Positions 1 through 64,000 of a stretch of DNA of 64,000 bases are shown piece by piece. A model generated the notes under the pieces. It saw only the letters and a program-made list of their open reading frames with translations. It was not told the DNA's origin and made no database searches. The number at the start of each line of letters is the position of its first letter. The first letter of the stretch is position 1. The stretch is from Sulfuritalea sp. GTDB lineage: Bacteria; Pseudomonadota; Gammaproteobacteria; Burkholderiales; Rhodocyclaceae. The stretch spans positions 1 through 64,000 of the forward strand of contig JAUXUK010000079.1 of NCBI GenBank assembly GCA_030680805.1, read 5' to 3'. Both the position numbers and the translations under genes were made by a program.

Positions 1-186
1 TCTATCAGCAATTTCCGTCCTTGCAGCGTTGTTCTGGCATTCTTATGGCTGTTCATCCGGTGGGTCTCCTGAGAGTACTGAAGTGTCGAGAACTCCAGTT
101 TCCCAGAACTTGCCGGGTGAACAACCTATTGAAACACTACAACTAGTGCGGTGTTGCAGGCAAAGAGCGAGTTATGAACCACGTTT

Positions 187-216
187 CGTCATTCCCGCGG
201 AAGCGGGAATCCAGCG
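187..216. repeat. REP-like palindromic repeat
   Basis: The core is a perfect 8-bp inverted repeat, ATTCCCGC (191-198) and GCGGGAAT (203-210), around a 4-nt loop, flanked by CGTC and CCAGCG. This resembles the dispersed intergenic palindromes of many proteobacteria. A degenerate relative follows at about 241-275. A genome-wide copy count would confirm it. Confidence 0.6.
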
Positions 217-413
217 ACGTTGGTGGACAAAAGCACTGGGTTCCCGCTTTGCCACCCCGCGAAGCGGAATCCAAGGCATGCAGAGCCGCGGGAACGACGG
301 ATGTCCATTTCAGTGTTCCGTCAAGAATGCAGCGCTACACTAGGATACCGTCCGATCCTTTGGATCGGGGCCTTGCCTGCCGGAGATTCCGCTTCGCGGG
401 CCGGCAATAAAAA

Positions 414-441
414 AGACCCGACGCCTTGCGGGGTCGGGTCT
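414..441 (-). terminator. Rho-independent terminator of the phasin gene
   Basis: A 9-bp stem, AGACCCGAC (414-422) with GTCGGGTCT (433-441), encloses a 10-nt loop. Read on the minus strand it is followed by a T run, seen as the A run at 408-414 on the plus strand. It lies about 110 bp past the phasin stop codon. Confidence 0.8.
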
Positions 442-553
442 GAAACCAGCCCTTTTGCGGGGCCGGAGGAGGAGACGTTGTGAAAGCGAAGCTTCAGTGC
501 AGGCTAACGTCGGCTTATTTGACGTTAAGCGAAGCGGCCGGAACTAAAGTCGC

Positions 554-1111
554 TTAGGCGGCTTTCTTGGCCTTCGGCGCGTTGGTGCCGACAGCCTTGA
601 CGGTCGCGGTGGTAGCGGCAGCGACATTGGCTTCAGCGATCTCGGCGACTTGCTTGGCGGCCTTGGTCATGCTGTCGTAGGCCGAGTTCGCGGCGGCAAT
701 CGCCGACTTCACGGCAGCCACGGCAACATCGGAACCAGCCGGTGCGTTCTTGGCGGCCTTGTCCAGCGCGGAAGCGACATTCTTGTTGATTTCGGAGAAC
801 TGGCCTTCGACAACCTTCGACAGTTCTTCCTGGGTCTGGGTGGCGATCTCATACACGCTGCGCGAGTAGGCAACAGCCTTCTCCACGGCGGGCTGGGCCA
901 GCGTGGTTTGCATGGCGACCAGTTGCTGCACGTCCTTGACGGCGAGCAGGGCCTTGGCGCTGGCAACGCTGTCTTCCAGCATGGCGCGGGCGGTGTTGAG
1001 GTTGAGGGCGGCAAGGCGCTCGGCGCTGGCGAAAGCCGTGTTGGCGATGGTCAGCAGGGTTTCTACGTTGGCCTTGTTGGCGCTGGCGAATTGTTCGGTG
1101 GTGGCGTTCAT
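554..1111 (-). CDS. phaP: Phasin family protein (PHA granule-associated)
   Basis: This 185-residue protein matches the usual length and composition of PhaP phasins, which coat polyhydroxyalkanoate granules in the cytoplasm. It is alanine-rich, amphipathic and largely helical, with no cysteine or membrane segment, and ends in an Ala/Lys-rich tail (PKAKKAA). The ATG at 1111 is chosen because an AGGAG-type site lies just upstream and the family N-terminus begins MNATTEQF; the open frame runs further upstream without homology. A near-consensus sigma70 promoter with operator-like repeats lies at 1191-1271 and a terminator at 414-441, so the gene is probably monocistronic. PhaR control is inferred. 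Strong expression under PHA-storing conditions is expected of the family. Confidence 0.9.
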   Translation of the reverse strand: MNATTEQFASANKANVETLLTIANTAFASAERLAALNLNTARAMLEDSVASAKALLAVKDVQQLVAMQTTLAQPAVEKAVAYSRSVYEIATQTQEELSKVVEGQFSEINKNVASALDKAAKNAPAGSDVAVAAVKSAIAAANSAYDSMTKAAKQVAEIAEANVAAATTATVKAVGTNAPKAKKAA

Positions 1112-1190
1112 GGTTATCTCCTGGAAAATGGGTTTGAAACGGGGTTTGGGTTTCGTATTCGGAATGCTCACCCTGTCCGTCCGGGCGATG

Positions 1191-1212
1191 TTGCAGTGCA
1201 TCATGCTTTGCA
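1191..1212 (-). promoter_or_regulatory. TGC-rich direct/inverted motifs at the phasin start site
   Basis: TTGCAGTGCA (1191-1200) and TGCTTTGCA (1204-1212) abut the -10 box and cover the predicted transcription start. PHA regulators of the PhaR family bind TGC-rich palindromic sites near phasin promoters, so this is a candidate operator. Protein binding is inferred. Confidence 0.35.
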
Positions 1213-1239
1213 TTATAGGGATGAAACTCGCCATGTCAA
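1212..1239 (-). promoter_or_regulatory. Sigma70 promoter of the phasin gene
   Basis: On the minus strand a perfect TTGACA (1234-1239) and a perfect TATAAT (1212-1217) are 16 bp apart. The predicted start is near 1205, giving a leader of about 95 nt before the ATG at 1111. It is the best promoter match noticed in the window. Confidence 0.8.
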
Positions 1240-1271
1240 CAAATTTTTGGTGCGTCGCACCAAAAATTTGT
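1239..1271. promoter_or_regulatory. 15-bp perfect palindrome abutting the phasin -35 box
   Basis: Arms 1239-1253 and 1257-1271 are exact inverted repeats (core AAATTTTTGGTGC) around a 3-nt loop, directly upstream of the -35 hexamer. The position suits an operator for a dimeric regulator. It could also form a hairpin, but no T run follows in either direction that would make it a good terminator. Confidence 0.5.
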
Positions 1272-1308
1272 GTTTTGAGAATAATAGTGCTGTAACAATG
1301 AGTTATAA

Positions 1309-1338
1309 AAGCAACAAAGGCCCCGCAGGGCCTTTGTT
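1309..1338 (-). terminator. Rho-independent terminator of the enoyl-CoA hydratase gene
   Basis: A perfect 11-bp stem, AACAAAGGCCC (1313-1323) with GGGCCTTTGTT (1328-1338), has the loop CGCA. On the minus strand it is followed by GC and TTTT. It lies 20 bp after the hydratase stop and separates that operon from phasin. Confidence 0.8.
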
Positions 1339-1358
1339 GTTGCGTTGCGAAAGAACGC

Positions 1359-2135
1359 CTAGCTGTCGCGGAAGACGGGCTTGCGCTTTTCGACAAAGGC
1401 CGCCATGCCTTCCTTCTGGTCGGCCAGGGCAAAGGCCGAATGAAAGGTGCGGCGCTCGAACAGCAGGCCTTCCTGCAGACTGGATTCGTAGGCGCGATTG
1501 ACCGATTCCTTGATCATCATCACGATCGGCAGCGAGAATCCGGCAATGCTTGTCGCTGCCGCCAGGGTTTCTTCCAGCAGCTTGTCGGCGGCGATGATGC
1601 GCGCCACCAAACCAGCACGTTCGGCTTCCTCGGCGTCGATGAAACGGGCGGTGAGGCACATGTCCATCGCCTTGGCCTTGCTCACGGCGCGCGGCAGGCG
1701 CTGGGTGCCGCCGGCGCCGGGCAGGATGCCGAGCTTGATTTCGGGCTGGCCGAACTTTGCTGTGTCGGCGGCGTAGATCATGTCGCACATCATCGCCAGT
1801 TCGCATCCGCCGCCCAGCGCAAAGCCGGCGACCGCGGCGATGATCGGCTTGCGGCAGCGAATGATGCGGTCCCAGTTGCGGCTGATGTAATTGGCTTTGT
1901 AGACATCCATGAAGTTCCAGCCGGCCATGGCGCCGATGTCGGCACCCGCGGCGAAGGCCTTTTCCGAGCCGGTGATGACGATGCAGCCGATGTTTGGGTC
2001 GGCCTCGAATGTGTCCAGCGCGGCCCCGAGTTCGTCGATCAGCGTGTCGTTGAGGGCGTTGAGCGCCTTGGGCCGGTTGAGGGTAATCAGCCCGACCTTG
2101 CCGCGGGTTTCCGCGATGATGTTTTCGTAACTCAC
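1359..2135 (-). CDS. Enoyl-CoA hydratase/isomerase (crotonase) family protein
   Basis: This 258-residue protein has the full crotonase fold. It hydrates 2-enoyl-CoA to 3-hydroxyacyl-CoA in beta-oxidation or aromatic-acid degradation. The oxyanion-hole region AGADIGAM and both catalytic glutamate motifs ([10 protein letters not shown] and [19 protein letters not shown]) are present, as expected for a true hydratase rather than a degenerate homologue. Translation starts at a GTG overlapping the lptA stop (GTGA), with AGGAGA upstream. It is therefore translationally coupled to the lpt/kds genes, which have no obvious metabolic link to it. It resembles PaaF/EchA-type enzymes; the exact substrate cannot be read from sequence. 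Confidence 0.93.
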
Positions 2136-2773
2136 TGCGCTGTCTCCTGACGGGGGGTGGCGATGGTCTGGGCGCCTTTCAGCACCGGTGCCATGGTCGC
2201 AGCCGGGCGCGCGGATGCGGGGGGCGCGGCGGCGGCATCCTTGTTCTTCGGCTGGATCACGGCACGTACGCGATCGGTGCTGCCCGGCTTCGCGCGCGTG
2301 CCGTTGGGGCCGCTGGTGACGAAGTAGTTCTCCGTCCTCGCGTCATAGGAAATGAACTGGCCGCGAACCTCGTCGAGACCGCTCTTGACCCAGGCGTGAT
2401 TGAAGAATTCGGTTTTCTCGGCCTTGGCATCGTGCTCGATGCGTTCGCCTTCGCCCTCGATGTAGTCGTCCTGGCCTTCGCGCTTCTGCTTGAAGCGCGG
2501 CGGTGTGCTGGCGGTGCCGGTAGCGACGCCGCGCTGATAGCCGTCGTCGTCCTGGGTGACGACGATACGTTCGGCGCGAATGATCAGCGTGCCCTTGACC
2601 AGTTGCACGTTGCCTTCGAAGATCTGGACCTTCTTCACGTCATCGACGGAAACCCGGTCGGCTTCAATATTGACCGGCTTGTCGCGGTCGGCTTTTTCCG
2701 CCCGCGCCGCAGCGGCGGCGAGCGTGAGGCCGGCAATGCCGGCAATGGCGGCGAGTCGAAGAAAAGGTTTCAT
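2132..2773 (-). CDS. lptA: Lipopolysaccharide transport periplasmic protein LptA
   Basis: The product has 213 residues. An N-terminal signal peptide (about residues 1-25, ending AAARAE) is followed by an OstA-like beta-jellyroll with the hallmark start [13 protein letters not shown] and the segments [15 protein letters not shown] and [11 protein letters not shown]. LptA forms the periplasmic bridge that carries LPS from LptC to LptDE. The C-terminal 40 residues are a low-complexity Ala/Pro/Lys tail. It overlaps lptC by ATGA (2770-2773) and the hydratase by GTGA, in an operon that makes and exports Kdo/LPS. lptB, which often follows lptA, is not here. Confidence 0.93.
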
Positions 2774-3345
2774 GGAGTTTCGGTCCGGTTGCGATGGAGG
2801 GTGCCGGTAACGCGGCCGCGCAGGACCGAGATGCCGGATCTGTTGTCGATGTCGAGTCCGATGCCGTTCAGGATGCTTTTCCCCTGGGTGATGACCACCG
2901 GATCGTTGGTGTGTCCCTTTTCATCATCGGGAAACACCTTCAGCGTTCTGGTTTCAAGCACGGTGGAGGGCGAACCGGTCGCCGCGCTGTGGCGAATCAC
3001 GCGGACGTCATCGACCAGATCGACTTCCTTGCCGTCCTTGCCGACGTAGGCCATGCGGGCAAATATTTCAGTGGGCGGCTGTTGATGGTAGGTGATGTGC
3101 GGCGCGGTGACGACGGTCGTGTCGTCGTCGGGGTAGTGCAGCAGACTGGCGGCGACGACGGTATGTTGCAACTTGCCCTCGGCATCGAAGCGACGCACCT
3201 CGAAGCGTTCGACCCAGTAGTCGGGGTCGTGTCGCTGCGGGCCGCGCGGATTGTCGCCCTGGATGACCCGGTTGAGCCAGAAGGTCAGCGCCGCCAGCAG
3301 CACCAGCATGGCCAGCGGAAACAGCGAGGCGGCGCGATCTTTCAC
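2770..3345 (-). CDS. lptC: LPS export ABC transporter periplasmic protein LptC
   Basis: The product is a 191-residue single-pass inner-membrane protein. One hydrophobic segment (about residues 7-25, LFPLAMLVLLAALTFWL) precedes a periplasmic OstA-like domain, as in LptC, which hands LPS from LptBFG to LptA. The GTG at 3345 overlaps the kdsC stop (GTGA). An earlier in-frame ATG at 3375 would extend it into kdsC and is less likely. It is translationally coupled to both neighbours. Confidence 0.9.
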   Translation of the reverse strand: MKDRAASLFPLAMLVLLAALTFWLNRVIQGDNPRGPQRHDPDYWVERFEVRRFDAEGKLQHTVVAASLLHYPDDDTTVVTAPHITYHQQPPTEIFARMAYVGKDGKEVDLVDDVRVIRHSAATGSPSTVLETRTLKVFPDDEKGHTNDPVVITQGKSILNGIGLDIDNRSGISVLRGRVTGTLHRNRTETP

Positions 3346-3878
3346 TTGAGGTATTCCGCCATGGCCGCATCCCACTTGCCCTGGGCCCGAATGATCAAAT
3401 CGCAGACTTCGCGCACCGCGCCGCGACCGCCACCCTTGCTCGAGACGTAATCAACGCGGGCGAGAACTTCGCCGTGTGCATCGGCTACCGTCGCGGAAAA
3501 GCCGCAGGCGCGCAGGATCGGCAGGTCAACTACGTCGTCACCCATGTAGCCGGTTTGTGCCAGCTCTATTCCGCGCCGCGCCGCCAGTTCGATCAGCAGC
3601 GCGCGCTTGTCTTCGACGCCCATGTGCAGTTCTGTGATGCCAAGGTTCTGGGCGCGCAACTCGAGTGCGCGCGAACGGCGACCGCTGATGATGGCGACTT
3701 CCACGCCGGCCCGTTGCAGCATCTTGATGCCATGGCCATCGAGGCTGGAGAAGGCCTTGATTTCGTCGCCCTGCGAGCTGAAGTAGAGCGTGCCGTCGGT
3801 CAGCACGCCGTCCACGTCGAAGCCCATGAGGACCAGTTTGGCGGCTTTGTTCGCGGCCGCGGTTACGACGCCGTTCAT
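3342..3878 (-). CDS. kdsC: 3-deoxy-D-manno-octulosonate 8-phosphate phosphatase
   Basis: This 178-residue HAD-superfamily phosphatase removes phosphate from Kdo-8-P in the Kdo pathway for LPS inner core. HAD motif I is clear near the N-terminus (FDVDGVLTDG), with motif II IISGR and motif IV MGDDVVDLP, and there is no large cap domain, as in the tetrameric KdsC type. The ATG at 3878 overlaps the kdsD stop (TGATG); the frame extends 16 codons upstream inside kdsD but that part is not family-like. It sits between kdsD and lptC. Confidence 0.94.
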   Translation of the reverse strand: MNGVVTAAANKAAKLVLMGFDVDGVLTDGTLYFSSQGDEIKAFSSLDGHGIKMLQRAGVEVAIISGRRSRALELRAQNLGITELHMGVEDKRALLIELAARRGIELAQTGYMGDDVVDLPILRACGFSATVADAHGEVLARVDYVSSKGGGRGAVREVCDLIIRAQGKWDAAMAEYLK

Positions 3879-4891
3879 CAGACGACTTTCGCCCGGAACA
3901 GGTCGTGCATGTTCAATGCGCCGCACAGTGCGCCGGCGTCATCCTTCACCAGCAGCTGGTTGATCTTGTTGGCTTCCATCATCTCCACCGCTTCGACGGC
4001 GAGGCGGCGCGGCCCGATGCTGCGCGGATTGCGCGTCATGACGTCAGACACCGGCGTTGCGCGCAAGTCGCCGAAGCGCTCCATGGCGCGCCGCAGGTCG
4101 CCGTCGGTAAAGATGCCGGTAATGCTCGCTGCGGCATCGAGTATCACCGCCATGCCCATGCCGCCTCGGGTCATGGCCGCCAGCGCAGCCGGCACGAGCG
4201 AACTTTCGGCCAGCGTCGGCACATCGACCTGCATCACGTCGGCGACATGGGTGAGCAGCTTGCGGCCCAGCGCGCCACCGGGGTGGGAGCGGGCGAAGTC
4301 CTCGGCGCCAAAACCCCGGGCGTCGAGCAGGGCCACTGCCAGCGCATCGCCCAGCGCCAGTGCGGCGGTGGTGCTGGCGGTCGGCGCCAGATTCAGCGGG
4401 CAGGCTTCCTGATCGACGCGGGCGTCGAGGTGGATGTCGGCTTCCTGCGCCAGCGACGAAGTTTCATTGCCGGTGATGGCGATCAGCTTGCCCCCCAGTC
4501 GCTTGACCAGCGGCACGATGGTCAGCAGCTCGTCGTTCTCGCCGGAATTGGAAATCGCGATCAGGACGTCGTCGCGGGTGATCATGCCCAGGTCGCCATG
4601 CACGGCTTCGGCGGCATGAACGAAATAGGCCGGGGTGCCGGTGCTGGCGAAGGTGGCGGCCAGCTTGCGCGCAATGTGGCCGGACTTGCCGATGCCGCTG
4701 ACGACGACGCGGCCGCGGCTCTCCAGTATCAATGCGACGGCCGCACAAAACTCCGGTCCGATCCGCCGCGCCAGCGCCGCGACCGCAGCCGCTTCGATCT
4801 CGAGCACCTGGCGGCCCATGGCAACGACGCGGGCATCGTCGGGAACGCGAGCAGTTGCTGAAGATTCAGGTAGCTTGATGGCTTGGTTCAT
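3878..4891 (-). CDS. kdsD: Arabinose-5-phosphate isomerase
   Basis: This 337-residue enzyme converts ribulose-5-P to arabinose-5-P, the first committed step to Kdo. An N-terminal SIS domain (about residues 45-180, with SGIGKSGHIARKLAATF and SNSGENDE) is followed by two CBS domains (about 210-335). Length and domain order match KdsD/KpsF. It is the first gene of the kdsD-kdsC-lptC-lptA-hydratase run. Its promoter should lie in the 222-bp gap that separates it from the divergent antiporter gene. Confidence 0.95.
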   Translation of the reverse strand: MNQAIKLPESSATARVPDDARVVAMGRQVLEIEAAAVAALARRIGPEFCAAVALILESRGRVVVSGIGKSGHIARKLAATFASTGTPAYFVHAAEAVHGDLGMITRDDVLIAISNSGENDELLTIVPLVKRLGGKLIAITGNETSSLAQEADIHLDARVDQEACPLNLAPTASTTAALALGDALAVALLDARGFGAEDFARSHPGGALGRKLLTHVADVMQVDVPTLAESSLVPAALAAMTRGGMGMAVILDAAASITGIFTDGDLRRAMERFGDLRATPVSDVMTRNPRSIGPRRLAVEAVEMMEANKINQLLVKDDAGALCGALNMHDLFRAKVV

Positions 4892-5113
4892 CGGGGGCGG
4901 GCGTTCAACGTGAAATATCTCGTTCGGAGCGACTGGTAATAGTCGAGCGAAGCGAGCCGATCAGTAGCCCCCCCGTGAGGGGGGATGGGGGGAGGGCGTT
5001 CAATTTGCATATCGCGTGTTCCATCCTCTGCGGGTGGAGCTTGCGGCCATGAGCGTTATGATGGAGCCAAATTATAGCAACCGCGCTCCGCATCTTCCTT
5101 TATTGCCCGTTCC
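4892..5113. other. Divergent intergenic region between kdsD and the antiporter
   Basis: The gap must hold promoters for both directions, but no hexamer pair is convincing. It contains a C/G hairpin, CCCCCC-GTGA-GGGGGG (about 4969-4984), next to GCGAAGCGAGCC. That GC-rich style matches the short repeats near 36.0 and 37.3 kb. Confidence 0.4.
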
Positions 5114-7093
5114 ATGACCGACACCCTGCCCCTGATTCTGCTGTTGCTCGCCGCCGCGGTCGTCGTCGTGGTTGTCTTCCGCATGCTCGGCTTGCCCCCG
5201 ATCATGGGCTACCTGCTGGTGGGCGCCGCCCTCGGACCCCATGCCGCGGGCTGGGTGCCGGATACCGAGCAGACGCGGCATCTTGCCGAATTCGGCGTGG
5301 TGTTCCTGATGTTCAGCATCGGTCTCGAATTTTCGCTGGCACGCCTGTACAGCATGAAGCGCATCGTCTTCGGCCTCGGCCTCGCGCAGGTACTGGTGAG
5401 CGTGCTGGTGGCGACCGTGCTGGCGCGGCTGGCCGGCATTCCCTGGTTGGCCGGCATTGCGCTGGGCGGTGCGCTGGCCATGTCATCGACGGCGATGCTG
5501 TCCAAGCTGCTGACCGAACGCGGCGAACTCGACGCCCCGCACGGACGCGAAGTGATCGGCGTCCTGCTGTTCCAGGACATCGCCGTGGTGCCGCTGCTGG
5601 TGCTGATTCCGGCGCTGTCGCAGCCGCTCGAGGCGATGGCCGAGGCGCTGCTGCTGGCGGCCTTCAAGGCCACCGTGCTGCTGACGCTGGTGTTGTTCAT
5701 CGGGCAGCGGGCTCTGTCCGCCTGGTTTCATCTGGTGGCGCGCAGAAAGTCCGCCGAGCTGTTCATGCTCAATGTGCTGCTGATCACCCTTGGCCTCGCC
5801 TGGTTGACCGAACTGGCGGGCCTGTCCCTGGCGCTGGGCGCCTTCACGGCCGGCATGCTGATCGGCGAAACCGAATACCGCTATCAGGTGGAAGAAGACA
5901 TCAAACCCTTCCGCGACGTGCTGCTGGGTTTGTTCTTCGTCGCCATCGGCATGCGCCTCAATGTGCCGCAGATCCTCGGCCAGTGGCCGCTGGTGGCGGG
6001 CATCCTGGTGGCGCTGGTGGCACTCAAACTGCTGGTCGTCGGCATCTTCTCAAGGCTGCTGGGAAGTTCGCCCGGCACGGCGCTACGCAGCGGCCTGTGG
6101 TTGTGTGCCGGCGGCGAATTCGGCTTTGTCGTTCTCGCGCGCAGTGGCGACGTGGGTCTGCTCAACGCGGCAACGCTGCAGCCGGTGCTGGCGGCCATGG
6201 TGCTCTCGTTGCTGATGGCGCCGCTGATCGTGCATTTCTCCGACCGCCTGGTGTTTCGTTTTGTCGCTTCGGAATGGCTGCTGCGGTCGATGCAGCTGAC
6301 GCAACTCGCCGCGCAGTCGCTGGGTACCGACAAGCACGCAATCCTGTGCGGCTACGGGCGCACCGGTCAGCACCTGGCGCGTTTTCTCGAAGCCGAGGGC
6401 GTTTCCTTCATGGCGCTCGACCTTGATCCCGAGCGCGTGCGCGAAGCCAGCATCGCCGCCGAATCGGTCTTCTACGGCGATTCGTCGAAGAAGGAAACCC
6501 TGCTGGCGGCCGGCCTGTCACGCGCCAGCGTGGTGATCATCACCTTCGCCGACATCGATGCCGCATTGCGGGTGATCCACCGGGTGCGGGAACTGCGTCC
6601 TGATGTCGCCATCGTGTCGCGCGCCCGCGAGCAGGACGACGTCGAAAAGCTCTACGCCGCCGGCGCTGCCGAAGTGGTGCCGGAAGCCCTCGAATCGAGC
6701 GTGATGCTGGCGACCCATGCGCTGGCGCTGTCGGGTATTCCGATGCACAAGGTGATCAAGCGCCTGCGCGTGGTGCGCGAGCAGCATTACTCACTGCTGC
6801 GCGGCTTCTTTCATGGCGCCACGGATGCCGGCGCCCATCTGGCCGATGCCGACCAGCCGCGCCTGCATGCCGTGACCCTGACCCCCGGTACCTGGGCCAT
6901 CGGCCGCCGGGTCGGCGAAATCGACCTGGCAAAAGTCGGCGCTGGCGTTACGGCGATCCGCCGCCGCTCGCAGCGCGCCCTGAAACTGGAGCCGCAACTG
7001 GAGCTGATCGAAGGCGACGTGGTGGTCCTGATGGGGACCGCGGCGGCGGTGACGGCGGGGGAAGAAGTGTTGCTGCGCGGCAAGCAGAAATAA
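5114..7093 (+). CDS. CPA2-family monovalent cation:proton antiporter with TrkA domains
   Basis: This 659-residue inner-membrane protein has about 12-13 transmembrane segments forming a Na+/H+-exchanger domain (residues about 5-380). A cytoplasmic RCK/TrkA-N nucleotide-binding domain begins near residue 405 (GYGRTGQHLARFLE dinucleotide fold), and a TrkA-C domain occupies about 570-655. This is the KefB/KefC/YbaL architecture: potassium or sodium efflux coupled to proton uptake, gated by a cytoplasmic ligand. No KefF/KefG ancillary subunit is adjacent, so glutathione gating as in KefC is not assured. It is transcribed alone and ends at a hairpin at 7095-7116. Confidence 0.9.
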   Translation: MTDTLPLILLLLAAAVVVVVVFRMLGLPPIMGYLLVGAALGPHAAGWVPDTEQTRHLAEFGVVFLMFSIGLEFSLARLYSMKRIVFGLGLAQVLVSVLVATVLARLAGIPWLAGIALGGALAMSSTAMLSKLLTERGELDAPHGREVIGVLLFQDIAVVPLLVLIPALSQPLEAMAEALLLAAFKATVLLTLVLFIGQRALSAWFHLVARRKSAELFMLNVLLITLGLAWLTELAGLSLALGAFTAGMLIGETEYRYQVEEDIKPFRDVLLGLFFVAIGMRLNVPQILGQWPLVAGILVALVALKLLVVGIFSRLLGSSPGTALRSGLWLCAGGEFGFVVLARSGDVGLLNAATLQPVLAAMVLSLLMAPLIVHFSDRLVFRFVASEWLLRSMQLTQLAAQSLGTDKHAILCGYGRTGQHLARFLEAEGVSFMALDLDPERVREASIAAESVFYGDSSKKETLLAAGLSRASVVIITFADIDAALRVIHRVRELRPDVAIVSRAREQDDVEKLYAAGAAEVVPEALESSVMLATHALALSGIPMHKVIKRLRVVREQHYSLLRGFFHGATDAGAHLADADQPRLHAVTLTPGTWAIGRRVGEIDLAKVGAGVTAIRRRSQRALKLEPQLELIEGDVVVLMGTAAAVTAGEEVLLRGKQK

Positions 7094-7094
7094 A

Positions 7095-7116
7095 AAAGCC
7101 CGCCGAAGCGGGCTTT
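7095..7116. terminator. Bidirectional hairpin terminator
   Basis: A 9-bp stem, AAAGCCCGC (7095-7103) with GCGGGCTTT (7108-7116), has the loop CGAA. Upstream A residues become TTTTTT on the minus strand, so it best serves the minus-strand pilin gene ending at 7164. It may also end the antiporter transcript. Confidence 0.75.
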
Positions 7117-7163
7117 GGAGAAGGGGAACCGTGGTCTGTCCCCTATTGCTCCCTTGTGGTGTC

Positions 7164-7850
7164 TTAGTAGGCTACGCACACCGTATAGAGCGTAGCATCG
7201 TCTGCATTTGTCACCGTGTAAAAAGTGGCCGAAGTCGCCAGTTCGCCACCCGCTAACGTGCCCAGTACCCGAACCGTGCCGGTTGAGGTGTTGCCGTCGT
7301 CGATGGTGGTATCAATCTGGCGGGCAAAGCGACCTTGTATGCCCGAAGAGCAGATATAGAAGTTTGCCGGCCACGGATTGGGTACGACTGTAGATACCGC
7401 GTCACCCGTAATGCCCATGCGCCCACCGTCGGCGTTGCGCGGATTGTATAGGTCCCCTACCGCGGCCGCGCCAGCCGGGACGCTGGGATCGCCGGTGGCC
7501 AAACCTGCCAGCCGTACATGGTTCCAGAACAGATAGGACTCATCGGTCTTGGTCAGGCTGTTCCATACACCGTTGATGCGGGCGTTGCCAACGTCTGCCA
7601 GTACCGGAGTCGTGGCCGTAACCCCGGCGTGGTTGGCGTTGGCACGAGCGTCATCGCCTGGCAATGCGCGGAAGCGGTCCTGATAGGCAAAGACGAAGGT
7701 GGAGGTGGAGCGGAAGTCGTTGATGAAGTTCTTGACCTTCGCGCTGTTGATCAACTCCTGACCCTTCAGCACGCCGCCCAGCAGCAGGCCGATAATGACC
7801 AGCACGATGGCGATTTCGACGAGGGTAAAACCGGATTGTTTGCTTCTCAT
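7164..7850 (-). CDS. Type IV pilin/pseudopilin-like protein with prepilin signal
   Basis: This 228-residue protein begins with a class III prepilin leader (MRSKQSG, cleavage before FTLVEIAIVL), with Glu at +5 of the mature protein and a hydrophobic helix to about residue 30. PilD-type peptidase should process it. The body has two cysteines (in YICSSG and TVCVAY near the C-terminus) that could form the pilin disulfide loop. The ATG at 7850 is chosen because GGGGAG sits 6 nt upstream; an ATG two codons earlier has no spacing. It stands alone between terminator and divergent kinase, with no pil or gsp genes. Major pilin, minor pilin or secretion pseudopilin cannot be told apart here. Confidence 0.85.
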   Translation of the reverse strand: MRSKQSGFTLVEIAIVLVIIGLLLGGVLKGQELINSAKVKNFINDFRSTSTFVFAYQDRFRALPGDDARANANHAGVTATTPVLADVGNARINGVWNSLTKTDESYLFWNHVRLAGLATGDPSVPAGAAAVGDLYNPRNADGGRMGITGDAVSTVVPNPWPANFYICSSGIQGRFARQIDTTIDDGNTSTGTVRVLGTLAGGELATSATFYTVTNADDATLYTVCVAY

Positions 7851-8079
7851 GATCATCTCCCCTGTGGGGTGGTTGTTTGACGATGTAACTCTAGCACTTA
7901 TCGTACCATAGATCTAATCAGCGCTTATTCAATGAGATATAGCCGAAACTGCTACTAACTTAGGTGGTATCTGTCGAATATTGGACAGGTTCGTCAGCTA
8001 TTTGGCAGATTCTTGGCTCGCGGGTCGGGCAAAATAGGGTTTCTTTTCCTGGCCCGCGCCCTGGCGGCAAACGCATCCC

Positions 8080-9792
8080 GTGCCGATTTCTTCCCTCCCT
8101 GCAGCGCTGTCGTCGCGACTGATTGTCGTGCGGCGGGGATTGCTGCTCGCGTTGCTGCTGGCTCTGTATTTTGTTCTGTTGCAGGGGCCGGACACATGGC
8201 TTGGCAAGACGCTCTTTGTCGCCCATCTGGGCCTGTTCCTGCTCTGGCAGCCGTTCGTGCATGCAGAGCAGCGGCTGTCGCTCACCTGGGTCGCCGGCGT
8301 GGCGGTCTTCGTCCTGGCCGGCGTGGTGTTCCTGAAAGCCTGGATGCTGCTGCTGTGGATCATGATGCTGGCGGGCATTGTCGGCGGCAAGGTGCTACTG
8401 TTCGGCGCGCGCGCGCCGCGGCTGTTCTACCTGATGGCGCTTGCCTTTCTGGTGGTGGCACTGTTTCTGATGGCGGCTCCGCTGGCGGTGCCGATGGCGA
8501 AGCCGCCCGGGCCGATTCTTTCAGTGGGTCAGGTCGGTTTGCCGCTGCTTCTGGTGGTGATGGCCCTGCTGCCGGCGGGGAGGGAAGCCGACAGCACGCG
8601 TGAAGTGGTCGATTTTGTCTACAGCCTGTTCGTCTTCCTGCTGCTCGCGGTGCTGATGCTGGGCAGCCTCGCTGCGATGCTGCTGTTGGGCAGCACGTAT
8701 ACGGAGGCACTGCTGCAAGCCCTGATGTCGACCGGGGCGATGCTGCTGCTGCTTGGTGTGGCGTGGAATCCGCATTCGGGCTTTGCCGGGATCGGCGCCC
8801 TGTTTTCGCGCTACCTGATGTCGATCGGATTGCCGATCGAGCAATGGTTGCAGGCACTGGCCAATCTCGCGCAGCGCGAAGAGGACCCGCAGGAATTCCT
8901 TCATCAGGCGTGCGCCGAAATCGCGGCGCGACTGACGTGGGTGACGGGAGGGGAATGGATCGCCGGAAATGACAGCGGGCGCTTTGGCGTGACCGAAGGC
9001 CGTCGCTGGGAGTTTCGCCACGGCGACTTGCTGCTGGTTTTCTACACGCTGCAGGCCCTGTCGCCCACCCTGATCTGGCACTGCAACCTGCTGGCACAGT
9101 TGTTGGCGGAGTTCCATGCCGACAAGCGGCGCGCCCTGGCGCTGAAGCAGCTTTCCTACATGCAGGCGGTGCATGAGACCGGTTCCCGGCTGACGCACGA
9201 CGTGAAGAACCTGTTGCAGTCGCTGAACGCGCTGTGTTCGGCGGGCCTCGAGCCGGGCGCCGAGTCGTCGCTGGAGTATCAGTCGCTGTTGCGCCGGCAA
9301 TTGCCGGCGATCACGGGTCGGCTTGCCGAGACACTGGGCAAGCTCAATGTGCCGCAAAGCCTGGCGTCGGCCAGTTGGCTGGCGGCTGAGGAGTGGTGGC
9401 CGGATCTTCGCCAGCGCATGGCGGCGATGGACTGGATAGATTTCACGGCCGAGGCGCCGATTGCCGGCGAATTGCCTGCGGAAGTGTTTTCCGGCGTGGT
9501 CGAGAATCTGATCCGCAATGCAGCGGAAAAGCGTTTGCAGGAACCGAACTTGCGGATGCAGGTGGAACTGAAATCCAGCGATGCGGGAATTGAACTGATC
9601 GCCTGCGACAATGGTTCAGCCATGGCCGCGGACATTGCGTCGGGTTTGTTTCTCGGCCCGGTGGCTTCGGAAAGTGGCTACGGGATCGGCCTGTACCACG
9701 CGGCACGTTTTGCGCACGCGGCGGGATACTCGCTGGAACTGATCGAGAATCGAGCCGGCCGGGTGTGCTTTCGGCTCGCGGCAGTGAGCTAA
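8080..9792 (+). CDS. Orphan membrane sensor histidine kinase
   Basis: The 570-residue protein has an N-terminal half of about 7-8 predicted transmembrane helices (residues about 15-235) with no large periplasmic loop. A GAF-like linker follows, then a divergent kinase core: phospho-acceptor segment with HETGSRLTHDVKNLL, N-box ENLIRNAAEK, and a weak ATPase tail (GYGIGLYHAA). The GTG start at 8080 has no strong ribosome site and an earlier or later start is possible. The next gene is a convergent adenylate cyclase, not a response regulator, so its partner is elsewhere. The layout (membrane helices, GAF, HATPase) recalls PrsK/XrtA-linked kinases, but no exopolysaccharide genes are near and I do not assign it. 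Confidence 0.75.
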   Translation: MPISSLPAALSSRLIVVRRGLLLALLLALYFVLLQGPDTWLGKTLFVAHLGLFLLWQPFVHAEQRLSLTWVAGVAVFVLAGVVFLKAWMLLLWIMMLAGIVGGKVLLFGARAPRLFYLMALAFLVVALFLMAAPLAVPMAKPPGPILSVGQVGLPLLLVVMALLPAGREADSTREVVDFVYSLFVFLLLAVLMLGSLAAMLLLGSTYTEALLQALMSTGAMLLLLGVAWNPHSGFAGIGALFSRYLMSIGLPIEQWLQALANLAQREEDPQEFLHQACAEIAARLTWVTGGEWIAGNDSGRFGVTEGRRWEFRHGDLLLVFYTLQALSPTLIWHCNLLAQLLAEFHADKRRALALKQLSYMQAVHETGSRLTHDVKNLLQSLNALCSAGLEPGAESSLEYQSLLRRQLPAITGRLAETLGKLNVPQSLASASWLAAEEWWPDLRQRMAAMDWIDFTAEAPIAGELPAEVFSGVVENLIRNAAEKRLQEPNLRMQVELKSSDAGIELIACDNGSAMAADIASGLFLGPVASESGYGIGLYHAARFAHAAGYSLELIENRAGRVCFRLAAVS

Positions 9793-11096
9793 CTCGTGTC
9801 GGTGCCGCTGCCGCCCTTGCGGCCGACCAGGCGATACACCGTCATGTTGCCCTTGCCCTTGAGGTAAATGGTCTGCGGCTCGTGAAAATCGAAGCTGGTC
9901 GCCAGCCGGTGATAGGTGGTGGTGTCGCACTGGATCATGCCGGGCACGCCTTCCGAGGTAATGCGGCTGGCGATGTTGACGGTATCGCCCCAGAGGTCGT
10001 AGATGAATTTCTTTTTGCCGAGCACGCCGGCGACGATCGGCCCGGTGCCGATGCCGATGCGAATTTCAAGCTCCGAGGCGTTGACTGCGAAGTCGCGCCG
10101 TAGCAGATCGCGCATGGCCACCGCCATGTCGGCGATGGCAGCGGAATAGTCCGTGACTTCTTCGTTCAAGCCGCCGGCGACCATGTAGGCATCGCCGATG
10201 GTCTTGATCTTCTCCAGGCCGTAATGTTCCGCCAGTTCGTCGAAGGCCGAAAAGATCCGGTTCAACATGGCAAACACCTGGGAGGGTGACATCGCTGCCG
10301 CGACCTGGGTGAAGTTGACGATGTCGGCGAACATCACCGTTACGTCTGAAAAACCATCGGCGATGGTCTGGTTCGAGTTTTTCAGCCGCTCCGCGACCGG
10401 GCCGGGAAGGATGTTGAGCAGAAGTTTTTCGGAGCGCTCCTGCTCGATCTGAACTTGCTGATGGGCTTCTTCGAGGCGTTCCTGAACTTTGCGTTTCTCG
10501 GCGATCGACATGCGCAGCAGCGCGTAAATGATGGCCGATATGGAAATGAAATTCAGGGTGAAGAAGGTAATCGTGGTTCGTACCGGTACATTGGACGCCT
10601 TCGACATTACCGAATCCACAAGATAGAAATCGACGAAGCCGGACAAGGCGGTCAGGGTGACCCAGGCAATGAACCAGCCGACCGACTGATTGACGCCGAT
10701 ACAGAGGAGGGCGCCAACGGGGGCCAGGAGCGCCCAGAGCAGCACGCCGCTGGTGGAGATGATGGTACCGCCTGCCCAATGCGCGACAAAGGGAAGGAAC
10801 AGGAACAAGCCCAGCTGGCTGACGCGGAAAAAATCGAAGTTCCGCGACCTGATGTAGAAAAGCATGTTGCCCGCCAGCAGGATCTGGAAGGCAAAGGGCA
10901 TGGTGGTCGAGAACGTGGGGCCGAGGATCGAGTAGATCGTCACCCAGATCATGATCGTCACGCTGATCAAACCTGTCGCCAGCATCAGCAGCGACTTGTT
11001 CAGCCGCAGCTCTTCGCTGTCGTCGGGCTCGATGCCGGCGTTGCGCAGCCTATCGTAAAAACCCGACGGTGCCGTGCTGGATTCGGGAGGGGTCAT
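9789..11096 (-). CDS. Membrane-bound class III adenylate cyclase
   Basis: The 435-residue protein has six transmembrane helices (about residues 30-200), a short coiled linker (KRKVQERLEEAHQQVQIEQE) and a C-terminal class III cyclase domain. Both metal aspartates are visible (VMFADIVNF and IKTIGDAYM), as are the transition-state Asn/Arg in WGDTVNIASRI. The purine-specifying Lys of EKIKTIGD and Asp of YDLWGD indicate ATP rather than GTP, so cAMP is the expected product. The ATG at 11096 is preferred; an in-frame ATG at 11168 would add 24 non-conserved residues. The stop overlaps the end of the convergent kinase by 4 bp. Two cNMP-binding-domain proteins elsewhere in the window are possible receivers. 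Confidence 0.9.
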   Translation of the reverse strand: MTPPESSTAPSGFYDRLRNAGIEPDDSEELRLNKSLLMLATGLISVTIMIWVTIYSILGPTFSTTMPFAFQILLAGNMLFYIRSRNFDFFRVSQLGLFLFLPFVAHWAGGTIISTSGVLLWALLAPVGALLCIGVNQSVGWFIAWVTLTALSGFVDFYLVDSVMSKASNVPVRTTITFFTLNFISISAIIYALLRMSIAEKRKVQERLEEAHQQVQIEQERSEKLLLNILPGPVAERLKNSNQTIADGFSDVTVMFADIVNFTQVAAAMSPSQVFAMLNRIFSAFDELAEHYGLEKIKTIGDAYMVAGGLNEEVTDYSAAIADMAVAMRDLLRRDFAVNASELEIRIGIGTGPIVAGVLGKKKFIYDLWGDTVNIASRITSEGVPGMIQCDTTTYHRLATSFDFHEPQTIYLKGKGNMTVYRLVGRKGGSGTDTS

Positions 11097-11246
11097 GAAA
11101 CGCGTTTGGGCAAAGTTGAAGGCGGCTAATTGACTCGCATAGTTGAAGTGTCGCGGAATCGGCTGCAATGGTCAAGAATGATCGTCCGGGCGATTCGATC
11201 CCCCGCTCCTTGCTCTGCCGGGCCAATTGGTGTTGAATGCGAGCCC

Positions 11247-11630
11247 ATGGCTGAGGCAAAGAAATACGAGATCGCGGTTGCCGTGACGACCCACTATATT
11301 ACGGAGCAGTCCGATCCGGCGATCAATCGCCACGTCTTTGCCTATACGGTGACCATCAGCAACACGGGCAATGTCCCGGCACAACTGATTTCGCGGCACT
11401 GGATCATCACCGACGCCGAGGGCCATGTGCAGGAAGTCCGTGGCCTGGGCGTGGTCGGCCATCAGCCCCTATTGGCGCCTGGCCAGAGTTTTGAATACAC
11501 CAGTGGCTGCCAACTCGCCACGCCGGTGGGCACCATGAAGGGCAGTTACCAGATGACGGCCGAGGACGGCGTGCAGTTCGAAGCGCCGATTGCCGAGTTC
11601 GTGGTTTCCATGCCCCGTGTGCTGCATTGA
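11247..11630 (+). CDS. apaG: ApaG family protein
   Basis: The product has 127 residues and is a single ApaG/FN3-like beta-sandwich domain. Family landmarks are clear: an N-terminal Y-E-I-A-V strand, FAYTVTISNTG, LISRHWIITDAEG, VQEVRGLGVVGHQPLLAPG and the final GSYQM segment. ApaG is cytoplasmic with no settled biochemical role; it has been linked to Co2+/Mg2+ phenotypes and diadenosine tetraphosphate turnover. The ATG at 11247 gives the standard length. The MITE begins six bases past its stop codon. Confidence 0.93.
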   Translation: MAEAKKYEIAVAVTTHYITEQSDPAINRHVFAYTVTISNTGNVPAQLISRHWIITDAEGHVQEVRGLGVVGHQPLLAPGQSFEYTSGCQLATPVGTMKGSYQMTAEDGVQFEAPIAEFVVSMPRVLH

Positions 11631-11635
11631 GCCAT

Positions 11636-11905
11636 AGAGTCTGTCTCATAAGATCACGTGCGCGCGTTGCCGTCAAAATGAGATGGATGCAAGGCGGAGG
11701 GCGAGGCCAATGGTTGCTCCATTGGTGAGTCCGACAACGCCGCAGACGCTCATTTTGGGGGTAACCCGAAGGGACGGGTACTTGGCGGGCGCATCGCGGC
11801 GTTGCGCCGGCTTGCAAGGCAAGCCAGCATTGCCGTGCCGCCGCGCCTTGCGCTGCATCCCGCCAAGCACCCGTCGCGCACACGTGATCTTATGAGACAG
11901 ACTCT
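11636..11905. mobile_element. MITE-like element with 25-bp terminal inverted repeats
   Basis: Exact inverted repeats at 11636-11660 and 11881-11905 (ends AGAGTCTG..., inner ends CACGTG) bound a 270-bp GC-rich element with no credible gene. Complementarity continues imperfectly inward (CGCGCG against CGCGCA). This is the form of a non-autonomous transposable element; no transposase is present. A clean target duplication is not evident. The right repeat contains the ATG of the downstream methyltransferase. Confidence 0.85.
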
Positions 11906-12497
11906 TAAGCACAGCTACACGCTGGCCGCGCCGTTCTATGACGCATTCCTGACGGCCGCCACGCGCGGCGCGCGCAAGCGCAGCCTCGCGGCCTTGGGCA
12001 ATGTGCCTCCGCGCGACGTTTTGTTGCTGGGGGTGGGCACCGGCCTTGATCTGCCACATCTGCCAAATCAGCATCGCTACGTCGGACTCGATTTGACGGC
12101 CGCGATGCTCACGCGTGCCCGTCCGCGTGCCGCCGGCCTGCACTTCACCCCCTTGCGCGGCGACGTACAGCGTCTTCCGTTTGGTGATGCCAGCTTCGAT
12201 GTGGCGGTGCTGCATTTGATTCTCGCCGTGGTGCCAGCGCCGACTCTTTGCCTCGCCGAGGCGGTGCGCGTGTTGAAACCCGGCGGGCAGCTGCTGGTCT
12301 TCGACAAGTTCCTGCGGCGTGGCGAGGCCGGCTGGAAGCGCCTGCTGAATCCGCTGACGCGTCATGTCGCGACGCGCCTCGACGTGGTCTTCGAGGACGT
12401 GCTGGAAGCGGTTGGTGGCATCCAGGTGACGGCCAACGATGCGGCGCTTGCCTCGGGCTGGTTTCGCCTGATTCGCCTGGAGAAAGCTACTTCTTGA
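11892..12497 (+). CDS. Class I SAM-dependent methyltransferase, 5' end rewritten by a MITE
   Basis: This 201-residue Rossmann-fold methyltransferase has SAM motif I VLLLGVGTGLDLPHL, an acidic residue after strand 2 (YVGLDLTAAML), and motifs GDVQRLPFGDASFDVAVL and EAVRVLKPGGQLLVFD, in the UbiE/PmtA-like group. The substrate is unknown. The only plausible ATG (11892) lies inside the right terminal repeat of the MITE, so the first four codons (MRQT) are element-derived before the native-looking LKHSYTLAAPFYDAF. The open frame extends further up through the element (to 11802) but that is not conserved sequence. No Shine-Dalgarno site is seen. Either the gene uses the MITE start or it is poorly expressed. 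Confidence 0.8.
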   Translation: MRQTLKHSYTLAAPFYDAFLTAATRGARKRSLAALGNVPPRDVLLLGVGTGLDLPHLPNQHRYVGLDLTAAMLTRARPRAAGLHFTPLRGDVQRLPFGDASFDVAVLHLILAVVPAPTLCLAEAVRVLKPGGQLLVFDKFLRRGEAGWKRLLNPLTRHVATRLDVVFEDVLEAVGGIQVTANDAALASGWFRLIRLEKATS

Positions 12498-13137
12498 GGA
12501 TCAGCGGGATGATGCGCCCGAGCGGTTTGGCCGGATAGGCCCCGGCCAGTTGCCGGTTGCGTTCCTGGACCCGCCACCAGACCCGCAGGCCGAGCAAAAT
12601 GCCGACCAGAAGCGCGTAGACAAGCGGCTTGCTGAGGTCGGCCTTGACCATCCAGGAATAGTGCAGCACGGCCAGCAAGCCGATTGCGTAGACACTGCGG
12701 TGCAGTTCCTGCCAGCGGCGACCACCCAGCTTGCGGATGGCATAGGCATTCGAGGTTACGGCCAGCGGCACCAGCAGCGCAAAGCTGATCATGCCGACGG
12801 TGATGAAGGGGCGCTTCAGGATGTCCCTGGCAATCGCCGGCCAGTCAAAGAACTGATCGAACCAGAGGTAGGTACCGAGATGCAGGACGGCGTAGAAAAA
12901 CACGAACAGTCCCAGCATCCGGCGCAAGCGGCCCAGCCAGGCCCAGCCCGAATATTTGCGTAGCGGCGTCACCGTCAGCGTGATCAGCAGAAAATTCAGC
13001 GCCCACGTGCCCAGGCCACGCGTCACGGTTTCGATGGGATTCGCTCCCAGCGTGTCGGCCTGCACGCCCCAGGCGTAATACGCCAGCGGCGCAAGGCAGG
13101 CGAGAAACAATGGCGGCTTGATCAGGGCAGGGTTCAA
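12487..13137 (-). CDS. msrQ: Heme-binding membrane subunit MsrQ of the MsrPQ system
   Basis: This 216-residue ferric-reductase-like (YedZ) protein has six transmembrane helices and conserved histidines for heme b ([29 protein letters not shown]). It passes quinol or flavin-derived electrons across the inner membrane to periplasmic MsrP. A TTG at 13137, overlapping the msrP stop, gives the family N-terminus ([11 protein letters not shown]) and length, with GAGAAAG upstream. The frame continues upstream inside msrP but that part is a shadow. Its 3' end overlaps the convergent methyltransferase by 11 bp. Confidence 0.9.
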
Positions 13138-14057
13138 AACTGCTTTCTCAAATCCATGCCGGTATAAAGCTGGCCGACCTGCTCGGTATAGCCATTGAAC
13201 ATCAGCGTCTTGCGCTTGGTGAATTCGCCAATGCGTCGCTCGGTTGCCTGGCTCCAGCGGGGGTGATCGACCTCGGGATTGACGTTGGAGTAGAAGCCGT
13301 ATTCGCGGGGCGCGGATTTCATCCAGGAGGTACGCGGCTCGCTGTCGGTGAGGCGAATCCTGACGATCGACTTGCCACTCTTGAAGCCGTATTTCCATGG
13401 CACCACGAGGCGCAGCGGCGCGCCGTTCTGGTTCGGCAGCACGTCGCCATAGAGCCCCATGGCCATGATGGTCAGCGGGTGCATGGCTTCGTCCAGGCGC
13501 AAGCCCTCGGTGTAGGGCCAGTCGAGTACCCGGGTTCTGACGCCGGGCATTGTTTCCGGTTGGACGGCGGTGATGAATTCGACGTACTTGGCACTGCCGA
13601 GTGGCTCGACCTGTTTCAGCAAGGTCGACATCGGAATGCCCAGCCAGGGAATGACCATGCTCCAGCCTTCGACACAGCGCAGGCGGTAGATGCGCTCCTC
13701 CAATGGCGCCAGTTTCAGGACATCTTCGATGTCGAGTGTCTTGGGCTGCCTGACCAGGCCGTCGATGCTCAGCGTCCAGGGTCTTGTGCGCAGGGCCTGC
13801 GCCGTTCGTGCGGGGTCGCCCTTGTCGAAGCCGAATTCGGTGAAGTTGTTGTAGCTGGTCACGTGCTTGAGTGGCGTGAGTTCTTCGCTGGTCGAGTAGG
13901 TGCTCGCCCGGCCGGGACCGAGCGCGCCATGGGCGGCAGGCAGGATGCCTGCCAGCGCGGCGCCGGCCGATAGTCGCAAAAACTCGCGGCGGCGCTCGAA
14001 CAGCATGCGCGGGGTGATTTCGGAGGAGGGGATATCGTCGGGGCGACGGATCAGCAT
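13134..14057 (-). CDS. msrP: Periplasmic protein-methionine-sulfoxide reductase catalytic subunit MsrP
   Basis: This 307-residue sulfite-oxidase-fold molybdoenzyme (YedY) has a Tat signal with twin arginine ([11 protein letters not shown]) after an N-terminal cytoplasmic stub that is typical of the family ([16 protein letters not shown]). The Mo-ligating cysteine lies in [15 protein letters not shown]. It repairs oxidised methionines of periplasmic proteins with electrons from MsrQ. The ATG at 14057 matches the family start. msrQ follows with a 4-bp overlap. The divergent neighbour is the methionine-rich MrpX, its likely substrate, as in the Azospira suillum hypochlorite-response locus. Confidence 0.95.
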
Positions 14058-14530
14058 GGAGACTCTCGATTTCGGGGAAGTGTAACGCTCTGTCGCCCGG
14101 GATCCTTGAAACCTTACGTCACAGGGACCCGCCGCTGATGAGTAGATCATCTTCGGGATTCCCGGTCCTGTGGAATTGATCGCAGTTGGGCAGGCCTGCC
14201 GCGACGTTGCGCCAGATATTCGGGTTGACCAAGCCTGATTCTCGGCCTCATCGATACTGACATAGTGGCATGCTTAAATATTTTTTGAAATCAGTTGGTT
14301 GGCGACTGGAGCGCACTTGAGCCTGCCAAAATGGCAGAGCAATGGCTGTGGCATCGGTTTTGAGGGAATGCTTTTTTTCTTTAACAACAATGGACTATGT
14401 GGAGCTTCTGATATCGGGCATGTAAGGTGCATTAGAGGTGTCTGGTGGACCAACTCCTAGGCGGTCTGCTCAATTTCCGGCCCATTTGTGGCTGCGGGAT
14501 TGCAAATCAACTCTTCGAAGAGGAATGCAT
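14058..14530. other. Divergent regulatory gap between msrP and mrpX
   Basis: This 473-bp stretch has no supported gene. It contains an AT-rich patch (about 14273-14290), a small palindrome, CTGCCA-AAA-TGGCAG (14323-14337), and a T-rich run near 14371-14382. It should hold promoters for both msrPQ and mrpX. In the characterised locus these are driven by an ECF sigma factor (SigF). I could not identify a matching hexamer pair with confidence, and no sigF/nrsF genes are in the window. Confidence 0.4.
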
Positions 14531-15025
14531 ATGAAAATTAAGTCCATCGTTGTTGTCTCCGCTCTTTCCCTGGCTGTCGCTGGTGCTGCTGTTGCTGCTG
14601 AGCAGAAGGGCATGTCCGGCATGGAAGGCCAGAAAGGCATGTCCGGCATGTCCGGTCAAAAAGGCATGAGCGGCATGTCGGGTATGGAAGGCCAGAAGGG
14701 TATGGCCGGCATGTCCGGCATGGAAGGCCAGAAGGGCATGAGCGGTATGTCCGGTCAGAAGGGCATGTCGGGCATGGAAGGCATGTCCGGCATGGAAGGC
14801 AAGAAGAAGAAGGCCAAGCAGGAAGGCATGTCGGGCATGTCCGGCATGGAAGGCCAGAAGGGTATGTCGGGCATGTCCGGCATGGAAGGTCAGAAGGGTA
14901 TGTCGGGCATGTCCGGTCAGAAGGGCATGAGCGGAATGTCCGGCATGGAAGGCCAGAAGGGTATGTCTGGCATGTCCGGCCAGAAGGGCATGAGCGGCAT
15001 GTCCGGCATGGAAGGCAAGAAGTAA
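14531..15025 (+). CDS. mrpX: Methionine-rich periplasmic scavenger peptide, MrpX-like
   Basis: This 164-residue precursor has a signal peptide (residues 1-23, ending AGAAVAA). The mature 141 residues are almost wholly triplet repeats MSG, MEG and QKG: 32 methionines (about 23%), no cysteine, and a single Lys-rich interruption (KKKKAKQEG) in the middle. In Azospira suillum, MrpX of this type is oxidised by hypochlorite and regenerated by the YedY/YedZ (MsrPQ) pair; here msrPQ is the divergent neighbour, which strongly supports the assignment. The ATG at 14531 is preferred because AGAGG lies 7 nt upstream; an ATG two codons earlier is too close. It ends at a terminator (15071-15117). The repeat DNA is prone to copy-number change. 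Confidence 0.88.
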   Translation: MKIKSIVVVSALSLAVAGAAVAAEQKGMSGMEGQKGMSGMSGQKGMSGMSGMEGQKGMAGMSGMEGQKGMSGMSGQKGMSGMEGMSGMEGKKKKAKQEGMSGMSGMEGQKGMSGMSGMEGQKGMSGMSGQKGMSGMSGMEGQKGMSGMSGQKGMSGMSGMEGKK

Positions 15026-15033
15026 GCAGTGGC

Positions 15034-15057
15034 AGCAAGGTAGCAAGGTAGCAAGGT
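15034..15057. repeat. Three tandem copies of AGCAAGGT
   Basis: The octamer AGCAAGGT is repeated exactly three times, directly after the mrpX stop and before its terminator hairpin. It looks like slippage-derived sequence; no function is apparent. Confidence 0.8.
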
Positions 15058-15070
15058 AGGACAGTAGTTC

Positions 15071-15117
15071 GGCGCGGATGGAGGGCTCTTCTCCTCCCCC
15101 TCATCCGCGCCTCTTTT
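15071..15117 (+). terminator. Rho-independent terminator of mrpX
   Basis: The 10-bp stem GGCGCGGATG (15071-15080) pairs with CATCCGCGCC (15102-15111), with a further partly paired loop region, and is followed by TCTTTTTT. It separates mrpX from the downstream molybdoenzyme operon, although the next gene starts only 18 bp later. Confidence 0.85.
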
Positions 15118-15134
15118 TTCACAAGAGGCACCCA

Positions 15135-15476
15135 ATGACTTGCATGTTTCCAAGGGCCGCAGCGAGCGTCGTGCTGATCCTCGCCCTGCCCGGCATCGCC
15201 CCGGCGGCGGAGCCATCCGGCGCGAGTTTTGTTGCAGGCCTGGCTCCCCATCAGCGACCGCAGGGCGCACCGACAGTCCGCGAGTTCGCGCCCGATCCCG
15301 ACTGGCGGGAACGGGCGTTGACGGGCATCGCCGCACCGGTGCCGCCGAGCCTGGGTTTCCTCAATAACCAAGGCACCTGGTATACGCCCTTCAATCATCC
15401 CGGCATGCCGGGCCATTATGATCTCCGGCAGTGGCACGGCGGCGCAGCTCGCGCCACCGCCAACGCCGCCCGATAA
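15135..15476 (+). CDS. Small exported protein of unknown function, first gene of molybdoenzyme operon
   Basis: The product has 113 residues. An N-terminal signal peptide (about 1-24, cleavage near APAAE) precedes a proline/glycine-rich mature part with no cysteine or heme motif. The segment LGFLNNQGTWYTPFNHPGMPGHYDLRQWH looks structured and is the best candidate for conservation. The ATG at 15135 has AGAGG upstream. Only 4 bp separate it from the pentaheme cytochrome gene, so it is probably part of that electron-transfer system. I do not recognise the family. Confidence 0.65.
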   Translation: MTCMFPRAAASVVLILALPGIAPAAEPSGASFVAGLAPHQRPQGAPTVREFAPDPDWRERALTGIAAPVPPSLGFLNNQGTWYTPFNHPGMPGHYDLRQWHGGAARATANAAR

Positions 15477-15480
15477 CGTC

Positions 15481-16350
15481 ATGGAAAATTCAGTCAAATG
15501 GATCCTCGTCGCTCTGGTCGTCGCGGCGTCGATATGGGGTATCGGAGCGGGCAGGGAAATCCGCCAGGCTGCCGAACGCGAGCGCGTTGCGGACCAGGGC
15601 GGGCAGCTGTTGCGCGCCACCTACAGCCCGCTTCATTTCAATCCGGCCATCGATTCGGCAACCGACCAGCAATGCCTTGCGTGCCACAAGGAGGTGCTGG
15701 AAGAGAAGCCGCGAGTCGCCTCCCCCGCCGGGGTCAGGGCTGCCGACAGCGTCGCCTGGTACCAGCGCACCAGTACTTACAATGGTGAGCAGGACAGTTT
15801 CCATCGCCGGCACCTTGTCACGCCGATGGCAAAGAACTTGATGAACTTGCGCTGCAATACCTGCCATCAGGGGCACGATCCACGCGAAGAGGCGCAAGGC
15901 GCCTCGGCAACCTCCGCATCTCAGACTGATACCGGATTCACCTTGCGCAAGCAGGTCAATCCGGAGACGATCTGCCTCAAGTGCCATGGCCAGATGCCGG
16001 CCAAGGAGATCATGGGCTTGCCCGGCCCATGGCCTGAGGTCAAGGACATGTTCCAGAATGACTGCCTCGGCTGCCATGCCGCTTTTCGCACCAAGCGACA
16101 CCAGGTCAACTACCTCAATGCCGACGCGATCGAAGATGCAGCGAAAGCCGGGCAGGCGACCAAGACCGGTGCAGAGGCTTGTTACGGTTGCCACGGCGGT
16201 CGTCCCTGGTATCGCATTGCCTACCCTTATGCGCGCAATCCCTGGCCCGGCATGCCGGAAGGCACACCCGAATGGGCACGACTGCGCCCGCAGCATTCGG
16301 AACTGCGTTACCTGACGCAGCCCGTCAAATCCACAGCGGCGGAACACTGA
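15481..16350 (+). CDS. Membrane-anchored pentaheme c-type cytochrome
   Basis: The 289-residue protein has one N-terminal hydrophobic helix (residues 6-23), likely an uncleaved anchor, then a periplasmic part with five CXXCH sites: CLACH (65), CNTCH (125), CLKCH (165), CLGCH (195) and CYGCH (234). Additional histidines (RRHLVTP, GHDPREE, KRHQVN) could be distal ligands. The catalytic gene starts 2 bp later. No DmsC/NrfD-type quinol-oxidising membrane protein is in the operon, so this cytochrome is the likely electron link between the quinone or cytochrome pool and the molybdoenzyme. It is not a standard NapC/NirT tetraheme protein. The direction of electron flow is unknown. Confidence 0.85.
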   Translation: MENSVKWILVALVVAASIWGIGAGREIRQAAERERVADQGGQLLRATYSPLHFNPAIDSATDQQCLACHKEVLEEKPRVASPAGVRAADSVAWYQRTSTYNGEQDSFHRRHLVTPMAKNLMNLRCNTCHQGHDPREEAQGASATSASQTDTGFTLRKQVNPETICLKCHGQMPAKEIMGLPGPWPEVKDMFQNDCLGCHAAFRTKRHQVNYLNADAIEDAAKAGQATKTGAEACYGCHGGRPWYRIAYPYARNPWPGMPEGTPEWARLRPQHSELRYLTQPVKSTAAEH

Positions 16351-16352
16351 AC

Positions 16353-18929
16353 ATGAAATCGACAACCGAGAGGATGCGCGACATCCTGAATCCAGGCCGC
16401 CGCAGCTTCATCAAGACGACGGCGGCCGGCGCCGCCCTGTCGGCGGCCGGCGGCCTGATCGAGATGGCGACGCAGAAGAAGGAGGCCCAGGCTTTCGCTT
16501 ACGCGCCGCACTACACCGACGACCAGCTCACCACGGTGGTGACCAGTTGCGACCACAACTGCGGTTCGCGCCACATGCTGGTGGCACACAAGAAGGGCGA
16601 CGTCATCGTCCGCCTGTCGACGGACGACGGGCGCTACCAGGAAAACGGCGCCTTCGGCAAGGACACGTTCGAGGAACCGCAACTCAGGGCCTGCCTGCGC
16701 GGCCGCTCCTACCGCTCGCGACTGTATTCGCCCGAGCGACTGCTCTACCCGATGATGCGCGTCGGCGAGCGCGGCGAGGGCAAGTTCAAGCGCGTTACCT
16801 GGGACCAGGCACTCGATCACATTGCGAAGAAGATGATCGAGCTGAAGGCAAAATACGGCCCGACGGCGATCCTCGACCAGGCGTATGCCGGCAGTTCCTA
16901 TGGCGTGCTGCACAAGTCGGACCAGATCGAGGGCTTGCTGGCGCGCTTCCTCGGCATGTTTGGCTGCCGCACCAACTCGTGGTCGGTACCGAGCTATCAG
17001 GGCACGACTTTCAGTTCGCGCATCACCTTCGGCACCATCGAGGACGGCAACGAAGACGATGCCTTTGCCGACACCAAGCTGATGATCATGTGGGGCTGGA
17101 ATCCGGCCTACACCTTCCACGGCGGCAACACCTTCTACTACATGCGACTGGCCAAGCAGCGCGGCTGCAAGTTCGTCGTTGTCGATCCGCAATACACCGA
17201 CTCGGCGGCGGCCTACGATGCATGGTGGATTCCGATCCGGCCCAATACCGATGCGGCGATGCTGGCCGGCATGGCCCACTACATTTTCGCCAACAATCTG
17301 CAGGACCAGAAGTTCATCGACAAGTTCGTGCAGGGCATGGACGCGGGCACCATGCCCGACTGGGCCAAGGGTCAGGAGAACTTCAAGGACTACATTCTGG
17401 GCACGTCGGATGGCGTGCCCAAGACACCCGAGTGGGCCGAGAAAATATGCGGCGTGCCCGCGGCGGATATCGTCAAGCTGGCCGACATGTATGCCCGCAC
17501 CAAGCCCGCGGCGCTCAAGGCTTCCTGGGCGCCGGGCCGCAATGCCTACGGTGAGCAGTACAACCGCATGGCCGCGGCGGTGCAGGCGATGACCGGCAAC
17601 ATCGGCATCCTCGGCGGCTGTGCCGAAGGTGTCGGCAAGGGTTGGCACGCCGAGAGTGCGGCCTATCCCTACGACGAGAACGCCAACCTCTGGTGGGCTT
17701 CGATCAAGTCCGACCGCTGGGCGCACTGCGTGCTGAACTATCCCAACGTCAAGCGCGAGGAAATCGGCTGCTGGCCGCGCGACGACGCGCTCGACGGCAA
17801 GATTCCCAACATCAAGGCGATCTTCTGGCACGGTTCGGACTGGTTCAACCAGCTCACCAACATCAACAAGGAAATCGAGGCGATCAAGAAACTGGAACTG
17901 GTGGTCTGCTCGGACTCGACCATCACGCCGTCCGGTTTGTGGGCCGATGTGTTGCTGCCCATCGCCACCCACTTCGAGCGGCACGACGTGGCGCTGCCCT
18001 GGTACAAGGGCCATTACTACATTCACCGGCCGACGGTCATCGAGCCGATGGGCGAATCGAAGACCGACCTGCAGGTCTATACCGAACTGGCCTATCGCCT
18101 CGAAGCGCTCGATCCTTCGCTGAAGAACCTCGGCAAGCGCTACAACCCGCGTGCCGACCGCAGCTATTTCGACAATCCGGATGCGGTGGACGAAGCCTAT
18201 CTTGTGGCCTGGTGGAAGAAGGTTCAGGACCACCAGCACGTCGTCATGGGCTGGGAGGAGTTCAAGCGCCGGGGTGTCTACAAGTTCAAGTTCGACAAAC
18301 CACTGGTGGCCTTCCGCGCTCAGGTCGAGGAAGGTGAACCCTTCGAGACGCCGTCGGGGAAGATCGAAATCTTCTCGACCACGCTGGCGCAGGTCAAGGA
18401 CTGGACCAGGACGCAGTATGGCTACCCGATCCCGGCCATCCCGAAATGGGTGGAGCCCTTCGAATGGCTTGGCGACACGAAGAAAGTGAAGGACCACCCG
18501 TTCCACTTGATTACGCCGCACCCGCGCCACCGGACGCACTCGATTTTCCACAACATTCCGTGGTTGCGGGAGACCTACCAGCAGGAAGTGACCCTCAACG
18601 CGTCGGATGCAGCGAAGCTCGGCATCGTCACCGGTGACATCGTCGAAGTCTGGAATGACCGCGGTACCGTCGTCGTTCCGGCCTATGTCACCGAGCGCTG
18701 CATGCCGGGCGTCGCGGTGATTTTTGAAGGTTCGTGGATGGATCTCGACAAAAAGGGTATCGATCGGTCCGGCAACCCGGACTTCCTGACCAAGGATGAG
18801 CCGAGTCCCGCTGGCGCCTTCGCTTACAACACCATACTGGCGAACATCCGCAAGTCGGCCCTGGAACATCGTCCCGGATGGGACAGCCAGGCCACGGCGC
18901 GGTCCTACATTTTCCGGCGCGACGCCTGA
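16353..18929 (+). CDS. DMSO-reductase-family molybdopterin oxidoreductase, catalytic subunit
   Basis: This 858-residue protein has a Tat signal (GRRSFIKTTAAG). The Fe-S site near the N-terminus reads C66-x3-C70-x3-H74-x39-C114: the third position, Cys in DmsA, is His. Next come LRACLRGRSYRSRLYSPERLLYPM, typical of the DmsA branch, and the molybdopterin domains. Around residues 208-216 (NSWSVPSYQG) a serine occupies the region of the DmsA Mo ligand. A dinucleotide-binding domain forms the C-terminus (HPFHLITPHPRHRTHSIFHN). It is predicted periplasmic, pairing with the ferredoxin subunit encoded next. The substrate is not determinable: S-oxide, N-oxide, sulfur or another oxyanion remain possible. 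Chaperone, FeS subunit, pentaheme cytochrome and sensor pair are co-encoded. Confidence 0.9.
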   Translation: MKSTTERMRDILNPGRRSFIKTTAAGAALSAAGGLIEMATQKKEAQAFAYAPHYTDDQLTTVVTSCDHNCGSRHMLVAHKKGDVIVRLSTDDGRYQENGAFGKDTFEEPQLRACLRGRSYRSRLYSPERLLYPMMRVGERGEGKFKRVTWDQALDHIAKKMIELKAKYGPTAILDQAYAGSSYGVLHKSDQIEGLLARFLGMFGCRTNSWSVPSYQGTTFSSRITFGTIEDGNEDDAFADTKLMIMWGWNPAYTFHGGNTFYYMRLAKQRGCKFVVVDPQYTDSAAAYDAWWIPIRPNTDAAMLAGMAHYIFANNLQDQKFIDKFVQGMDAGTMPDWAKGQENFKDYILGTSDGVPKTPEWAEKICGVPAADIVKLADMYARTKPAALKASWAPGRNAYGEQYNRMAAAVQAMTGNIGILGGCAEGVGKGWHAESAAYPYDENANLWWASIKSDRWAHCVLNYPNVKREEIGCWPRDDALDGKIPNIKAIFWHGSDWFNQLTNINKEIEAIKKLELVVCSDSTITPSGLWADVLLPIATHFERHDVALPWYKGHYYIHRPTVIEPMGESKTDLQVYTELAYRLEALDPSLKNLGKRYNPRADRSYFDNPDAVDEAYLVAWWKKVQDHQHVVMGWEEFKRRGVYKFKFDKPLVAFRAQVEEGEPFETPSGKIEIFSTTLAQVKDWTRTQYGYPIPAIPKWVEPFEWLGDTKKVKDHPFHLITPHPRHRTHSIFHNIPWLRETYQQEVTLNASDAAKLGIVTGDIVEVWNDRGTVVVPAYVTERCMPGVAVIFEGSWMDLDKKGIDRSGNPDFLTKDEPSPAGAFAYNTILANIRKSALEHRPGWDSQATARSYIFRRDA

Positions 18930-18939
18930 GGGCCCGATC

Positions 18940-19605
18940 ATGACGAAAAAACTCGACATGAAGCAGGTCAAAGTCGCCCTCGAACGCAAGGTGGCGCAGA
19001 CCTACGAGCCGGTCAAGCCGGCCAAGCAGCTCGGCTTCATTCACCACAACGTCGATTGCATCGGCTGCCGCGCCTGCGAAATCGCCTGCAAGGACAAGAA
19101 TGGACTACCGCCAGGCCCGCGCTTCCGCCGCGTGATGTACGTCGAGGGCGGCCATTACCCGGACGTATTCGCGTACAAGGTGAACATGTCCTGCAACCAC
19201 TGCGCCGAACCTGCCTGCCTGCCGACCTGCCCCACCGGGGCGATCTGGAAGCGCGAAGCCGACGGCATCGTGGATATCGACTCGACCTTGTGCATCGGTT
19301 GCCGCCGCTGCGAGGCGGCCTGTCCCTACGGCGCGCCGCAGTGGAACCCGAAGGAGCAAATCGTCCAGAAGTGCAACATGTGTGTCGACGAGATCGAGGC
19401 CGGGCGCAAGCCCTACTGCGTGATGGCCTGCATGATGCGCGTGCTCGACATCGGTCCCATCGAGGCGCTCTGGAACGCCAGCCACAAGACCACCGCCATC
19501 GGCCCGCACGACAAGCCGGTGCGCCAAGTGAAGAACATGGCGAATCCCGAACTCACCCGACCGTCGATCGCCTTCGTGCCGCACAGCAAGGGCAAGGTCG
19601 AATGA
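18940..19605 (+). CDS. DmsB-like four-cluster ferredoxin subunit
   Basis: The 221-residue protein contains four cysteine clusters for [4Fe-4S]: CIGCRACEIACK, CNHCAEPACLPTCP, CIGCRRCEAACP and a last one CNMC...C-x3-C with a long insert. That is the DmsB/PsrB/NrfC electron-wire pattern. There is no own signal sequence, so it should be exported with the Tat-carrying catalytic subunit. The ATG at 18940 is 11 bp after the catalytic stop. The third cysteine of cluster 4 is retained, so all four sites look intact. Its stop overlaps the chaperone start (ATGA). Confidence 0.92.
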   Translation: MTKKLDMKQVKVALERKVAQTYEPVKPAKQLGFIHHNVDCIGCRACEIACKDKNGLPPGPRFRRVMYVEGGHYPDVFAYKVNMSCNHCAEPACLPTCPTGAIWKREADGIVDIDSTLCIGCRRCEAACPYGAPQWNPKEQIVQKCNMCVDEIEAGRKPYCVMACMMRVLDIGPIEALWNASHKTTAIGPHDKPVRQVKNMANPELTRPSIAFVPHSKGKVE

Positions 19606-20357
19606 CGCCGAACGCCATGATGGCCGAGCTGGCTGCGGCCCTCGCCGAAGATGCCGCGACACTCGCCCTGCTGCACGACAGCGAACTGACGCCGTCCGTC
19701 CTGGCCGAACTGAAGGAGGTGGATTTTCCGACGAACCTCGGCCTGTTCCCGGCAGGCGAGGCAAGTCTGGGCAGTTTCGAAATGATGCGAGGCGCAGTGG
19801 CGTCCCTGCCGGAGATCCCGGATGCCGCGCTGGTCGACGAACTGGCGGCTGATTTCGCAGCAATCTACCTGACCGGTTCATTTGGCGCGTCGCCCTGCGA
19901 ATCGTACTGGCTGTCCGACGACCACCTGGTCTGCCAGGACGCGATGTTCGATTTGCGCAAGCTCTACGCCGAACATGGGTTAGCCGTTCCCGACTGGCGC
20001 AAGCGGCCGGACGATCACCTGGTGTTCCAGCTTCAGTTCCTCGCTGGCAGGCTGAATGCGGCCGCAAGCAGGGACGACTGGCGTTCGATCGCCGGATTTC
20101 TCGATTTCCACCTGCTGCGCTGGCTGCCCGATTTCGCCGGGCGCGTTGCCGATCGCTGCAACATGATGTTCTACGCCGCCCTCGCCCTGTTGACCGAAGC
20201 CTGGCTGCAGCAACTGCGCGACCTGATTGACGACCATTTGGGCGAACCGCGTTTGAGCCGGGAGGAGATCGAGGCCAGCCTCGGCTCGCAACGCGAGGCC
20301 GAACCGGTGGCGGTGCCCATCGCATTCATGCCGGGCGCCGCCGGCCCGAGCTGGTAG
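19602..20357 (+). CDS. TorD/DmsD-family molybdoenzyme maturation chaperone
   Basis: This 251-residue, mostly helical protein carries the TorD signature region (FAAIYLTGSFGASPCESYWLSDD) and a later LPDFAGRV segment. Such chaperones bind the Tat signal of a specific molybdoenzyme and hold export until the cofactor is inserted. It is cytoplasmic. The ATG at 19602 overlaps the ferredoxin stop. Encoded directly after the catalytic and FeS subunits, it most likely serves this enzyme. Confidence 0.88.
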   Translation: MTPNAMMAELAAALAEDAATLALLHDSELTPSVLAELKEVDFPTNLGLFPAGEASLGSFEMMRGAVASLPEIPDAALVDELAADFAAIYLTGSFGASPCESYWLSDDHLVCQDAMFDLRKLYAEHGLAVPDWRKRPDDHLVFQLQFLAGRLNAAASRDDWRSIAGFLDFHLLRWLPDFAGRVADRCNMMFYAALALLTEAWLQQLRDLIDDHLGEPRLSREEIEASLGSQREAEPVAVPIAFMPGAAGPSW

Positions 20358-20439
20358 CCGCCCGGCGGGAGGCACCCAGCAGCCCGGGTGACAGCGCCGC
20401 GGCAAAGCCAATCGCATTTGCTTGCAGTATCCTCGCACC

Positions 20440-22308
20440 ATGACCACTCGTGTTGCCCATCTGAGCCACCGTCTGTTGCGGGGTGTCCTGCTGGCCGCCG
20501 GAGGGGCGTCGCTGCTGCTGGGCGTCGTGTTTCTGGGCCTGTACCGGCAGCAACTCGAAAATGAACGCGCCGAAGCTTCGCTGCACTTGAACCGCATGTT
20601 GCAGGTGACTTGGGAAAACGCCATGCTAAAACGCGACGTCGAAGGCCTGCGCGACATCGTCAGCAATCTCGGCACGCTGCCCGGGATACGCGATGTACTG
20701 ATCCTGGCGCCATCCGGAGAGGTGCGCTTCGCCTCCGATGCGGCCAAGCTGGGGCGCCAGATGGCCGATGTCGCGCAAGCCACCACGGTCGGCAAGCCGC
20801 TGAGCCGCTTCGAGAATCTGGACGCGGGCGGCGAGGTGCTGCGCTCCATCAACCCGGTGCCGAATCGTGCTCCCTGCATGCCCTGTCACGGCGCCGTCGA
20901 GAAGCATCCGGTGAATGGCGTCCTGGTGATCGATTACGATGCGGCGCCGATTCGCGACAGTGCCCGTCGCAGCGCCGCCCTGTTCCTGCTGGCCGGCAGC
21001 GCCGTGCTCGGCCTCACGCTGGCCACCCTGTGGCTGGCCTTGCGGCGCCACGTGATTCGTCCATTGGCGGACCTGGATGCGGCCGCCCGTGCCCTGGCGA
21101 CCAATGACTTGTCGGTGCGCGCCGTGGTCACCCGCGACGACGAGATCGGCCGCGCCGCCGACAGCTTCAATCGCATGGCGGGGCGCCTCGAAGCGCAAAT
21201 GGCTCTGGTGCGCGCCCATGAAGCCTGGTTGCAGGAAATCCTCGATGGCTTGCCGGACGGCGTGCGCGTCATCCGGGTCGCCGACAAGAAGGTGGTGCTG
21301 GCCAATCGTGCCTTCTGCCAGCAGACCGAACGGCCGCTGGAGGAGATCCTCGACCACTCCTGCCACAGCAGCAGCCATGCTCGCGCGGAACCCTGTACGG
21401 CTACCCTGGTGATCTGCCCGCTGGTCGAGTTGCGCGAAGTCGGCGCTACCCTCAAGGCCAGCCACCACCACCAGCGCGCGGGCGGTGGCCAGTTCCCGGC
21501 TGAAGTCAACGCCGTCCTGGTCGAGATCGACGGGGAGGGCGGCGCAGAGCGCTACATCGTCGAATCGGTGCGCGACCTCGGCCAGGCGGTGCTGGTTTCG
21601 CACGAGCAGCGCCTGTCAGAACTCGGCCTGCTCGCGGCCGGCATCGCCCACGAGATCCACAACCCATTGGGCTCGGTGCGCCTCGGCGTCCAGGGCCTCG
21701 CGCGGGAAATCCGGGAAGCGCGCATTACGCCGGAGCAGATCGCGGAATACATGGGCCTCATCGACCAGGAGATCGACAATTGCATCGCCGTCACGCGTCG
21801 CCTGCTGCTGCTGGCGCGGCCGCCCAGCAACAGCCTGCAACTGGTGGTGCTCGGCGAGGCGCTGGGGGACACGTTGAAATTGCTTGAGTTCGACGCGCAG
21901 GGCCGGAACATCCGGCAGCGGATCGAGGTCGATGCGGCCCAGTCGAGGGTGCTGGCCGACGAGGCCGAGATCCGCATGATCTTCCTCAACCTGATACAGA
22001 ACGCGCACCACGCGATGCCGGAGGGTGGCACGCTGACGGCCCGGGTCAGCGAGGCCGAAGGGCAGGCGCTGATCGAGATCGCCGATACCGGAATCGGCAT
22101 GGACGCGGAATACGTGGCCAGGATTTTCGATCCCTTCTTCAGTCGGCGTGCCGACGGAGTCGCCGGGACCGGCCTCGGCCTGACCATCGTCAAGAACTTC
22201 GTCGAACGCATGGCAGGTGAAATCCGGGTCGAAAGCGCACCCGGCCGCGGCACGCGTTTCCTGATCCGCCTGCCGCTGGCCGAAAGCGCATGGGAGAAAG
22301 TTTCGTGA
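20440..22308 (+). CDS. Sensor histidine kinase with extracytoplasmic c-type heme site
   Basis: The 622-residue protein has two transmembrane helices (about 14-36 and 178-200) enclosing a sensor domain that ends with CMPCH (146-150), a c-heme attachment motif. A HAMP domain, a PAS domain (about 265-385) and a HisKA/HATPase core follow (phospho-acceptor H404 in GIAHEIHNPLGSV; N-box NLIQNAHHAMP; GTGLGLTI). The PAS contains C308-x4-H and C319-x6-C326-P, a cysteine/histidine pattern shared by PAS domains of several anaerobic kinases. It should sense periplasmic redox state or a heme ligand and control the adjacent sigma54 regulator. The ATG at 20440 is used; an upstream TTG is less likely. It starts 82 bp after the chaperone gene. 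Confidence 0.9.
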   Translation: MTTRVAHLSHRLLRGVLLAAGGASLLLGVVFLGLYRQQLENERAEASLHLNRMLQVTWENAMLKRDVEGLRDIVSNLGTLPGIRDVLILAPSGEVRFASDAAKLGRQMADVAQATTVGKPLSRFENLDAGGEVLRSINPVPNRAPCMPCHGAVEKHPVNGVLVIDYDAAPIRDSARRSAALFLLAGSAVLGLTLATLWLALRRHVIRPLADLDAAARALATNDLSVRAVVTRDDEIGRAADSFNRMAGRLEAQMALVRAHEAWLQEILDGLPDGVRVIRVADKKVVLANRAFCQQTERPLEEILDHSCHSSSHARAEPCTATLVICPLVELREVGATLKASHHHQRAGGGQFPAEVNAVLVEIDGEGGAERYIVESVRDLGQAVLVSHEQRLSELGLLAAGIAHEIHNPLGSVRLGVQGLAREIREARITPEQIAEYMGLIDQEIDNCIAVTRRLLLLARPPSNSLQLVVLGEALGDTLKLLEFDAQGRNIRQRIEVDAAQSRVLADEAEIRMIFLNLIQNAHHAMPEGGTLTARVSEAEGQALIEIADTGIGMDAEYVARIFDPFFSRRADGVAGTGLGLTIVKNFVERMAGEIRVESAPGRGTRFLIRLPLAESAWEKVS

Positions 22309-23636
22309 AGAAAAAAACGCTGCTCATCGTCGACGACGATGCCGTGTTCAACGGCCTCCTGCGGCGCCAGATCGAATCGATGGGTTTTGCCAGTGTCGGC
22401 GCCGGCACCTGGGCCGAGGCCCTGCAGAAGCTCGGTGAGATCGAACCCGACGCCATCATTCTCGATTTCAGGCTGCCCGACAGCGATGCGACGAAGATCC
22501 TCGCCGAAATCCGCAACCAGTACCCGGTGATCGTGCTCACCGGCTATGGATCGATTCCCAATGCGGTGAACGCGATTCGCCAGGGCGCGGCCGACTTCCT
22601 GACCAAGCCGGTGAATGTCGACGAACTGGAAATGACGGTTCGCCATGTGCTGGAAACCGCCGAGCTGAGAGAGTCGAACCAGTTCTACCGCACCCAGCTG
22701 GCGGCACATCGCCCCGGGCCGATGGTTTTCGACAGTCCGGCCATGCGCGAAGTGCAGGCCATGGTCGACGCGGTCGGGCCGACCGAGACCACGGTGCTGA
22801 TCCTTGGCGAATCGGGCACCGGCAAGGAACTCGTGGCGCAGGCAATACATGACAGAAGTCCACGGGCGCACCGGGAACTGGTCGCCATCGACGGCAGCGG
22901 TCTGCAGGAAAGCCTGTTCGAGTCCGAGCTGTTCGGCCACGAGCGCGGCGCCTTCACCGGTGCCGACCGGCAGAAGAAGGGCCTGATCGAAGAGGCGGCG
23001 GGCAGTACCCTGTTCCTCGACGAGATCGGCGACATCGGCGCCGCGATCCAGGCCAAGCTGCTGCGCGTGATGGAGACCAGCACCTTTCGTCGTCTCGGCG
23101 GCAACAAGACCCTGACCGCCGACGCGCGCTTTGTCGCGGCGACCAACCGTGACATCGAGGCCATGGGCCGCAGCGGCAGCTTTCGCAGCGACCTGTATTT
23201 CCGTCTCTCGCGTTTTGTCATCAATGTGCCGCCACTGCGCACCCGCCGTGAGGATATCGAGCCGCTGGCAAGGCATTTCCTCAACCTGCTGACCCGTACC
23301 GCGCCGATGACGCTGACGGCGGACGGCCTCAAGCTGTTGGTCGCCTACGACTGGCCCGGCAACGTGCGCGAACTGCGCAACGCGATCGAACGCGCCATCA
23401 TCCTGGCCCGGCCCGGCACCCAGGTGCGAGCAGAGCATCTTGCGTTCATCCCGCGCGCCCAGGCCGGGGAAACCGTGCTGCGCTTCGGCGAGGAACCGAC
23501 CCTGGAGCACATCGAGCGGGAGTACCTGCGACAGGTCATGTCCCGACATGGCGGCAACCGTCAGAAGACCGCCGCGGTGCTGGGTATCAGCGAGCGACAC
23601 ATCTACCGTCTGCTCGACAAGTATCGCCAGGCGTGA
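22305..23636 (+). CDS. Sigma54-dependent response regulator (NtrC family)
   Basis: The 443-residue product has a receiver domain with phospho-acceptor D54 (IILDFRLPD), an AAA+ sigma54-interaction domain (Walker A GESGTGKE, the GAFTGA loop intact, Walker B LFLDEIGD) and a C-terminal FIS-type helix-turn-helix (QKTAAVLGISERHIYRLLDKY). The GTG at 22305 overlaps the kinase stop (GTGA), with GGGAGAAAG upstream; an ATG at 22290 would place 5 extra residues. It forms a two-component pair with the heme-c kinase. Its likely target is a sigma54 promoter ahead of the molybdoenzyme operon or an unlinked gene; I did not find a clear -24/-12 element before 15135. Confidence 0.93.
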   Translation: MKKKTLLIVDDDAVFNGLLRRQIESMGFASVGAGTWAEALQKLGEIEPDAIILDFRLPDSDATKILAEIRNQYPVIVLTGYGSIPNAVNAIRQGAADFLTKPVNVDELEMTVRHVLETAELRESNQFYRTQLAAHRPGPMVFDSPAMREVQAMVDAVGPTETTVLILGESGTGKELVAQAIHDRSPRAHRELVAIDGSGLQESLFESELFGHERGAFTGADRQKKGLIEEAAGSTLFLDEIGDIGAAIQAKLLRVMETSTFRRLGGNKTLTADARFVAATNRDIEAMGRSGSFRSDLYFRLSRFVINVPPLRTRREDIEPLARHFLNLLTRTAPMTLTADGLKLLVAYDWPGNVRELRNAIERAIILARPGTQVRAEHLAFIPRAQAGETVLRFGEEPTLEHIEREYLRQVMSRHGGNRQKTAAVLGISERHIYRLLDKYRQA

Positions 23637-23674
23637 GAGAAGTCAGGATCATGCTGCGGGGCAAGGCAGGCAAG

Positions 23675-23704
23675 TTGACGGCGTGGGTATTGCACCGCTA
23701 GAAT
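23675..23704 (+). promoter_or_regulatory. Putative sigma70 promoter of the glutaredoxin gene
   Basis: TTGACG (23675-23680) and TAGAAT (23699-23704) are 18 bp apart, about 40 bp before the ATG at 23744. This separates the gene transcriptionally from the upstream regulator. Confidence 0.5.
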
Positions 23705-23743
23705 ATCCCGAGTTATTTACTCAACTATTTATTGGATCCAGCC

Positions 23744-24067
23744 ATGGACGTCAAACAGAAGATTCACGATACCGTCACCACCAACCCCGTTGTGCTCTAC
23801 ATGAAGGGCAACAAGCAGGCTCCGCAATGCGGCTTTTCGGCGCGGGCGGTACAGATCCTGCAGGCCTGCGGGGTCAAGGACTTCGTCACGGTGGATGTTT
23901 TGGCCGACCCGGAGGTGCGCCAGGGCGTCAAGGATTACGCCAACTGGCCGACCGTGCCGCAGCTCTATATCGGCGGCGAGTTCGTCGGCGGCAGCGACAT
24001 CATGACCGAGATGTACCAGTCGGGCGAGTTGCAGAAGCAGTTGGAACCGATCGTCAACGCCGCCTGA
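23744..24067 (+). CDS. grxD: Monothiol glutaredoxin, Grx4/GrxD type
   Basis: The 107-residue protein is a single thioredoxin-fold domain with the monothiol active site CGFS (C29), preceded by the K-G-N-K-Q-A-P-Q element that binds glutathione. WPTVPQLYIGGEFVGGSDI provides the cis-proline and second glutathione contact. Such proteins bind a [2Fe-2S] cluster as dimers and serve Fe-S trafficking. The ATG at 23744 follows five codons that only extend the frame upstream. It is unlikely to belong to the molybdoenzyme operon, although the strand is the same and Fe-S demand could link them. Confidence 0.95.
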   Translation: MDVKQKIHDTVTTNPVVLYMKGNKQAPQCGFSARAVQILQACGVKDFVTVDVLADPEVRQGVKDYANWPTVPQLYIGGEFVGGSDIMTEMYQSGELQKQLEPIVNAA

Positions 24068-24212
24068 AAGCTTGTGAATAAATCTACTGCGCGTACCGGA
24101 TCGGGGATTGGGCGGTGCTCGCTATCCTCATGTACAGAAACGTACATTCCGGTAGCTGCGCTCCGGCCGCACCCCGCTGCGGCCCGCTCGCTACGATTTC
24201 TTCACAAGCTTT
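24067..24212. mobile_element. 146-bp MITE-like inverted-repeat element
   Basis: The ends AAAGCTTGTGAA (24067-24078) and TTCACAAGCTTT (24201-24212) are perfect inverted repeats; with the next six bases 17 of 18 positions pair. The interior is GC-rich with a small GTAC palindrome and no gene. The element begins at the grxD stop codon and ends just before the stop of the convergent kinase-like gene, so it may also end transcription from both sides. Copies elsewhere in the genome would confirm mobility. Confidence 0.65.
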
Positions 24213-24215
24213 GAA

Positions 24216-25118
24216 TCAGCGCCTGAGTGCTCTCAGTAGTCCTTCAATCATGCGTTGCGCCTGACCCAGATAGGCACCGCCGAACAGGTTGAAGTGATTC
24301 AGGATGTGGTACAGGTTGTAGAGCGGCTTGCGCGCTTCGTAGCCTGAATCGAGCGGCCACGCCGCGCGATAGGCGACATGGAAGCTGGCGGGAAAGCCGC
24401 CGAACAATTCAGCCATGGCGATGTCGGTTTCGCGGTCGCCGTAGTAGCAGGCCGGATCGAAGAGCACTGCGGTGCCATCGCTGCATTGCGCCGTGTTGCC
24501 CGACCACAGATCACCGTGCAGCAGGCTCGGCACCGGCTGGTAGTCGATGAACATGCCGCCGACGCGTTCGATGATTGCGTCGCCTTTTGCCACCAAGGCC
24601 TTGTCCATGCCGTTTTTCAGCGCGAGCTGGAACTGCGGTCGCAGCCGACGCTCGCCGAAGAAATGCGGCCAGCTCGGATGAGGCGCATTGTTCTGCGGTG
24701 TGGCGCCGATGAAGTTGTCTTCGCTCCAGCCGAAGAGGTCTCCGGTAGCGCGGTGCAGCTGCGCCAGCGCGGTACCGAGCCGGGCTCCAGCCTGTGGATC
24801 GAGGGGTGCCAGATCGAGGAACTCGAGCACCAGAAAGGCCTGGGTTTCCGTGCTTCCCTGCACGATGACCGCAGGCGTTCGCACGGCGCCCGTCGCCGCC
24901 AGTGCGTGCAGCCCCCGGGCTTCCGCGGCAAACATCGGCGCCGTCCGGCAAGCGCCGACTTTTGCAAAATAGGGGCGCAGGCCGTCGGCAATGCGCCAGG
25001 CACGATGAATCGAGCCGCCGCCGACGGGGCTGATGGATGTGGGGGTGAAAGGGGTTTTGCTGTGCTCGGCTATCGCCGCTGCAATGACGTCAAACCCCGA
25101 GCCGGTCTCCGGTGTCAA
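24216..25118 (-). CDS. Fructosamine kinase/ketosamine-3-kinase family protein
   Basis: The 300-residue APH-like small-molecule kinase has SISPVGGGSIHRAWRI as nucleotide loop, FAKV for the lysine, LHGDLWSGNT as catalytic loop and FDPACYYGDRETDIAM as metal-binding DP motif. The family phosphorylates protein-bound fructosamines or ribulosamines as a deglycation step; bacterial members are cytosolic. The start is a TTG at 25118 overlapping the stop of the upstream Ser/Thr kinase. No ATG exists near the family N-terminus, and the longer open frame is a shadow of that kinase gene. Coupling to a protein kinase is unusual and may be incidental. Confidence 0.87.
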   Translation of the reverse strand: MTPETGSGFDVIAAAIAEHSKTPFTPTSISPVGGGSIHRAWRIADGLRPYFAKVGACRTAPMFAAEARGLHALAATGAVRTPAVIVQGSTETQAFLVLEFLDLAPLDPQAGARLGTALAQLHRATGDLFGWSEDNFIGATPQNNAPHPSWPHFFGERRLRPQFQLALKNGMDKALVAKGDAIIERVGGMFIDYQPVPSLLHGDLWSGNTAQCSDGTAVLFDPACYYGDRETDIAMAELFGGFPASFHVAYRAAWPLDSGYEARKPLYNLYHILNHFNLFGGAYLGQAQRMIEGLLRALRR

Positions 25119-26428
25119 AGCGATGCCAGGCGGGCATTGGCATCGGCCAGGCGACCGGCGATGACGTCGAGAAAGCCCTGGTAGAAGTGCATCCGGCACA
25201 CCTCGGAGGCGTGCTGCAGCGCTTGCGCGGAAATGGTGACGACGCGGGTGCCGGTCTGCGCGACGACGTCGGCGCCGCGGGTGTGTTCGCCACGCCGGAT
25301 GATGGCCATTTCGCCGAAACATTCGCCGGCAGCCAGCGTACCCAGGGAATGCCCGCTCTTCGAAACCATCAGTTCGCCGTCGAGCAGAAAGGCGAAGAAA
25401 TCGCCCCGCTCGCCGTCCCGCATGATTACCGTGCCGGCGGCCACTTCGTCCCAGCGCGAGAAGCGGACAACTTCCCAGAGATCGACATCGGAGAACTCGT
25501 TGAAGAAACGCAGCGCCCGCAACGCCTCGAATTTCTCGCTGTCGGGAAATGCCTGGCGCTGCGCCGAAAGTTGCTTGTTGCGGAAGGATTGGGCCAGATC
25601 ATGGGAGAACTCTTCCCAGCTGTGGTAGCGCGCGTCGACTTCCTTCTGCATGGCGCGGCCGACCACGGCATCGAGACTGACCGGCATGTCGGAGCGAAAG
25701 GTCGAGGGTGGCGGCGGATCGGTATTGCAGATCTGATAGATCATGCCGTAGTTGGAGGTCGACTGGAACGGCAGCCGTCCGGTCAGCAACTGGTACATCA
25801 CGACGCCCAGCGAATAGATGTCCGTCTGGTGATCGAGCGTCATGTCGCGTACCTGCTGCGGCGACATGTAGGCCGGCGAACCGACGCCCGAGACCTGCGT
25901 GCGCGTCTGCTCCCCGCTGGTCATCATCGCCGCGCCGAAGTCGGAGATCTTGATGTCGCCGCTGCTGCGTTCGGCGCTTTCGCCTGCGTTGACCAGCAGG
26001 ATGTTGGCCGGTTTGATGTCGCGATGGGTGATGCCGGCGCGAAAGGCGTAGTCGAGTGCGCGGGTGCACTTGAAAATCATCTCGACGAGCCGGTCCACCG
26101 GCAGCAGAGTGCTCGGGCTGCAAAAGGGTTCCAGCGTGCCGCCCTTGACGTATTCCATGACGATGTAGCTTTGTTCCTCGTCGAGCACGGCGTCGAAAAT
26201 CTGCACGATGTGCGGATGCATGAGTTTCCCGGCCAGGGAAGCTTCGGTCATCAGCAGATTTCGATACAGCTTGCCGCGTTCCTTGTCGCGCAGCACTTCG
26301 GGGAAAATGGCCTTGACGGCCACTTCGCGTTCGGCGAAAGGATCGAAGCCAAGGTAAACGATGGAAGTGGCACCCTCGCCGAGCTTGCTGCGGATCTCGT
26401 ATTTGCCTATGCGCTCGGGAATGACCAT
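25115..26428 (-). CDS. Ser/Thr protein kinase with C-terminal cyclic-nucleotide-binding domain
   Basis: This 437-residue cytoplasmic protein has a Hanks-type kinase domain (about 9-270): glycine loop LGEGATSIV, K39, HRDIKPANILL (D137), DFG (163-165), and GVGSPAYMSPQQV as activation/P+1 segment. A cNMP-binding domain (about 300-430) ends the protein, with a phosphate-binding cassette FGEMAIIRRGEHTRGADVV. There is no transmembrane segment or PASTA repeat. The fusion predicts a kinase regulated by cAMP or cGMP in cis, like a single-chain PKA analogue. It lies 10 bp downstream of argH and is coupled to the fructosamine-kinase-like gene. Confidence 0.92.
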   Translation of the reverse strand: MVIPERIGKYEIRSKLGEGATSIVYLGFDPFAEREVAVKAIFPEVLRDKERGKLYRNLLMTEASLAGKLMHPHIVQIFDAVLDEEQSYIVMEYVKGGTLEPFCSPSTLLPVDRLVEMIFKCTRALDYAFRAGITHRDIKPANILLVNAGESAERSSGDIKISDFGAAMMTSGEQTRTQVSGVGSPAYMSPQQVRDMTLDHQTDIYSLGVVMYQLLTGRLPFQSTSNYGMIYQICNTDPPPPSTFRSDMPVSLDAVVGRAMQKEVDARYHSWEEFSHDLAQSFRNKQLSAQRQAFPDSEKFEALRALRFFNEFSDVDLWEVVRFSRWDEVAAGTVIMRDGERGDFFAFLLDGELMVSKSGHSLGTLAAGECFGEMAIIRRGEHTRGADVVAQTGTRVVTISAQALQHASEVCRMHFYQGFLDVIAGRLADANARLASL

Positions 26429-26438
26429 CTATCGGATA

Positions 26439-27842
26439 TCAGAGTCGTGCGCGGGAACGGGCGATGGCGGCGCGCACCTGAGCCGGCGCTGTGCCGCCGA
26501 GGTGGTCGCGGGCAGCCAGCGAACCGGCGACCGTCAGCACCGCGAAGGCGTCTTCGCCCACCAGCGGCGAGAAGGCGCGCAGTTCGTCGAGCGTCAGGTC
26601 CGGCAGATCGCAACCGCGGGCCTCGCAGGCGCGCACGGCGCGAGCCACGGCTTCGTGCGCGTCGCGGAAGGGCAGCCCCTTCTTGACCAGATAGTCGGCA
26701 AGATCGGTTGCGGTGGCATAGCCCTGGCGCAACGCCGCCGCCATCGCCTCCGGCTTGACCCGGATGCCGGGCACCAGATCGGCAAAGATGCGCAGGGTGT
26801 CGATCAGCGTATCGGCCGTGTCGAACAGCGGTTCCTTGTCTTCCTGGTTATCCTTGTTGTAGGCCAGCGGCTGGCCCTTCATCAGTGTGAGCAGGCCCAT
26901 CAGATGGCCGAACACTCGGCCGGTCTTGCCGCGCGCCAGTTCCGGCACGTCGGGGTTCTTCTTCTGCGGCATGATCGACGAACCGGTGCAGAAGCGGTCG
27001 GCCAGATCGATGAAGCCCACCCGCGGGCTCATCCACAGGATCAGTTCTTCCGAGAAGCGCGAGACGTGAGTCATCACCAGCGACGCGGCAGCGCAGAATT
27101 CGATGGCGAAATCGCGATCGGACACGGCGTCCAGCGAGTTCTCGCAAACGGCTTCAAAGCCGAGGTCGCGTGCCACCGATGCCCGGTCGATGGGGAAGGT
27201 GGTTCCGGCCAGCGCGGCGGCGCCCAGCGGCAGGCGATTGACACGACGACGACAGTCGGCGAAACGCTCACGGTCACGGCGCAGCATTTCGAAATAGGCC
27301 AGCAGATGGTGGCCGAAAGTGACGGGCTGCGCCACCTGCAAGTGCGTGAAGCCGGGCAACGGCGTGTCAGCGTGGGCTTCTGCCGCGTCGAGCAGCGCTT
27401 TCTGGAAATCGCGCAGCAGGCCATCGATTGCGTCGATGGTGTCGCGCAGCCAGAGCCGGATGTCGGTGGCGACCTGGTCGTTGCGCGAGCGACCGGTGTG
27501 CAGGCGCTTGCCGGCGTCGCCCACCAGGGCGGTGAGGCGCTTCTCGATGTTGAGATGTACATCCTCGTCGTCGAGATTCCAGTTGAAGTTCCCGGCTTCG
27601 ATTTCGTTCGTGATCGCGGTCATGCCTTGCTCGATCGCGGCCAGGTCGGTCGTGGCGATGATGCCTTGCCGCGCCAGCATGCGCGCATGTGCCAGGGACG
27701 CCCGAATGTCCTGCCGCCACATGCGGCGATCAAAGAAGACGGAAGCGGTGTAACGTTTGACCAGATCGGAAACGGGTTCGGAGAAGCGGCCGGACCACGC
27801 TGCCTGGGTTGCTGGAGACGCCGGAAGTGTTGGTTCTGTCAT
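26439..27842 (-). CDS. argH: Argininosuccinate lyase
   Basis: The 467-residue cytoplasmic enzyme cleaves argininosuccinate to arginine and fumarate, the last step of arginine synthesis. The fumarase/aspartase superfamily signature [12 protein letters not shown] is complete, with the other two conserved regions [14 protein letters not shown] and [13 protein letters not shown]. Start and length match the family. It is the first gene of a minus-strand run with the protein kinase. The divergent gene is the LytS-like sensor; only 68 bp separate them, which leaves little room for two promoters. Confidence 0.97.
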
Positions 27843-27910
27843 AATCGGGTTGGCATGTCAGCAGGCAATGGAAGCAACAAAAACACTGGAAAATCAAAGG
27901 TGACAGGCAA

Positions 27911-28942
27911 TTGAGCCAAGCACGAAGTATAAGGGAAAACCCGCCGCTCGCCGGCCTGCCGGACTTCCGCAACCTGGGCATCTGGTTGCGCGTGCTGGTC
28001 GCCGTGAATTTCGGGGCCTTGCTCGGTGCTCTTGCGGCCAATCGCGACTGGCGGTTTTTTGTTGCCGAATTCTTTGAACTGGCGGCGCTAGTTGAACCGG
28101 TGACGCTGGCGAGTCTGGCCCTGCTAAGTGTTTTAAGCTCCGGACTGGCGCGTCTGCCCAAGTGGCTCGGCGTGATCCTGGCAATTCTGCTGGTGCTCCT
28201 GGTGACGGCTGCCGTGCGCGGCTTTTTTGCGGCGATACATCTGATTGAGCCGGACGCAGGGGGATTCAGCCGAATCTCCCTGTGGGTGGTGATCGGCGTC
28301 GCTCTGCTGCTTGGCGGGTTCGAGATCGGGGGGCGGTCGCGGTCACCGGCACTGGCGGAAGCGCGTTTGCTGGCGCTGACGGCGCGCATCCGGCCGCATT
28401 TCCTGTTCAACGCGCTGAACGCCGTACTCGGTGTCATGCGCTCCGACCCGCGGCGGGCAGAGACGGCGCTTGAAGAACTGGCAGACCTGTTTCGCGTGCT
28501 GATGCGTGAGAATGCCGATCTGGTGCCGCTGTCGGAGGAGATATTCGTTGCGCGCCAGTACATCAATCTGGAGCGTTTGCGCCTGGGTGAGCGGGTGCGT
28601 GTGGTGTGGGACATGGCGGCCTGCCCGCCGGACCCTCTGGTACCGCCCCTGATGCTGCAGCCCTTGCTGGAAAACGCTGTCTATCACGGCATCGAGCCGG
28701 CAACCGAGCCTGGCGAAATCATCATCCGCTTCGAATGCAGGGATTCGCGATTGCGGGTGGAACTCTCCAATCCGGTGACCGCCGTGGAAGGCCATACGCA
28801 TGGCAATCAAATGGCGCTGACCAACATTCGCGAGCGCCTGATGCTGTTTTTCGATCTTGAGGCGACCATGACGACAGAGGTGAGCGGCGGCCGTTTTCGT
28901 GTTTCCATCGAGTTCCCCTATCGTCCGGCGAGCGAAAGATGA
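27911..28942 (+). CDS. LytS/AlgZ-type sensor histidine kinase
   Basis: The 343-residue protein has four predicted transmembrane helices in residues about 20-145 and then a His_kinase domain of the LytS type (ARIRPHFLFNALNAV with the phospho-acceptor histidine) and an ATPase region (QPLLENAVYHGIEP). This is the AlgZ/FimS layout of Pseudomonas and Betaproteobacteria, paired with an AlgR-like regulator. The start is a TTG at 27911 with AAAGGTGA about 8 nt upstream. It overlaps the next gene by 4 bp (ATGA). Confidence 0.88.
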   Translation: MSQARSIRENPPLAGLPDFRNLGIWLRVLVAVNFGALLGALAANRDWRFFVAEFFELAALVEPVTLASLALLSVLSSGLARLPKWLGVILAILLVLLVTAAVRGFFAAIHLIEPDAGGFSRISLWVVIGVALLLGGFEIGGRSRSPALAEARLLALTARIRPHFLFNALNAVLGVMRSDPRRAETALEELADLFRVLMRENADLVPLSEEIFVARQYINLERLRLGERVRVVWDMAACPPDPLVPPLMLQPLLENAVYHGIEPATEPGEIIIRFECRDSRLRVELSNPVTAVEGHTHGNQMALTNIRERLMLFFDLEATMTTEVSGGRFRVSIEFPYRPASER

Positions 28943-29703
28943 GCGACGCATTGCGCCTGCTGCTGGTCGATGACGAGGCTCCGGCGCGTGCGCGCCTGCG
29001 TGACCTGCTGGGCGATATCTCTGCTGAAGTGCCGAGCGTCGTGGTGGCCGAGGCGGCTGACGGATTCACTGCCCTGGAGCAGGCGCAGGACGGCGACCTG
29101 GACGTGGCGTTGATCGACATTCGCATGCCGGGCATGGACGGCGTGGAACTGGCCCGCCATCTGGCGCGGCTGCCGAACACGCCGGCCGTGATATTCGTCA
29201 CGGCGTTCGATCAATATGCCGTCCAGGCATTCGAACTGGCGGCGCTGGACTATCTGGTCAAGCCGGTGCGCGCAGCCCGTTTGGCCGATGCCTTGCGCAA
29301 GGCCAGGCGCCGCGCCGATGATGCAGTTCGCCTCGAAAAGTCGGCGCTGGCGATACGGCAAAATCTGTCTTGTCTGGAACGCGGGCGCATCCTGCTGGTG
29401 CCCGTGGCGGAGATTCTCTTCCTCAAGGCGGAACAGAAGTACGTCACCGCGCGTACCTCGGAGCGCGAATACCTTCTCGAAGAGTCCCTGGTTCATCTTG
29501 AGACGGAGTTCAGCGAGCGCTTCTTGCGCATCCATCGCAACTGCCTGGTGGCGCGCGCCGTGGTGACCGGCGTGGAGCGGGCGGCTGATCAAGGGGATGC
29601 GGAGGCGCATTGGCAGGTGATTCTGGACGGAACAGCGGAACGCTTGCCGGTCAGCCGTCGGCAGTGGCCGCAAGTCAAAGCCTTGCTCAAGCTCGCGGGA
29701 TAG
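28939..29703 (+). CDS. LytTR-family response regulator (AlgR-like)
   Basis: The 254-residue protein has a receiver domain (DDE at 11-13, phospho-acceptor in LIDIRMPGMDG, and LVKP) and a C-terminal LytTR DNA-binding domain (EILFLKAEQKYVTART, FLRIHRNCLVARAVV). It is translationally coupled to the LytS-like kinase. AlgR-type regulators control type IV pili or exopolysaccharide in related bacteria; pilS and pilR lie 2 kb downstream, but no target site is evident. The position upstream of ispB and hem genes elsewhere is common in this class. Confidence 0.92.
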   Translation: MSDALRLLLVDDEAPARARLRDLLGDISAEVPSVVVAEAADGFTALEQAQDGDLDVALIDIRMPGMDGVELARHLARLPNTPAVIFVTAFDQYAVQAFELAALDYLVKPVRAARLADALRKARRRADDAVRLEKSALAIRQNLSCLERGRILLVPVAEILFLKAEQKYVTARTSEREYLLEESLVHLETEFSERFLRIHRNCLVARAVVTGVERAADQGDAEAHWQVILDGTAERLPVSRRQWPQVKALLKLAG

Positions 29704-29833
29704 CAACGTTTCAGGAAGCGGATTGCTGCGCAGGGTCTGGCCGGCTCAGGGGAGCGGTGGTGACGTTGTTCCGTTGACGCCGACAGATGCGCCGCCTAAC
29801 ATCGCTTCTTTGCCGCAACAACTTATATCCGCC

Positions 29834-30802
29834 GTGAATTTCGCCACTTTGTACGCTTCGATTGATACCGACATGAGCGCGGTTGACGCGGTTGTTCGAG
29901 CGCGCCTGCATTCGGAAGTAGTCCTGGTTCGCCAGGTCGCCGAGTACATCATTTCGGCGGGGGGCAAACGCATGCGCCCCGCCCTGGTGCTGCTGTCAGC
30001 CAGCGCCTGCGGATATTCGGGAACCCGCCATCACGAGCTGGCTGCGGTAGTCGAGTTCATCCATACCGCCACGTTGTTGCATGATGATGTCGTCGACGAA
30101 TCGTCACTGCGGCGCGGCCGCGATACCGCCAACGCGGTGTTCGGCAATCCGGCCAGCGTGCTGGTCGGCGACTTTCTGTATTCGCGCGCTTTCCAGATCA
30201 TGGTCGGCGTCGGCAGCATGCGGGTGATGCAGGTGCTGGCCGATGCGACCAATGTCATCGCCGAGGGAGAGGTGCTGCAGCTGATGAATTGCCGCAATGC
30301 CGACGTCGAAGTGGATGCCTATCTGCGGGTGATCCGCTACAAGACCGCCAAGCTGTTCGAAGCGGCAGGAAGGCTCGGCGCGATTCTCGGAGAGGCGGGC
30401 CCGGATATCGAGGAGGCCATGGCGGCCTATGGCATGCACATCGGCACCGCGTTCCAGCTGATCGACGACGTGCTCGACTACTCGGGGCAGGAGGCGGAGA
30501 CCGGGAAGCATCTCGGCGATGATCTGGCCGAAGGCAAGCCGACGCTGCCCCTGATTCATGTCATTCAGCATGGCGATCCGCAACAAGCCGCTTTGGTGCG
30601 CGGTGCCATTGAAAATGCCAGCAGTGATCGCTTTGCCGAAGTGCTGGCGGCAGTGCGGTCCAGCGGCGCTCTTGATGTCGCGCGCCGTCATGGCGTCGAC
30701 GAGGCCGAGATGGCCAAGGCTGCGTTGGCGCCGCTGCCGGATTCAAAGTTCAAGGAAACGCTGCTACAATTGGCGGACTTTGCAGTGCAACGAAGTTTTT
30801 GA
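29834..30802 (+). CDS. ispB: Polyprenyl (octaprenyl) diphosphate synthase
   Basis: This 322-residue trans-prenyltransferase makes the quinone side chain. Both aspartate-rich motifs are present (LLHDDVVDES and QLIDDVLDYSG), with GGKRMRPALVLLSA. The chain-length pocket residues before the first motif are small, fitting a long-chain product; C8 is inferred from the family. The GTG at 29834 (VNFATLYASIDTDMSAVD) gives the standard N-terminus and length. The frame continues to 29723 without homology. No Shine-Dalgarno is obvious. It is followed by tRNA-Pro. Confidence 0.92.
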   Translation: MNFATLYASIDTDMSAVDAVVRARLHSEVVLVRQVAEYIISAGGKRMRPALVLLSASACGYSGTRHHELAAVVEFIHTATLLHDDVVDESSLRRGRDTANAVFGNPASVLVGDFLYSRAFQIMVGVGSMRVMQVLADATNVIAEGEVLQLMNCRNADVEVDAYLRVIRYKTAKLFEAAGRLGAILGEAGPDIEEAMAAYGMHIGTAFQLIDDVLDYSGQEAETGKHLGDDLAEGKPTLPLIHVIQHGDPQQAALVRGAIENASSDRFAEVLAAVRSSGALDVARRHGVDEAEMAKAALAPLPDSKFKETLLQLADFAVQRSF

Positions 30803-30888
30803 CCACTGCAATGTTTGCAAGGATGATCTCTCGGGCTGTATTGCTCAGCCTGTTCCCGCAATGTCCATCCTTGCCACCAACTTGCCAT

Positions 30889-30965
<77 letters not shown>

Positions 30966-30989
30966 ACTTGCCGCGGTGGGCTGACAACC

Positions 30990-31208
30990 GTGGCGAAATT
31001 CCTCCTCTTCATCGCCGTGCTCGCCGTGATCTATGTGCTGGTACGCGCGTCCAATCGACGCACCAAGCCGCCGCCCGAAGCGCGCATGCCGGAAGCCATG
31101 GCGCAATGCGCCCATTGCGGCGTGCATTTCCCCGGTGCCGAGTCGGTAAGCGACGGCGAGCGCGATTACTGCTGCGAGGATCATCGACGGCTGGGAGCCC
31201 GATCTTGA
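30990..31208 (+). CDS. PP0621-family small membrane-anchored zinc-ribbon-like protein
   Basis: The 72-residue protein has an N-terminal hydrophobic helix (about 3-20) and a C-terminal metal-site-like module, CAHCGVHFP...YCCEDH, which resembles the MYND/LIM-type half ribbon of the PP0621 family. Function is unknown. Members sit directly upstream of pilS in many Betaproteobacteria, as here. Its stop overlaps the pilS TTG start, so the two are co-translated. Confidence 0.82.
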   Translation: MAKFLLFIAVLAVIYVLVRASNRRTKPPPEARMPEAMAQCAHCGVHFPGAESVSDGERDYCCEDHRRLGARS

Positions 31209-32791
31209 GCGTGCCGGTTCCGCAGTCGCAGGAACCCGACGCAATAGAGTCCTTCTGGCGTTCGCTGCGCTTTTTCTCGTTCTACCGCTTGTCGATCGCC
31301 CTGCTGTTTCTGGGCGCGGCGCTGGTTTTCGGCGATACGGTAAGTCTCGGTACGCAGGACGCCAAGCTGTTTGATCGCGTTGCTGCGATCTATCTCCTGC
31401 TGGCGATTGCGTTTCTTGTCGCCCTCTTGCGCCGACCGCGTCACTTCAACCTGCAGCTTTCGGTGCAGGTGGCGGTCGACATAGCGGCCCTGACCTTGAT
31501 GATGCTGGCCAGTGGCGGACAGAAAAGCGGCATCGCCATGCTGCTACTGGTGGTGGTTGCCGGCGCCGCGCTGGTCGGGCAGGGGCGGATGACCTTGTTC
31601 TATGCGGCGCTCGCCTCGGTGGCAATGCTGCTGGAGGAAAGCTGGCGCGCTCTGACCCGGGAAGCGGACCCCGCGGACTTTGTGCGCACCGGAATCATCT
31701 GTATTGCCTTCTTCGGCACGGCGATCGTCGCCCGACTCCTGGCGCAACGCCTGGTCGCCAACGAAACACTGGCACGGCAACGGGGGCGAGAGCTCAATGA
31801 CCAGTTGCGAATCAGCGAGCGGATCATTCAGGATATGGAGGACGGTGTGCTGGTGGTTGATGGCGGGGGGCGGGTGCGGCTGCTCAATCCGCGGGCCGAG
31901 GCGCTGCTGGATGTGCGCGCAGCAGATGGAGCGGAACTGGAGACGCTGTCCCGTGGCTTGGCTGAGCGCTACCGAACCTGGAATGCACAGCCCGTCGAAA
32001 TGGTGGAAATGCTGCGCCAGGACAACGGACGCTTGCTGCGCGTGCGCTATCTGCCCTCGGCCGAATCCGGAGGGCAGGCGCTGATTTACCTGGAAGACAT
32101 GGAGCGCATACAGTCACAGGCACAGCAGTTGAAGCTGGCTGCCCTTGGACGGCTCACGGCCAACATGGCGCATGAGATCCGCAATCCGCTTGCGGCGATC
32201 AGTCACGCCGCCGAACTGCTCGCCGAAGAGGATGCCGATCCCCTGCGCCAGCGGCTGGCCCGCATCATTCACGACAATACCGGTCGCCTCAATCGGCTCG
32301 TGACCGAAGTGCTGGAACTCGGTCGACGTGATCGCGCGCAGCCGGAACCCTTGCGCTGGCGGGTTTTCCTTTCCGGATTTCTGGAAGAGCTGTCATTGCA
32401 CGACGCGTCGGCAGCCAAGCGCGTACAGGTGAGCGGAGGGGATGTCGAACTGCGCTTTGATCGGGGCCATCTTTACCGCGTACTGTGGAACCTGCTGGGG
32501 AACGCGCTCCGCCACGCCAGCGCAGCGGAGGGCGCGGTGCGATTGGAAGCCAGGACGGCCGCCGCCACAAACTGCGTTGAACTGCATATCATTGACGACG
32601 GGCCGGGCGTCGATGCGGCGCAGCGCAACCAGGTCTTTGAACCGTTTTTTACTACGCACGGCGCCGGCACCGGCTTGGGTCTCTACATCGCTCGGGAGCT
32701 GTGCGAAGCAAGCGGTGCCCGTCTCGAACTGCTGGATGAGGAACCGGGCGCCCATTTCCGGATTACCGCCGAGGGACTTGCATGTCACTGA
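31205..32791 (+). CDS. pilS: Two-component sensor histidine kinase PilS
   Basis: The 528-residue protein has six transmembrane helices (about 25-190) with no large periplasmic domain, a PAS domain (about 215-320), and HisKA (LGRLTANMAHEIRNPLAAISHAAELL) with HATPase (N-box LWNLLGNALRHAS, GTGLGLYIARELCE). This is the PilS architecture, which senses PilA in the membrane. The start is the TTG at 31205 overlapping the PP0621 stop, or the GTG two codons on. It overlaps pilR by 10 bp. The only pilin-like gene in the window is 23 kb away. Confidence 0.93.
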   Translation: MSVPVPQSQEPDAIESFWRSLRFFSFYRLSIALLFLGAALVFGDTVSLGTQDAKLFDRVAAIYLLLAIAFLVALLRRPRHFNLQLSVQVAVDIAALTLMMLASGGQKSGIAMLLLVVVAGAALVGQGRMTLFYAALASVAMLLEESWRALTREADPADFVRTGIICIAFFGTAIVARLLAQRLVANETLARQRGRELNDQLRISERIIQDMEDGVLVVDGGGRVRLLNPRAEALLDVRAADGAELETLSRGLAERYRTWNAQPVEMVEMLRQDNGRLLRVRYLPSAESGGQALIYLEDMERIQSQAQQLKLAALGRLTANMAHEIRNPLAAISHAAELLAEEDADPLRQRLARIIHDNTGRLNRLVTEVLELGRRDRAQPEPLRWRVFLSGFLEELSLHDASAAKRVQVSGGDVELRFDRGHLYRVLWNLLGNALRHASAAEGAVRLEARTAAATNCVELHIIDDGPGVDAAQRNQVFEPFFTTHGAGTGLGLYIARELCEASGARLELLDEEPGAHFRITAEGLACH

Positions 32792-34152
32792 AAAATGAAC
32801 GTCGCACTCGTGGCCGCGGCGAAGCCAAGCGGGTGCTGGTGGTCGACGACGAGGCGGACATCCGCGAGCTGCTTGACCTTACCCTGGCGCGCATGGGGCT
32901 TCAGGCCGATTGCGTCGGGTCTCTCGCCGAAGCCCGCCGCATGCTCACCGGGCAGCGGTACCAATTGTGCCTGACGGACATGCGCTTGCCGGACGGCGAA
33001 GGTCTGGAACTGGTGCGCCATATTGCCGATACCGTGCCCGATTTGCCGGTGGCAGTGATCACGGCCCATGGCAGCGCGGAGAACGCGGTATCTGCGCTCA
33101 AGGCCGGGGCCTTCGACTACATCGCCAAACCCGTGTCGCTGGATCAGTTGCGGGGAATGGTCAAGTCCGCGCTGGAATTGCCCGGGCCGGATTCGGGTGG
33201 CGACCTGTGCGGCGAGGGCGGACTGCTCGGCGAGTCGACGGCCATCGAGCAAGTGCGCGGGCTGATCGATCGTGTGGCGCGAAGTCAGGCCCCGGTTCAT
33301 ATTTCGGGCGAGTCCGGGAGCGGCAAGGAACTTGCGGCGCGCCTGATCCACACCTTGGGCGCTCGTCGCGACCACGCCTTCGTGCCGGTCAACTGCGGCG
33401 CAATTCCTGAAAACCTGATGGAGAGCGAGTTCTTCGGCTACCGCAAGGGGGCATTTACCGGTGCCAGCGAAGACCGCGAGGGCTTCTTTCAGGTGGCCGA
33501 TGGCGGCACCCTGTTTCTGGACGAGGTGGCGGAGCTACCCCTGACGATGCAGGTCAAGCTGTTGCGGGCGATTCAGGAAAAGCGGGTGCGCAAGGTCGGC
33601 GCCACCGGCGAGGAAGCCGTCGACGTGCGAGTGATTTGCGCCACGCATCAGGACCTCAAGGTGCTCGTCGAGCAGGGACGGTTCAGACAGGACTTGTTCT
33701 ATCGCCTCAACGTCATCGAGTTGAGGATGCCGGCCTTGCGGGAGTGCCGCGAAGACATTCCGATGCTGGCACGCCACATTCTCGACCGGTTGGCGCGGGC
33801 AGCCGAGGCGAAGTCCCCGCCGCTGACCGCCGCCGCCCTTGCGGCCTTGCAGGGCTACCCCTTTCCGGGCAACGTCCGCGAGCTCGAAAACGTCATGGAA
33901 CGTGCGCTGGCGTTGATGGCCGGCGATCACATAGACGTGGCCGATCTGAACCTGGTGCCCTTCCAACTTGCGGGCGTGGCTGTCGCCGCGGCCGGCGGTA
34001 CGCTCCAGGATCATCTGGATCAGGTGGAGCGTCAGGCCATTCTTGATGCCCTCAAGCAGTCGAACAACAATCGCACCGCGGCGTCACGACTGCTGGGCGT
34101 CACCTTTCGATCCTTGCGCTATCGCATGGCGCGGCTGGGAATGAACGAGTGA
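32782..34152 (+). CDS. pilR: Sigma54-dependent response regulator PilR
   Basis: The 456-residue NtrC-family regulator has a receiver (VLVVDDEADIREL, phospho-acceptor in LCLTDMRLPDGEG), AAA+ with GESGSGKE, GAFTGA and LFLDEVAE, and a C-terminal FIS helix (NNNRTAASRLLGVTFRSLRYRMARLG). With PilS it activates pilin transcription through RpoN. Length and tail match PilR rather than the other NtrC-type regulator at 22.3 kb. Confidence 0.95.
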   Translation: MSLKNERRTRGRGEAKRVLVVDDEADIRELLDLTLARMGLQADCVGSLAEARRMLTGQRYQLCLTDMRLPDGEGLELVRHIADTVPDLPVAVITAHGSAENAVSALKAGAFDYIAKPVSLDQLRGMVKSALELPGPDSGGDLCGEGGLLGESTAIEQVRGLIDRVARSQAPVHISGESGSGKELAARLIHTLGARRDHAFVPVNCGAIPENLMESEFFGYRKGAFTGASEDREGFFQVADGGTLFLDEVAELPLTMQVKLLRAIQEKRVRKVGATGEEAVDVRVICATHQDLKVLVEQGRFRQDLFYRLNVIELRMPALRECREDIPMLARHILDRLARAAEAKSPPLTAAALAALQGYPFPGNVRELENVMERALALMAGDHIDVADLNLVPFQLAGVAVAAAGGTLQDHLDQVERQAILDALKQSNNNRTAASRLLGVTFRSLRYRMARLGMNE

Positions 34153-34169
34153 GGCAGGCGCAGGACGCG

Positions 34170-34700
34170 ATGGACGACGAAGGCTGGTTGTTCGACGCGC
34201 GGCGCGTGCCTTCACCCAACTGCGATGAGCGACCTGACGACGAGCCGGTTCGACTCGTCGTCATCCACGCCATCAGTCTGCCGCCCAGCGAATTCGGCGG
34301 CCCGGAGATCATCCAGCTGTTCACCAATTGCCTTGATCCGCAGGCGCATCCCTATTTCAGGGAGATCGAGGGTCTGCGGGTTTCCGCCCATTTCCTCGTC
34401 CGTCGTGACGGAGAGTTGATCCAGTTCGTTCCCTGTTGCCGTCGCGCCTGGCACGCCGGTGTATCCAGCTGGCTGGGTCGGGAGAACTGCAACAACTTCT
34501 CCATCGGCATCGAGCTTGAAGGCTGCGATGACCTTCCATTCGAAGATCCTCAATACAAGACGCTCAATCGCCTGCTGGACACGCTGCGTGCGCGCTACGT
34601 GATCGAAGATGTGGTCGGTCACAGCGACATCGCGCCGGGGCGCAAGACCGATCCGGGTCCATGCTTCGATTGGCGTCGGGTGCACCACGCAAGCGGATGA
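34170..34700 (+). CDS. ampD: 1,6-anhydro-N-acetylmuramyl-L-alanine amidase AmpD
   Basis: The 176-residue cytoplasmic zinc amidase is of the Amidase_2 type. Zinc ligands are the His of VVIHAISLPP, the His of VGHSDIAPGRKTDPGPCFDW and the Asp of KTDPGPCF. RRVPSPNCDERP is the classic AmpD N-terminus. It recycles anhydromuropeptides and thereby sets AmpR signals where present. The ATG at 34170 has AGGA 5-6 nt upstream; a GTG at 34149 overlapping the pilR stop is an alternative start. Confidence 0.94.
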   Translation: MDDEGWLFDARRVPSPNCDERPDDEPVRLVVIHAISLPPSEFGGPEIIQLFTNCLDPQAHPYFREIEGLRVSAHFLVRRDGELIQFVPCCRRAWHAGVSSWLGRENCNNFSIGIELEGCDDLPFEDPQYKTLNRLLDTLRARYVIEDVVGHSDIAPGRKTDPGPCFDWRRVHHASG

Positions 34701-35313
34701 GTGTCGCAAAGGCGCAACGCTTTTTTTTGCGTCTACATCAGAAATCGCTTGCAGTCAAAAAAATCAACCACTACAATTAGTGTCAGATCGTTGTTGACCT
34801 ACTAGATATAGTAGGTCGTTGTAGAGAAGGGACGATACGGATTACAGCGTCCCGATCATCACCGGCTTCATGGCGACAAAGACGGGAGATCTGAATGCAG
34901 GAAGTTTTGGGCGATTTTTTCACCGACCGCAACGGGGTTGCCCAACTGTCTTCTATCGCTATGGCCACGAATCTGCGCCCGCATTCATTTCACCGCACCT
35001 CATTCACTTCGCAAATTCCTACGCCTGCCTGCCGCACCGATGTGTCGGACGGGTTCGCGTTTGCGCGCCGTCGGCCTGCCCGGCCCAACCCGCACCAGGC
35101 GGGCATCGCGCAGTATCGTGATTTCCAAAATATGCAGTTTGATTGTTTGTGCGTTTGTCATTCGCGGTTTCAAAACGAAGTGATAGGCGGATAAACGTGA
35201 GGAATTCGTCGCTTTCGATTGCATCGGAGCGTTGGATAATCCGTGCTAACCCAGACGGGTTTCAGTAGAAGTAGTGGTGGTTCTTTCCTGTTAATTTGTT
35301 AAGGAGGTTCAAC
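34701..35313. other. 613-bp gap with a promoter and hairpin, no convincing gene
   Basis: Just after ampD is a T8 run (34719-34726) that may end its transcript. A good sigma70 promoter follows (34749-34777), then a perfect palindrome, GACCTACTA-GATA-TAGTAGGTC (34796-34817), in the predicted 5' end of the transcript. A 99-codon open frame at 34895-35194 has a plausible GGGAG site, but its composition (Arg/Pro/Phe/Ser-rich, no hydrophobic core) is not protein-like. The rest leads to the AAGGAGG site of the histone-like gene. A long leader or a small RNA is possible. Confidence 0.45.
34749..34777 (+). promoter_or_regulatory. Sigma70-like promoter upstream of the histone H1-like gene
   Basis: TTGCAG (34749-34754) and TACAAT (34772-34777) are exactly 17 bp apart. 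The predicted start near 34784 is some 530 bp before the histone-like ATG and 12 bp before a strong 9-bp palindrome. Confidence 0.6.
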
Positions 35314-35880
35314 ATGGCGATTGCTAAGAAAGCCAAGAAGCCGGCCGCAAAGAAGGCTGCGGCTAAGCCCGCCGCTAAGAAGTCTGCGGCCCCGAAGAAG
35401 CCAGCGGTCAAAAAGCCGGCTGTAATTAAGGCGGATGCCAAGCCCGCTGCGAAGAAGCCCGCTGCCAAGAAACCGGCCGCGAAGAAGCCCGCTGCGAAGA
35501 AGGTTGCTGCCAAGAAGCCGGCTGCCAAGAAGGCTGCACCGAAGAAGGTTGCTGCCAAGAAGCCGGCTGCCAAGAAGGCTGCACCTAAGAAGGCTGCTGC
35601 CAAGAAACCGGCTGCCAAGAAGGCTGCACCGAAAAAGGCTGCTGCCAAGAAGCCTGCTGCTAAGAAGCCTGCTGCCAAGAAGCCTGCTGCCAAGAAGCCG
35701 GCTGCTAAGAAGCCTGCTGCGAAGAAGCCTGCTGCCAAGAAGGCTGCACCGAAGAAGGCTGCTGCTAAGCCGGCCGCGAAGCCCGCTGCCGCTGCACCTT
35801 CGACCGCTGCTGCTCCCGGCATCAAGTCGTCGCTGAATCCAGCGGCAGCTTGGCCGTTTCCCACCGGTTCCCGTCCCTGA
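35314..35880 (+). CDS. Histone H1-like nucleoid protein with KKPAAKKAA repeats
   Basis: The 188-residue protein is almost entirely lysine, alanine and proline in PAAKKPAAKK-type repeats, like the C-terminal tail of eukaryotic histone H1, bacterial AlgP and related betaproteobacterial proteins. It should bind DNA non-specifically through charge. The last residues (LNPAAAWPFPTGSRP) are non-repetitive and recur at the C-terminus of such proteins in Betaproteobacteria, which argues for a real function. A perfect AAGGAGG lies 7 nt before the ATG. The repeat DNA can change length by slippage. A strong terminator follows at 35941. Confidence 0.9.
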   Translation: MAIAKKAKKPAAKKAAAKPAAKKSAAPKKPAVKKPAVIKADAKPAAKKPAAKKPAAKKPAAKKVAAKKPAAKKAAPKKVAAKKPAAKKAAPKKAAAKKPAAKKAAPKKAAAKKPAAKKPAAKKPAAKKPAAKKPAAKKPAAKKAAPKKAAAKPAAKPAAAAPSTAAAPGIKSSLNPAAAWPFPTGSRP

Positions 35881-35940
35881 CGGTAGCATCGGCCTGCGCT
35901 TAGTCCTGCGGGACTGAGCGCGGCGCTCAGTGGATAGCAA

Positions 35941-35977
35941 GCGCGTGCTGTTAATTCAGCACGCGCTTTCTTTTTTT
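35941..35977 (+). terminator. Rho-independent terminator of the histone H1-like gene
   Basis: A perfect 10-bp stem, GCGCGTGCTG (35941-35950) with CAGCACGCGC (35957-35966), has the loop TTAATT and is followed by TTTCTTTTTTT. Confidence 0.92.
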
Positions 35978-35978
35978 C

Positions 35979-36060
35979 GCCGGCGCGCGAAGCGCTATTG
36001 ACGGCCCCCGAAGGGGAAACCCCGTCACGCAAGGCGAAGGCGGGCAGAGCCCCGAGCCCC
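35979..36060 (-). repeat. Dispersed repeat, copy B, inverted relative to copy A
   Basis: The reverse complement of this stretch shares the core GCGTGACGGGG-TTCCCCTTCG-GGGCCG-CAA with 37320-37380, at roughly 80% identity over about 50 bp by eye. Both copies lie next to the aminotransferase gene in opposite orientation. The core contains the short hairpin GGGG-AAA-CCCC. Confidence 0.6.
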
Positions 36061-36082
36061 TTGGACGAAGCGATATCCCATG

Positions 36083-37243
36083 CTATTTTGAATTCAGGAA
36101 TGCCGCCATGCGGGCGAGACCTTCCTCGATCCGGCTCCGGTCGATCGTGTAGGCAAAGCGCATGTGGTGTTGGGGCGCGTTGCTGCCAAAGTCCAGCCCT
36201 GGTGTTGCAGCCACGCCAGCCTTTGTCAGCAGTTCTTCGGCAAGTTCGAAACTGTCATCGGCCAGTTCCCTGCTGTCTGCATATACATAGAAGGCGCCCT
36301 GCGGTTCGGCGGCGATTTCGAAGCCAAGCGAGCGCAGGCCCGGCAGCAGGATGTCACGCCGCAGGGAAAACTCGTGGCGGCGGGATTCGAGAATGGTGAT
36401 CGTCTCCGGGTCAAAGGCTGCCAGCGCCGCATGCTGGGCAACTGTCGACGGCGCGATATAGAGGTTCTGCGCCAGCTTTTCAATCTCGCGCACATAGTGT
36501 TGCGGGGCGACCAGCCAACCCAGCCGCCAGCCAGTCATGCCGAAATACTTGGAGAAGCTGTTGATCACGAATACGTCTTCGCTGAGCGCCAGCGCGGATG
36601 TGGCGTCGATACCATACGTCAGCCCGTGATAGATCTCGTCGACCAGCAGGGTGCCGCCCCGCGCCGCGACGGCGGCAGCAAGGGCCGCCAAGGCGTCGGC
36701 TGCGATCAGGCTGCCGGTGGGATTGGCCGGCGAGGCGACCAGCAGACCCCTTGTCCGGGCTGTCCATGACGCGGCCAGTTGTTCCGTTGTCGGCTGGTAG
36801 TTGGTCGCAGCGTCCACTGCGAGTGATACCGGCTTGCCTTCGAGCAGGCGAACGAAATGCCGGTTGCAGGGATAGCCTGGGTCGGGCAGCAGCCATTCGT
36901 CGCCGGGATTCACCAGCACGCCCAACGCGAGCAGCAATGCGCCCGACGCGCCAGCCGTGACCACGATTCGCTGCGGCGGGATATCGAGTCCGTAACGCGT
37001 GCGGTAAAAGCCGCTGATTGCTTCACGCAGTTGGGGCAGGCCCAATGCGGCCGTGTAATGCACGTGTCCGCCAGAGAGGAAACGCTGGGCAGCGTCAAGA
37101 ATGGGGCCGGCGGTCGCGAAGTCGGGCTCGCCAACCTCCAGATGGGTGATCGACCGGCCTTCGGCTTCAAGTGCCTGCGCTCGCGCCATCAATTCCATCA
37201 CATGAAACGGAGCGATTTGCGCCATGCGTCCGGCAATGTTCAT
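36083..37243 (-). CDS. Class I/II PLP-dependent aminotransferase
   Basis: This 386-residue fold-type I aminotransferase carries the PLP lysine in NSFSKYFGMTGWRLGW, the Asn of SPANPTGSLI, the Asp/Tyr of LVDEIYHGLTY and the C-terminal Arg in MRFAYTIDR. It belongs to the AspC/AlaA-like group; the amino donor and 2-oxo acid are not determinable. The ATG at 37243 is chosen because the family begins at MNIAGRMAQI. The open frame reaches 37366 only because it reads through a flanking repeat (giving an artefactual REGESPSRRAKAD-like extension), so upstream starts should be avoided. Confidence 0.9.
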   Translation of the reverse strand: MNIAGRMAQIAPFHVMELMARAQALEAEGRSITHLEVGEPDFATAGPILDAAQRFLSGGHVHYTAALGLPQLREAISGFYRTRYGLDIPPQRIVVTAGASGALLLALGVLVNPGDEWLLPDPGYPCNRHFVRLLEGKPVSLAVDAATNYQPTTEQLAASWTARTRGLLVASPANPTGSLIAADALAALAAAVAARGGTLLVDEIYHGLTYGIDATSALALSEDVFVINSFSKYFGMTGWRLGWLVAPQHYVREIEKLAQNLYIAPSTVAQHAALAAFDPETITILESRRHEFSLRRDILLPGLRSLGFEIAAEPQGAFYVYADSRELADDSFELAEELLTKAGVAATPGLDFGSNAPQHHMRFAYTIDRSRIEEGLARMAAFLNSK

Positions 37244-37319
37244 TCGGTTCTCCAAATGCAAACGGCCGTCGTGCGCGAGGCAGGACGGCCGTTCCGGGTT
37301 TTCGCCGTGGTGGACTCTG

Positions 37320-37380
37320 TCTGCCTTCGCTCTGCGTGACGGGGATTCCCCTTCGCGGGCCGGCAAGCGCCGGCGCGCTG
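37320..37380 (+). repeat. Dispersed repeat, copy A
   Basis: The sequence CTGCGTGACGGGGATTCCCC followed by TTCGCGGGCCGGCAA is shared with the inverted copy at 35979-36060. Its right part (TTCGCGGGCCGGCAA) recurs exactly at 393-407. It lies between the aminotransferase start and the pckG stop. Confidence 0.65.
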
Positions 37381-37394
37381 CGTCCTTCGGACTG

Positions 37395-39227
37395 TCAATC
37401 CACCAGCGCCAGCTCGAACAGTTCGCGCTTGAGGGTCAGCGAACGCGGCATCCGGCTCTTGAGTTTGTCGAACCATTCGGCATGCAGCTTCAGTTCTTCA
37501 CGCCAGGCGGTGGTGTCCACTGCCGTCAGGTGTTCGAACTGCGCCTTGGTGACTTCCTCGCTGCCGCTCCAGTCAAGGTCTTCGAAGCGCGGCATCCAGC
37601 CGAGAACAGTCTGCTTCGCATCAGATACCCCGCTGCAGCGACCGACGATCCACTTCAGTACCCGCATGTTCTCGCCGAATCCGGGCCATATGAATTTGCC
37701 GTCGGCGTCCTGGCGGAACCAGTTCACCGAGAAGATTCGTGGCGCGTGCTCGATCTGGTGTCCGATGCGCAGCCAGTGGTTGAAATAGTCACCCATGTGG
37801 TAACCGCAGAACGGCAACATGGCAAACGGATCGCGGCGCACGATGCCCTGCGCGCCTCCTGCGGCGGCCGTGGTTTCCGAGCCGAGCGTGGCCGCCATAT
37901 AGACGCCATAGTTCCAGTTGAAGGCTTCGAACACCAGCGGCACGGTAGTAGACCGGCGGCCGCCAAAAACAAACGCCGAGATCGGCACGCCCGCGGGGTT
38001 GTCCCAATCCGGATCGATCACGGGGCACTGGCTGGCCGGTGCGGCAAAGCGTGAATTCGGGTGGGCGGCCTTGCGTCCGGTTTCCTTGCCGATCTCCGGC
38101 GTCCAGTCCTGACCCTGCCAGTCCATGCAGTGCGCAGGCGGCACCTTGCTCATGCCTTCCCACCAGACATCGCCGTCATCGGTCAGGGCGACGTTGGTGA
38201 AGATGATGTTTTCCTTCAAGGTCTGCATTGCGTTGAAGTTGGTCTTGTCGCTGGTGCCGGGAGCGACGCCGAAAAAGCCGGCTTCGGGATTGATGGCATA
38301 CAGGCGCCCATCCTTGCCCGGCTTGATCCAGGCGATGTCATCGCCGACCGTGGTCACCTTCCAGCCGCCGAGGCTTTCGGGTGGAATCAGCATGGCAAGG
38401 TTGGTCTTGCCGCAGGCCGAGGGAAAGGCAGCAGCGATATAGGTCTTCTCGCCTTCCGGGGATTGAATGCCAAGGATCAGCATGTGTTCGGCCAGCCAGC
38501 CTTCGTCGCGAGCCATGGTCGAGGCAATCCGCAGCGCGAAGCACTTTTTGCCTAGCAGCGCATTGCCGCCGTAGCCCGAGCCGAATGACCAGATCTCGCG
38601 CGTCAGGGGGAAATGGCAGATGTACTTGGTCTTGTTGCACGGCCATTTGACATCCGCCTGACCGGACTCGAGCGGGTGGCCAACGCTATGCAGGCAGGGC
38701 ACAAAAATGCCGTCGCTGCCAAGCTGGTCCAGCACCGCACGTCCCATGCGGGCCATGATGCGCATGCTGACCACCACATAAGGGCTGTCTGAAAGCTCGA
38801 CGCCGATGTGGGCAATCGGCGAGCCGATGGGGCCCATCGAGAACGGAATGACGTACATGGTGCGCCCGCGCATGCAACCCTTGAACAATCCGCGCAAGGT
38901 TTCCTTCATCTTGTCCGGATGCTCCCAATTGTTGTTGGGGCCGGCATCTTCCGGGTCCGAGGTGCAGACATAGGTACGATCCTCGACGCGGGCAACGTCC
39001 GACGGATCGGACAGGGCGAGGTAGGAGTTCTTGCGCTTCGCCGGGTTGAGCTTGACCATGCTGCCGGAGGCGACCATCTGCGCGAAAAGCCGGTCGGCTT
39101 CCTCCTGCGAGCCGTCAGCCCAGACGATGTCCTTGGGCTCGGTGAGCGCCGCGACTTCGGCCACCCAAGCGATCAGCTTGGCGTGTTTGACGTAGGCGGG
39201 GGCTGAAATCTGTTTGGGCTGGTTCAT
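37395..39227 (-). CDS. pckG: Phosphoenolpyruvate carboxykinase (GTP)
   Basis: The 610-residue cytoplasmic enzyme converts oxaloacetate plus GTP to PEP and CO2 for gluconeogenesis. The GTP-type PEPCK signature [16 protein letters not shown] (P-loop with reactive Cys) is intact, as are [31 protein letters not shown] and the Mn-binding KCFALRIAS region. The length fits the GTP class, not the ATP class. The ATG at 39227 gives [13 protein letters not shown]; the longer frame is upstream sequence. Divergent maeB suggests joint control of the PEP/pyruvate/oxaloacetate node. Confidence 0.96.
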
Positions 39228-39523
39228 GACGCGATAATCTCCACTCTGATTCTGAATTCGCGCCGGTCGGCCGGTGATCAAGGTGGGGAGATCGGCGGGT
39301 CTTCCGGCTGTCTGCGGCAGGGCCCCAGGCCCGGATCGCAATATTTTATAAGCCCATAATTATCCCACAATCGACTTACGGGCGCCTTGCTGGAGTTGGC
39401 GCCGTAATGCAAGCCGATTTCATCGCACGGCGCCGAATTGCGACGGGAAATTGCAGTTTGCCAAAGAGTCGGCGCTGGCGACACGGCGATACAATCGCTG
39501 TCAGACCAAAAGGAGAAGCATTC
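39228..39523. other. Divergent pckG-maeB intergenic region
   Basis: No gene is seen in this 296-bp gap. An AT-rich patch at about 39340-39362 probably holds the pckG promoter, and TACAAT at 39490-39495 sits about 30 bp before maeB with no clear -35 partner. AGGAG precedes the maeB ATG. Confidence 0.4.
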
Positions 39524-41806
39524 ATGGACGAACGCATTCGCGCTGCGGCGCTCGAGTATCACCGCAGCCCCAAGCCCGGCAAGATCGCCGTTACCCCGAC
39601 CAAGGCCCTGACCAATCAGGCCGACTTGTCGCTGGCGTATTCGCCGGGCGTGGCCGCCGCCTGCGACGAGATCGTGCGCGATCCATCGACCGCGGCGCTG
39701 TACACCTCGCGCGCCAATCTGGTCGCCGTCATTACCAATGGCACGGCCGTCTTGGGCCTGGGCAACATCGGACCGCTGGCCGGCAAGCCGGTGATGGAAG
39801 GCAAGGGCGTGCTGTTCAAGAAGTTCGCCGGCATCGATGTGTTCGACATCGAGGTCGCCGAGAATGATCCCGACAAACTGGTCGACATCATTGCCTCGCT
39901 GGAGCCGACGTTTGGCGGCATCAACCTCGAGGACATCAAGGCGCCCGAGTGCTTTTATGTCGAAGCCAGGCTGCGCGAGCGGATGAAGATCCCGGTTTTC
40001 CACGACGACCAGCATGGCACAGCGATCATTGCCAGTGCCGCCGTGCTGAACGGGATGCGCGTGGTCGGCAAGGACATCGCCCGGGTCAAGCTGGTCTGCT
40101 CCGGTGCCGGCGCGGCGGCGATTGCCTGCCTCGACCTGCTGGCGAGCCTCGGCCTTGATCCGAAAAATGTCTTTGCAGTCGACAGCAAAGGCGTGATCCA
40201 CACCGGACGCGAGGGGCTGGACCCGTCCAAGGCGCGCTACGCGCAGGCAACGGACGCGCGCACCCTGGCCGACGTGATGGTGGGCGCCGACGTTTTCCTC
40301 GGCCTATCCACTGCGGGTGTGCTGAAGCCGGAGATGGTCAAGACCATGGCGAAGGATCCGCTGATTCTCGCCATGGCCAATCCCGAGCCTGAAATTCGCC
40401 CGGAAGATGCCAAGGCCGTGCGTCCCGACGCCATCATCGGCACCGGCCGTTCTGACTATCCGAACCAGGTCAACAATGTCCTGTGCTTCCCCTTCATGTT
40501 CAGGGGCGCGCTCGACGTCGGTGCGACGACCATCAACGAAGCCATGAAAGTGGCTGCGGTGAGGGCGATTGCGGAACTGGCGCATGCCGAGCAGTCGGAA
40601 GTGGTGACGGCAGCCTATGGTACGGAGGATCTTTCCTTCGGCCCCGAATACCTGATCCCGAAGCCCTTCGATCCCCGACTCATCATCATGGTCGCCCCGG
40701 CGGTGGCTCAGGCCGCGATGGATTCAGGCGTCGCCACGCGGCCCATTGCCGACATGGATGCGTATGTCGCGCAACTGAACGACTTTGTCTATTCGACCGG
40801 TCTGTTGATGCGTCCGGTGTTCGCCGCGGCGAAGAAGAAGCCGGCGCGCGTGGTCTTCTGCGAAGGCGAGGACGAACGTGTTTTGCGTGCCGTGCAAACC
40901 GTATGCGACGAAAGCCTGGCGCGGCCGATCCTGATCGGTCGGCCCGAAGTCGTTGAAAAGAGCATCGCCCGGCATGGCCTGCGCATTCGCCCCGGCGAGC
41001 ATTTCGAACTGGTCAGCCCGGATTCCGATCCGCGCTACAAGGAGCTCTGGCAGGATTACCACGGCATGATGTCGCGCAAGGGCGTCAGCGTCGAATACGC
41101 CAAGCGCGAGATGAGGCGGCGTACCACGCTGATCGGCGCCATGCTGGTCAAGCACAACTACGCCGATGCCATGCTGTGCGGCACTTTCGGCAAGCATTCG
41201 CTGCATCTGCGCTACATCGAGACCGTGATCGGCCTGAAGCCGGGGATCGAGAATTTCTACGCCATGAACATGCTGGTCCTGCCGCGGCGGACACTGTTCA
41301 TCGGCGATACCTACGTCAATTACGACCCGACGGCCGAACAACTGGCGGAGATGACCCTGCTGGCTGCCGACGAAGTCGCACGTTTCGGTCTGGCGCCCAA
41401 GGTGGCGCTGCTGTCGCATTCGAGTTTCGGCACCGAGGACACGCCGACGGCGATCAAGATGCGCCGCGCGTTGGAGATCCTGCGCAAGATCGCGCCGCAA
41501 CTGGAAGTGGATGGCGAGATGCACGGCGATGCGGCGCTTTCCGAGGATATCCGGCATCAGGTGTTTCCCGACTCGACGCTCAAGGGCCAGGCCAACCTGC
41601 TCATCATGCCGACGCTGGACGCCGCCAATATCTCCTTCAACCTGATCAAGACCTCGGCCGGTGACGGCTTGACCGTAGGCCCGCTGCTGCTCGGTGCGGC
41701 GCGCCCGGTGCATATCCTGACGCCGACCGCGACGGTCAGGCGCATTGTCAACGTGACCGCCTTGCTCTCGGTGGAAGCGCAGCAGCAGGCCCGGAGCGGC
41801 AGTTGA
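39524..41806 (+). CDS. maeB: NADP-dependent malic enzyme (MaeB type with phosphotransacetylase-like domain)
   Basis: The 760-residue protein has an N-terminal malic enzyme half (about 1-430: [26 protein letters not shown](P)-binding [16 protein letters not shown]) fused to a C-terminal phosphotransacetylase-like domain (about 430-760), which in this class acts as a regulatory acetyl-CoA sensor rather than an enzyme. It decarboxylates malate to pyruvate with NADPH formation. AGGAG lies just upstream of the ATG at 39524. Patatin follows after 7 bp. It is divergent from pckG. Confidence 0.96.
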
Positions 41807-41813
41807 TTCGCGC

Positions 41814-42950
41814 ATGACTGAATCCCGTACCGCCCTGATCCTGACCGGCGGCGGTGCGCGCGCCGGCTATCAGGTTGGTGTGCTGAAGGCGATCCGCGAG
41901 ATGCTGCCGGAGCCGCGACGCAATCCGTTCCCGATCCTGTGCGGCACTTCGGCTGGCGCGATCAACGCCGCGTCGATGGCGGTATGGGCCGAGGATTTCG
42001 GCGCCGGAGTGGACAACCTGCTCGATGTCTGGGAGAACTTCACTGCGCACCAGGTCTATCGTGCCGATCCGGTAAGCATGGGCGTCTCCGGCGCGCGCTG
42101 GGTGTCGACGCTGGCGATTGGCTGGCTGACGCGACACTCTCCGCGCTCCCTGCTCGACAACTCGCCGCTGCGAGATTTGCTGTCCGGCAGCCTGGACTTC
42201 AGTCGCATAGCAAAGGCCATCGAAAGCCGGGCCCTGCACTCGGTCAGCATCACCTGCTCCGGCTACTCGACGGGGCAGAGCGTCAGTTTCTTTCAGGGGC
42301 GCAGCGACCTTGAAGGTTGGCGCCGCAGCCAGCGCGTCGGGGCGTCGACCGGGATTTCCCTCGACCATCTGATGGCCTCAAGCGCGATCCCCTTCATCTT
42401 TCCGGCAGTGCATATCAATCGGGAATGGTTTGGTGATGGCTCGATGCGGCAGGTGGCGCCGGTTTCGCCGGCGATCCATCTCGGCGCCGACAAGATACTG
42501 GTGATCGGCGCCGGCCGCATGGCCGACGAGAACGCCCGGCCGCGTGCCGAGATTTATCCTTCACTGGCGCAGATCGCCGGCCACGCGCTGTCCAGCATTT
42601 TTCTCGACAGCATGTCCGTGGACTTGGAGCGGATGAGTCGCATCAACAACACGCTGTCGCTGATCCCGGAGGACATTCGCCGCGAGCGGGGCATGAGCCT
42701 GCGGCCGATAGATGTGCTGACCATCGCGCCCTCGCAACGTCTTGACCATCTCGCCGCACGCCACGCCAAGGCCTTGCCGTGGGCCGTGCGCACCATGCTG
42801 CGAACCTTTGGCGCGATGAATCGAAACGGCGGTGCGCTGACCAGCTACCTTCTGTTCGAACGTCCCTACACCAAGGCCCTGATCGATCTGGGCTACGCTG
42901 ATACGCTGGCGCGTCGGGATGAAGTGCGGCGTTTTCTTGATTTGAGTTAA
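41814..42950 (+). CDS. Patatin-like phospholipase family protein
   Basis: This 378-residue cytoplasmic or membrane-associated lipid hydrolase has the oxyanion loop LTGGGARAGYQVGVL, nucleophile elbow GTSAGAINA and the catalytic Asp in WFGDGSMRQ, all needed for Ser/Asp dyad activity. It belongs to the DUF3336-free bacterial patatin group; the lipid substrate is unknown. No signal peptide is seen. It is 7 bp downstream of maeB on the same strand, so probably cotranscribed, without an evident functional link. Confidence 0.92.
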   Translation: MTESRTALILTGGGARAGYQVGVLKAIREMLPEPRRNPFPILCGTSAGAINAASMAVWAEDFGAGVDNLLDVWENFTAHQVYRADPVSMGVSGARWVSTLAIGWLTRHSPRSLLDNSPLRDLLSGSLDFSRIAKAIESRALHSVSITCSGYSTGQSVSFFQGRSDLEGWRRSQRVGASTGISLDHLMASSAIPFIFPAVHINREWFGDGSMRQVAPVSPAIHLGADKILVIGAGRMADENARPRAEIYPSLAQIAGHALSSIFLDSMSVDLERMSRINNTLSLIPEDIRRERGMSLRPIDVLTIAPSQRLDHLAARHAKALPWAVRTMLRTFGAMNRNGGALTSYLLFERPYTKALIDLGYADTLARRDEVRRFLDLS

Positions 42951-43013
42951 TGTTTTTGTTGAGGCCAGACCCCCAACCCCTTTATTTCTAACGATAAGTG
43001 CCGATACAGCTTA

Positions 43014-43041
43014 TTGCAGAGGGGATATCCTCTGTTAGAAT
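43014..43041 (+). promoter_or_regulatory. Putative promoter of the PBP7-like gene with internal palindrome
   Basis: TTGCAG (43014-43019) and TAGAAT (43036-43041) are 16 bp apart. An inverted repeat, CAGAGG (43017-43022) with CCTCTG (43029-43034), lies in the spacer and overlaps the -35 box, which is a plausible operator position. Confidence 0.5.
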
Positions 43042-43067
43042 GTTCGCATCGCAGGAGGGGCAGCTCC

Positions 43068-44027
43068 ATGAAAAGAACACTAATGATGTTGTTGGCGGCC
43101 GCGATAGTCGGCGCCGGCGTGACGCCGACCGAGGTTGAGGCGGCCACGAAGAAGAAGGCTGTTGCTGCCAAGAAGAAGGTGTCGCGCACAGTCGTGCAGA
43201 TCAAGGGCAAGAAAGTCGTTCGCGCCAGATCCGCTCACCGCATCGCCTCCCTGGATGACGCCCAGCATCTGGCCTTGCAGTCATCTGCCGCTTTGGTGCT
43301 GGATCAGACGACCGGCGCGATCCTGTTTGAAAAGAATCCCAACGCCGTTCTGCCGATTGCGTCGATTACCAAGCTGATGACGGCGATGGTCGTGCTCGAC
43401 GCGAAATCCGACCTTACCGAGACGCTGGCGATTGGCGAAGACGATGTCGACATCCTCAAGGGAACCCGTTCGCGCCTCAAGGTCGGCACGCATCTGGCGC
43501 GCGAGGAAATGCTGCGTCTGGCCCTGATGTCTTCCGAGAACCGTGCTGCCGCAGCCCTATCGCGCAACTACCCGGGCGGACGGGAAGCATTCATCGCCGC
43601 CATGAATCAAAAGGCGCAGGCGCTGGGCCTGGCCGATACGCGTTTTCAGGACGCGACTGGATTGACGGCGGCCAACGTATCGAGCCCGCGTGATCTGGCG
43701 AAAATGGTCGATGCCGCGCACCAGTACCCGTTGATCCGCGAGTTTTCGACCACCTCCGCAGGCGAGTTCAGCATCGCCGGCCGGACACAGCAGTTCCGCA
43801 ACACCAATACCCTGGTCAAGAATCCGACCTGGGAAATCGGCCTGTCCAAGACCGGCTACATCAACGAGGCCGGCAAGTGTCTCGTGATGCAGGCCTGGCT
43901 CAACAACAAGCCGACCATCATCGTGTTGCTCGACTCCTGGGGCAAGATGACCCGCATCGGCGACGCCAACCGCATCAAGCGCTGGGTCGAGAGCGCATCG
44001 CTGGCGCAACGCCAGACTGCCGGTTGA
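43068..44027 (+). CDS. pbpG: D-alanyl-D-alanine endopeptidase (PBP7-like)
   Basis: The 319-residue exported penicillin-binding protein has a signal peptide (about 1-25), a Lys/Ala/Val-rich linker, and a serine peptidase S11 domain with all three motifs: SITK (SXXK), SSEN (SXN) and LSKTGYI (KTG). It trims peptidoglycan cross-links in the periplasm. AGGAGGGG precedes the ATG at 43068. It is shorter than PBP5 and lacks the C-terminal membrane-anchoring domain, as expected for PBP7. It is convergent with ppc. Confidence 0.93.
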   Translation: MKRTLMMLLAAAIVGAGVTPTEVEAATKKKAVAAKKKVSRTVVQIKGKKVVRARSAHRIASLDDAQHLALQSSAALVLDQTTGAILFEKNPNAVLPIASITKLMTAMVVLDAKSDLTETLAIGEDDVDILKGTRSRLKVGTHLAREEMLRLALMSSENRAAAALSRNYPGGREAFIAAMNQKAQALGLADTRFQDATGLTAANVSSPRDLAKMVDAAHQYPLIREFSTTSAGEFSIAGRTQQFRNTNTLVKNPTWEIGLSKTGYINEAGKCLVMQAWLNNKPTIIVLLDSWGKMTRIGDANRIKRWVESASLAQRQTAG

Positions 44028-44043
44028 TCCTTTCGCGGATTTC

Positions 44044-46833
44044 TTAGCCGCTGTTGCGCAGACCGGCGGCGACGCCGTTGATGGTCAGGTGGATTCCCCG
44101 CTTCACCGTATCGTCCGCGGCGCCGGCGCGATGCCGGCGCAGCAACTCCACCTGCAAGTGGTTGAGCGGATCGAGATAGGGGAAGCGATTGCGAATCGAG
44201 CGCTTCAGCAAAGGGTTGTCGGCCAGTAGTTCGGTCCTGCCGGTGATCTCCAGCAGCGCCGCGATGGAAGCCTGCCACTCCTGCTTCACACGGGGAAAAA
44301 TGGCGTCGCGCAGGGCGTCATCCTTCACCAGCTGGGCGTAGCGTTCGGCGATCGCGATGTCGCTCTTTGCCAGCACCATGTCCATGTTGGACAGCAGGGT
44401 GCGGAAGAAGCCCCACTCGCGATTCATTTCCGCCAGCAAGGCCATGCCCGCTTCGCCCCGTTCCGTCTTCCAGGCGGCCACCGCGGCGCCGAAGCCGAAC
44501 CACCCCGGCAACATCAGCCGACACTGCGCCCACGAGAACACCCAGGGAATGGCCCGCAGGTCTTCGATCGCCGTGGTCTTCTTGCGCGAGGCCGGGCGGC
44601 TGCCGATGTTGAGCGCGGCGATTTCCGAAATCACCGTGGACTCCCAGAAATAACGTTCGAAGCCTGGCGTGTCATAGACCATGCCGCGATAGGCCTTGAA
44701 GGCGAATGCCGAAAGCGCCTCCATCGCGGCGAGGAACTCCGGTCGCGGATTGTCATGCTGATGCGGCAGCAAGGTCGCCTCCAGCGTCGCCGCCGCAAGA
44801 ATTTCCAGATTGCGCCGGCCCAGTTCGGGATTGGCATATTTCGAGGCGATGACTTCGCCCTGCTCGGTAATCCGGATCTGTCCTTGCACGGCTCCCTGCG
44901 GCTGGGCGAGGATGGCCTGATAGCTGGGGCCGCCGCCGCGACCAACCGAACCGCCGCGGCCATGGAACAGCCGCAGTGTGATGCCGTGCCGGGCAAAAAC
45001 CTCGGTCAATTTGATTTCGGCACGATACAGCGACCAGCCGGAGGTGAGAAAGCCGCCATCCTTGTTGCTGTCCGAATAGCCGAGCATGACTTCCTGCAGC
45101 GCCTTGCGGCTGGCCAGCAGTCGGCTGTAGACCGGCAGTCCGAGCAGGCGATGCATTATGGCTTCCGCGTTTTCGAGGTCGCCGATGGTTTCGAACAAGG
45201 GCACGATGTTGACGTCCAGTGCGCTTTCCAGCGGACGCAGCAAGCCGACCTCCTTCAGCAGGACGGCGAGTTCGAGGATGTCCGAGACGCCGTCGGTCTT
45301 GGAAATGATCACGTTCTGAATCGCGTTCTTGCCGAAGCGCTGGTGAATCGAACGCGCGGCGTGAAAGATCGCCAGTTCGCCGCGCGTCTCTTCCGAATAG
45401 TTGACGCCGGGCGCGGAGAGTGGCCGCGGTGTCGCGAGTTCCTCCTGCAGCAAGCCGATGCGCGCCTCTTCATCGAGACTCAGATAGTCGATGCCCGGTC
45501 GGGCGACAGCCAGCAACTCGGCGACAGTGCGCGCGTGCACCTCCGAGTTCTGGCGCAAATCCAGCGGCGCCAGGTGAAAGCCGAAGATCGACACGGCGCG
45601 CCGCAGGCGTCGCAAGCGGCCGCGCGCCAGCAGCCGCGAATTGTTGGCGATCAGCGAGCCATGCAGGATGTCGAGGTCGGCGGCCAAGTCATTGGCGGAG
45701 GAATAGGGCGCCGCTTCGCCCAGGGCGTGGCGCGGTGCTTCCAGTCCGTCGAGTACGCGCGCGGTGGCAGACAGGCGCGCATACATGCCGGCGATGGCGC
45801 GGCGGTAGGGCTCATCATCGCGATGCGGGCTGTGATCTGGCGAGCTCGCGGCCAGCGCCTGCAGTTCGTCCGAAATTTTTACCAGAACGGAAGTGGGTGA
45901 CAGGTCGGCGCCCAGATTGTGCAGTTGGTCGAGCAGGTAGGCGAGCGCCTTGCGGCTTTGCGCGCGCATGGCACTCTCGAGAATCTCCGCCGTGACGAAG
46001 GGATTGCCGTCGCGGTCGCCCCCTATCCACGAGCCGGGGTAAAGAAAGGGCTTGAGCTCTTCGCCCGGCCAATCCGCAACCTGCTTCGTCAGATGGTCTT
46101 CCAGCGCGTTATAGAGGTGCGGCAATTCGCGCAAGAAAGTCGTGTCATAAAAGGAAAGGGCATTCGCCACCTCGTCCATCACCGAGAGCTTGGCCCGGCG
46201 CAGCATCCGCGTCTGCCACAGCGTCAGTACCGCGCGCCGGATCGCCTCCTCGTGCACTTCGCGTTCCTCGGGTGTCAGATCGGTGCGATCACGTTCATCC
46301 AGCAGTCGGGCGATTTTCCACTGGCAGTCGAGAATGCTCTTGCGCTGCACTTCGGTCGGGTGCGCCGTGAGTACGGGACACACCTCGGCGCCGGCGAAGA
46401 AACGTGACAATCCATCGCTGCCGATGCCGGCCTCGGTCGCGCGCTGCACGGCATGCGCGAGACTCCCCTCGCGCGGCTTCGATCCGGCCAGGGCATGAGC
46501 GCGGGCGCGGCGGATGTGATGCTGGTCCTCGGCGATATTGGCGAGGTGCGAAAAATAGCTGAAGGCCCGTGCGACCAGCGTGGTGCGGTTGTTGGGCAAC
46601 TCGGCGAAGATCGATTCCAGACCCTGCCGGGCCGCGGGATCGTCGTCGCGGTGAAAGCGGATTGCCAACTGCCGGATGCGTTCGACCGTGTCAAAGGACT
46701 CGGCGCCTTCCTGATCGCGCAGGGTATCGCCGAGCAGTCGCCCCAGCAGTCGAATGTCATCGCGCAGCGGCGCGTCCTTCTCAGCGGATTCGGTCATCGG
46801 GGAAGCCTGCCTGTCGTTGTGTGCTGAATTCAT
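44044..46833 (-). CDS. ppc: Phosphoenolpyruvate carboxylase
   Basis: The 929-residue anaplerotic enzyme makes oxaloacetate from PEP and bicarbonate. The catalytic His motif [16 protein letters not shown], the second motif [18 protein letters not shown], the [12 protein letters not shown] loop and the C-terminal Asn-Gly ([12 protein letters not shown]) are intact. There are two adjacent ATG codons at 46836 and 46833; the second has AAAGG at better spacing. Start choice affects only a few non-conserved residues. The divergent neighbour is hemC with 176 bp between. Confidence 0.96.
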
Positions 46834-47009
46834 CATTGCCTTTGTTCGTCGTATTTGGAAAAGTCGGCGCTGGCGGGGCGGCGCTTCCAGCGGCTGCAAT
46901 GGCAGGCGCACTCAGCCGCCATGCTAAAATCACCCGCAAAATCCAGCGATCAGCCGTAGCGTCCGCTTGCCAGTTTTCCGCCGATTCACAACCCCTTCCA
47001 GTGAGCACC

Positions 47010-47948
47010 ATGTCCCCAGTTTCTGCCCCCGAGCGCATCGTCATCGCCACCCGCGAATCCCGCCTGGCATTGTGGCAGGCCGAGCATGTGCGCAGCCTTT
47101 TACAGCAATTGTATCCGGCTTGCCGTGTCGAGTTGCTCGGCATGACCACGCGCGGCGACCAGATTCTTGACCGGCCCCTGTCCAAGGTGGGCGGCAAGGG
47201 ATTGTTCGTCAAGGAGCTGGAGGCCGCCCTGCTCGACGGTTCCGCCGATCTCGCCGTGCATTCGATGAAGGATGTACCGATGCAGATGGAGCCGGAGTTT
47301 TCCCTGGTCGCCATCGGCCCGCGCGAAGTGCCGCTCGATGCGCTGGTGTCGAGCAAGTACGCCAGCCTGGCGGACATGCCGCCGGGGGCCGTGGTCGGCA
47401 CCTCCAGCCTGCGCCGCGAATCCCAGCTGCACGCGCGTTATCCGTATCTTGCGGTCACCCCCCTGCGCGGCAACCTCGACACCCGCTTGCGCAAGCTCGA
47501 CGAAGGCCAGTTCGATGCCATCATTCTCGCGGCCGCCGGCCTCAAGCGCCTCGGTCTGGGTGAGCGCATCCGTGCCGTGCTGCCCGCCGAGGATTCATTG
47601 CCCGCCGCCGGTCAGGGCGCGCTGGGAATCGAAGCGCTGGCCTCGCGCCCCGACGTCGCGGCCTGGGTCTCGCCGCTGAACGATGTCGCCACCGCCGCCT
47701 GCGTGCGCGCCGAGCGTGCTGTGTCGCGGGCGCTGGCAGGCAGCTGCGAGGTCCCGCTGGGCGCGTATGCCGAAATGCGGGCGGGCAGTGTTCATCTGCG
47801 CGGCTTTGTCGCCTCGCCCGACGGCACGCGCATGGCCCATGCCGAATTGACAGGCAGCGCTGCCGACCCTGAAGCGCTCGGCTTGCAGCTGGCTGCCGCG
47901 TTGCGCGCGCAAGGCGCTGCCGAAATCCTCGCCTCGCTCGGAAGCTGA
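47010..47948 (+). CDS. hemC: Hydroxymethylbilane synthase (porphobilinogen deaminase)
   Basis: The 312-residue enzyme condenses four porphobilinogens to hydroxymethylbilane. Landmarks are [19 protein letters not shown], the [12 protein letters not shown] loop, [20 protein letters not shown] and the dipyrromethane-binding cysteine in [14 protein letters not shown]. The start is the ATG at 47010; a GTG three codons earlier is possible. It is the first gene of hemCDXY, a classical tetrapyrrole operon of Betaproteobacteria and Pseudomonas. Confidence 0.97.
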
Positions 47949-47950
47949 CA

Positions 47951-48733
47951 GTGTCGCTGGCCGGCCGCCATGTCGTGGTAACGCGCCCGGCCGGGCAGGC
48001 GGCGCATTTCGCCACCGCATTGACCGAGGCCGGCGCGATACCGGTGCTCTATCCGGTGCTCGAAATCCGCGACATCGAAGACACGGCCCCCGTGCTCGAC
48101 GTCGCGATCCGTCTCGACAGCTTCGACCTTGCTGTGTTTGTCAGCCCCAATGCCATTGAAAAGGCGCTGGCCCTGATCCTGCCGCGCCGTTCGTGGCCCG
48201 CCGCCTTGCGTGTGGCGGCGCTGGGCAAGAGCAGCGAGCGCGAATTGGTGCGCAACGGGATTCATGACGTGATATCGCCCGCCTTGCGTTTTGATTCCGA
48301 GGCCTTGCTCGAACTGCCGGAGCTGACCGACGTGCGAGGCAAGCGCGTCATCATTTTTCGCGGTGACGGCGGCCGCGAGGTGCTGGGCAATACACTCAAG
48401 TCGCGCGGTGCCGCCATCGAATACGTCACCTGTTACCGCCGCACGCGCCCGCAGCTCGACCCCGCGCCCCTGCTCAAACTGTGGGAAGTCGGTCAATTGG
48501 ATGCCGTGACGCTGACCAGCAGCGAAGGCCTGCGCAACTTTTTCGACATGCTGGGGCGCCTCGGTCAGGCCTGGTTGAAGAAGACCCCGGCCTTCGTGCC
48601 GCATGCCCGCATTGCCGAGCAGGCGCAGGCCCTCGGTTTGACCAAAGTGATCGCGACCGAACCCGGTGACGACGGACTGATGGCCGCTCTCATGCAATAC
48701 TTCGCTTCTCATGGAAACTCCCGCTCAAACTGA
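47951..48733 (+). CDS. hemD: Uroporphyrinogen-III synthase
   Basis: The 260-residue two-lobed HemD protein cyclises hydroxymethylbilane to uroporphyrinogen III. Sequence conservation in this family is low; the recognisable parts are VVVTRPAGQAAHFATALTEAG, FVSPNAIEKAL, VRGKRVIIFRGDGGREVL and VTLTSSEGLRNFF. Translation begins at a GTG 2 bp after hemC. The 3' end overlaps hemX by 23 bp, as often seen. Confidence 0.94.
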   Translation: MSLAGRHVVVTRPAGQAAHFATALTEAGAIPVLYPVLEIRDIEDTAPVLDVAIRLDSFDLAVFVSPNAIEKALALILPRRSWPAALRVAALGKSSERELVRNGIHDVISPALRFDSEALLELPELTDVRGKRVIIFRGDGGREVLGNTLKSRGAAIEYVTCYRRTRPQLDPAPLLKLWEVGQLDAVTLTSSEGLRNFFDMLGRLGQAWLKKTPAFVPHARIAEQAQALGLTKVIATEPGDDGLMAALMQYFASHGNSRSN

Positions 48734-49766
48734 ATCAGCGCCTGCCACCAGCCGGTGGCGGGACACATTGCGCCGGCCGACGGTGCGAATTGTTGCTGTC
48801 GCCATGGCGCTCCTCGTCGCGCAGTGGGTCGACACCCGCATGCAGGTCGCCAGCCTGCAGCAGGAACTCGCGCGGCGCCTGAGTGATGGTGATTCCGTGG
48901 CCAAGGAAGGCCGCGCGCTGGCCCGGCAGAGCCAGGAAGCGTTGGCTACCTTGCAGGGCAAGGTGGGTGTGCTCGAAGCCAGGCTGGCCGAAACGCAGAG
49001 CCAGGCCGTCGCGCTGGAGGCCATGTATCAGGAACTCTCCAGTACGCGCGACGAACGCGTGCTGGCCGAAGTTGAGCAAGCCGTGGTGATCGCCATGCAG
49101 CAGTTGCAATTCGCCGGCAATGTAGAAGCCGCGCTGATCGCGCTGCAAGGTGCCGACGCCCGTCTTGCGCGTTCCGTCCAGCCGCAGTTCCTGCCTGTCA
49201 GGAAACTCATCGCGCGCGACATCGAACGTCTCAAGGGAACGCCCGGGGCTAATTTCAGCGGTTTGTCGCTGAAGATCGAAAGCGTGGTGGCCGCCGTCGA
49301 CAGCCTGCCGCTGGCCTATGAGCAACGGCCCAAGGCCGACGCGGCAAAGCCGGTATCTGCGCCGAAGCCCGCGAGCGCCGACTACTGGCGCGAGCTGGGC
49401 AGCGACCTGTGGCGCGAATTGCGGCAACTGGTGCGCATTGAGCGCATCGACCAGGGCGATCCCGCGCTGCTGTCGCCCAACCAGAGTTTCTTCCTGCGCG
49501 AGAACCTCAAGCTGCGCCTGCTCAATGCCCGTTTGGCATTGTTGCAGCGTGACGGCAAGGTCTTTCACGAAGAAATCCGCCAGTCGCGCGAGCAACTCGA
49601 GCGCTACTTCGATGCCCGCGCGAAACCGGTGCAGGCCGCCCAGTCGACCCTGAAGGTACTGGCCACGACCGACGTCAGCTTCGATCTGCCGGGTCTGGCG
49701 GAAACCCTCACCGCGCTGCGCAACCTGAAGTTCGCACGCGAGCGGGGCGCGGGCACTGCCCGTTAG
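48711..49766 (+). CDS. hemX: HemX-like membrane protein of the hem operon
   Basis: The 351-residue protein has one N-terminal transmembrane helix (about 25-42) and a long periplasmic part with coiled coil (about 43-115). It contains the HemX core with the typical DYWRELGSDLWRELRQLVRIERID segment. It is annotated in many genomes as uroporphyrin-III C-methyltransferase, but lacks any SAM-binding or methyltransferase motif. Its role in heme synthesis is unproven. It sits between hemD and hemY. Confidence 0.9.
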   Translation: METPAQTESAPATSRWRDTLRRPTVRIVAVAMALLVAQWVDTRMQVASLQQELARRLSDGDSVAKEGRALARQSQEALATLQGKVGVLEARLAETQSQAVALEAMYQELSSTRDERVLAEVEQAVVIAMQQLQFAGNVEAALIALQGADARLARSVQPQFLPVRKLIARDIERLKGTPGANFSGLSLKIESVVAAVDSLPLAYEQRPKADAAKPVSAPKPASADYWRELGSDLWRELRQLVRIERIDQGDPALLSPNQSFFLRENLKLRLLNARLALLQRDGKVFHEEIRQSREQLERYFDARAKPVQAAQSTLKVLATTDVSFDLPGLAETLTALRNLKFARERGAGTAR

Positions 49767-49774
49767 GTATCGCG

Positions 49775-50959
49775 ATGCGCGCCGTGTTCTGGTTGCTGAT
49801 TCTCGCCGCGCTGGCGGTGGGGCTGGCTTTGGCCGCGCGCTACAACGAGGGCTACGTGTTGCTGGTGCTGCCGCCCTGGCGCGCGGAGGTTTCGCTCAAC
49901 CTGTTCCTGATGGCGTGTACCGCGGGCTTCTTCATGATCTACATGATGGCACGCGTTGTCAGCCATACCCTCGGACTGCCGCGCGCCGTGGCGCAATTCC
50001 GCCGGCGGCGACAGGAGGAAAAGGCGGCGGTCGCCCTGCGCGATGCCTGGCGGCTGCTGCAGGAGGGGCGCTACGGACACGCCATGCGCTGTGCCGAAAA
50101 GGCCCGACCCGATCACGCGGGTGCCGGCATGCTGGCACTGGCCGGGTGGCGCGCCGCGCACGCGCTGCGCGACGCCGAGCGAACGGCAGAGTGGGCGGCG
50201 CGTGTACGAGAGCACGACGGCGCCGGACTGCAAGCGGCGCGCCTGATGACCGAAGCCGAGTTCGCCCTCGAAGAACGCCGCTTCGAGGACGCGCACGATG
50301 CCCTGCAACAGCTCGCCATGCGTGAGGGGCGGCATATCGCCGCTCTGCGCCTCAGCCTGCGCGCCGAGCAGGGGCTGGGCAACTGGCGCGAAGTGGCGCG
50401 CCTGGTGCGTCAGCTCGAAAAGCACAAGGCGCTGACCGCCGAACAGGCGGCGCCGATTCGCAGCCGTGCCGTGCGCGAAGCGCTGCGCAGCCTGCGCGAC
50501 GATCCGGCAGGGCTGATGCGCTACTGGCGCGAACTGGATGACGCCGACCGCGCCGAACCCGCGCTGGCCCTGGAAACCGCGCGCGCATTGGCAACAGCGG
50601 GCGATTGCCGCGAAGCCCAGCGCGTGATCGAAGACGCGCTCGATGAACGCTGGGATGCCAGCCTGGTTCTGGCCTACGGCGAGTGCGGCCGGCCTGGCGA
50701 ACCCGCCGGCGATGTCCTCGGACGCATCGCGCAAGCCGAGAAATGGCTGCAGCGCATGCCGCGCGACGGCGCCCTGTTGCTCACGCTGGGCCGGCTCTGC
50801 CGCCAGCAGAAACTATGGGGCAAGGCGCGCAGCTATCTCGAAGCCGCGCTGGCCATCGCGCCATCGCGCGCCGCCCATGTCGAACTCGCGCAGTTGCTTG
50901 ACCAGCTCGAAGAGTCGGCGCTGGCGATACGGCACTATCGCGCTGCGGCGGTGCTTTAG
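49775..50959 (+). CDS. hemY: HemY-like TPR membrane protein
   Basis: The 394-residue protein has two N-terminal transmembrane helices (about 3-22 and 41-62; HemY_N domain) and a tetratricopeptide-rich C-terminal part (about 90-390). This is the proteobacterial HemY of the hem operon, not the oxygen-dependent protoporphyrinogen oxidase also called HemY in Bacillus. The function is unknown. It ends 6 bp before the stop of the convergent hemF. Confidence 0.92.
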   Translation: MRAVFWLLILAALAVGLALAARYNEGYVLLVLPPWRAEVSLNLFLMACTAGFFMIYMMARVVSHTLGLPRAVAQFRRRRQEEKAAVALRDAWRLLQEGRYGHAMRCAEKARPDHAGAGMLALAGWRAAHALRDAERTAEWAARVREHDGAGLQAARLMTEAEFALEERRFEDAHDALQQLAMREGRHIAALRLSLRAEQGLGNWREVARLVRQLEKHKALTAEQAAPIRSRAVREALRSLRDDPAGLMRYWRELDDADRAEPALALETARALATAGDCREAQRVIEDALDERWDASLVLAYGECGRPGEPAGDVLGRIAQAEKWLQRMPRDGALLLTLGRLCRQQKLWGKARSYLEAALAIAPSRAAHVELAQLLDQLEESALAIRHYRAAAVL

Positions 50960-50965
50960 CGCGTC

Positions 50966-51862
50966 CTAAACCCAGTCGCGTGGCGGCAGGAAGTCGGTGT
51001 AGAGTTTTTCTTCTTCGCTGTCGGGCTCCGGTTTCCAGTCGTAGCGCCACTTGACGACGGGCGGCAGCGACATCAGGATGGATTCGGTGCGCCCGCCCGA
51101 TTGCAGGCCGAATAGCGTGCCGCGATCCCAGACCAGGTTGAACTCGACATAGCGTCCGCGCCGGTAGGCCTGGAAGTCGCGCTCACGCTCGCCATGGGCG
51201 ATGTCCTTGCGGCGCTGGATGATCGGCAGGTAGGCGGTGGTGAAATGGTCGCCGACGCTCTGCGTCAGGGCAAAGCAGTGCTCGAAATTTTCCTGATTGA
51301 GATCGTCGAAGAAGATGCCGCCGATGCCGCGCGCTTCGTTGCGATGCTTGAGGAAGAAGTAGCGGTCGCACCAGCCCTTGAAGTGATGGTAGGTCGCCAC
51401 CCCGAACGGCTCCAGCGCGGCATGACAGGTGCGATGGAAATGCTCGGCATCCTGTTCGAAGCCGTAGTAGGGCGTCAGGTCCATGCCGCCGCCGAACCAC
51501 CAGACCGGCTCCTCGCCGTCCTTTTCGGCGACGAAGAAACGTACGTTCATGTGCGAGGTCGGGCAGTAGGGGTTGCGCGGATGCAGTACCAGCGAGACGC
51601 CCATCGCCTGCCAGCGGCGGCCCGCGAGTTCGGGACGATGCGCGGTGGCCGAGACAGGCATCTGCTCGCCCAGGACGTGCGAGAAGTTGACGCCACCGCG
51701 CTCGAACACCTTGCCGTCTTCGATCAGTCGGGAAATCCCGCCGCCACCTTGCGGCCGGTCCCAGGCGTCACGCAGGAAGGGAGCGCCCTCAACGGCTTCG
51801 AGTTCGCCGACGATGCGGTCCTGCAGACCGGTGAAATAGTCGCGGACCGAAGCGATATCCAT
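50966..51862 (-). CDS. hemF: Oxygen-dependent coproporphyrinogen-III oxidase
   Basis: The 298-residue cytoplasmic enzyme converts coproporphyrinogen III to protoporphyrinogen IX with O2. The signature region [18 protein letters not shown] and [26 protein letters not shown] are complete, with [23 protein letters not shown] near the C-terminus. It indicates an oxygen-respiring lifestyle alongside the anaerobic-type molybdoenzyme. The ATG at 51862 overlaps the purE stop (TGATG). It is cotranscribed with folD-purE and convergent to hemCDXY. Confidence 0.97.
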
Positions 51863-52358
51863 CAGAGCTCGGGCAGTTTCATCGCCAGCACCTTCTCGCT
51901 CTGGCGCGAGCGGAAGTCTTCGAGCTTCTGCGCCAGCGCGCGGCCGTAGTCGTCGTTCGCCGTGGCGATGATGGCGATCGCGGTGAGCGCTGCATTGGCC
52001 GCGCCGGCTTCGCCGATGGCGAAGGTGGCGACCGGAATGCCCTTTGGCATCTGCACGATGGAAAGCAGCGAATCGAGGCCATTGAGGTGTTTGGACGGCA
52101 CCGGCACGCCCAGCACCGGGACGATGGTTTTCGACGCCAGCATGCCCGGCAGATGCGCCGCGCCGCCGGCGCCGGCGATGATGGCGCGCAGGTCGCGTTC
52201 CTGGGCCATGGCGGCGTAGTCGAACAGCAGGTCCGGCGTGCGATGCGCCGAGACTACCTTGGCTTCGAAGGGCACGCCGAATTCCTTCAGCATCTGCGCC
52301 GCCGCCTGCATTACTGGCCAATCCGAATCCGAGCCCATGACAATGCCGACCAGTGGTT

Positions 52359-52362
<4 letters not shown>
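51862..52362 (-). CDS. purE: N5-carboxyaminoimidazole ribonucleotide mutase
   Basis: The 166-residue class I PurE has the signature [30 protein letters not shown] with the catalytic His, and [13 protein letters not shown]. It converts N5-CAIR to CAIR in purine synthesis; purK is not in the window. The ATG at 52362 overlaps the folD stop (ATGA) with GAGAGG upstream; a GTG three codons earlier is an alternative. It stands in a folD-purE-hemF run. Confidence 0.96.
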
Positions 52363-53210
<848 letters not shown>

Positions 53211-53233
53211 GGTGTGTTCCGTACGCAGTGAAT

Positions 53234-53848
53234 TCAGGCGGGAGCGAGTTGTTTGGCGACGGCTTCGCGTCCCGCTGCAAACGCGCGGCGATTGGCGTCG
53301 ACCACTTGTTCGCCCTTGCGCGCAAAACGCTTGACGATGCAGGCCAGCAGCACGTCCGGCGCAAACGGCAGGTAGTCGGCAATGGCGCCGAGCATGACCG
53401 TATTGCCAAGTCTGACTTCACCCAGGTCGCGGGCGATGGACATGGCATCGAAGGAGACCACGCGGTGGCCGGCCGCGCGCATCTGCCCGGTCGGATCTAC
53501 GGGGTAATCGAAGAGGCCGAGTTCGACCACGGGCGGCACCAGCTTGGCGTTATTAACCAAAGCCAGACCATCGGGGCGCAGATAGTGCGACCAGCGCAAG
53601 GCCTCGGCGCCTTCGAAGCCGAGCAGCACTTGCACTGTGCCCGGCTCGATCTGCGGCGACAGCACCTTGCGGCCGAAACGCAGATGCGAGGTGACGACGC
53701 CCCCGCGTTGCGCCATGCCCGCCACTTCGGTTTTCTTGACGTCGTGGCCTTCGGCGATGGCGGCTTCGGCGAGGATCTCGGTGGCTGTCATGACACCCTG
53801 GCCGCCGATGCCGCAGACGAGGATGTTGGTGATGTCGTTCTGGCTCAT
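53234..53848 (-). CDS. iorB: Indolepyruvate oxidoreductase subunit beta
   Basis: The 204-residue gamma-type domain of 2-oxoacid:acceptor oxidoreductases begins [22 protein letters not shown], and [19 protein letters not shown] is the usual second motif. With IorA it oxidatively decarboxylates arylpyruvates to aryl-acetyl-CoA. The ATG at 53848 overlaps the iorA stop (ATGA); the longer frame inside iorA is a shadow. Confidence 0.94.
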
Positions 53849-55749
53849 GATGCGTGCGAAGTCTTGACGATGTGGATCGGAATGTCGCGGCGCGGCACGT
53901 GCTGGATCGCATCGGGCGCGCAGGGCTGGACGCAGAGGCCGCAGCCGGTGCAGGCCTGGCTGTCGATAGTGACGAAGGCCAGGTCGACTTCCTTGCCCGA
54001 GGGTTTGATGACCTTGTCGCGATGCGTGACGTGAATGGCCGGGCAGCCGACTTCGACGCAGTTGCCGCACCCGGTGCACTTGTCCTCTTCGACGAGGTAG
54101 GGCCGGAAAGGCTTGAACTCGTCGGTCAGCACGCAGGGCCGGCGCGCGATGATGACCGAGGGACCTTCGATCTTGATTTCCTCGCGCACGGCCTTGAACA
54201 GCACCGGCAGTTCGTAGGGGTCGACCACCTGGATGCGCTCGTTGGGCACGCCCAGCGCCTCGACGATCTTGACCAGATCGACCTTTGGCGCCTCCTTGCC
54301 GTGGATGTCCTTGCCCGAGGCCGGCGTCGCCTGGCCGCCGGTCATGCCGGTGGTGTTGTTGTCGAGCAGCAGTACGGTGACGTTGCCGTGGTTGTAGGTG
54401 ATGTCGAGCAGGCCCTGCATGCCCATGTGCATGAAGGTCGAGTCGCCGATCACGGCGAGTATCCGCTTGTTCTTGTCGACCGCGCCGCGACCCTTGTCGA
54501 TGCCCAGCGCCACGCCCATCGTGGCGCCCATGCAGATCGTGGTGTCCAGCGCGTTCCACGGGTGGCCGGCGCCCAGCGTATAGCAGCCGATGTCGCCGGC
54601 GACGATGATGTTCTTGATCTGCGACAGCGTGTAGTACATGCCCATGTGCGGGCAGGAGGCACACAGCGTCGGCGGCCGCGGGAAGACTTTCATCGGCGCC
54701 GCGGCGGGTGCGGGCGGCGGGACGGCCTTGCCGAGCAGGCGATCCACTGCCGGCAGCAGCACCTGCGGCGACAGTTCGCCCAGGCTGGGCAGCACATCCT
54801 TGCCGTGGCAGGCGATGCCGGCTGCCTTGATTTCGGTTTCCAGCAGCTTCTCGGTTTCTTCGACCACGAGCAGCTTGTCGCACATCGCTGCCAAGGCGCG
54901 CATTTTTTCCGGCGGCCACGGGTGGGAGAAGCCCAGCTTCAGCACCGGTGCATTCGGGAAGGCTTCCTTGACGTGCATGTAGGCGGGACCCGAGGCGACG
55001 AAGCCAACGCTGCGATCCGTACCGGCTTCCAGCACATTGAGGGGCGATGCGTCGCTGACGCCGCGCAGGGTTTCGTCGCGCTGGTACAGACCGGGGATGC
55101 GCGCCTTGGCATGGGCCGGCACCATCACCCAGCGCTGCGGGTTCTTGACGAAGCCGGCCGGTTCGTGCGCCTCGCGCTCGCCGACGACGACCAGGCCCTT
55201 GACGTGGCAGATGCGCGTGGTGAGACGCAGCAGGACAGGCGTTTCATACTGTTCGGAGAGGCCGAAAGCAAATTTCGTCATCTCGTAGGCTTCCTGCGAA
55301 TCGGCCGGCTCCAGCACCGGAATGTGCGCAAAGCGGCCCCAGTAACGCGAGTCCTGTTCGTTCTGCGACGAGGACATGCCGACGTCGTCGGCCACGGCGA
55401 TCACCAGGCCGCCATAGGCGCCGGTGATGGTCATGGTCATCAGGCAGTCGCTGGCGACGTTGAGGCCGACGTGCTTCATGGCGCAGAAGGCCCGCGCGCC
55501 GGTCATCGAGGCGCCGAGCGCGACTTCCATCGAGACCTTCTCATTCACCGACCATTCGGCGTACAGGTCGGGATAGCGCGCCACGGATTCGATGATCTCG
55601 GTGGCCGGCGTGCCGGGGTAGGCGGCGGCGACGCGCACGCCGGATTCCCAGACGGCGCGGGCGACGGCTTCGTTGCCGGAAAGGAGGAGCCGGCTCGCGG
55701 CGGGAGGAGGTGCCAACGGGTTGCTCAACTGCGACATGACTGCGGCCAT
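53845..55749 (-). CDS. iorA: Indolepyruvate ferredoxin oxidoreductase subunit alpha
   Basis: The 634-residue subunit has the pyrimidine-binding domain of TPP first (GNEAVARAVWESGVRVAAAYPGTPATEI), then the TPP pyrophosphate-binding domain (GDIGCYTLG and GDSTFMHMG with NNTTGMTGGQ), and a C-terminal ferredoxin module with two clusters, CTGCGNCVEVGCP and CTGCGLCVQPC. The arrangement is that of IorA, used in aromatic amino acid or phenylacetate metabolism. It is an oxygen-sensitive enzyme class. It is the first gene of a two-gene operon, divergent from the sulP-type transporter. Confidence 0.95.
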   Translation of the reverse strand: MAAVMSQLSNPLAPPPAASRLLLSGNEAVARAVWESGVRVAAAYPGTPATEIIESVARYPDLYAEWSVNEKVSMEVALGASMTGARAFCAMKHVGLNVASDCLMTMTITGAYGGLVIAVADDVGMSSSQNEQDSRYWGRFAHIPVLEPADSQEAYEMTKFAFGLSEQYETPVLLRLTTRICHVKGLVVVGEREAHEPAGFVKNPQRWVMVPAHAKARIPGLYQRDETLRGVSDASPLNVLEAGTDRSVGFVASGPAYMHVKEAFPNAPVLKLGFSHPWPPEKMRALAAMCDKLLVVEETEKLLETEIKAAGIACHGKDVLPSLGELSPQVLLPAVDRLLGKAVPPPAPAAAPMKVFPRPPTLCASCPHMGMYYTLSQIKNIIVAGDIGCYTLGAGHPWNALDTTICMGATMGVALGIDKGRGAVDKNKRILAVIGDSTFMHMGMQGLLDITYNHGNVTVLLLDNNTTGMTGGQATPASGKDIHGKEAPKVDLVKIVEALGVPNERIQVVDPYELPVLFKAVREEIKIEGPSVIIARRPCVLTDEFKPFRPYLVEEDKCTGCGNCVEVGCPAIHVTHRDKVIKPSGKEVDLAFVTIDSQACTGCGLCVQPCAPDAIQHVPRRDIPIHIVKTSHAS

Positions 55750-55918
55750 GGTGTTCTCTCTGGCAAAGGAAAAAAGTTGACCTGCGCCCGGGGCGTCCCG
55801 TGCACGCAGGTCATCAACAGGTACAGCAGACGAATTATCCGGATTTGCGGGGGGGGCGTCCAGAGTGTCGGCTAATCACCCTACAATAGTCCGCAAAGAA
55901 CGGGGGAGGGCCGCCACC

Positions 55919-58162
55919 ATGGAGCAGACAGCGAGCACAGTCGCGCGCAAGCCGGGAATCAGTCTTTTCGGAAGCGGCAAACAGGTGCCGGGCGATTTCT
56001 GGGGCGGACTGGCGGCCATGCTGGTGGCCTTGCCGGCCTCGATAGCGTTCGGCGTTACGGTGTATGCCGCCATGGGCCCGGCCTACGCGGCCTACGGCGC
56101 GCTGGCCGGCATCATTGGCGCCACGGTGATGGGCCTGGTGGCCTCGACCCTGGGCGGCACCGATCGGCTGATCAGCGCTCCCTGTGCGCCGGCCGCGGCC
56201 GTGCTGTCGGCCTTTGCCATCGAGCTCGTTGCCCAGGGCGTTTCGCCCGGCTCGATCGTGCTGCTGCTGATCATGCTCGGGGTGCTGACGGGCATCGTGC
56301 AACTGCTGCTCGGATTTGTCGGTGTCGGCAAGCTGATCAAGTACATCCCGTATCCGGTGGTGAGCGGCTATCTTTCCGGCGTCGGGCTCATCATCATCGG
56401 CAGCCAGATTCCGAAATTCGTCGGTGCCAATGGCGGTACGCGCTGGTGGGAGGCGCTGGTCTCGCCCCTGCTGTGGAACTGGAACAGCGTGGCCATCGGC
56501 GGCGCCACGGTACTGGTGGCTGTTGTCGCGCCGCGCCTGACGCAAAAGGTGCCCGGCATCATCCTCGGCATTCTGGCCGGCTTGTGCACGTATTTCGGGC
56601 TTGCGGCACAGGATCCGGCGTTGTGGGAGGTGAGCAACAATCCGCTGGTGGTCGGCCCGCTCGGCGCTACCGGGGAAGGCTACATCGAGGCGATCACCGG
56701 GCGCTGGCAGGAGATCGGCGAGTTGCGCCTGGGGCAGATCGCCGGCCTGTTCGGCAGCGCGCTGACGCTGGCCGTGCTGCTGTCCATCGATACGCTCAAG
56801 ACCTGCGTCGTGCTCGACCAGTTGACCCGCAGCCACCATGATTCGAATCGCGAACTGATCGCGCAGGGCATGGCCAACGTCGCCTCGTCGGCGGTGGGCG
56901 GCATTCCCGGCGCCGGCACCATGGGCGCCACGCTGGTCAGCCTCAACAGCGGCGCGACCACGCGCGCCACCGGCGTGCTCGAAGGCCTGTTCGCCCTGGT
57001 CGCGGCGCTGATTCTGGGGTCCTTCATCGCCTGGATCCCGGTGGCAACGCTGGCCGGCATCCTGATTGTCATCGGCGTGCGCATGATCGACCGGGAGCCG
57101 CTGCGTTTCCTCGAATCGCGCGCCACGGTGTTCGATTTCGCCGTGGTCCTCGCCGTGGTCGTGGTGGCGCTGACCATCGGCCTGATCGCCGCATCCGGCG
57201 TCGGTGTCGCCATGGCGATCATTCTGTTCGTGCGCGAACAGATCGGCGGCACGGTGGTGCGGCACAAGATGTATGTAAACCAGATGTCATCGACCTGGTA
57301 CCGGCCCGAGGCCGAAGTCCGCATCCTCGACCAGAAGGGCGACCAGGCGGTCATCTTCGAACTGCAGGGCAGCCTGTTTTTCGGCAACACGCAGCAGCTC
57401 TACGCCGATCTCGAACACGAGATCAACACACGCAGCTACATCATCATCGACCTGAAGCGCGTGCAGTCGGTGGACGTCACCGCCGCCCACCTGCTCAATC
57501 AGGTGCGCGACGCAGTGCAGGAGCGCGGCGCCCGCCTGCTGCTCAGCAACGTGCGCGAGAACCTGCCCAGCGGCCGCAATCTGCGCGAGTTTTTCGAGCA
57601 GACCGGTTTGATGGATGCCGGCGATACGGTACGGATCTTCCCTGAACTCGACAGTGCGATTGCCTGGGTCGAGGACCGCATCCTGGGTGAGAGCGAATCG
57701 GTGCCGGAGGTTGAGGCACCGATGCAGCTGCAGGAGATGGATCTGTTCGCCAAACGCAAGGACGAGACGCTGAAGGACCTGGAGACGCGGATGCAACTGC
57801 GCACCTACCAACCGGGTGAAGCGCTCTACGTTCGCGGCGTGCCGGGCGACGAACTGTTCTGGGTGCGGCGCGGCACGATCCGCATCATGGCGCCCTTGGG
57901 CGCCGGGCGTACGCGGCACATCGCGAGCTTCGGCCGCGGCGATTTCTTCGGCGGTCTGGCCTTTCTCGACAACCTGCCGCGCACCAACGATGCCGTCGCC
58001 CATACGGTGACCGAGGTGTATGTCTTGTCACGCGAGCAGTTCAACCAGATCGCCGACACGCACAAGAAGCTCGCCTTCAACTTGATCGAAGCCATGGCCC
58101 GCACCTTGGCCATGCGCCTGCGCCATGCCGAGGTCGAACTGACGATGCTGCAGGAATACTGA
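55919..58162 (+). CDS. SulP/SLC26 anion transporter with STAS and cyclic-nucleotide-binding domains
   Basis: The 747-residue protein has 12-14 transmembrane segments of the SulP family (about 20-430), a cytoplasmic STAS domain (about 455-570: AVIFELQGSLFFGNTQQL, IIIDLKRVQSVDVTAAHLL) and a C-terminal cNMP-binding domain (about 605-735: GEALYVRGVPGDELFWVRRG, FFGGLAFLDNLPRTNDAVAH). Sulfate, bicarbonate or dicarboxylates are possible substrates. The cNMP domain suggests gating by cAMP/cGMP, but its phosphate cassette lacks the usual Glu after FG and so may not bind strongly. The ATG at 55919 follows GGGGGAGGG; TACAAT at 55882-55887 is a possible -10. Confidence 0.9.
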   Translation: MEQTASTVARKPGISLFGSGKQVPGDFWGGLAAMLVALPASIAFGVTVYAAMGPAYAAYGALAGIIGATVMGLVASTLGGTDRLISAPCAPAAAVLSAFAIELVAQGVSPGSIVLLLIMLGVLTGIVQLLLGFVGVGKLIKYIPYPVVSGYLSGVGLIIIGSQIPKFVGANGGTRWWEALVSPLLWNWNSVAIGGATVLVAVVAPRLTQKVPGIILGILAGLCTYFGLAAQDPALWEVSNNPLVVGPLGATGEGYIEAITGRWQEIGELRLGQIAGLFGSALTLAVLLSIDTLKTCVVLDQLTRSHHDSNRELIAQGMANVASSAVGGIPGAGTMGATLVSLNSGATTRATGVLEGLFALVAALILGSFIAWIPVATLAGILIVIGVRMIDREPLRFLESRATVFDFAVVLAVVVVALTIGLIAASGVGVAMAIILFVREQIGGTVVRHKMYVNQMSSTWYRPEAEVRILDQKGDQAVIFELQGSLFFGNTQQLYADLEHEINTRSYIIIDLKRVQSVDVTAAHLLNQVRDAVQERGARLLLSNVRENLPSGRNLREFFEQTGLMDAGDTVRIFPELDSAIAWVEDRILGESESVPEVEAPMQLQEMDLFAKRKDETLKDLETRMQLRTYQPGEALYVRGVPGDELFWVRRGTIRIMAPLGAGRTRHIASFGRGDFFGGLAFLDNLPRTNDAVAHTVTEVYVLSREQFNQIADTHKKLAFNLIEAMARTLAMRLRHAEVELTMLQEY

Positions 58163-58203
58163 GCCGGCAGAGAAACCGGCACCCGATAAGCAAGCGCAAT
58201 GGC

Positions 58204-58227
58204 GGGCGCAAAAGACTTTATGCGCCC
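58204..58227 (+). terminator. Hairpin after the SulP-type gene
   Basis: GGGCGCA (58204-58210) pairs with TGCGCCC (58221-58227), with further AAAG/CTTT pairing possible inside. Only TT follows, so it is a weak intrinsic terminator at best. It lies just upstream of the tusE -10 box. Confidence 0.35.
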
Positions 58228-58243
58228 TTCGGAATCTTCAGCC

Positions 58244-58249
58244 TATAAT
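58244..58249 (+). promoter_or_regulatory. Consensus -10 box of tusE
   Basis: A perfect TATAAT lies about 55 bp before the tusE ATG. No good -35 hexamer is present 16-18 bp upstream, which suggests an activator or a weak promoter. Confidence 0.45.
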
Positions 58250-58304
58250 CCGACAAAATTAGTCAAGTATTAAGCCCCTAACCCTTCAACAGAGAGATAA
58301 AAAC

Positions 58305-58634
58305 GTGATCAACGTAAATGGACGCGAGATTGAAACCGACGCCGAAGGCTACCTGGCTTCGCTGGACGACTGGAGCGAGGATGTGGCGCAATGCCTGGCC
58401 GAGCGCGACGAGCTTGCACTTGGCGACGAGCACTGGCAGGTGGTGCGCTGGATTCGCGATTACTACGCCGAGAACGGCACGGCACCGAATCTGCGCGTCA
58501 TGTCGAAGCTGATTGGCGGCTCTCTTGGCGAGCAGTTCGGCGACAAGAAATACCTCTTCGACCTGTTCCCCTACGGCCCCGCCAAGCAGGCGGCCCGCTA
58601 CGCCGGAATGCCAAAGCCCACCGGCTGCGTCTAG
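58305..58634 (+). CDS. tusE: TusE/DsrC-family sulfur carrier protein
   Basis: The 109-residue protein has the DsrC fold with the C-terminal arm GPAKQAARYAGMPKPTGCV. The penultimate Cys (C108, CysA) is present, but the position of CysB is alanine (A97), so it cannot make the intramolecular disulfide of true DsrC in dissimilatory sulfite reduction. It is therefore TusE-like, relaying sulfur for tRNA 2-thiouridine or a general sulfurtransferase relay. No tusBCD or dsr genes are adjacent. The codon before the ATG is preceded by AGAGAG at good spacing. Confidence 0.88.
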   Translation: MINVNGREIETDAEGYLASLDDWSEDVAQCLAERDELALGDEHWQVVRWIRDYYAENGTAPNLRVMSKLIGGSLGEQFGDKKYLFDLFPYGPAKQAARYAGMPKPTGCV

Positions 58635-58664
58635 GGCCGCGTCATCCGCTGCTTCGGCCGCGGC

Positions 58665-58901
58665 CTAGCAAAGAGTGATGATCTGAATGTGATGCCGATT
58701 CACGTCGATGAACGGAGCGGCAAGCACCTTGCGGCCGGCAGCGTCGACGTCGCAGACCTCGGCATCCATTACCACGACGAACTCTTTCGATTCATGCATG
58801 AAATCCGTTACGCGTGCTCCGGGCAGGAGATCGATGTAGCCCGTGATGCGATAGGACTCCGTCAGAATCGTCACTTTTGTCTTGGTGTCATTTGTGGCCA
58901 C
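58665..58901 (-). CDS. Small conserved-looking protein of unknown function
   Basis: The 78-residue protein, predicted beta-rich, begins VATNDTKTKVTILTESYRITGYIDLLPGARVTDFM and ends with FIDVNRHHIQIITLC. The pattern (ESYRI.G.i.L.PGARLTDFM... FI.vnR..I) recalls small single-domain proteins found near signalling genes, but I do not assign it. Start is the GTG at 58901 with AGGAGAAAG upstream; the longer frame has no better site. It is convergent with tusE. Confidence 0.65.
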   Translation of the reverse strand: MATNDTKTKVTILTESYRITGYIDLLPGARVTDFMHESKEFVVVMDAEVCDVDAAGRKVLAAPFIDVNRHHIQIITLC

Positions 58902-59040
58902 GATCTTTCTCCTGTCAATGAACCGAGTTTCGACACGCCATGAGTCCGGCCGAAGCGAACGCAAATCCCTGACTTCGGCTCATCGCCCATGATACAGCGA
59001 TGCCACGCAACTGCGGCGGGCTGCCCGCGACAGCCACTGT

Positions 59041-59715
59041 TCAGTCATGGGGCGATCCGGTGAGGGGTACGAAGACCACCGGCAGAACATGCTTCTCCTC
59101 GATGCTCCCGTCGCTCAACTTCCGGATCACCACCAGGTCCTGCGCGACTTGCTGCGCGCCGACGGGGATGACCATCGTGCCGCCGGGCTTGAGCTGCTCG
59201 ATCAGCGCAGGGGGAACCCTCGTTGTGGCCGCCGTGACAAGGATCGCGTCGTAGGGCGCGTGCTCGGGCCAGCCGAGGCGACCATTGCCCGCCCGCACCT
59301 CGACGTTCTCATAGCCCAGGCGTTGCAGCCGCTGGCTGGCTTGCCCGGCAAGTTCCTCGATGATCTCGATTGAATAGACCTGTTTCACCAGGTGCGACAG
59401 GACGGCCGCCTGATAACCGGAACCGGCGCCGATCTCGAGCACGACGTCGTCCGCTCGCGGCTGGATCAGGTCCGTCATCAGGGCCACGACGTAGGGCTGC
59501 GAAATGGTCTGGCCGTGGCCGATCGGCAGGGGACGGTTGGCGTAAGCGCCATAACGCAGCTCGTGGGGTACAAACTCATCGCGCGGCGTTTGCCGCAGCG
59601 CTTCCATCACCCGCTGTTCGAGTTCCGAACGGCCGGTAAACCGGTGCGTATCGCGAACTTCCTCGCGGATTTCATCCAGCAGGCAATCCCGCTCGCTCTT
59701 GTCGACAGTGCTCAT
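59041..59715 (-). CDS. pcm: Protein-L-isoaspartate O-methyltransferase
   Basis: The 224-residue SAM-dependent repair enzyme methylates isoaspartyl residues in damaged proteins. PCMT landmarks are PRDEFVPHELRYGAYANRPLPIGHGQTISQPYVVA, SAM motif I VLEIGAGSGYQAAVL and ILVTAATTRVPPALIEQLKPGG. Length is close to the bacterial norm. A 240-bp gap precedes the next plus-strand frame. rpoS/nlpD, often adjacent to pcm, are not here. Confidence 0.95.
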   Translation of the reverse strand: MSTVDKSERDCLLDEIREEVRDTHRFTGRSELEQRVMEALRQTPRDEFVPHELRYGAYANRPLPIGHGQTISQPYVVALMTDLIQPRADDVVLEIGAGSGYQAAVLSHLVKQVYSIEIIEELAGQASQRLQRLGYENVEVRAGNGRLGWPEHAPYDAILVTAATTRVPPALIEQLKPGGTMVIPVGAQQVAQDLVVIRKLSDGSIEEKHVLPVVFVPLTGSPHD

Positions 59716-59955
59716 GCGACGCCTTGCGGGGAGGCGTGCATGACGCGCTTCTGCCAGATATCGGGCACATTTCCGCCGGTGCTTGCGATTTCAGCCGCCC
59801 TGGATTCATGGAACACTTTTCGCTGCTTGCGCAGGACACGGGTCGGCGTAAAGACCGACACGCATTTTTGAACACGCCATGGGCCCGCGAATGGATACTC
59901 GCTCCGCCTTGTTCATTCGTCGATTCAGGGAAATGGCTTCCCCAGGAGGTGCCAG

Positions 59956-60114
59956 ATGAAAACATCATTCTCCTTCCAGGAGCTTCGCGGTGCGATTCGC
60001 GCCTGGCGGCGCTACGGTTTCTTCTCGCTGACGCCGCGCGAGGCGGAAATCATCGACGCCGTGCATTCCCGCCTCGCGGCCAGGCCGCTGGCCAGGTTCG
60101 CCGCGGGCAGATAG
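59956..60114 (+). CDS. Possible 52-residue protein
   Basis: A short frame starts at an ATG with a perfect AGGAGG 8 nt upstream and encodes MKTSFSFQELRGAIRAWRR followed by YGFFSLTPREAEIID and a basic tail. It is basic and predicted helical, without signal or membrane segment. No homologue is recognised. The ribosome site and the reasonable amino-acid composition support translation; shortness is against. It ends 19 bp before the stop of the convergent ACP gene. Confidence 0.5.
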   Translation: MKTSFSFQELRGAIRAWRRYGFFSLTPREAEIIDAVHSRLAARPLARFAAGR

Positions 60115-60132
60115 CCGCTCCCTGCGGCGCCA

Positions 60133-60384
60133 TCAGGGGACGCCGAGTTTCTTCCGCAGGTAGGCCACCACGTCATCGAGGGTGATCAGCCGGGCGTAAT
60201 CGGCCTCGGGGATATCCACCTTGAGTTTCTCGTGGAGCCCGAGCAGGAAATTCAGCCAGTCCATCGAATCGAGATCCACCTGGTTGCGCAACGGGCGGTC
60301 GCCGCGCAGTTCATCGGCTTCCACTTCCGGCGCAATGGACTTGAGGGTACTTAGCGCAATCGTGCGAATTTCGGCTTCGTTCAT
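60133..60384 (-). CDS. Acyl carrier protein
   Basis: The 83-residue ACP has the phosphopantetheine serine at S40 in QVDLDSMDWLNFLLGLHEKL. The Trp after DSM(D) and the NFL in place of the usual VEL differ from the primary AcpP (DSLDTVEL), so it is a specialised carrier. Its start overlaps the stop of the E2 gene (TGATG), so it is translationally coupled to a 2-oxoacid-dehydrogenase-like complex. It needs a phosphopantetheinyl transferase from elsewhere. Confidence 0.9.
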   Translation of the reverse strand: MNEAEIRTIALSTLKSIAPEVEADELRGDRPLRNQVDLDSMDWLNFLLGLHEKLKVDIPEADYARLITLDDVVAYLRKKLGVP

Positions 60385-61628
60385 CAGTCCAGCTCCTCGG
60401 GTCGTTGCAGCAGTTCATTGAGTTCGCGCAGGAACAGCGCGCCGCGATGGCCGTCCGATACGCGGTGGTCGGCCGACAGGCTGGCCGTCACGACCGGCAA
60501 CACCTTGAGCCCACCATCCTCGGCCCAGGGTCGTTCGGTGACGCGGCCGAAACCGACCAGCGCCACCTGCGGCGGCGTGATGACGCCGAACACCGCCTGC
60601 GATCCCTGGTCGCCGAGATTGGTCACGGTGATCGTCGCCTCGTTCATCTCGGAACTGCGCAGCGAGCCGGCGCGGGTGCGCTTGACCAGGTCAGTCAGTT
60701 CTTGCATGAGCAATGTCAGGGGCTTGCTGTCGGCATCGAGCAGCGCCGGCGCGATCAAGCCGCCCTGGCGCAGCGAAATCGCGACGCCGAGATTGATGGC
60801 GGCAACGGAAACGAAACCGCCGTCGCGCCAGTAGCCGTTGAGCTCGGGATAGCGTTTGAGCGCCATCGCCACGGCCTTGAGCAGCAGCGCCGCCGGCAAC
60901 AGGCGTTCGGCCATGTCGCGCTGCGCGTTCGTCGCCTGCAGCCAGGAGAGCGCCTTGGCCAGGGGGATGTCCTCGGCGACGTAGTAGTGCGGAATCTCGC
61001 GCTTGGAACGGCTCATCGCGGCGGCGATGGTCTTGCGCATGTCCGCGGTTCTGTCCGGGGCGCGGTCCGCCGGCTTCCCGGGTGGCGGTGCTGCGCGTGC
61101 GGCCGCCGCATTCTCCACGTCCTCCAGCGTCACCGAACCATGCGGGCCGGTGCCAGCGATGCGGTCGATGTCGACGCCCTTCTCCGCCGCATGCTTGCGC
61201 GCGGCCGGCGAGATCATGCGGCGCGTCGCGGCGGCGGGTGCGGCAGCGGCTGCGGCGACAGGCGCCACGGCTGCGAGCACCGGCGCCGCCTTGGGAACCG
61301 GCATTGCCGTCTCATCATCCGCTACGGCGAGGAGAGCGTTTTTTGCTCGACCGCCTTGTAGCGCAGTTGCTTCATCAGCGCCGAGTTTTTCACCGGCTTC
61401 GAGCAAGGTCGCCATTACGGTGCCGACCGGCATTTTCTGTCCGATCCCGGCGATCAGCTCATGTACCGTTCCTTCCTGCCAGCTTTCGACATCCACCGCA
61501 GCCTTGGTGGTGTCGACGATGGCGACCACCTGGCCTTTCTTCATCGTGTCGCCAACGCCGACTTTCCATTCGAGCAGGGTGCCCTCGTCCATGTCGGCGC
61601 CCAGCGAGGGCAGTTTGAATTCGATCAC
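60384..61628 (-). CDS. 2-oxoacid dehydrogenase complex E2 component (dihydrolipoamide acyltransferase)
   Basis: This 414-residue E2 has one N-terminal lipoyl domain (lipoyl lysine K42 in [12 protein letters not shown]), an Ala/Pro linker, a peripheral subunit-binding domain (about 138-175: [26 protein letters not shown]) and a catalytic domain with HRVSDG (H388) near the C-terminus. The lipoyl motif DTTKAA departs from the DKA core of standard E2 proteins. Substrate is uncertain: acetoin, pyruvate or a branched 2-oxoacid. It is the fourth gene of the operon, coupled to E1 beta and ACP. Confidence 0.92.
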
Positions 61629-62599
61629 GAGAAAAGTCCTTTCACGGCGGCCACGATTTTCCCGGGCTGCGGCAGGGCGGCGTCTTCCAGATGCTTGGCA
61701 TAGGGAATCGGCACTTCCTCGGAGCAGACGCGCACCACCGGCGCATCGAGTTCGTAGAAGGCGTTCTCCATGATGCGCGCCATCACCTCGGCGGCGAGGC
61801 TGCCGGTGCGCCAGCCTTCATCGACCACCACGGCGCGATGGCACTTGGCGACCGACGCCATGATGGTCGCGGTATCCAGCGGACGCAGCACGCGCAGGTC
61901 CAGCACTTCCGCGTCCAGGCCCGCCGCGGCCAGTTCCTCTGCCGCCGCCAGCGCCTTGGGCAGCGAACCACCGTGGGTGATGATGGCGACGTCCTTGCCC
62001 GCGCGGCGCACCTTGGCCGAGCTGATGTCGACCTTCCAGTCGTCCGGCAGCTCGCCCTCCATGTTGAACAGCCCGGCGTGCTCGAAGATCACCACCGGGT
62101 CGGGGTCGGCCAGCGCCGGACCCAGCATGCCGCGCGCATCCTCGATGGTCGCCGGCGCCAGCACCTTGATCCCCGGAATGTGCGCGTACCAGCCTTCGAG
62201 GCTGTGCGAGTGCTGCGCGGCGAGCTGGCGCCCTGCTCCCGTTGTCATGCGGATCACCAGCGGCACCGAGAACTGGCCGCCGGACATGTGGCGAAAGGTT
62301 GCCGCGGTATTCACGATCTGGTCGAGCGCGAGCAGGCTGAAGTTGACCGTCATCACCTCGACGATGGGGCGCATGCCGCCCAGCGCCGCGCCGATGCCGG
62401 CGCCGACGAAACCGAGTTCGGACAGCGGCGTGTCGCGGATGCGCTCCGGGCCGAATTCGTCGAGGAATCCCTTGGAGAAGGCGTAGGTACCGCCATACAT
62501 GCCGACGTCCTCGCCCATCAGGAACACGCGCGGGTCGTTCGTCAGCGCTTCGTGCATAGCCTCGCGCATGGCCTCGCGGTAGTTGAGTTTGCGGCTCAT
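61625..62599 (-). CDS. 2-oxoacid dehydrogenase E1 component, beta subunit
   Basis: The 324-residue transketolase-like subunit carries [26 protein letters not shown] at the start, [24 protein letters not shown] and the C-terminal transketolase-C domain. Together with the alpha subunit it makes the TPP-dependent heterotetramer E1. It overlaps both neighbours by 4 bp (ATGA). Similarity is to AcoB/PdhB/BkdA2-type subunits; the specificity is not readable from motifs. Confidence 0.93.
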
Positions 62600-63609
62600 G
62601 GCGCACCCTCCGGCGTATGGACATCCTTCAGCAGGTCTTCGACCGGTTCCCAGCTTCCCGCCTCGGCGAATGCCACGGCCACGTCAACTTCCGCGCTCGC
62701 CGCGGCATCGATAGCGAGGAATTCCTCTTCGCTCAGTTTGTCCTCGGCCTTGAGCCGGGCCGAAAAGGTGTGGATCGGCCCGCGCGTCTTCCATTCCTCG
62801 ACCTCGGCCTTCTGCCGATAGAGCTCGGCGTCGAACATCGAGTGGGCGCGGAAGCGGTAGGTCTGGTATTCGACGAACACGGGCCCCTCACCGGCGCGCA
62901 CGCGCTGTACCGCCTGTTTGGTAATTTCGTGCACCGCGACGAGGTCCATGCCGTCGACCTTCAGCGCCGGCATGTTGTAGGAGGCCGCCTTGACGCAGAG
63001 GTCGGTCTGCGACTCGGCGCGCTCGATCGCGGTACCCATGCCGAAGAGGTTGTTCTCGCAGCAGAACAGCACCGGCAACTTCCACAGCGCGGCGAGGTTC
63101 AGCGATTCGTGGAAGGCGCCCTCGGCGACCGCGCCATCGCCGAAGAAGCAGGCGGTGACGCGCTTCTCGTTCTGCATCTTCGCGGCCAGCCCCAGCCCCA
63201 CGGCCAAGGGCAAGCCGCCGCCGACGATGGCGTTGCCACCGAACAACCGCGTCGCCTTGTCGAACAAATGCATCGAGCCGCCGCGACCATGCGCGCAACC
63301 TTCGCGCTTGCCGTACATCTCGGCCATGATCGCGTCCATGCCCATGCCGCGCACCAGCGCATGGCCATGCTCACGATAGGTGGCGACGATGTTGTCCTCG
63401 GGCGACAGCGCGTGCAGCGCGCCGACCGCCGTCGCCTCCTCGCCGATATAGAGGTGGAGGAAGCCGCGAATCTTGCCGGCGCCGTACATCTCGGCCGACT
63501 TCTCCTCCATGCGGCGGATGCGCACCATGTCGGCCAGCAGTTTCAGCGCGAAGGCCTTGTCCCAGGGCACGGGGCCGGCAGGCGGCGCTGCTGCGTGATG
63601 GTCTGTCAT
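62596..63609 (-). CDS. 2-oxoacid dehydrogenase E1 component, alpha subunit
   Basis: The 337-residue subunit has the TPP-binding motif [31 protein letters not shown] and the phosphorylation-loop-like [12 protein letters not shown]. It resembles AcoA and PdhA. The start at 63609 follows the stop of the acyl-CoA synthetase gene by 1 bp. It overlaps E1 beta by 4 bp. No E3 (dihydrolipoamide dehydrogenase) gene is in the visible part. Confidence 0.93.
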
Positions 63610-63610
63610 G

Positions 63611-64000
63611 TCAGCCCCCTGCTTCCAGTGTCGAGGTATCGCCCTCGGGCAAGCCGAGTTCGCGCGCCTTCAGCAGCCGGCGCATGATCTTGCCGCTGCG
63701 CGTGCGCGGCAGCGAGGGCAGGAAGGCGATCTCCTTCGGCGCCACGGCGGCGCCGAGGCGCTTCCTGGCGTGGCCGAGCAGTTCCATGCGCAACGCTTCG
63801 CTCTCCTCGAAGCCCTTCTTCAGCGAAACGAAAGCCTTGACCACCTCGCCCACCACCGGGTCGGGCTTGCCGATCACGCCGGCCTCGGCCACGGCCGGGT
63901 GTTCCATCAGCGCGCTCTCGACCTCGAAGGGCCCGATCAGGTGGCCGGCCGACTTGATCACGTCGTCGGCGCGGCCGACGAACCAGAAGTAGCCGTCGGC
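63611..64000 (-). CDS. AMP-dependent acyl-CoA synthetase, C-terminal part (cut by window end)
   Basis: The visible 129 codons include the A8 hinge and C-terminal domain: [46 protein letters not shown] and the catalytic-lysine region [16 protein letters not shown]. This is the acetyl-CoA/propionyl-CoA/medium-chain synthetase family. The 5' part lies beyond 64000 and there is no sign of a break. It is the first visible gene of the E1-E2-ACP operon. Confidence 0.9.

Follow-up and report, generated by a model that had tools for sequence, protein, structure and literature searches.

A DMSO-reductase-like gene set that pairs a molybdenum enzyme and its electron wiring with a methionine-rich exported protein

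The window, that is, the whole 64,000-nucleotide stretch of Sulfuritalea sp. DNA that was analysed, was initially annotated as carrying seven closely spaced genes for a molybdoenzyme, its partners, and its regulators; all seven open reading frames are found on the + strand, at the coordinates then given or within a few codons of them (the improved starts are 19602 for torD and 20440 for the kinase gene, HK). The left boundary of the initial annotation (15135) cuts off the gene for a Met-rich exported protein (14525–15025); the divergent msrPQ pair (12487–14150) and a sigma54-like site (14332–14347) were likewise absent from it. The features of the locus are:

12487..13398, − strand: msrQ, heme-binding partner of msrP (NF003831, 197.6 bits; cut-off 130)
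13134..14150, − strand: msrP, periplasmic protein-methionine-sulfoxide reductase, divergent from the Met-rich gene (NF003767, 468.9 bits; cut-off 207)
14332..14347, + strand: sigma54-type (−24/−12) promoter-like site, TGGCAGAGCAATGGCT, differing from the scored consensus at two positions
14525..15025, + strand: 166-aa exported protein built of Met-rich (GMSGM)n repeats; signal peptide judged Sec-like by eye
15070..15120, + strand: terminator-like hairpin followed by a T run, after the Met-rich gene and before exp1 (11-bp stem, at most 1 mismatch, 21-nt loop)
15135..15476, + strand: exp1, small exported protein (34-row alignment, 12 invariant columns)
15481..16350, + strand: cyt5, pentaheme c-type cytochrome with an N-terminal hydrophobic segment (Pfam, CxxCH motifs)
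16353..18929, + strand: cat, catalytic molybdopterin subunit, DmsA/YnfE-like (Pfam/NCBIfam, FS0 motif CDHNCGSRH, clade SH-aLRT 100)
18940..19605, + strand: fdx, DmsB-like four-cluster ferredoxin subunit (TIGR02951, 193.1 bits; cut-off 214.1)
19602..20357, + strand: torD, TorD/NarJ-type maturation chaperone (PF02613, 67.6 bits)
20440..22308, + strand: HK, sensor histidine kinase (CMPCH heme-c motif, HAMP, PAS, HisKA, HATPase)
22290..23636, + strand: RR, NtrC-type sigma54-dependent response regulator (PF00158, 204 bits; PF00072; HTH_8)

Gaps of 4 nt (exp1–cyt5), 2 nt (cyt5–cat), 10 nt (cat–fdx), and 82 nt (torD–HK) separate the genes; fdx and torD overlap by ATGA at 19602–19605, and HK and RR overlap by 19 nt. 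The listed msrQ frame extends too far at its 5′ end (the NF003831 match starts at residue 93), and the chaperone scores 78.6 bits against the TorD model PRK04976, below its cut-off of 132. The exp1 protein has no Pfam family above cut-off and no NCBIfam match; its C-terminal part is conserved (P-G-M-x-G-P-Y-D-I/L-R-x-W-H), and its AlphaFold2 model (pLDDT 73.3, pTM 0.44) is mostly irregular, with no clear fold. In the kinase, CMPCH lies between two hydrophobic segments, a part that we place by eye as putatively extracytoplasmic; of 48 kinase matches, 45 contain CxxCH and the remaining three are weak or unlinked.

Conservation was read across Alpha-, Beta-, and Gammaproteobacteria in 93 loci, among which a script found no identical copies, though near-identical strains may remain. 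Of 121 relatives, the best 80 were taken, and the neighbour counts leave out L021, L025, and L029, which come from the genomes of L034 and L045 or hold only half a gene. Where the flank suffices, cyt5 is upstream of cat in 88/88 loci, with fdx beside cat in 85/87 and torD in 80/85; because this cyt5–cat–fdx–torD order recurs in related genomes, the seven-gene arrangement is not due to chance. On a closed plasmid of Rhodobacter xanthinilyticus, the whole gene set is contiguous. The neighbourhood search proposed in the initial annotation thus finds the cytochrome and chaperone genes conserved beside the catalytic gene; for the regulators the outcome is partial, with HK and RR matches near cat in 34 of the 47 loci with enough flank, 33 of them convincing (the matches in L034 are weak and on different strands). 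These two genes are downstream in most loci and upstream and divergent in 11. The mixture first described, Dms-like in its A and B subunits and Tor-like in its cytochrome and TorD, with a heme-c kinase and a sigma54 regulator, therefore stands as a conserved set; the catalytic-subunit gene is carried by 10 of 399 genomes of the order.

The catalytic subunit has a Tat-like leader (RRSFIK, by eye) and belongs to a tight clade (71–93% identity; SH-aLRT 100) whose next relative in the samples searched is 41% identical. The FS0 motif is C[AD]HNCGSRH in 93/93 copies (that of the lone 41% relative was read separately), with His in place of the third Cys of DmsA; in E. coli DmsA, YnfE, and YnfF this position is Cys, that is, C-x3-C-x3-C. 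NarG has a His at the first ligand, not the third, and the uniform replacement seen here is worth spectroscopic attention. A serine is kept in the alignment at the position of the DmsA serine that we take to be the Mo ligand. The closest curated family is DmsA/YnfE (TIGR02166, 607.2 bits, below the cut-off of 777.7; relatives in five genomes score 601–626 bits), and identity to the dmsA copies in E. coli records is ~35%. Matches to the type II model (TIGR03479, 226.4 bits; cut-off 984.75), to the YnfE/YnfF selenate/tellurate reductase models (NF041885, 468 of 1675 bits; NF041884, 420.9 of 1650 bits), and to the ethylbenzene dehydrogenase model (115.9 of 2000 bits) are all below cut-off.

In a quick tree, the clade lies beside TorA/BisC (SH-aLRT 85), with a warning that long branches meet; oth_L124 (a wrong ORF of 567 aa, not the enzyme) and a partial BisC were not used. 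Because long branches meet, we limit our claim to one clade with a long stem and claim no placement relative to DmsA and TorA. The phylogenetic check that had been suggested does find that the subunit is not closely clustered with the named enzymes in the tree (E. coli DmsA, YnfE, YnfF, TorA, and BisC). An AlphaFold2 model of the subunit, built on a 32-row family-only alignment (pLDDT 54.8), was too poor for a fold search or for assessing the active-site funnel and was set aside. Phage records gave 36 matches, all below 60% identity; the three matches listed are ordinary DmsA.

Five CxxCH motifs are present in 79 of 92 cytochromes, six in 11, and four in two; the sixth is N-terminal, and Pfam assigns it to class I cytochrome c in the single case examined. 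Pfam matches are to Cytochrome_C7, MtrC/MtrF-like, Paired_CXXCH, and c3 types, with none to NapC/NirT; the cytochrome of the initial annotation, pentaheme and conserved beside cat, is therefore not of the Tor/NapC type. No DmsC/YnfH anchor is found among the operon genes of the window or in the annotated R. xanthinilyticus operon, and the operon in the window has no quinol-side membrane subunit. With E. coli DmsABC and YnfEFGH the system shares homologous A and B subunits, a Tat-like leader, and a TorD/DmsD-type chaperone; however, the pentaheme cytochrome takes the place of the DmsC/YnfH anchor, FS0 is C-x3-C-x3-H, a Met-rich partner and a dedicated heme-c kinase and sigma54 regulator are present, and the scores fall below the TIGR02166 and TIGR02951 cut-offs. 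With Tor/Dor systems (TorA–TorC–TorD, DorA) it shares a cytochrome c, a TorD-like chaperone, a DMSO-family reductase, and its own two-component system; in contrast to them, it has a ferredoxin subunit (85/87 loci) and so is not a single-subunit enzyme, its catalytic subunit carries an FS0-type motif absent from TorA, its cytochrome has no NapC/NirT match, and its regulator is NtrC-type.

The Met-rich protein in the window contains 34 Met in 166 residues; its sole Pfam match is collagen-like. A GM-rich gene is upstream on the same strand in 47 of the 57 loci with at least 3.5 kb of flank and is missing from the other 10, and no GM-rich stretch is found elsewhere in the 1.54 Mb of those loci. 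Complete copies have a median of 41 Met per chain, and 43 of 51 complete stretches contain no histidine. Among the 399 genomes of the order, 8 of the 10 that carry the reductase have a GM-dense Met-rich gene; in reductase-free genomes with a Met-rich match, the best match was GM-dense in 1 of the 22 read (26 more had a match), and this single match is a short repeat within a 605-residue ORF that presumably looks like the methionine-rich insertion found in multicopper oxidases. For the 281-residue gene of L060 and the 169-residue gene of L073, no Pfam family scored above cut-off. Four genomes without a linked gene encode unlinked Met-rich lipoproteins; these share a common, housekeeping-like neighbourhood and for that reason were rejected as support. 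A match to msrP beside cat occurs in 1/93 loci, the window's own; MsrP is mildly commoner in the reductase genomes (9/10) than overall (227/399), a weak co-occurrence.

In 32 of 56 loci, the 400 bp before the first gene contain a sigma54-type site that scores at least as high as the one in the window (chance expectation, 0.012 per 390 bp), in agreement with the operon's own NtrC-type regulator. The hairpin between the Met-rich gene and exp1 means that co-transcription of the two is not assured; it falls outside the general terminator scan, which allows loops of 3–8 only. The sigma70/terminator scan of the window gave no excess, and the terminator control (0/71 at +2600) is not a fair null because that stretch is mostly coding.

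The sequence itself shows the gene order and how far it is conserved, a Met-rich partner, a sigma54-like site, motifs for heme binding, and an operon that has no DmsC-type anchor. The initial annotation called the substrate unknown; the Met-rich partner points to methionine-sulfoxide (MetO) or oxidant chemistry. The reading that we prefer, and hold tentatively, is that the enzyme is a periplasmic reductase of protein-bound MetO that recharges a Met-rich scavenger, as the Met-rich partner and the DorA precedent together suggest. The exported (GMSGM)n protein would be oxidised to MetO in the periplasm by hypohalous acids and peroxides, and the Tat-exported DmsA-like subunit would return protein-bound MetO to methionine with electrons that reach it through the DmsB-like ferredoxin and the pentaheme cytochrome; the heme-c kinase and sigma54 regulator would sense the redox state or the oxidant and switch the genes on through the −24/−12 promoter before the Met-rich and exp1 genes. 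What the enzyme acts on, which way electrons run, whether quinol or cytochrome c supplies them, and what the kinase senses are inferred.

Precedents exist for the parts of this scheme. In vitro, R. sphaeroides DorA is about as efficient on protein-bound as on free MetO, and its rate is ~3-fold higher with QWGAGM(O)QAEED than with TTPGYM(O)EEWNK (PMC7402097); MetO is also a substrate of E. coli DmsABC, and HOCl induces dmsA (PMC12096835). The Met-rich peptides MrpX and BcrX are described as forming a methionine cycle against hypochlorite with YedYZ/MsrPQ-type reductases (PMC4623255, PMC8315932). As in that cycle, an exported Met-rich protein (export judged by eye from a signal-peptide-like N-terminus) lies beside a molybdenum-dependent, here putative, MetO reductase with dedicated regulation; however, the conserved reductase is a DMSO-family enzyme with a cytochrome and a ferredoxin, not MsrP, the control genes identified encode a kinase and an NtrC-type regulator, with sigma54-type sites, while the MrpX–MsrPQ cycle has an ECF sigma and anti-sigma factor, and the repeat is GMSGM rather than the MXKDX of BcrX (PMC8315932). 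We count for the MetO reading the GM-rich linkage (47/57), the genome co-occurrence (8/10), the sigma54-type sites (32/56), the msrPQ pair divergent from the Met-rich gene in the window, the kept serine, and the DorA, DmsABC, and MrpX precedents. Counted against it are the 10/57 loci without a linked Met-rich gene, msrP adjacent in 1/93, the weak MsrP co-occurrence, the terminator-like hairpin, the sixth-heme cytochromes (11/92), and the possibility that Gly-Met repeats instead bind Cu(I). A cytochrome with such a sixth heme, at about +250 mV, would not be ideal for driving MetO reduction, at about +160 to +225 mV.

An enzyme that respires DMSO or a different small S- or N-oxide, with the Met-rich protein merely protecting the periplasm during high-level enzyme production, is less probable and still a serious contender: DmsA/YnfE is the closest curated family (607 bits), serine is kept at the Mo-ligand position, and DMSO was suggested as possible for a lucinid-symbiont enzyme by its authors (PMC6872982). 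The scores below the DmsA and DmsB cut-offs, the lack of DmsC in the operon, and the FS0 His (93/93) argue against such an enzyme, which alone would leave the place of the Met-rich gene in the set unexplained. If the enzyme instead reduced an anion that is a strong oxidant (chlorate, bromate, iodate, or selenate) and released reactive halogen species, the Met-rich protein could scavenge these as MrpX does in perchlorate reducers; a cytochrome-c-linked path would suit such high-potential acceptors. PcrA and ClrA are of the type II family, and the perchlorate reduction island has chlorite dismutase and a type II reductase. Here, chlorite dismutase (PF06778) is in 0/10 reductase-bearing genomes and the type II model is matched only distantly by the catalytic subunit (226.4 vs 984.75 bits), and we regard the oxyanion explanation as unlikely despite a shared layout. 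The island (pcrABCD, pcrPSR, mrpX, yedYZ) likewise pairs a DMSO-family reductase, a multiheme cytochrome, a kinase and regulator (pcrSR), and a Met-rich peptide (PMC4623255).

Operation as an oxidase or dehydrogenase that passes electrons from a reduced sulfur compound (a thioether or other) to cytochrome c, like dimethylsulfide dehydrogenase, seems to us improbable. It draws on the sixth N-terminal heme motif in 11/92 cytochromes (class I in the one tested), the absence of a quinol-side membrane subunit from the window's operon, and the several hosts that are sulfur oxidisers by name, a physiology that we take them to have. The matches to the ethylbenzene dehydrogenase (115.9/2000 bits) and type II (226.4/984.75 bits) models are poor, however, and to our knowledge the DmsA/TorA relatives of known function are reductases. 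We give still less credence to the idea that the Met-rich protein is a Cu(I)/Ag(I) buffer in a metal-stress system to which the molybdoenzyme contributes an auxiliary redox function. Met-rich repeats are found in copper proteins, and the GM-dense match in a reductase-free genome is to the 605-residue ORF with its presumably multicopper-oxidase-like insert; the lack of histidine in 43/51 complete stretches speaks against a buffer, although Cu(I) binding by Met alone is still compatible with it.

Literature searches found no description of the operon as a unit, so within the scope of those searches the initial label "undescribed" holds for the gene set, but probably not for the enzyme. Ca. Thiodiazotropha endoloripes has a 'DMSO reductase' that is among the most highly expressed symbiont genes (PMC6872982, PMC8090883); it was published as possible anaerobic DMSO respiration (PMC6872982), and its substrate is noted as unverified under remaining questions (PMC8090883). 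Because the single TIGR02166 match above 600 bits in the symbiont genome sits inside the same operon type, this enzyme is probably an orthologue of our catalytic subunit, an assignment made by operon rather than by comparison of locus tags. In the available portions of the two reports, no mention of a Met-rich protein was found with the enzyme (PMC6872982, PMC8090883).

By combining a DMSO-reductase-like molybdenum enzyme, the electron wiring for it, and a Met-rich protein, the gene set suggests that the enzyme recharges a self-sacrificing antioxidant. In a bolder form, which we think improbable, the Met-rich protein would be a protein-based electron sink, O-charged by oxidants in oxygen and a respirable acceptor for the molybdenum reductase without oxygen; if true, this would give cells at oxic-anoxic interfaces a redox capacitor that can be recharged, and their respiratory chain would end on a polymer that is itself encoded by a gene. 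If the MetO reading is true, a DMSO-reductase-family enzyme of three Proteobacteria classes, labelled by homology so far as an anaerobic DMSO reductase, would be the recharging half of an antioxidant protein system; the Met-rich scavenger peptides (MrpX, BcrX) would be joined with the recent findings of DorA and DmsABC activity on MetO, and the 'DMSO reductase' of the lucinid-clam symbionts would gain a concrete substrate candidate.

All seven genes of the operon are present as the initial annotation described them, that is, genes encoding a small exported protein (exp1), a pentaheme cytochrome, a DmsA-like catalytic subunit, a DmsB-like ferredoxin, a TorD, a histidine kinase with a heme-c site and an NtrC-type regulator; they lie on the + strand within 8.5 kb, and the junctions between them are short or overlapping. 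However, the gene set omitted the gene immediately upstream, which encodes a Met-rich protein whose sole Pfam report is a collagen-like match. Two features upstream of exp1 in the window are:

14332-14347, sigma54-type site TGGCAGAGCAATGGCT, between the divergent msrP and the Met-rich gene
14525-15025, + strand, Met-rich protein of 166 residues (34 Met) with a signal-peptide-like start and GMSGM/GMEGQK repeats

The comparison covers 93 non-identical loci: the window itself, one plasmid, 11 loci taken from whole-genome samples and 80 relatives (the best 80 of 121). Of the 57 loci whose flank reaches 3.5 kb or more, 47 have a GM-rich gene on the + strand that lies upstream of the catalytic gene, at a distance of at most 4.2 kb; no other GM-rich stretches were found on either strand across the 1.54 Mb of these loci. 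Between the first GM and the stop, the 51 complete copies contain 8-108 Met (median 41), with a composition of ~25% Met and ~35% Gly; His is absent from 43 of them. As a control, 399 genomes of the same order were searched: 10 have the catalytic gene (E<=1e-120), and the window Met-rich protein used as query matched 56 genomes of that sample at E<=1e-5. Low-complexity matches dominate these 56. The best 30 were read: eight are from the 10 reductase genomes (those with the catalytic gene), and all eight are GM-dense; the other 22 are from reductase-free genomes, and the only GM-dense match among them is a short repeat within a 605-residue ORF. The linked gene is missing in 10 of the 57 well-flanked loci. 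Four genomes from these 10 loci encode an unlinked Met-rich lipoprotein, which we discount as support for the association because its neighborhood is housekeeping-like.

The neighborhood search proposed with the initial annotation recovers a conserved core order, with partial conservation of exp1 and of the kinase and regulator. In loci with enough flank, the cytochrome is linked in 88/88, the ferredoxin in 85/87, TorD in 80/85, exp1 in 48/57, and the kinase and regulator in 34/47 (33 when L034, whose matches are weak, is left out). When the two occur in one locus, exp1 comes before the Met-rich gene in 33 cases, and in 13, the window among them, it comes after; downstream, the order is cytochrome, catalytic subunit, ferredoxin, TorD, often a further ferredoxin of 330-360 residues (44 of 73 loci; absent in the window), then kinase and regulator. 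A nine-gene version is contiguous on a closed plasmid of Rhodobacter xanthinilyticus, where the annotation is generic only and a 'hypothetical protein' of 244 residues is almost pure GMSGMGG repeat; this plasmid is typed conjugative, so the system may be transferred horizontally as a whole. Features in the related genomes are:

L111, plasmid pEJ01 (NZ_CP017782.1; 264 kb, typed conjugative), complete nine-gene operon
L106 and L107 (in genomes that also have the main operon), from -3.4 kb to +4 kb relative to the catalytic gene, paralogous operon
L060 6451-7293, protein of 281 aa with a signal-like segment, its gene flanked by the kinase/regulator genes and exp1; 12 loci have similar genes
L203 6029-6394, L204 5812-6087, L205 5598-5954 and L206 822-1079, small Met-rich lipoprotein-like genes

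The second, paralogous operon has a Met-rich protein upstream; TorD, kinase and regulator gave no match in its flanks in L106 and L107. In L106, an intervening gene reads like a CRP/FNR regulator, and the downstream cytochrome c and the Met-rich protein share, by eye, an F-R-V-T-P-x-G motif. The 281-aa protein matches no Pfam family, and sigma54-like sites occur near the start of its gene in several of its loci. The small lipoprotein-like proteins, from four genomes with a common neighborhood unlinked to the operon, have GMxGM repeats after an Ala/Pro-rich linker.

The best family for the catalytic subunit is DmsA/YnfE, at 607.2 bits and below the curated cut-off of 777.7; the ferredoxin subunit is likewise below its cut-off (193.1 vs 214.1 bits). 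A tree of 47 rows recovers the family as a single clade (SH-aLRT 100) on a long stem; this placement, also suggested as a check, goes no further than setting the catalytic subunit apart from E. coli DmsA, YnfE, YnfF, TorA and BisC. The FS0 region of E. coli DmsA, YnfE and YnfF is C-x3-C-x3-C, and the family motif is C[AD]HNCGSRH in 93/93; with the third Cys replaced by His throughout, the cluster would be either His-ligated at this position or altered. The fourth Cys (RACLRGRS) is kept in the aligned family rows, as is a serine at what we take to be the Mo-ligand position.

Among the best 80 of 121 relatives, identities are 71-93%, and by record title the organisms are Beta-, Gamma- and Alphaproteobacteria, including Dechloromonas, Sulfuritalea, Ca. 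Thiodiazotropha, Sedimenticola, Hyphomicrobium and Rhodobacter. In a phylum sample, 5 of 398 genomes, the Sulfuritalea window genome included, have a member at >=76% identity; the next match is at 41%, with the ordinary CGHNCGGRC motif and no match to other operon genes in the surrounding 18 kb, and the remainder are <=38%. The plasmid collection holds one family record (R. xanthinilyticus, 74%); the 1028 other matching records are all <60%, the best among the matches listed being 36%.

The window cytochrome has five CxxCH motifs and, in Pfam, no NapC/NirT domain match, so it is not a TorC; neither the window operon nor that of R. xanthinilyticus contains DmsC. An extra sixth, N-terminal heme motif is found on the cytochrome in 11 of 92 loci (nine of the 11 titled alphaproteobacterial), and in R. 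xanthinilyticus, the one protein tested, Pfam places a class I cytochrome c there; this motif hints that the partner for electron exchange, in either direction, may be a cytochrome c and not quinol directly.

The heme-c site attributed to the kinase is borne out: CMPCH sits between its two hydrophobic segments, and 45 of 48 kinase matches from related loci contain a CxxCH, the three exceptions being weak or unlinked. In 32 of 56 loci, a sigma54-type site falls in the 400 bp preceding the first gene, vs 0.012 expected per interval, as estimated from the remainder of the same loci; such a site would fit control by the operon's NtrC-type regulator and would link the Met-rich gene to that regulator. 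Downstream of the Met-rich gene, 18 of 72 loci, including the window, have a terminator-like hairpin, which may give extra Met-rich transcript; in the window, it is thus not assured that exp1 is co-transcribed with the Met-rich gene. Two minus-strand genes, 9789-11168 and 25115-26428, flank the operon, one per side; the pair encodes a guanylate/adenylate cyclase domain protein and a Ser/Thr-type protein kinase with a cyclic-nucleotide-binding domain. Elsewhere in the same genome, a molybdopterin oxidoreductase (L007, C27:30373-31821) is an open frame with one internal TGA, which might encode selenocysteine, as happens in formate dehydrogenases; next to the gene is a sigma54-regulator-like match.

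Our best reading, tentative but quite possible, is a protein-methionine-sulfoxide reductase: the catalytic enzyme would reduce protein-bound methionine sulfoxide and thereby recharge the Met-rich shield, with steps taken from the anatomy of the operon and a chemistry that we infer. As precedents, DorA reduces protein-bound MetO, at a rate ~3-fold higher on QWGAGM(O)QAEED than on TTPGYM(O)EEWNK (PMC7402097); E. coli DmsABC reduces MetO and HOCl induces dmsA (PMC12096835); and MrpX and BcrX, together with YedYZ/MsrPQ-type reductases, have been described as a methionine cycle that counters hypochlorite (PMC4623255, PMC8315932). The window genome has msrPQ divergent beside the Met-rich gene; the window is alone among the 93 loci in having an msrP match beside the operon, and MsrP is only mildly enriched (9/10 reductase genomes vs 227/399 overall). 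The operon might instead serve chlorate respiration, but chlorite dismutase is absent in all 10 reductase genomes; the wider alternative, a strongly oxidizing anion as substrate, we regard as improbable.

The sulfoxide reductase reading bears on lucinid symbionts, in which Ca. Thiodiazotropha endoloripes highly expresses a 'DMSO reductase' (PMC6872982, PMC8090883). DMSO has been suggested as its possible substrate (PMC6872982), and PMC8090883 lists that substrate as unverified. The genomes named T. endoloripes and T. endolucinida each have exactly one DmsA-type match >600 bits, the family member (the next is ~217 bits), so in T. endoloripes this gene is likely the published one; its locus has an upstream ORF of 345 residues with 94 Met. 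Published accounts also report expression of an aa3 oxidase in T. endoloripes, high median TPM for dmsB and dmsD in a core-gene table of Ca. Thiodiazotropha clades including Ca. T. endolucinida (PMC12172469), and, in lucinid symbionts, genes with the annotation dmsAB close to a divergent soxY (PMC11237559).

In a literature search that covered mostly titles and the starts of abstracts and few subscription journals, no paper was found that joins such a Met-rich protein to a DMSO-family reductase and a pentaheme cytochrome. We rate the enzyme family and the scavenger principle as known, and their combination, which is conserved and has a changed FeS motif and dedicated regulation, as new.
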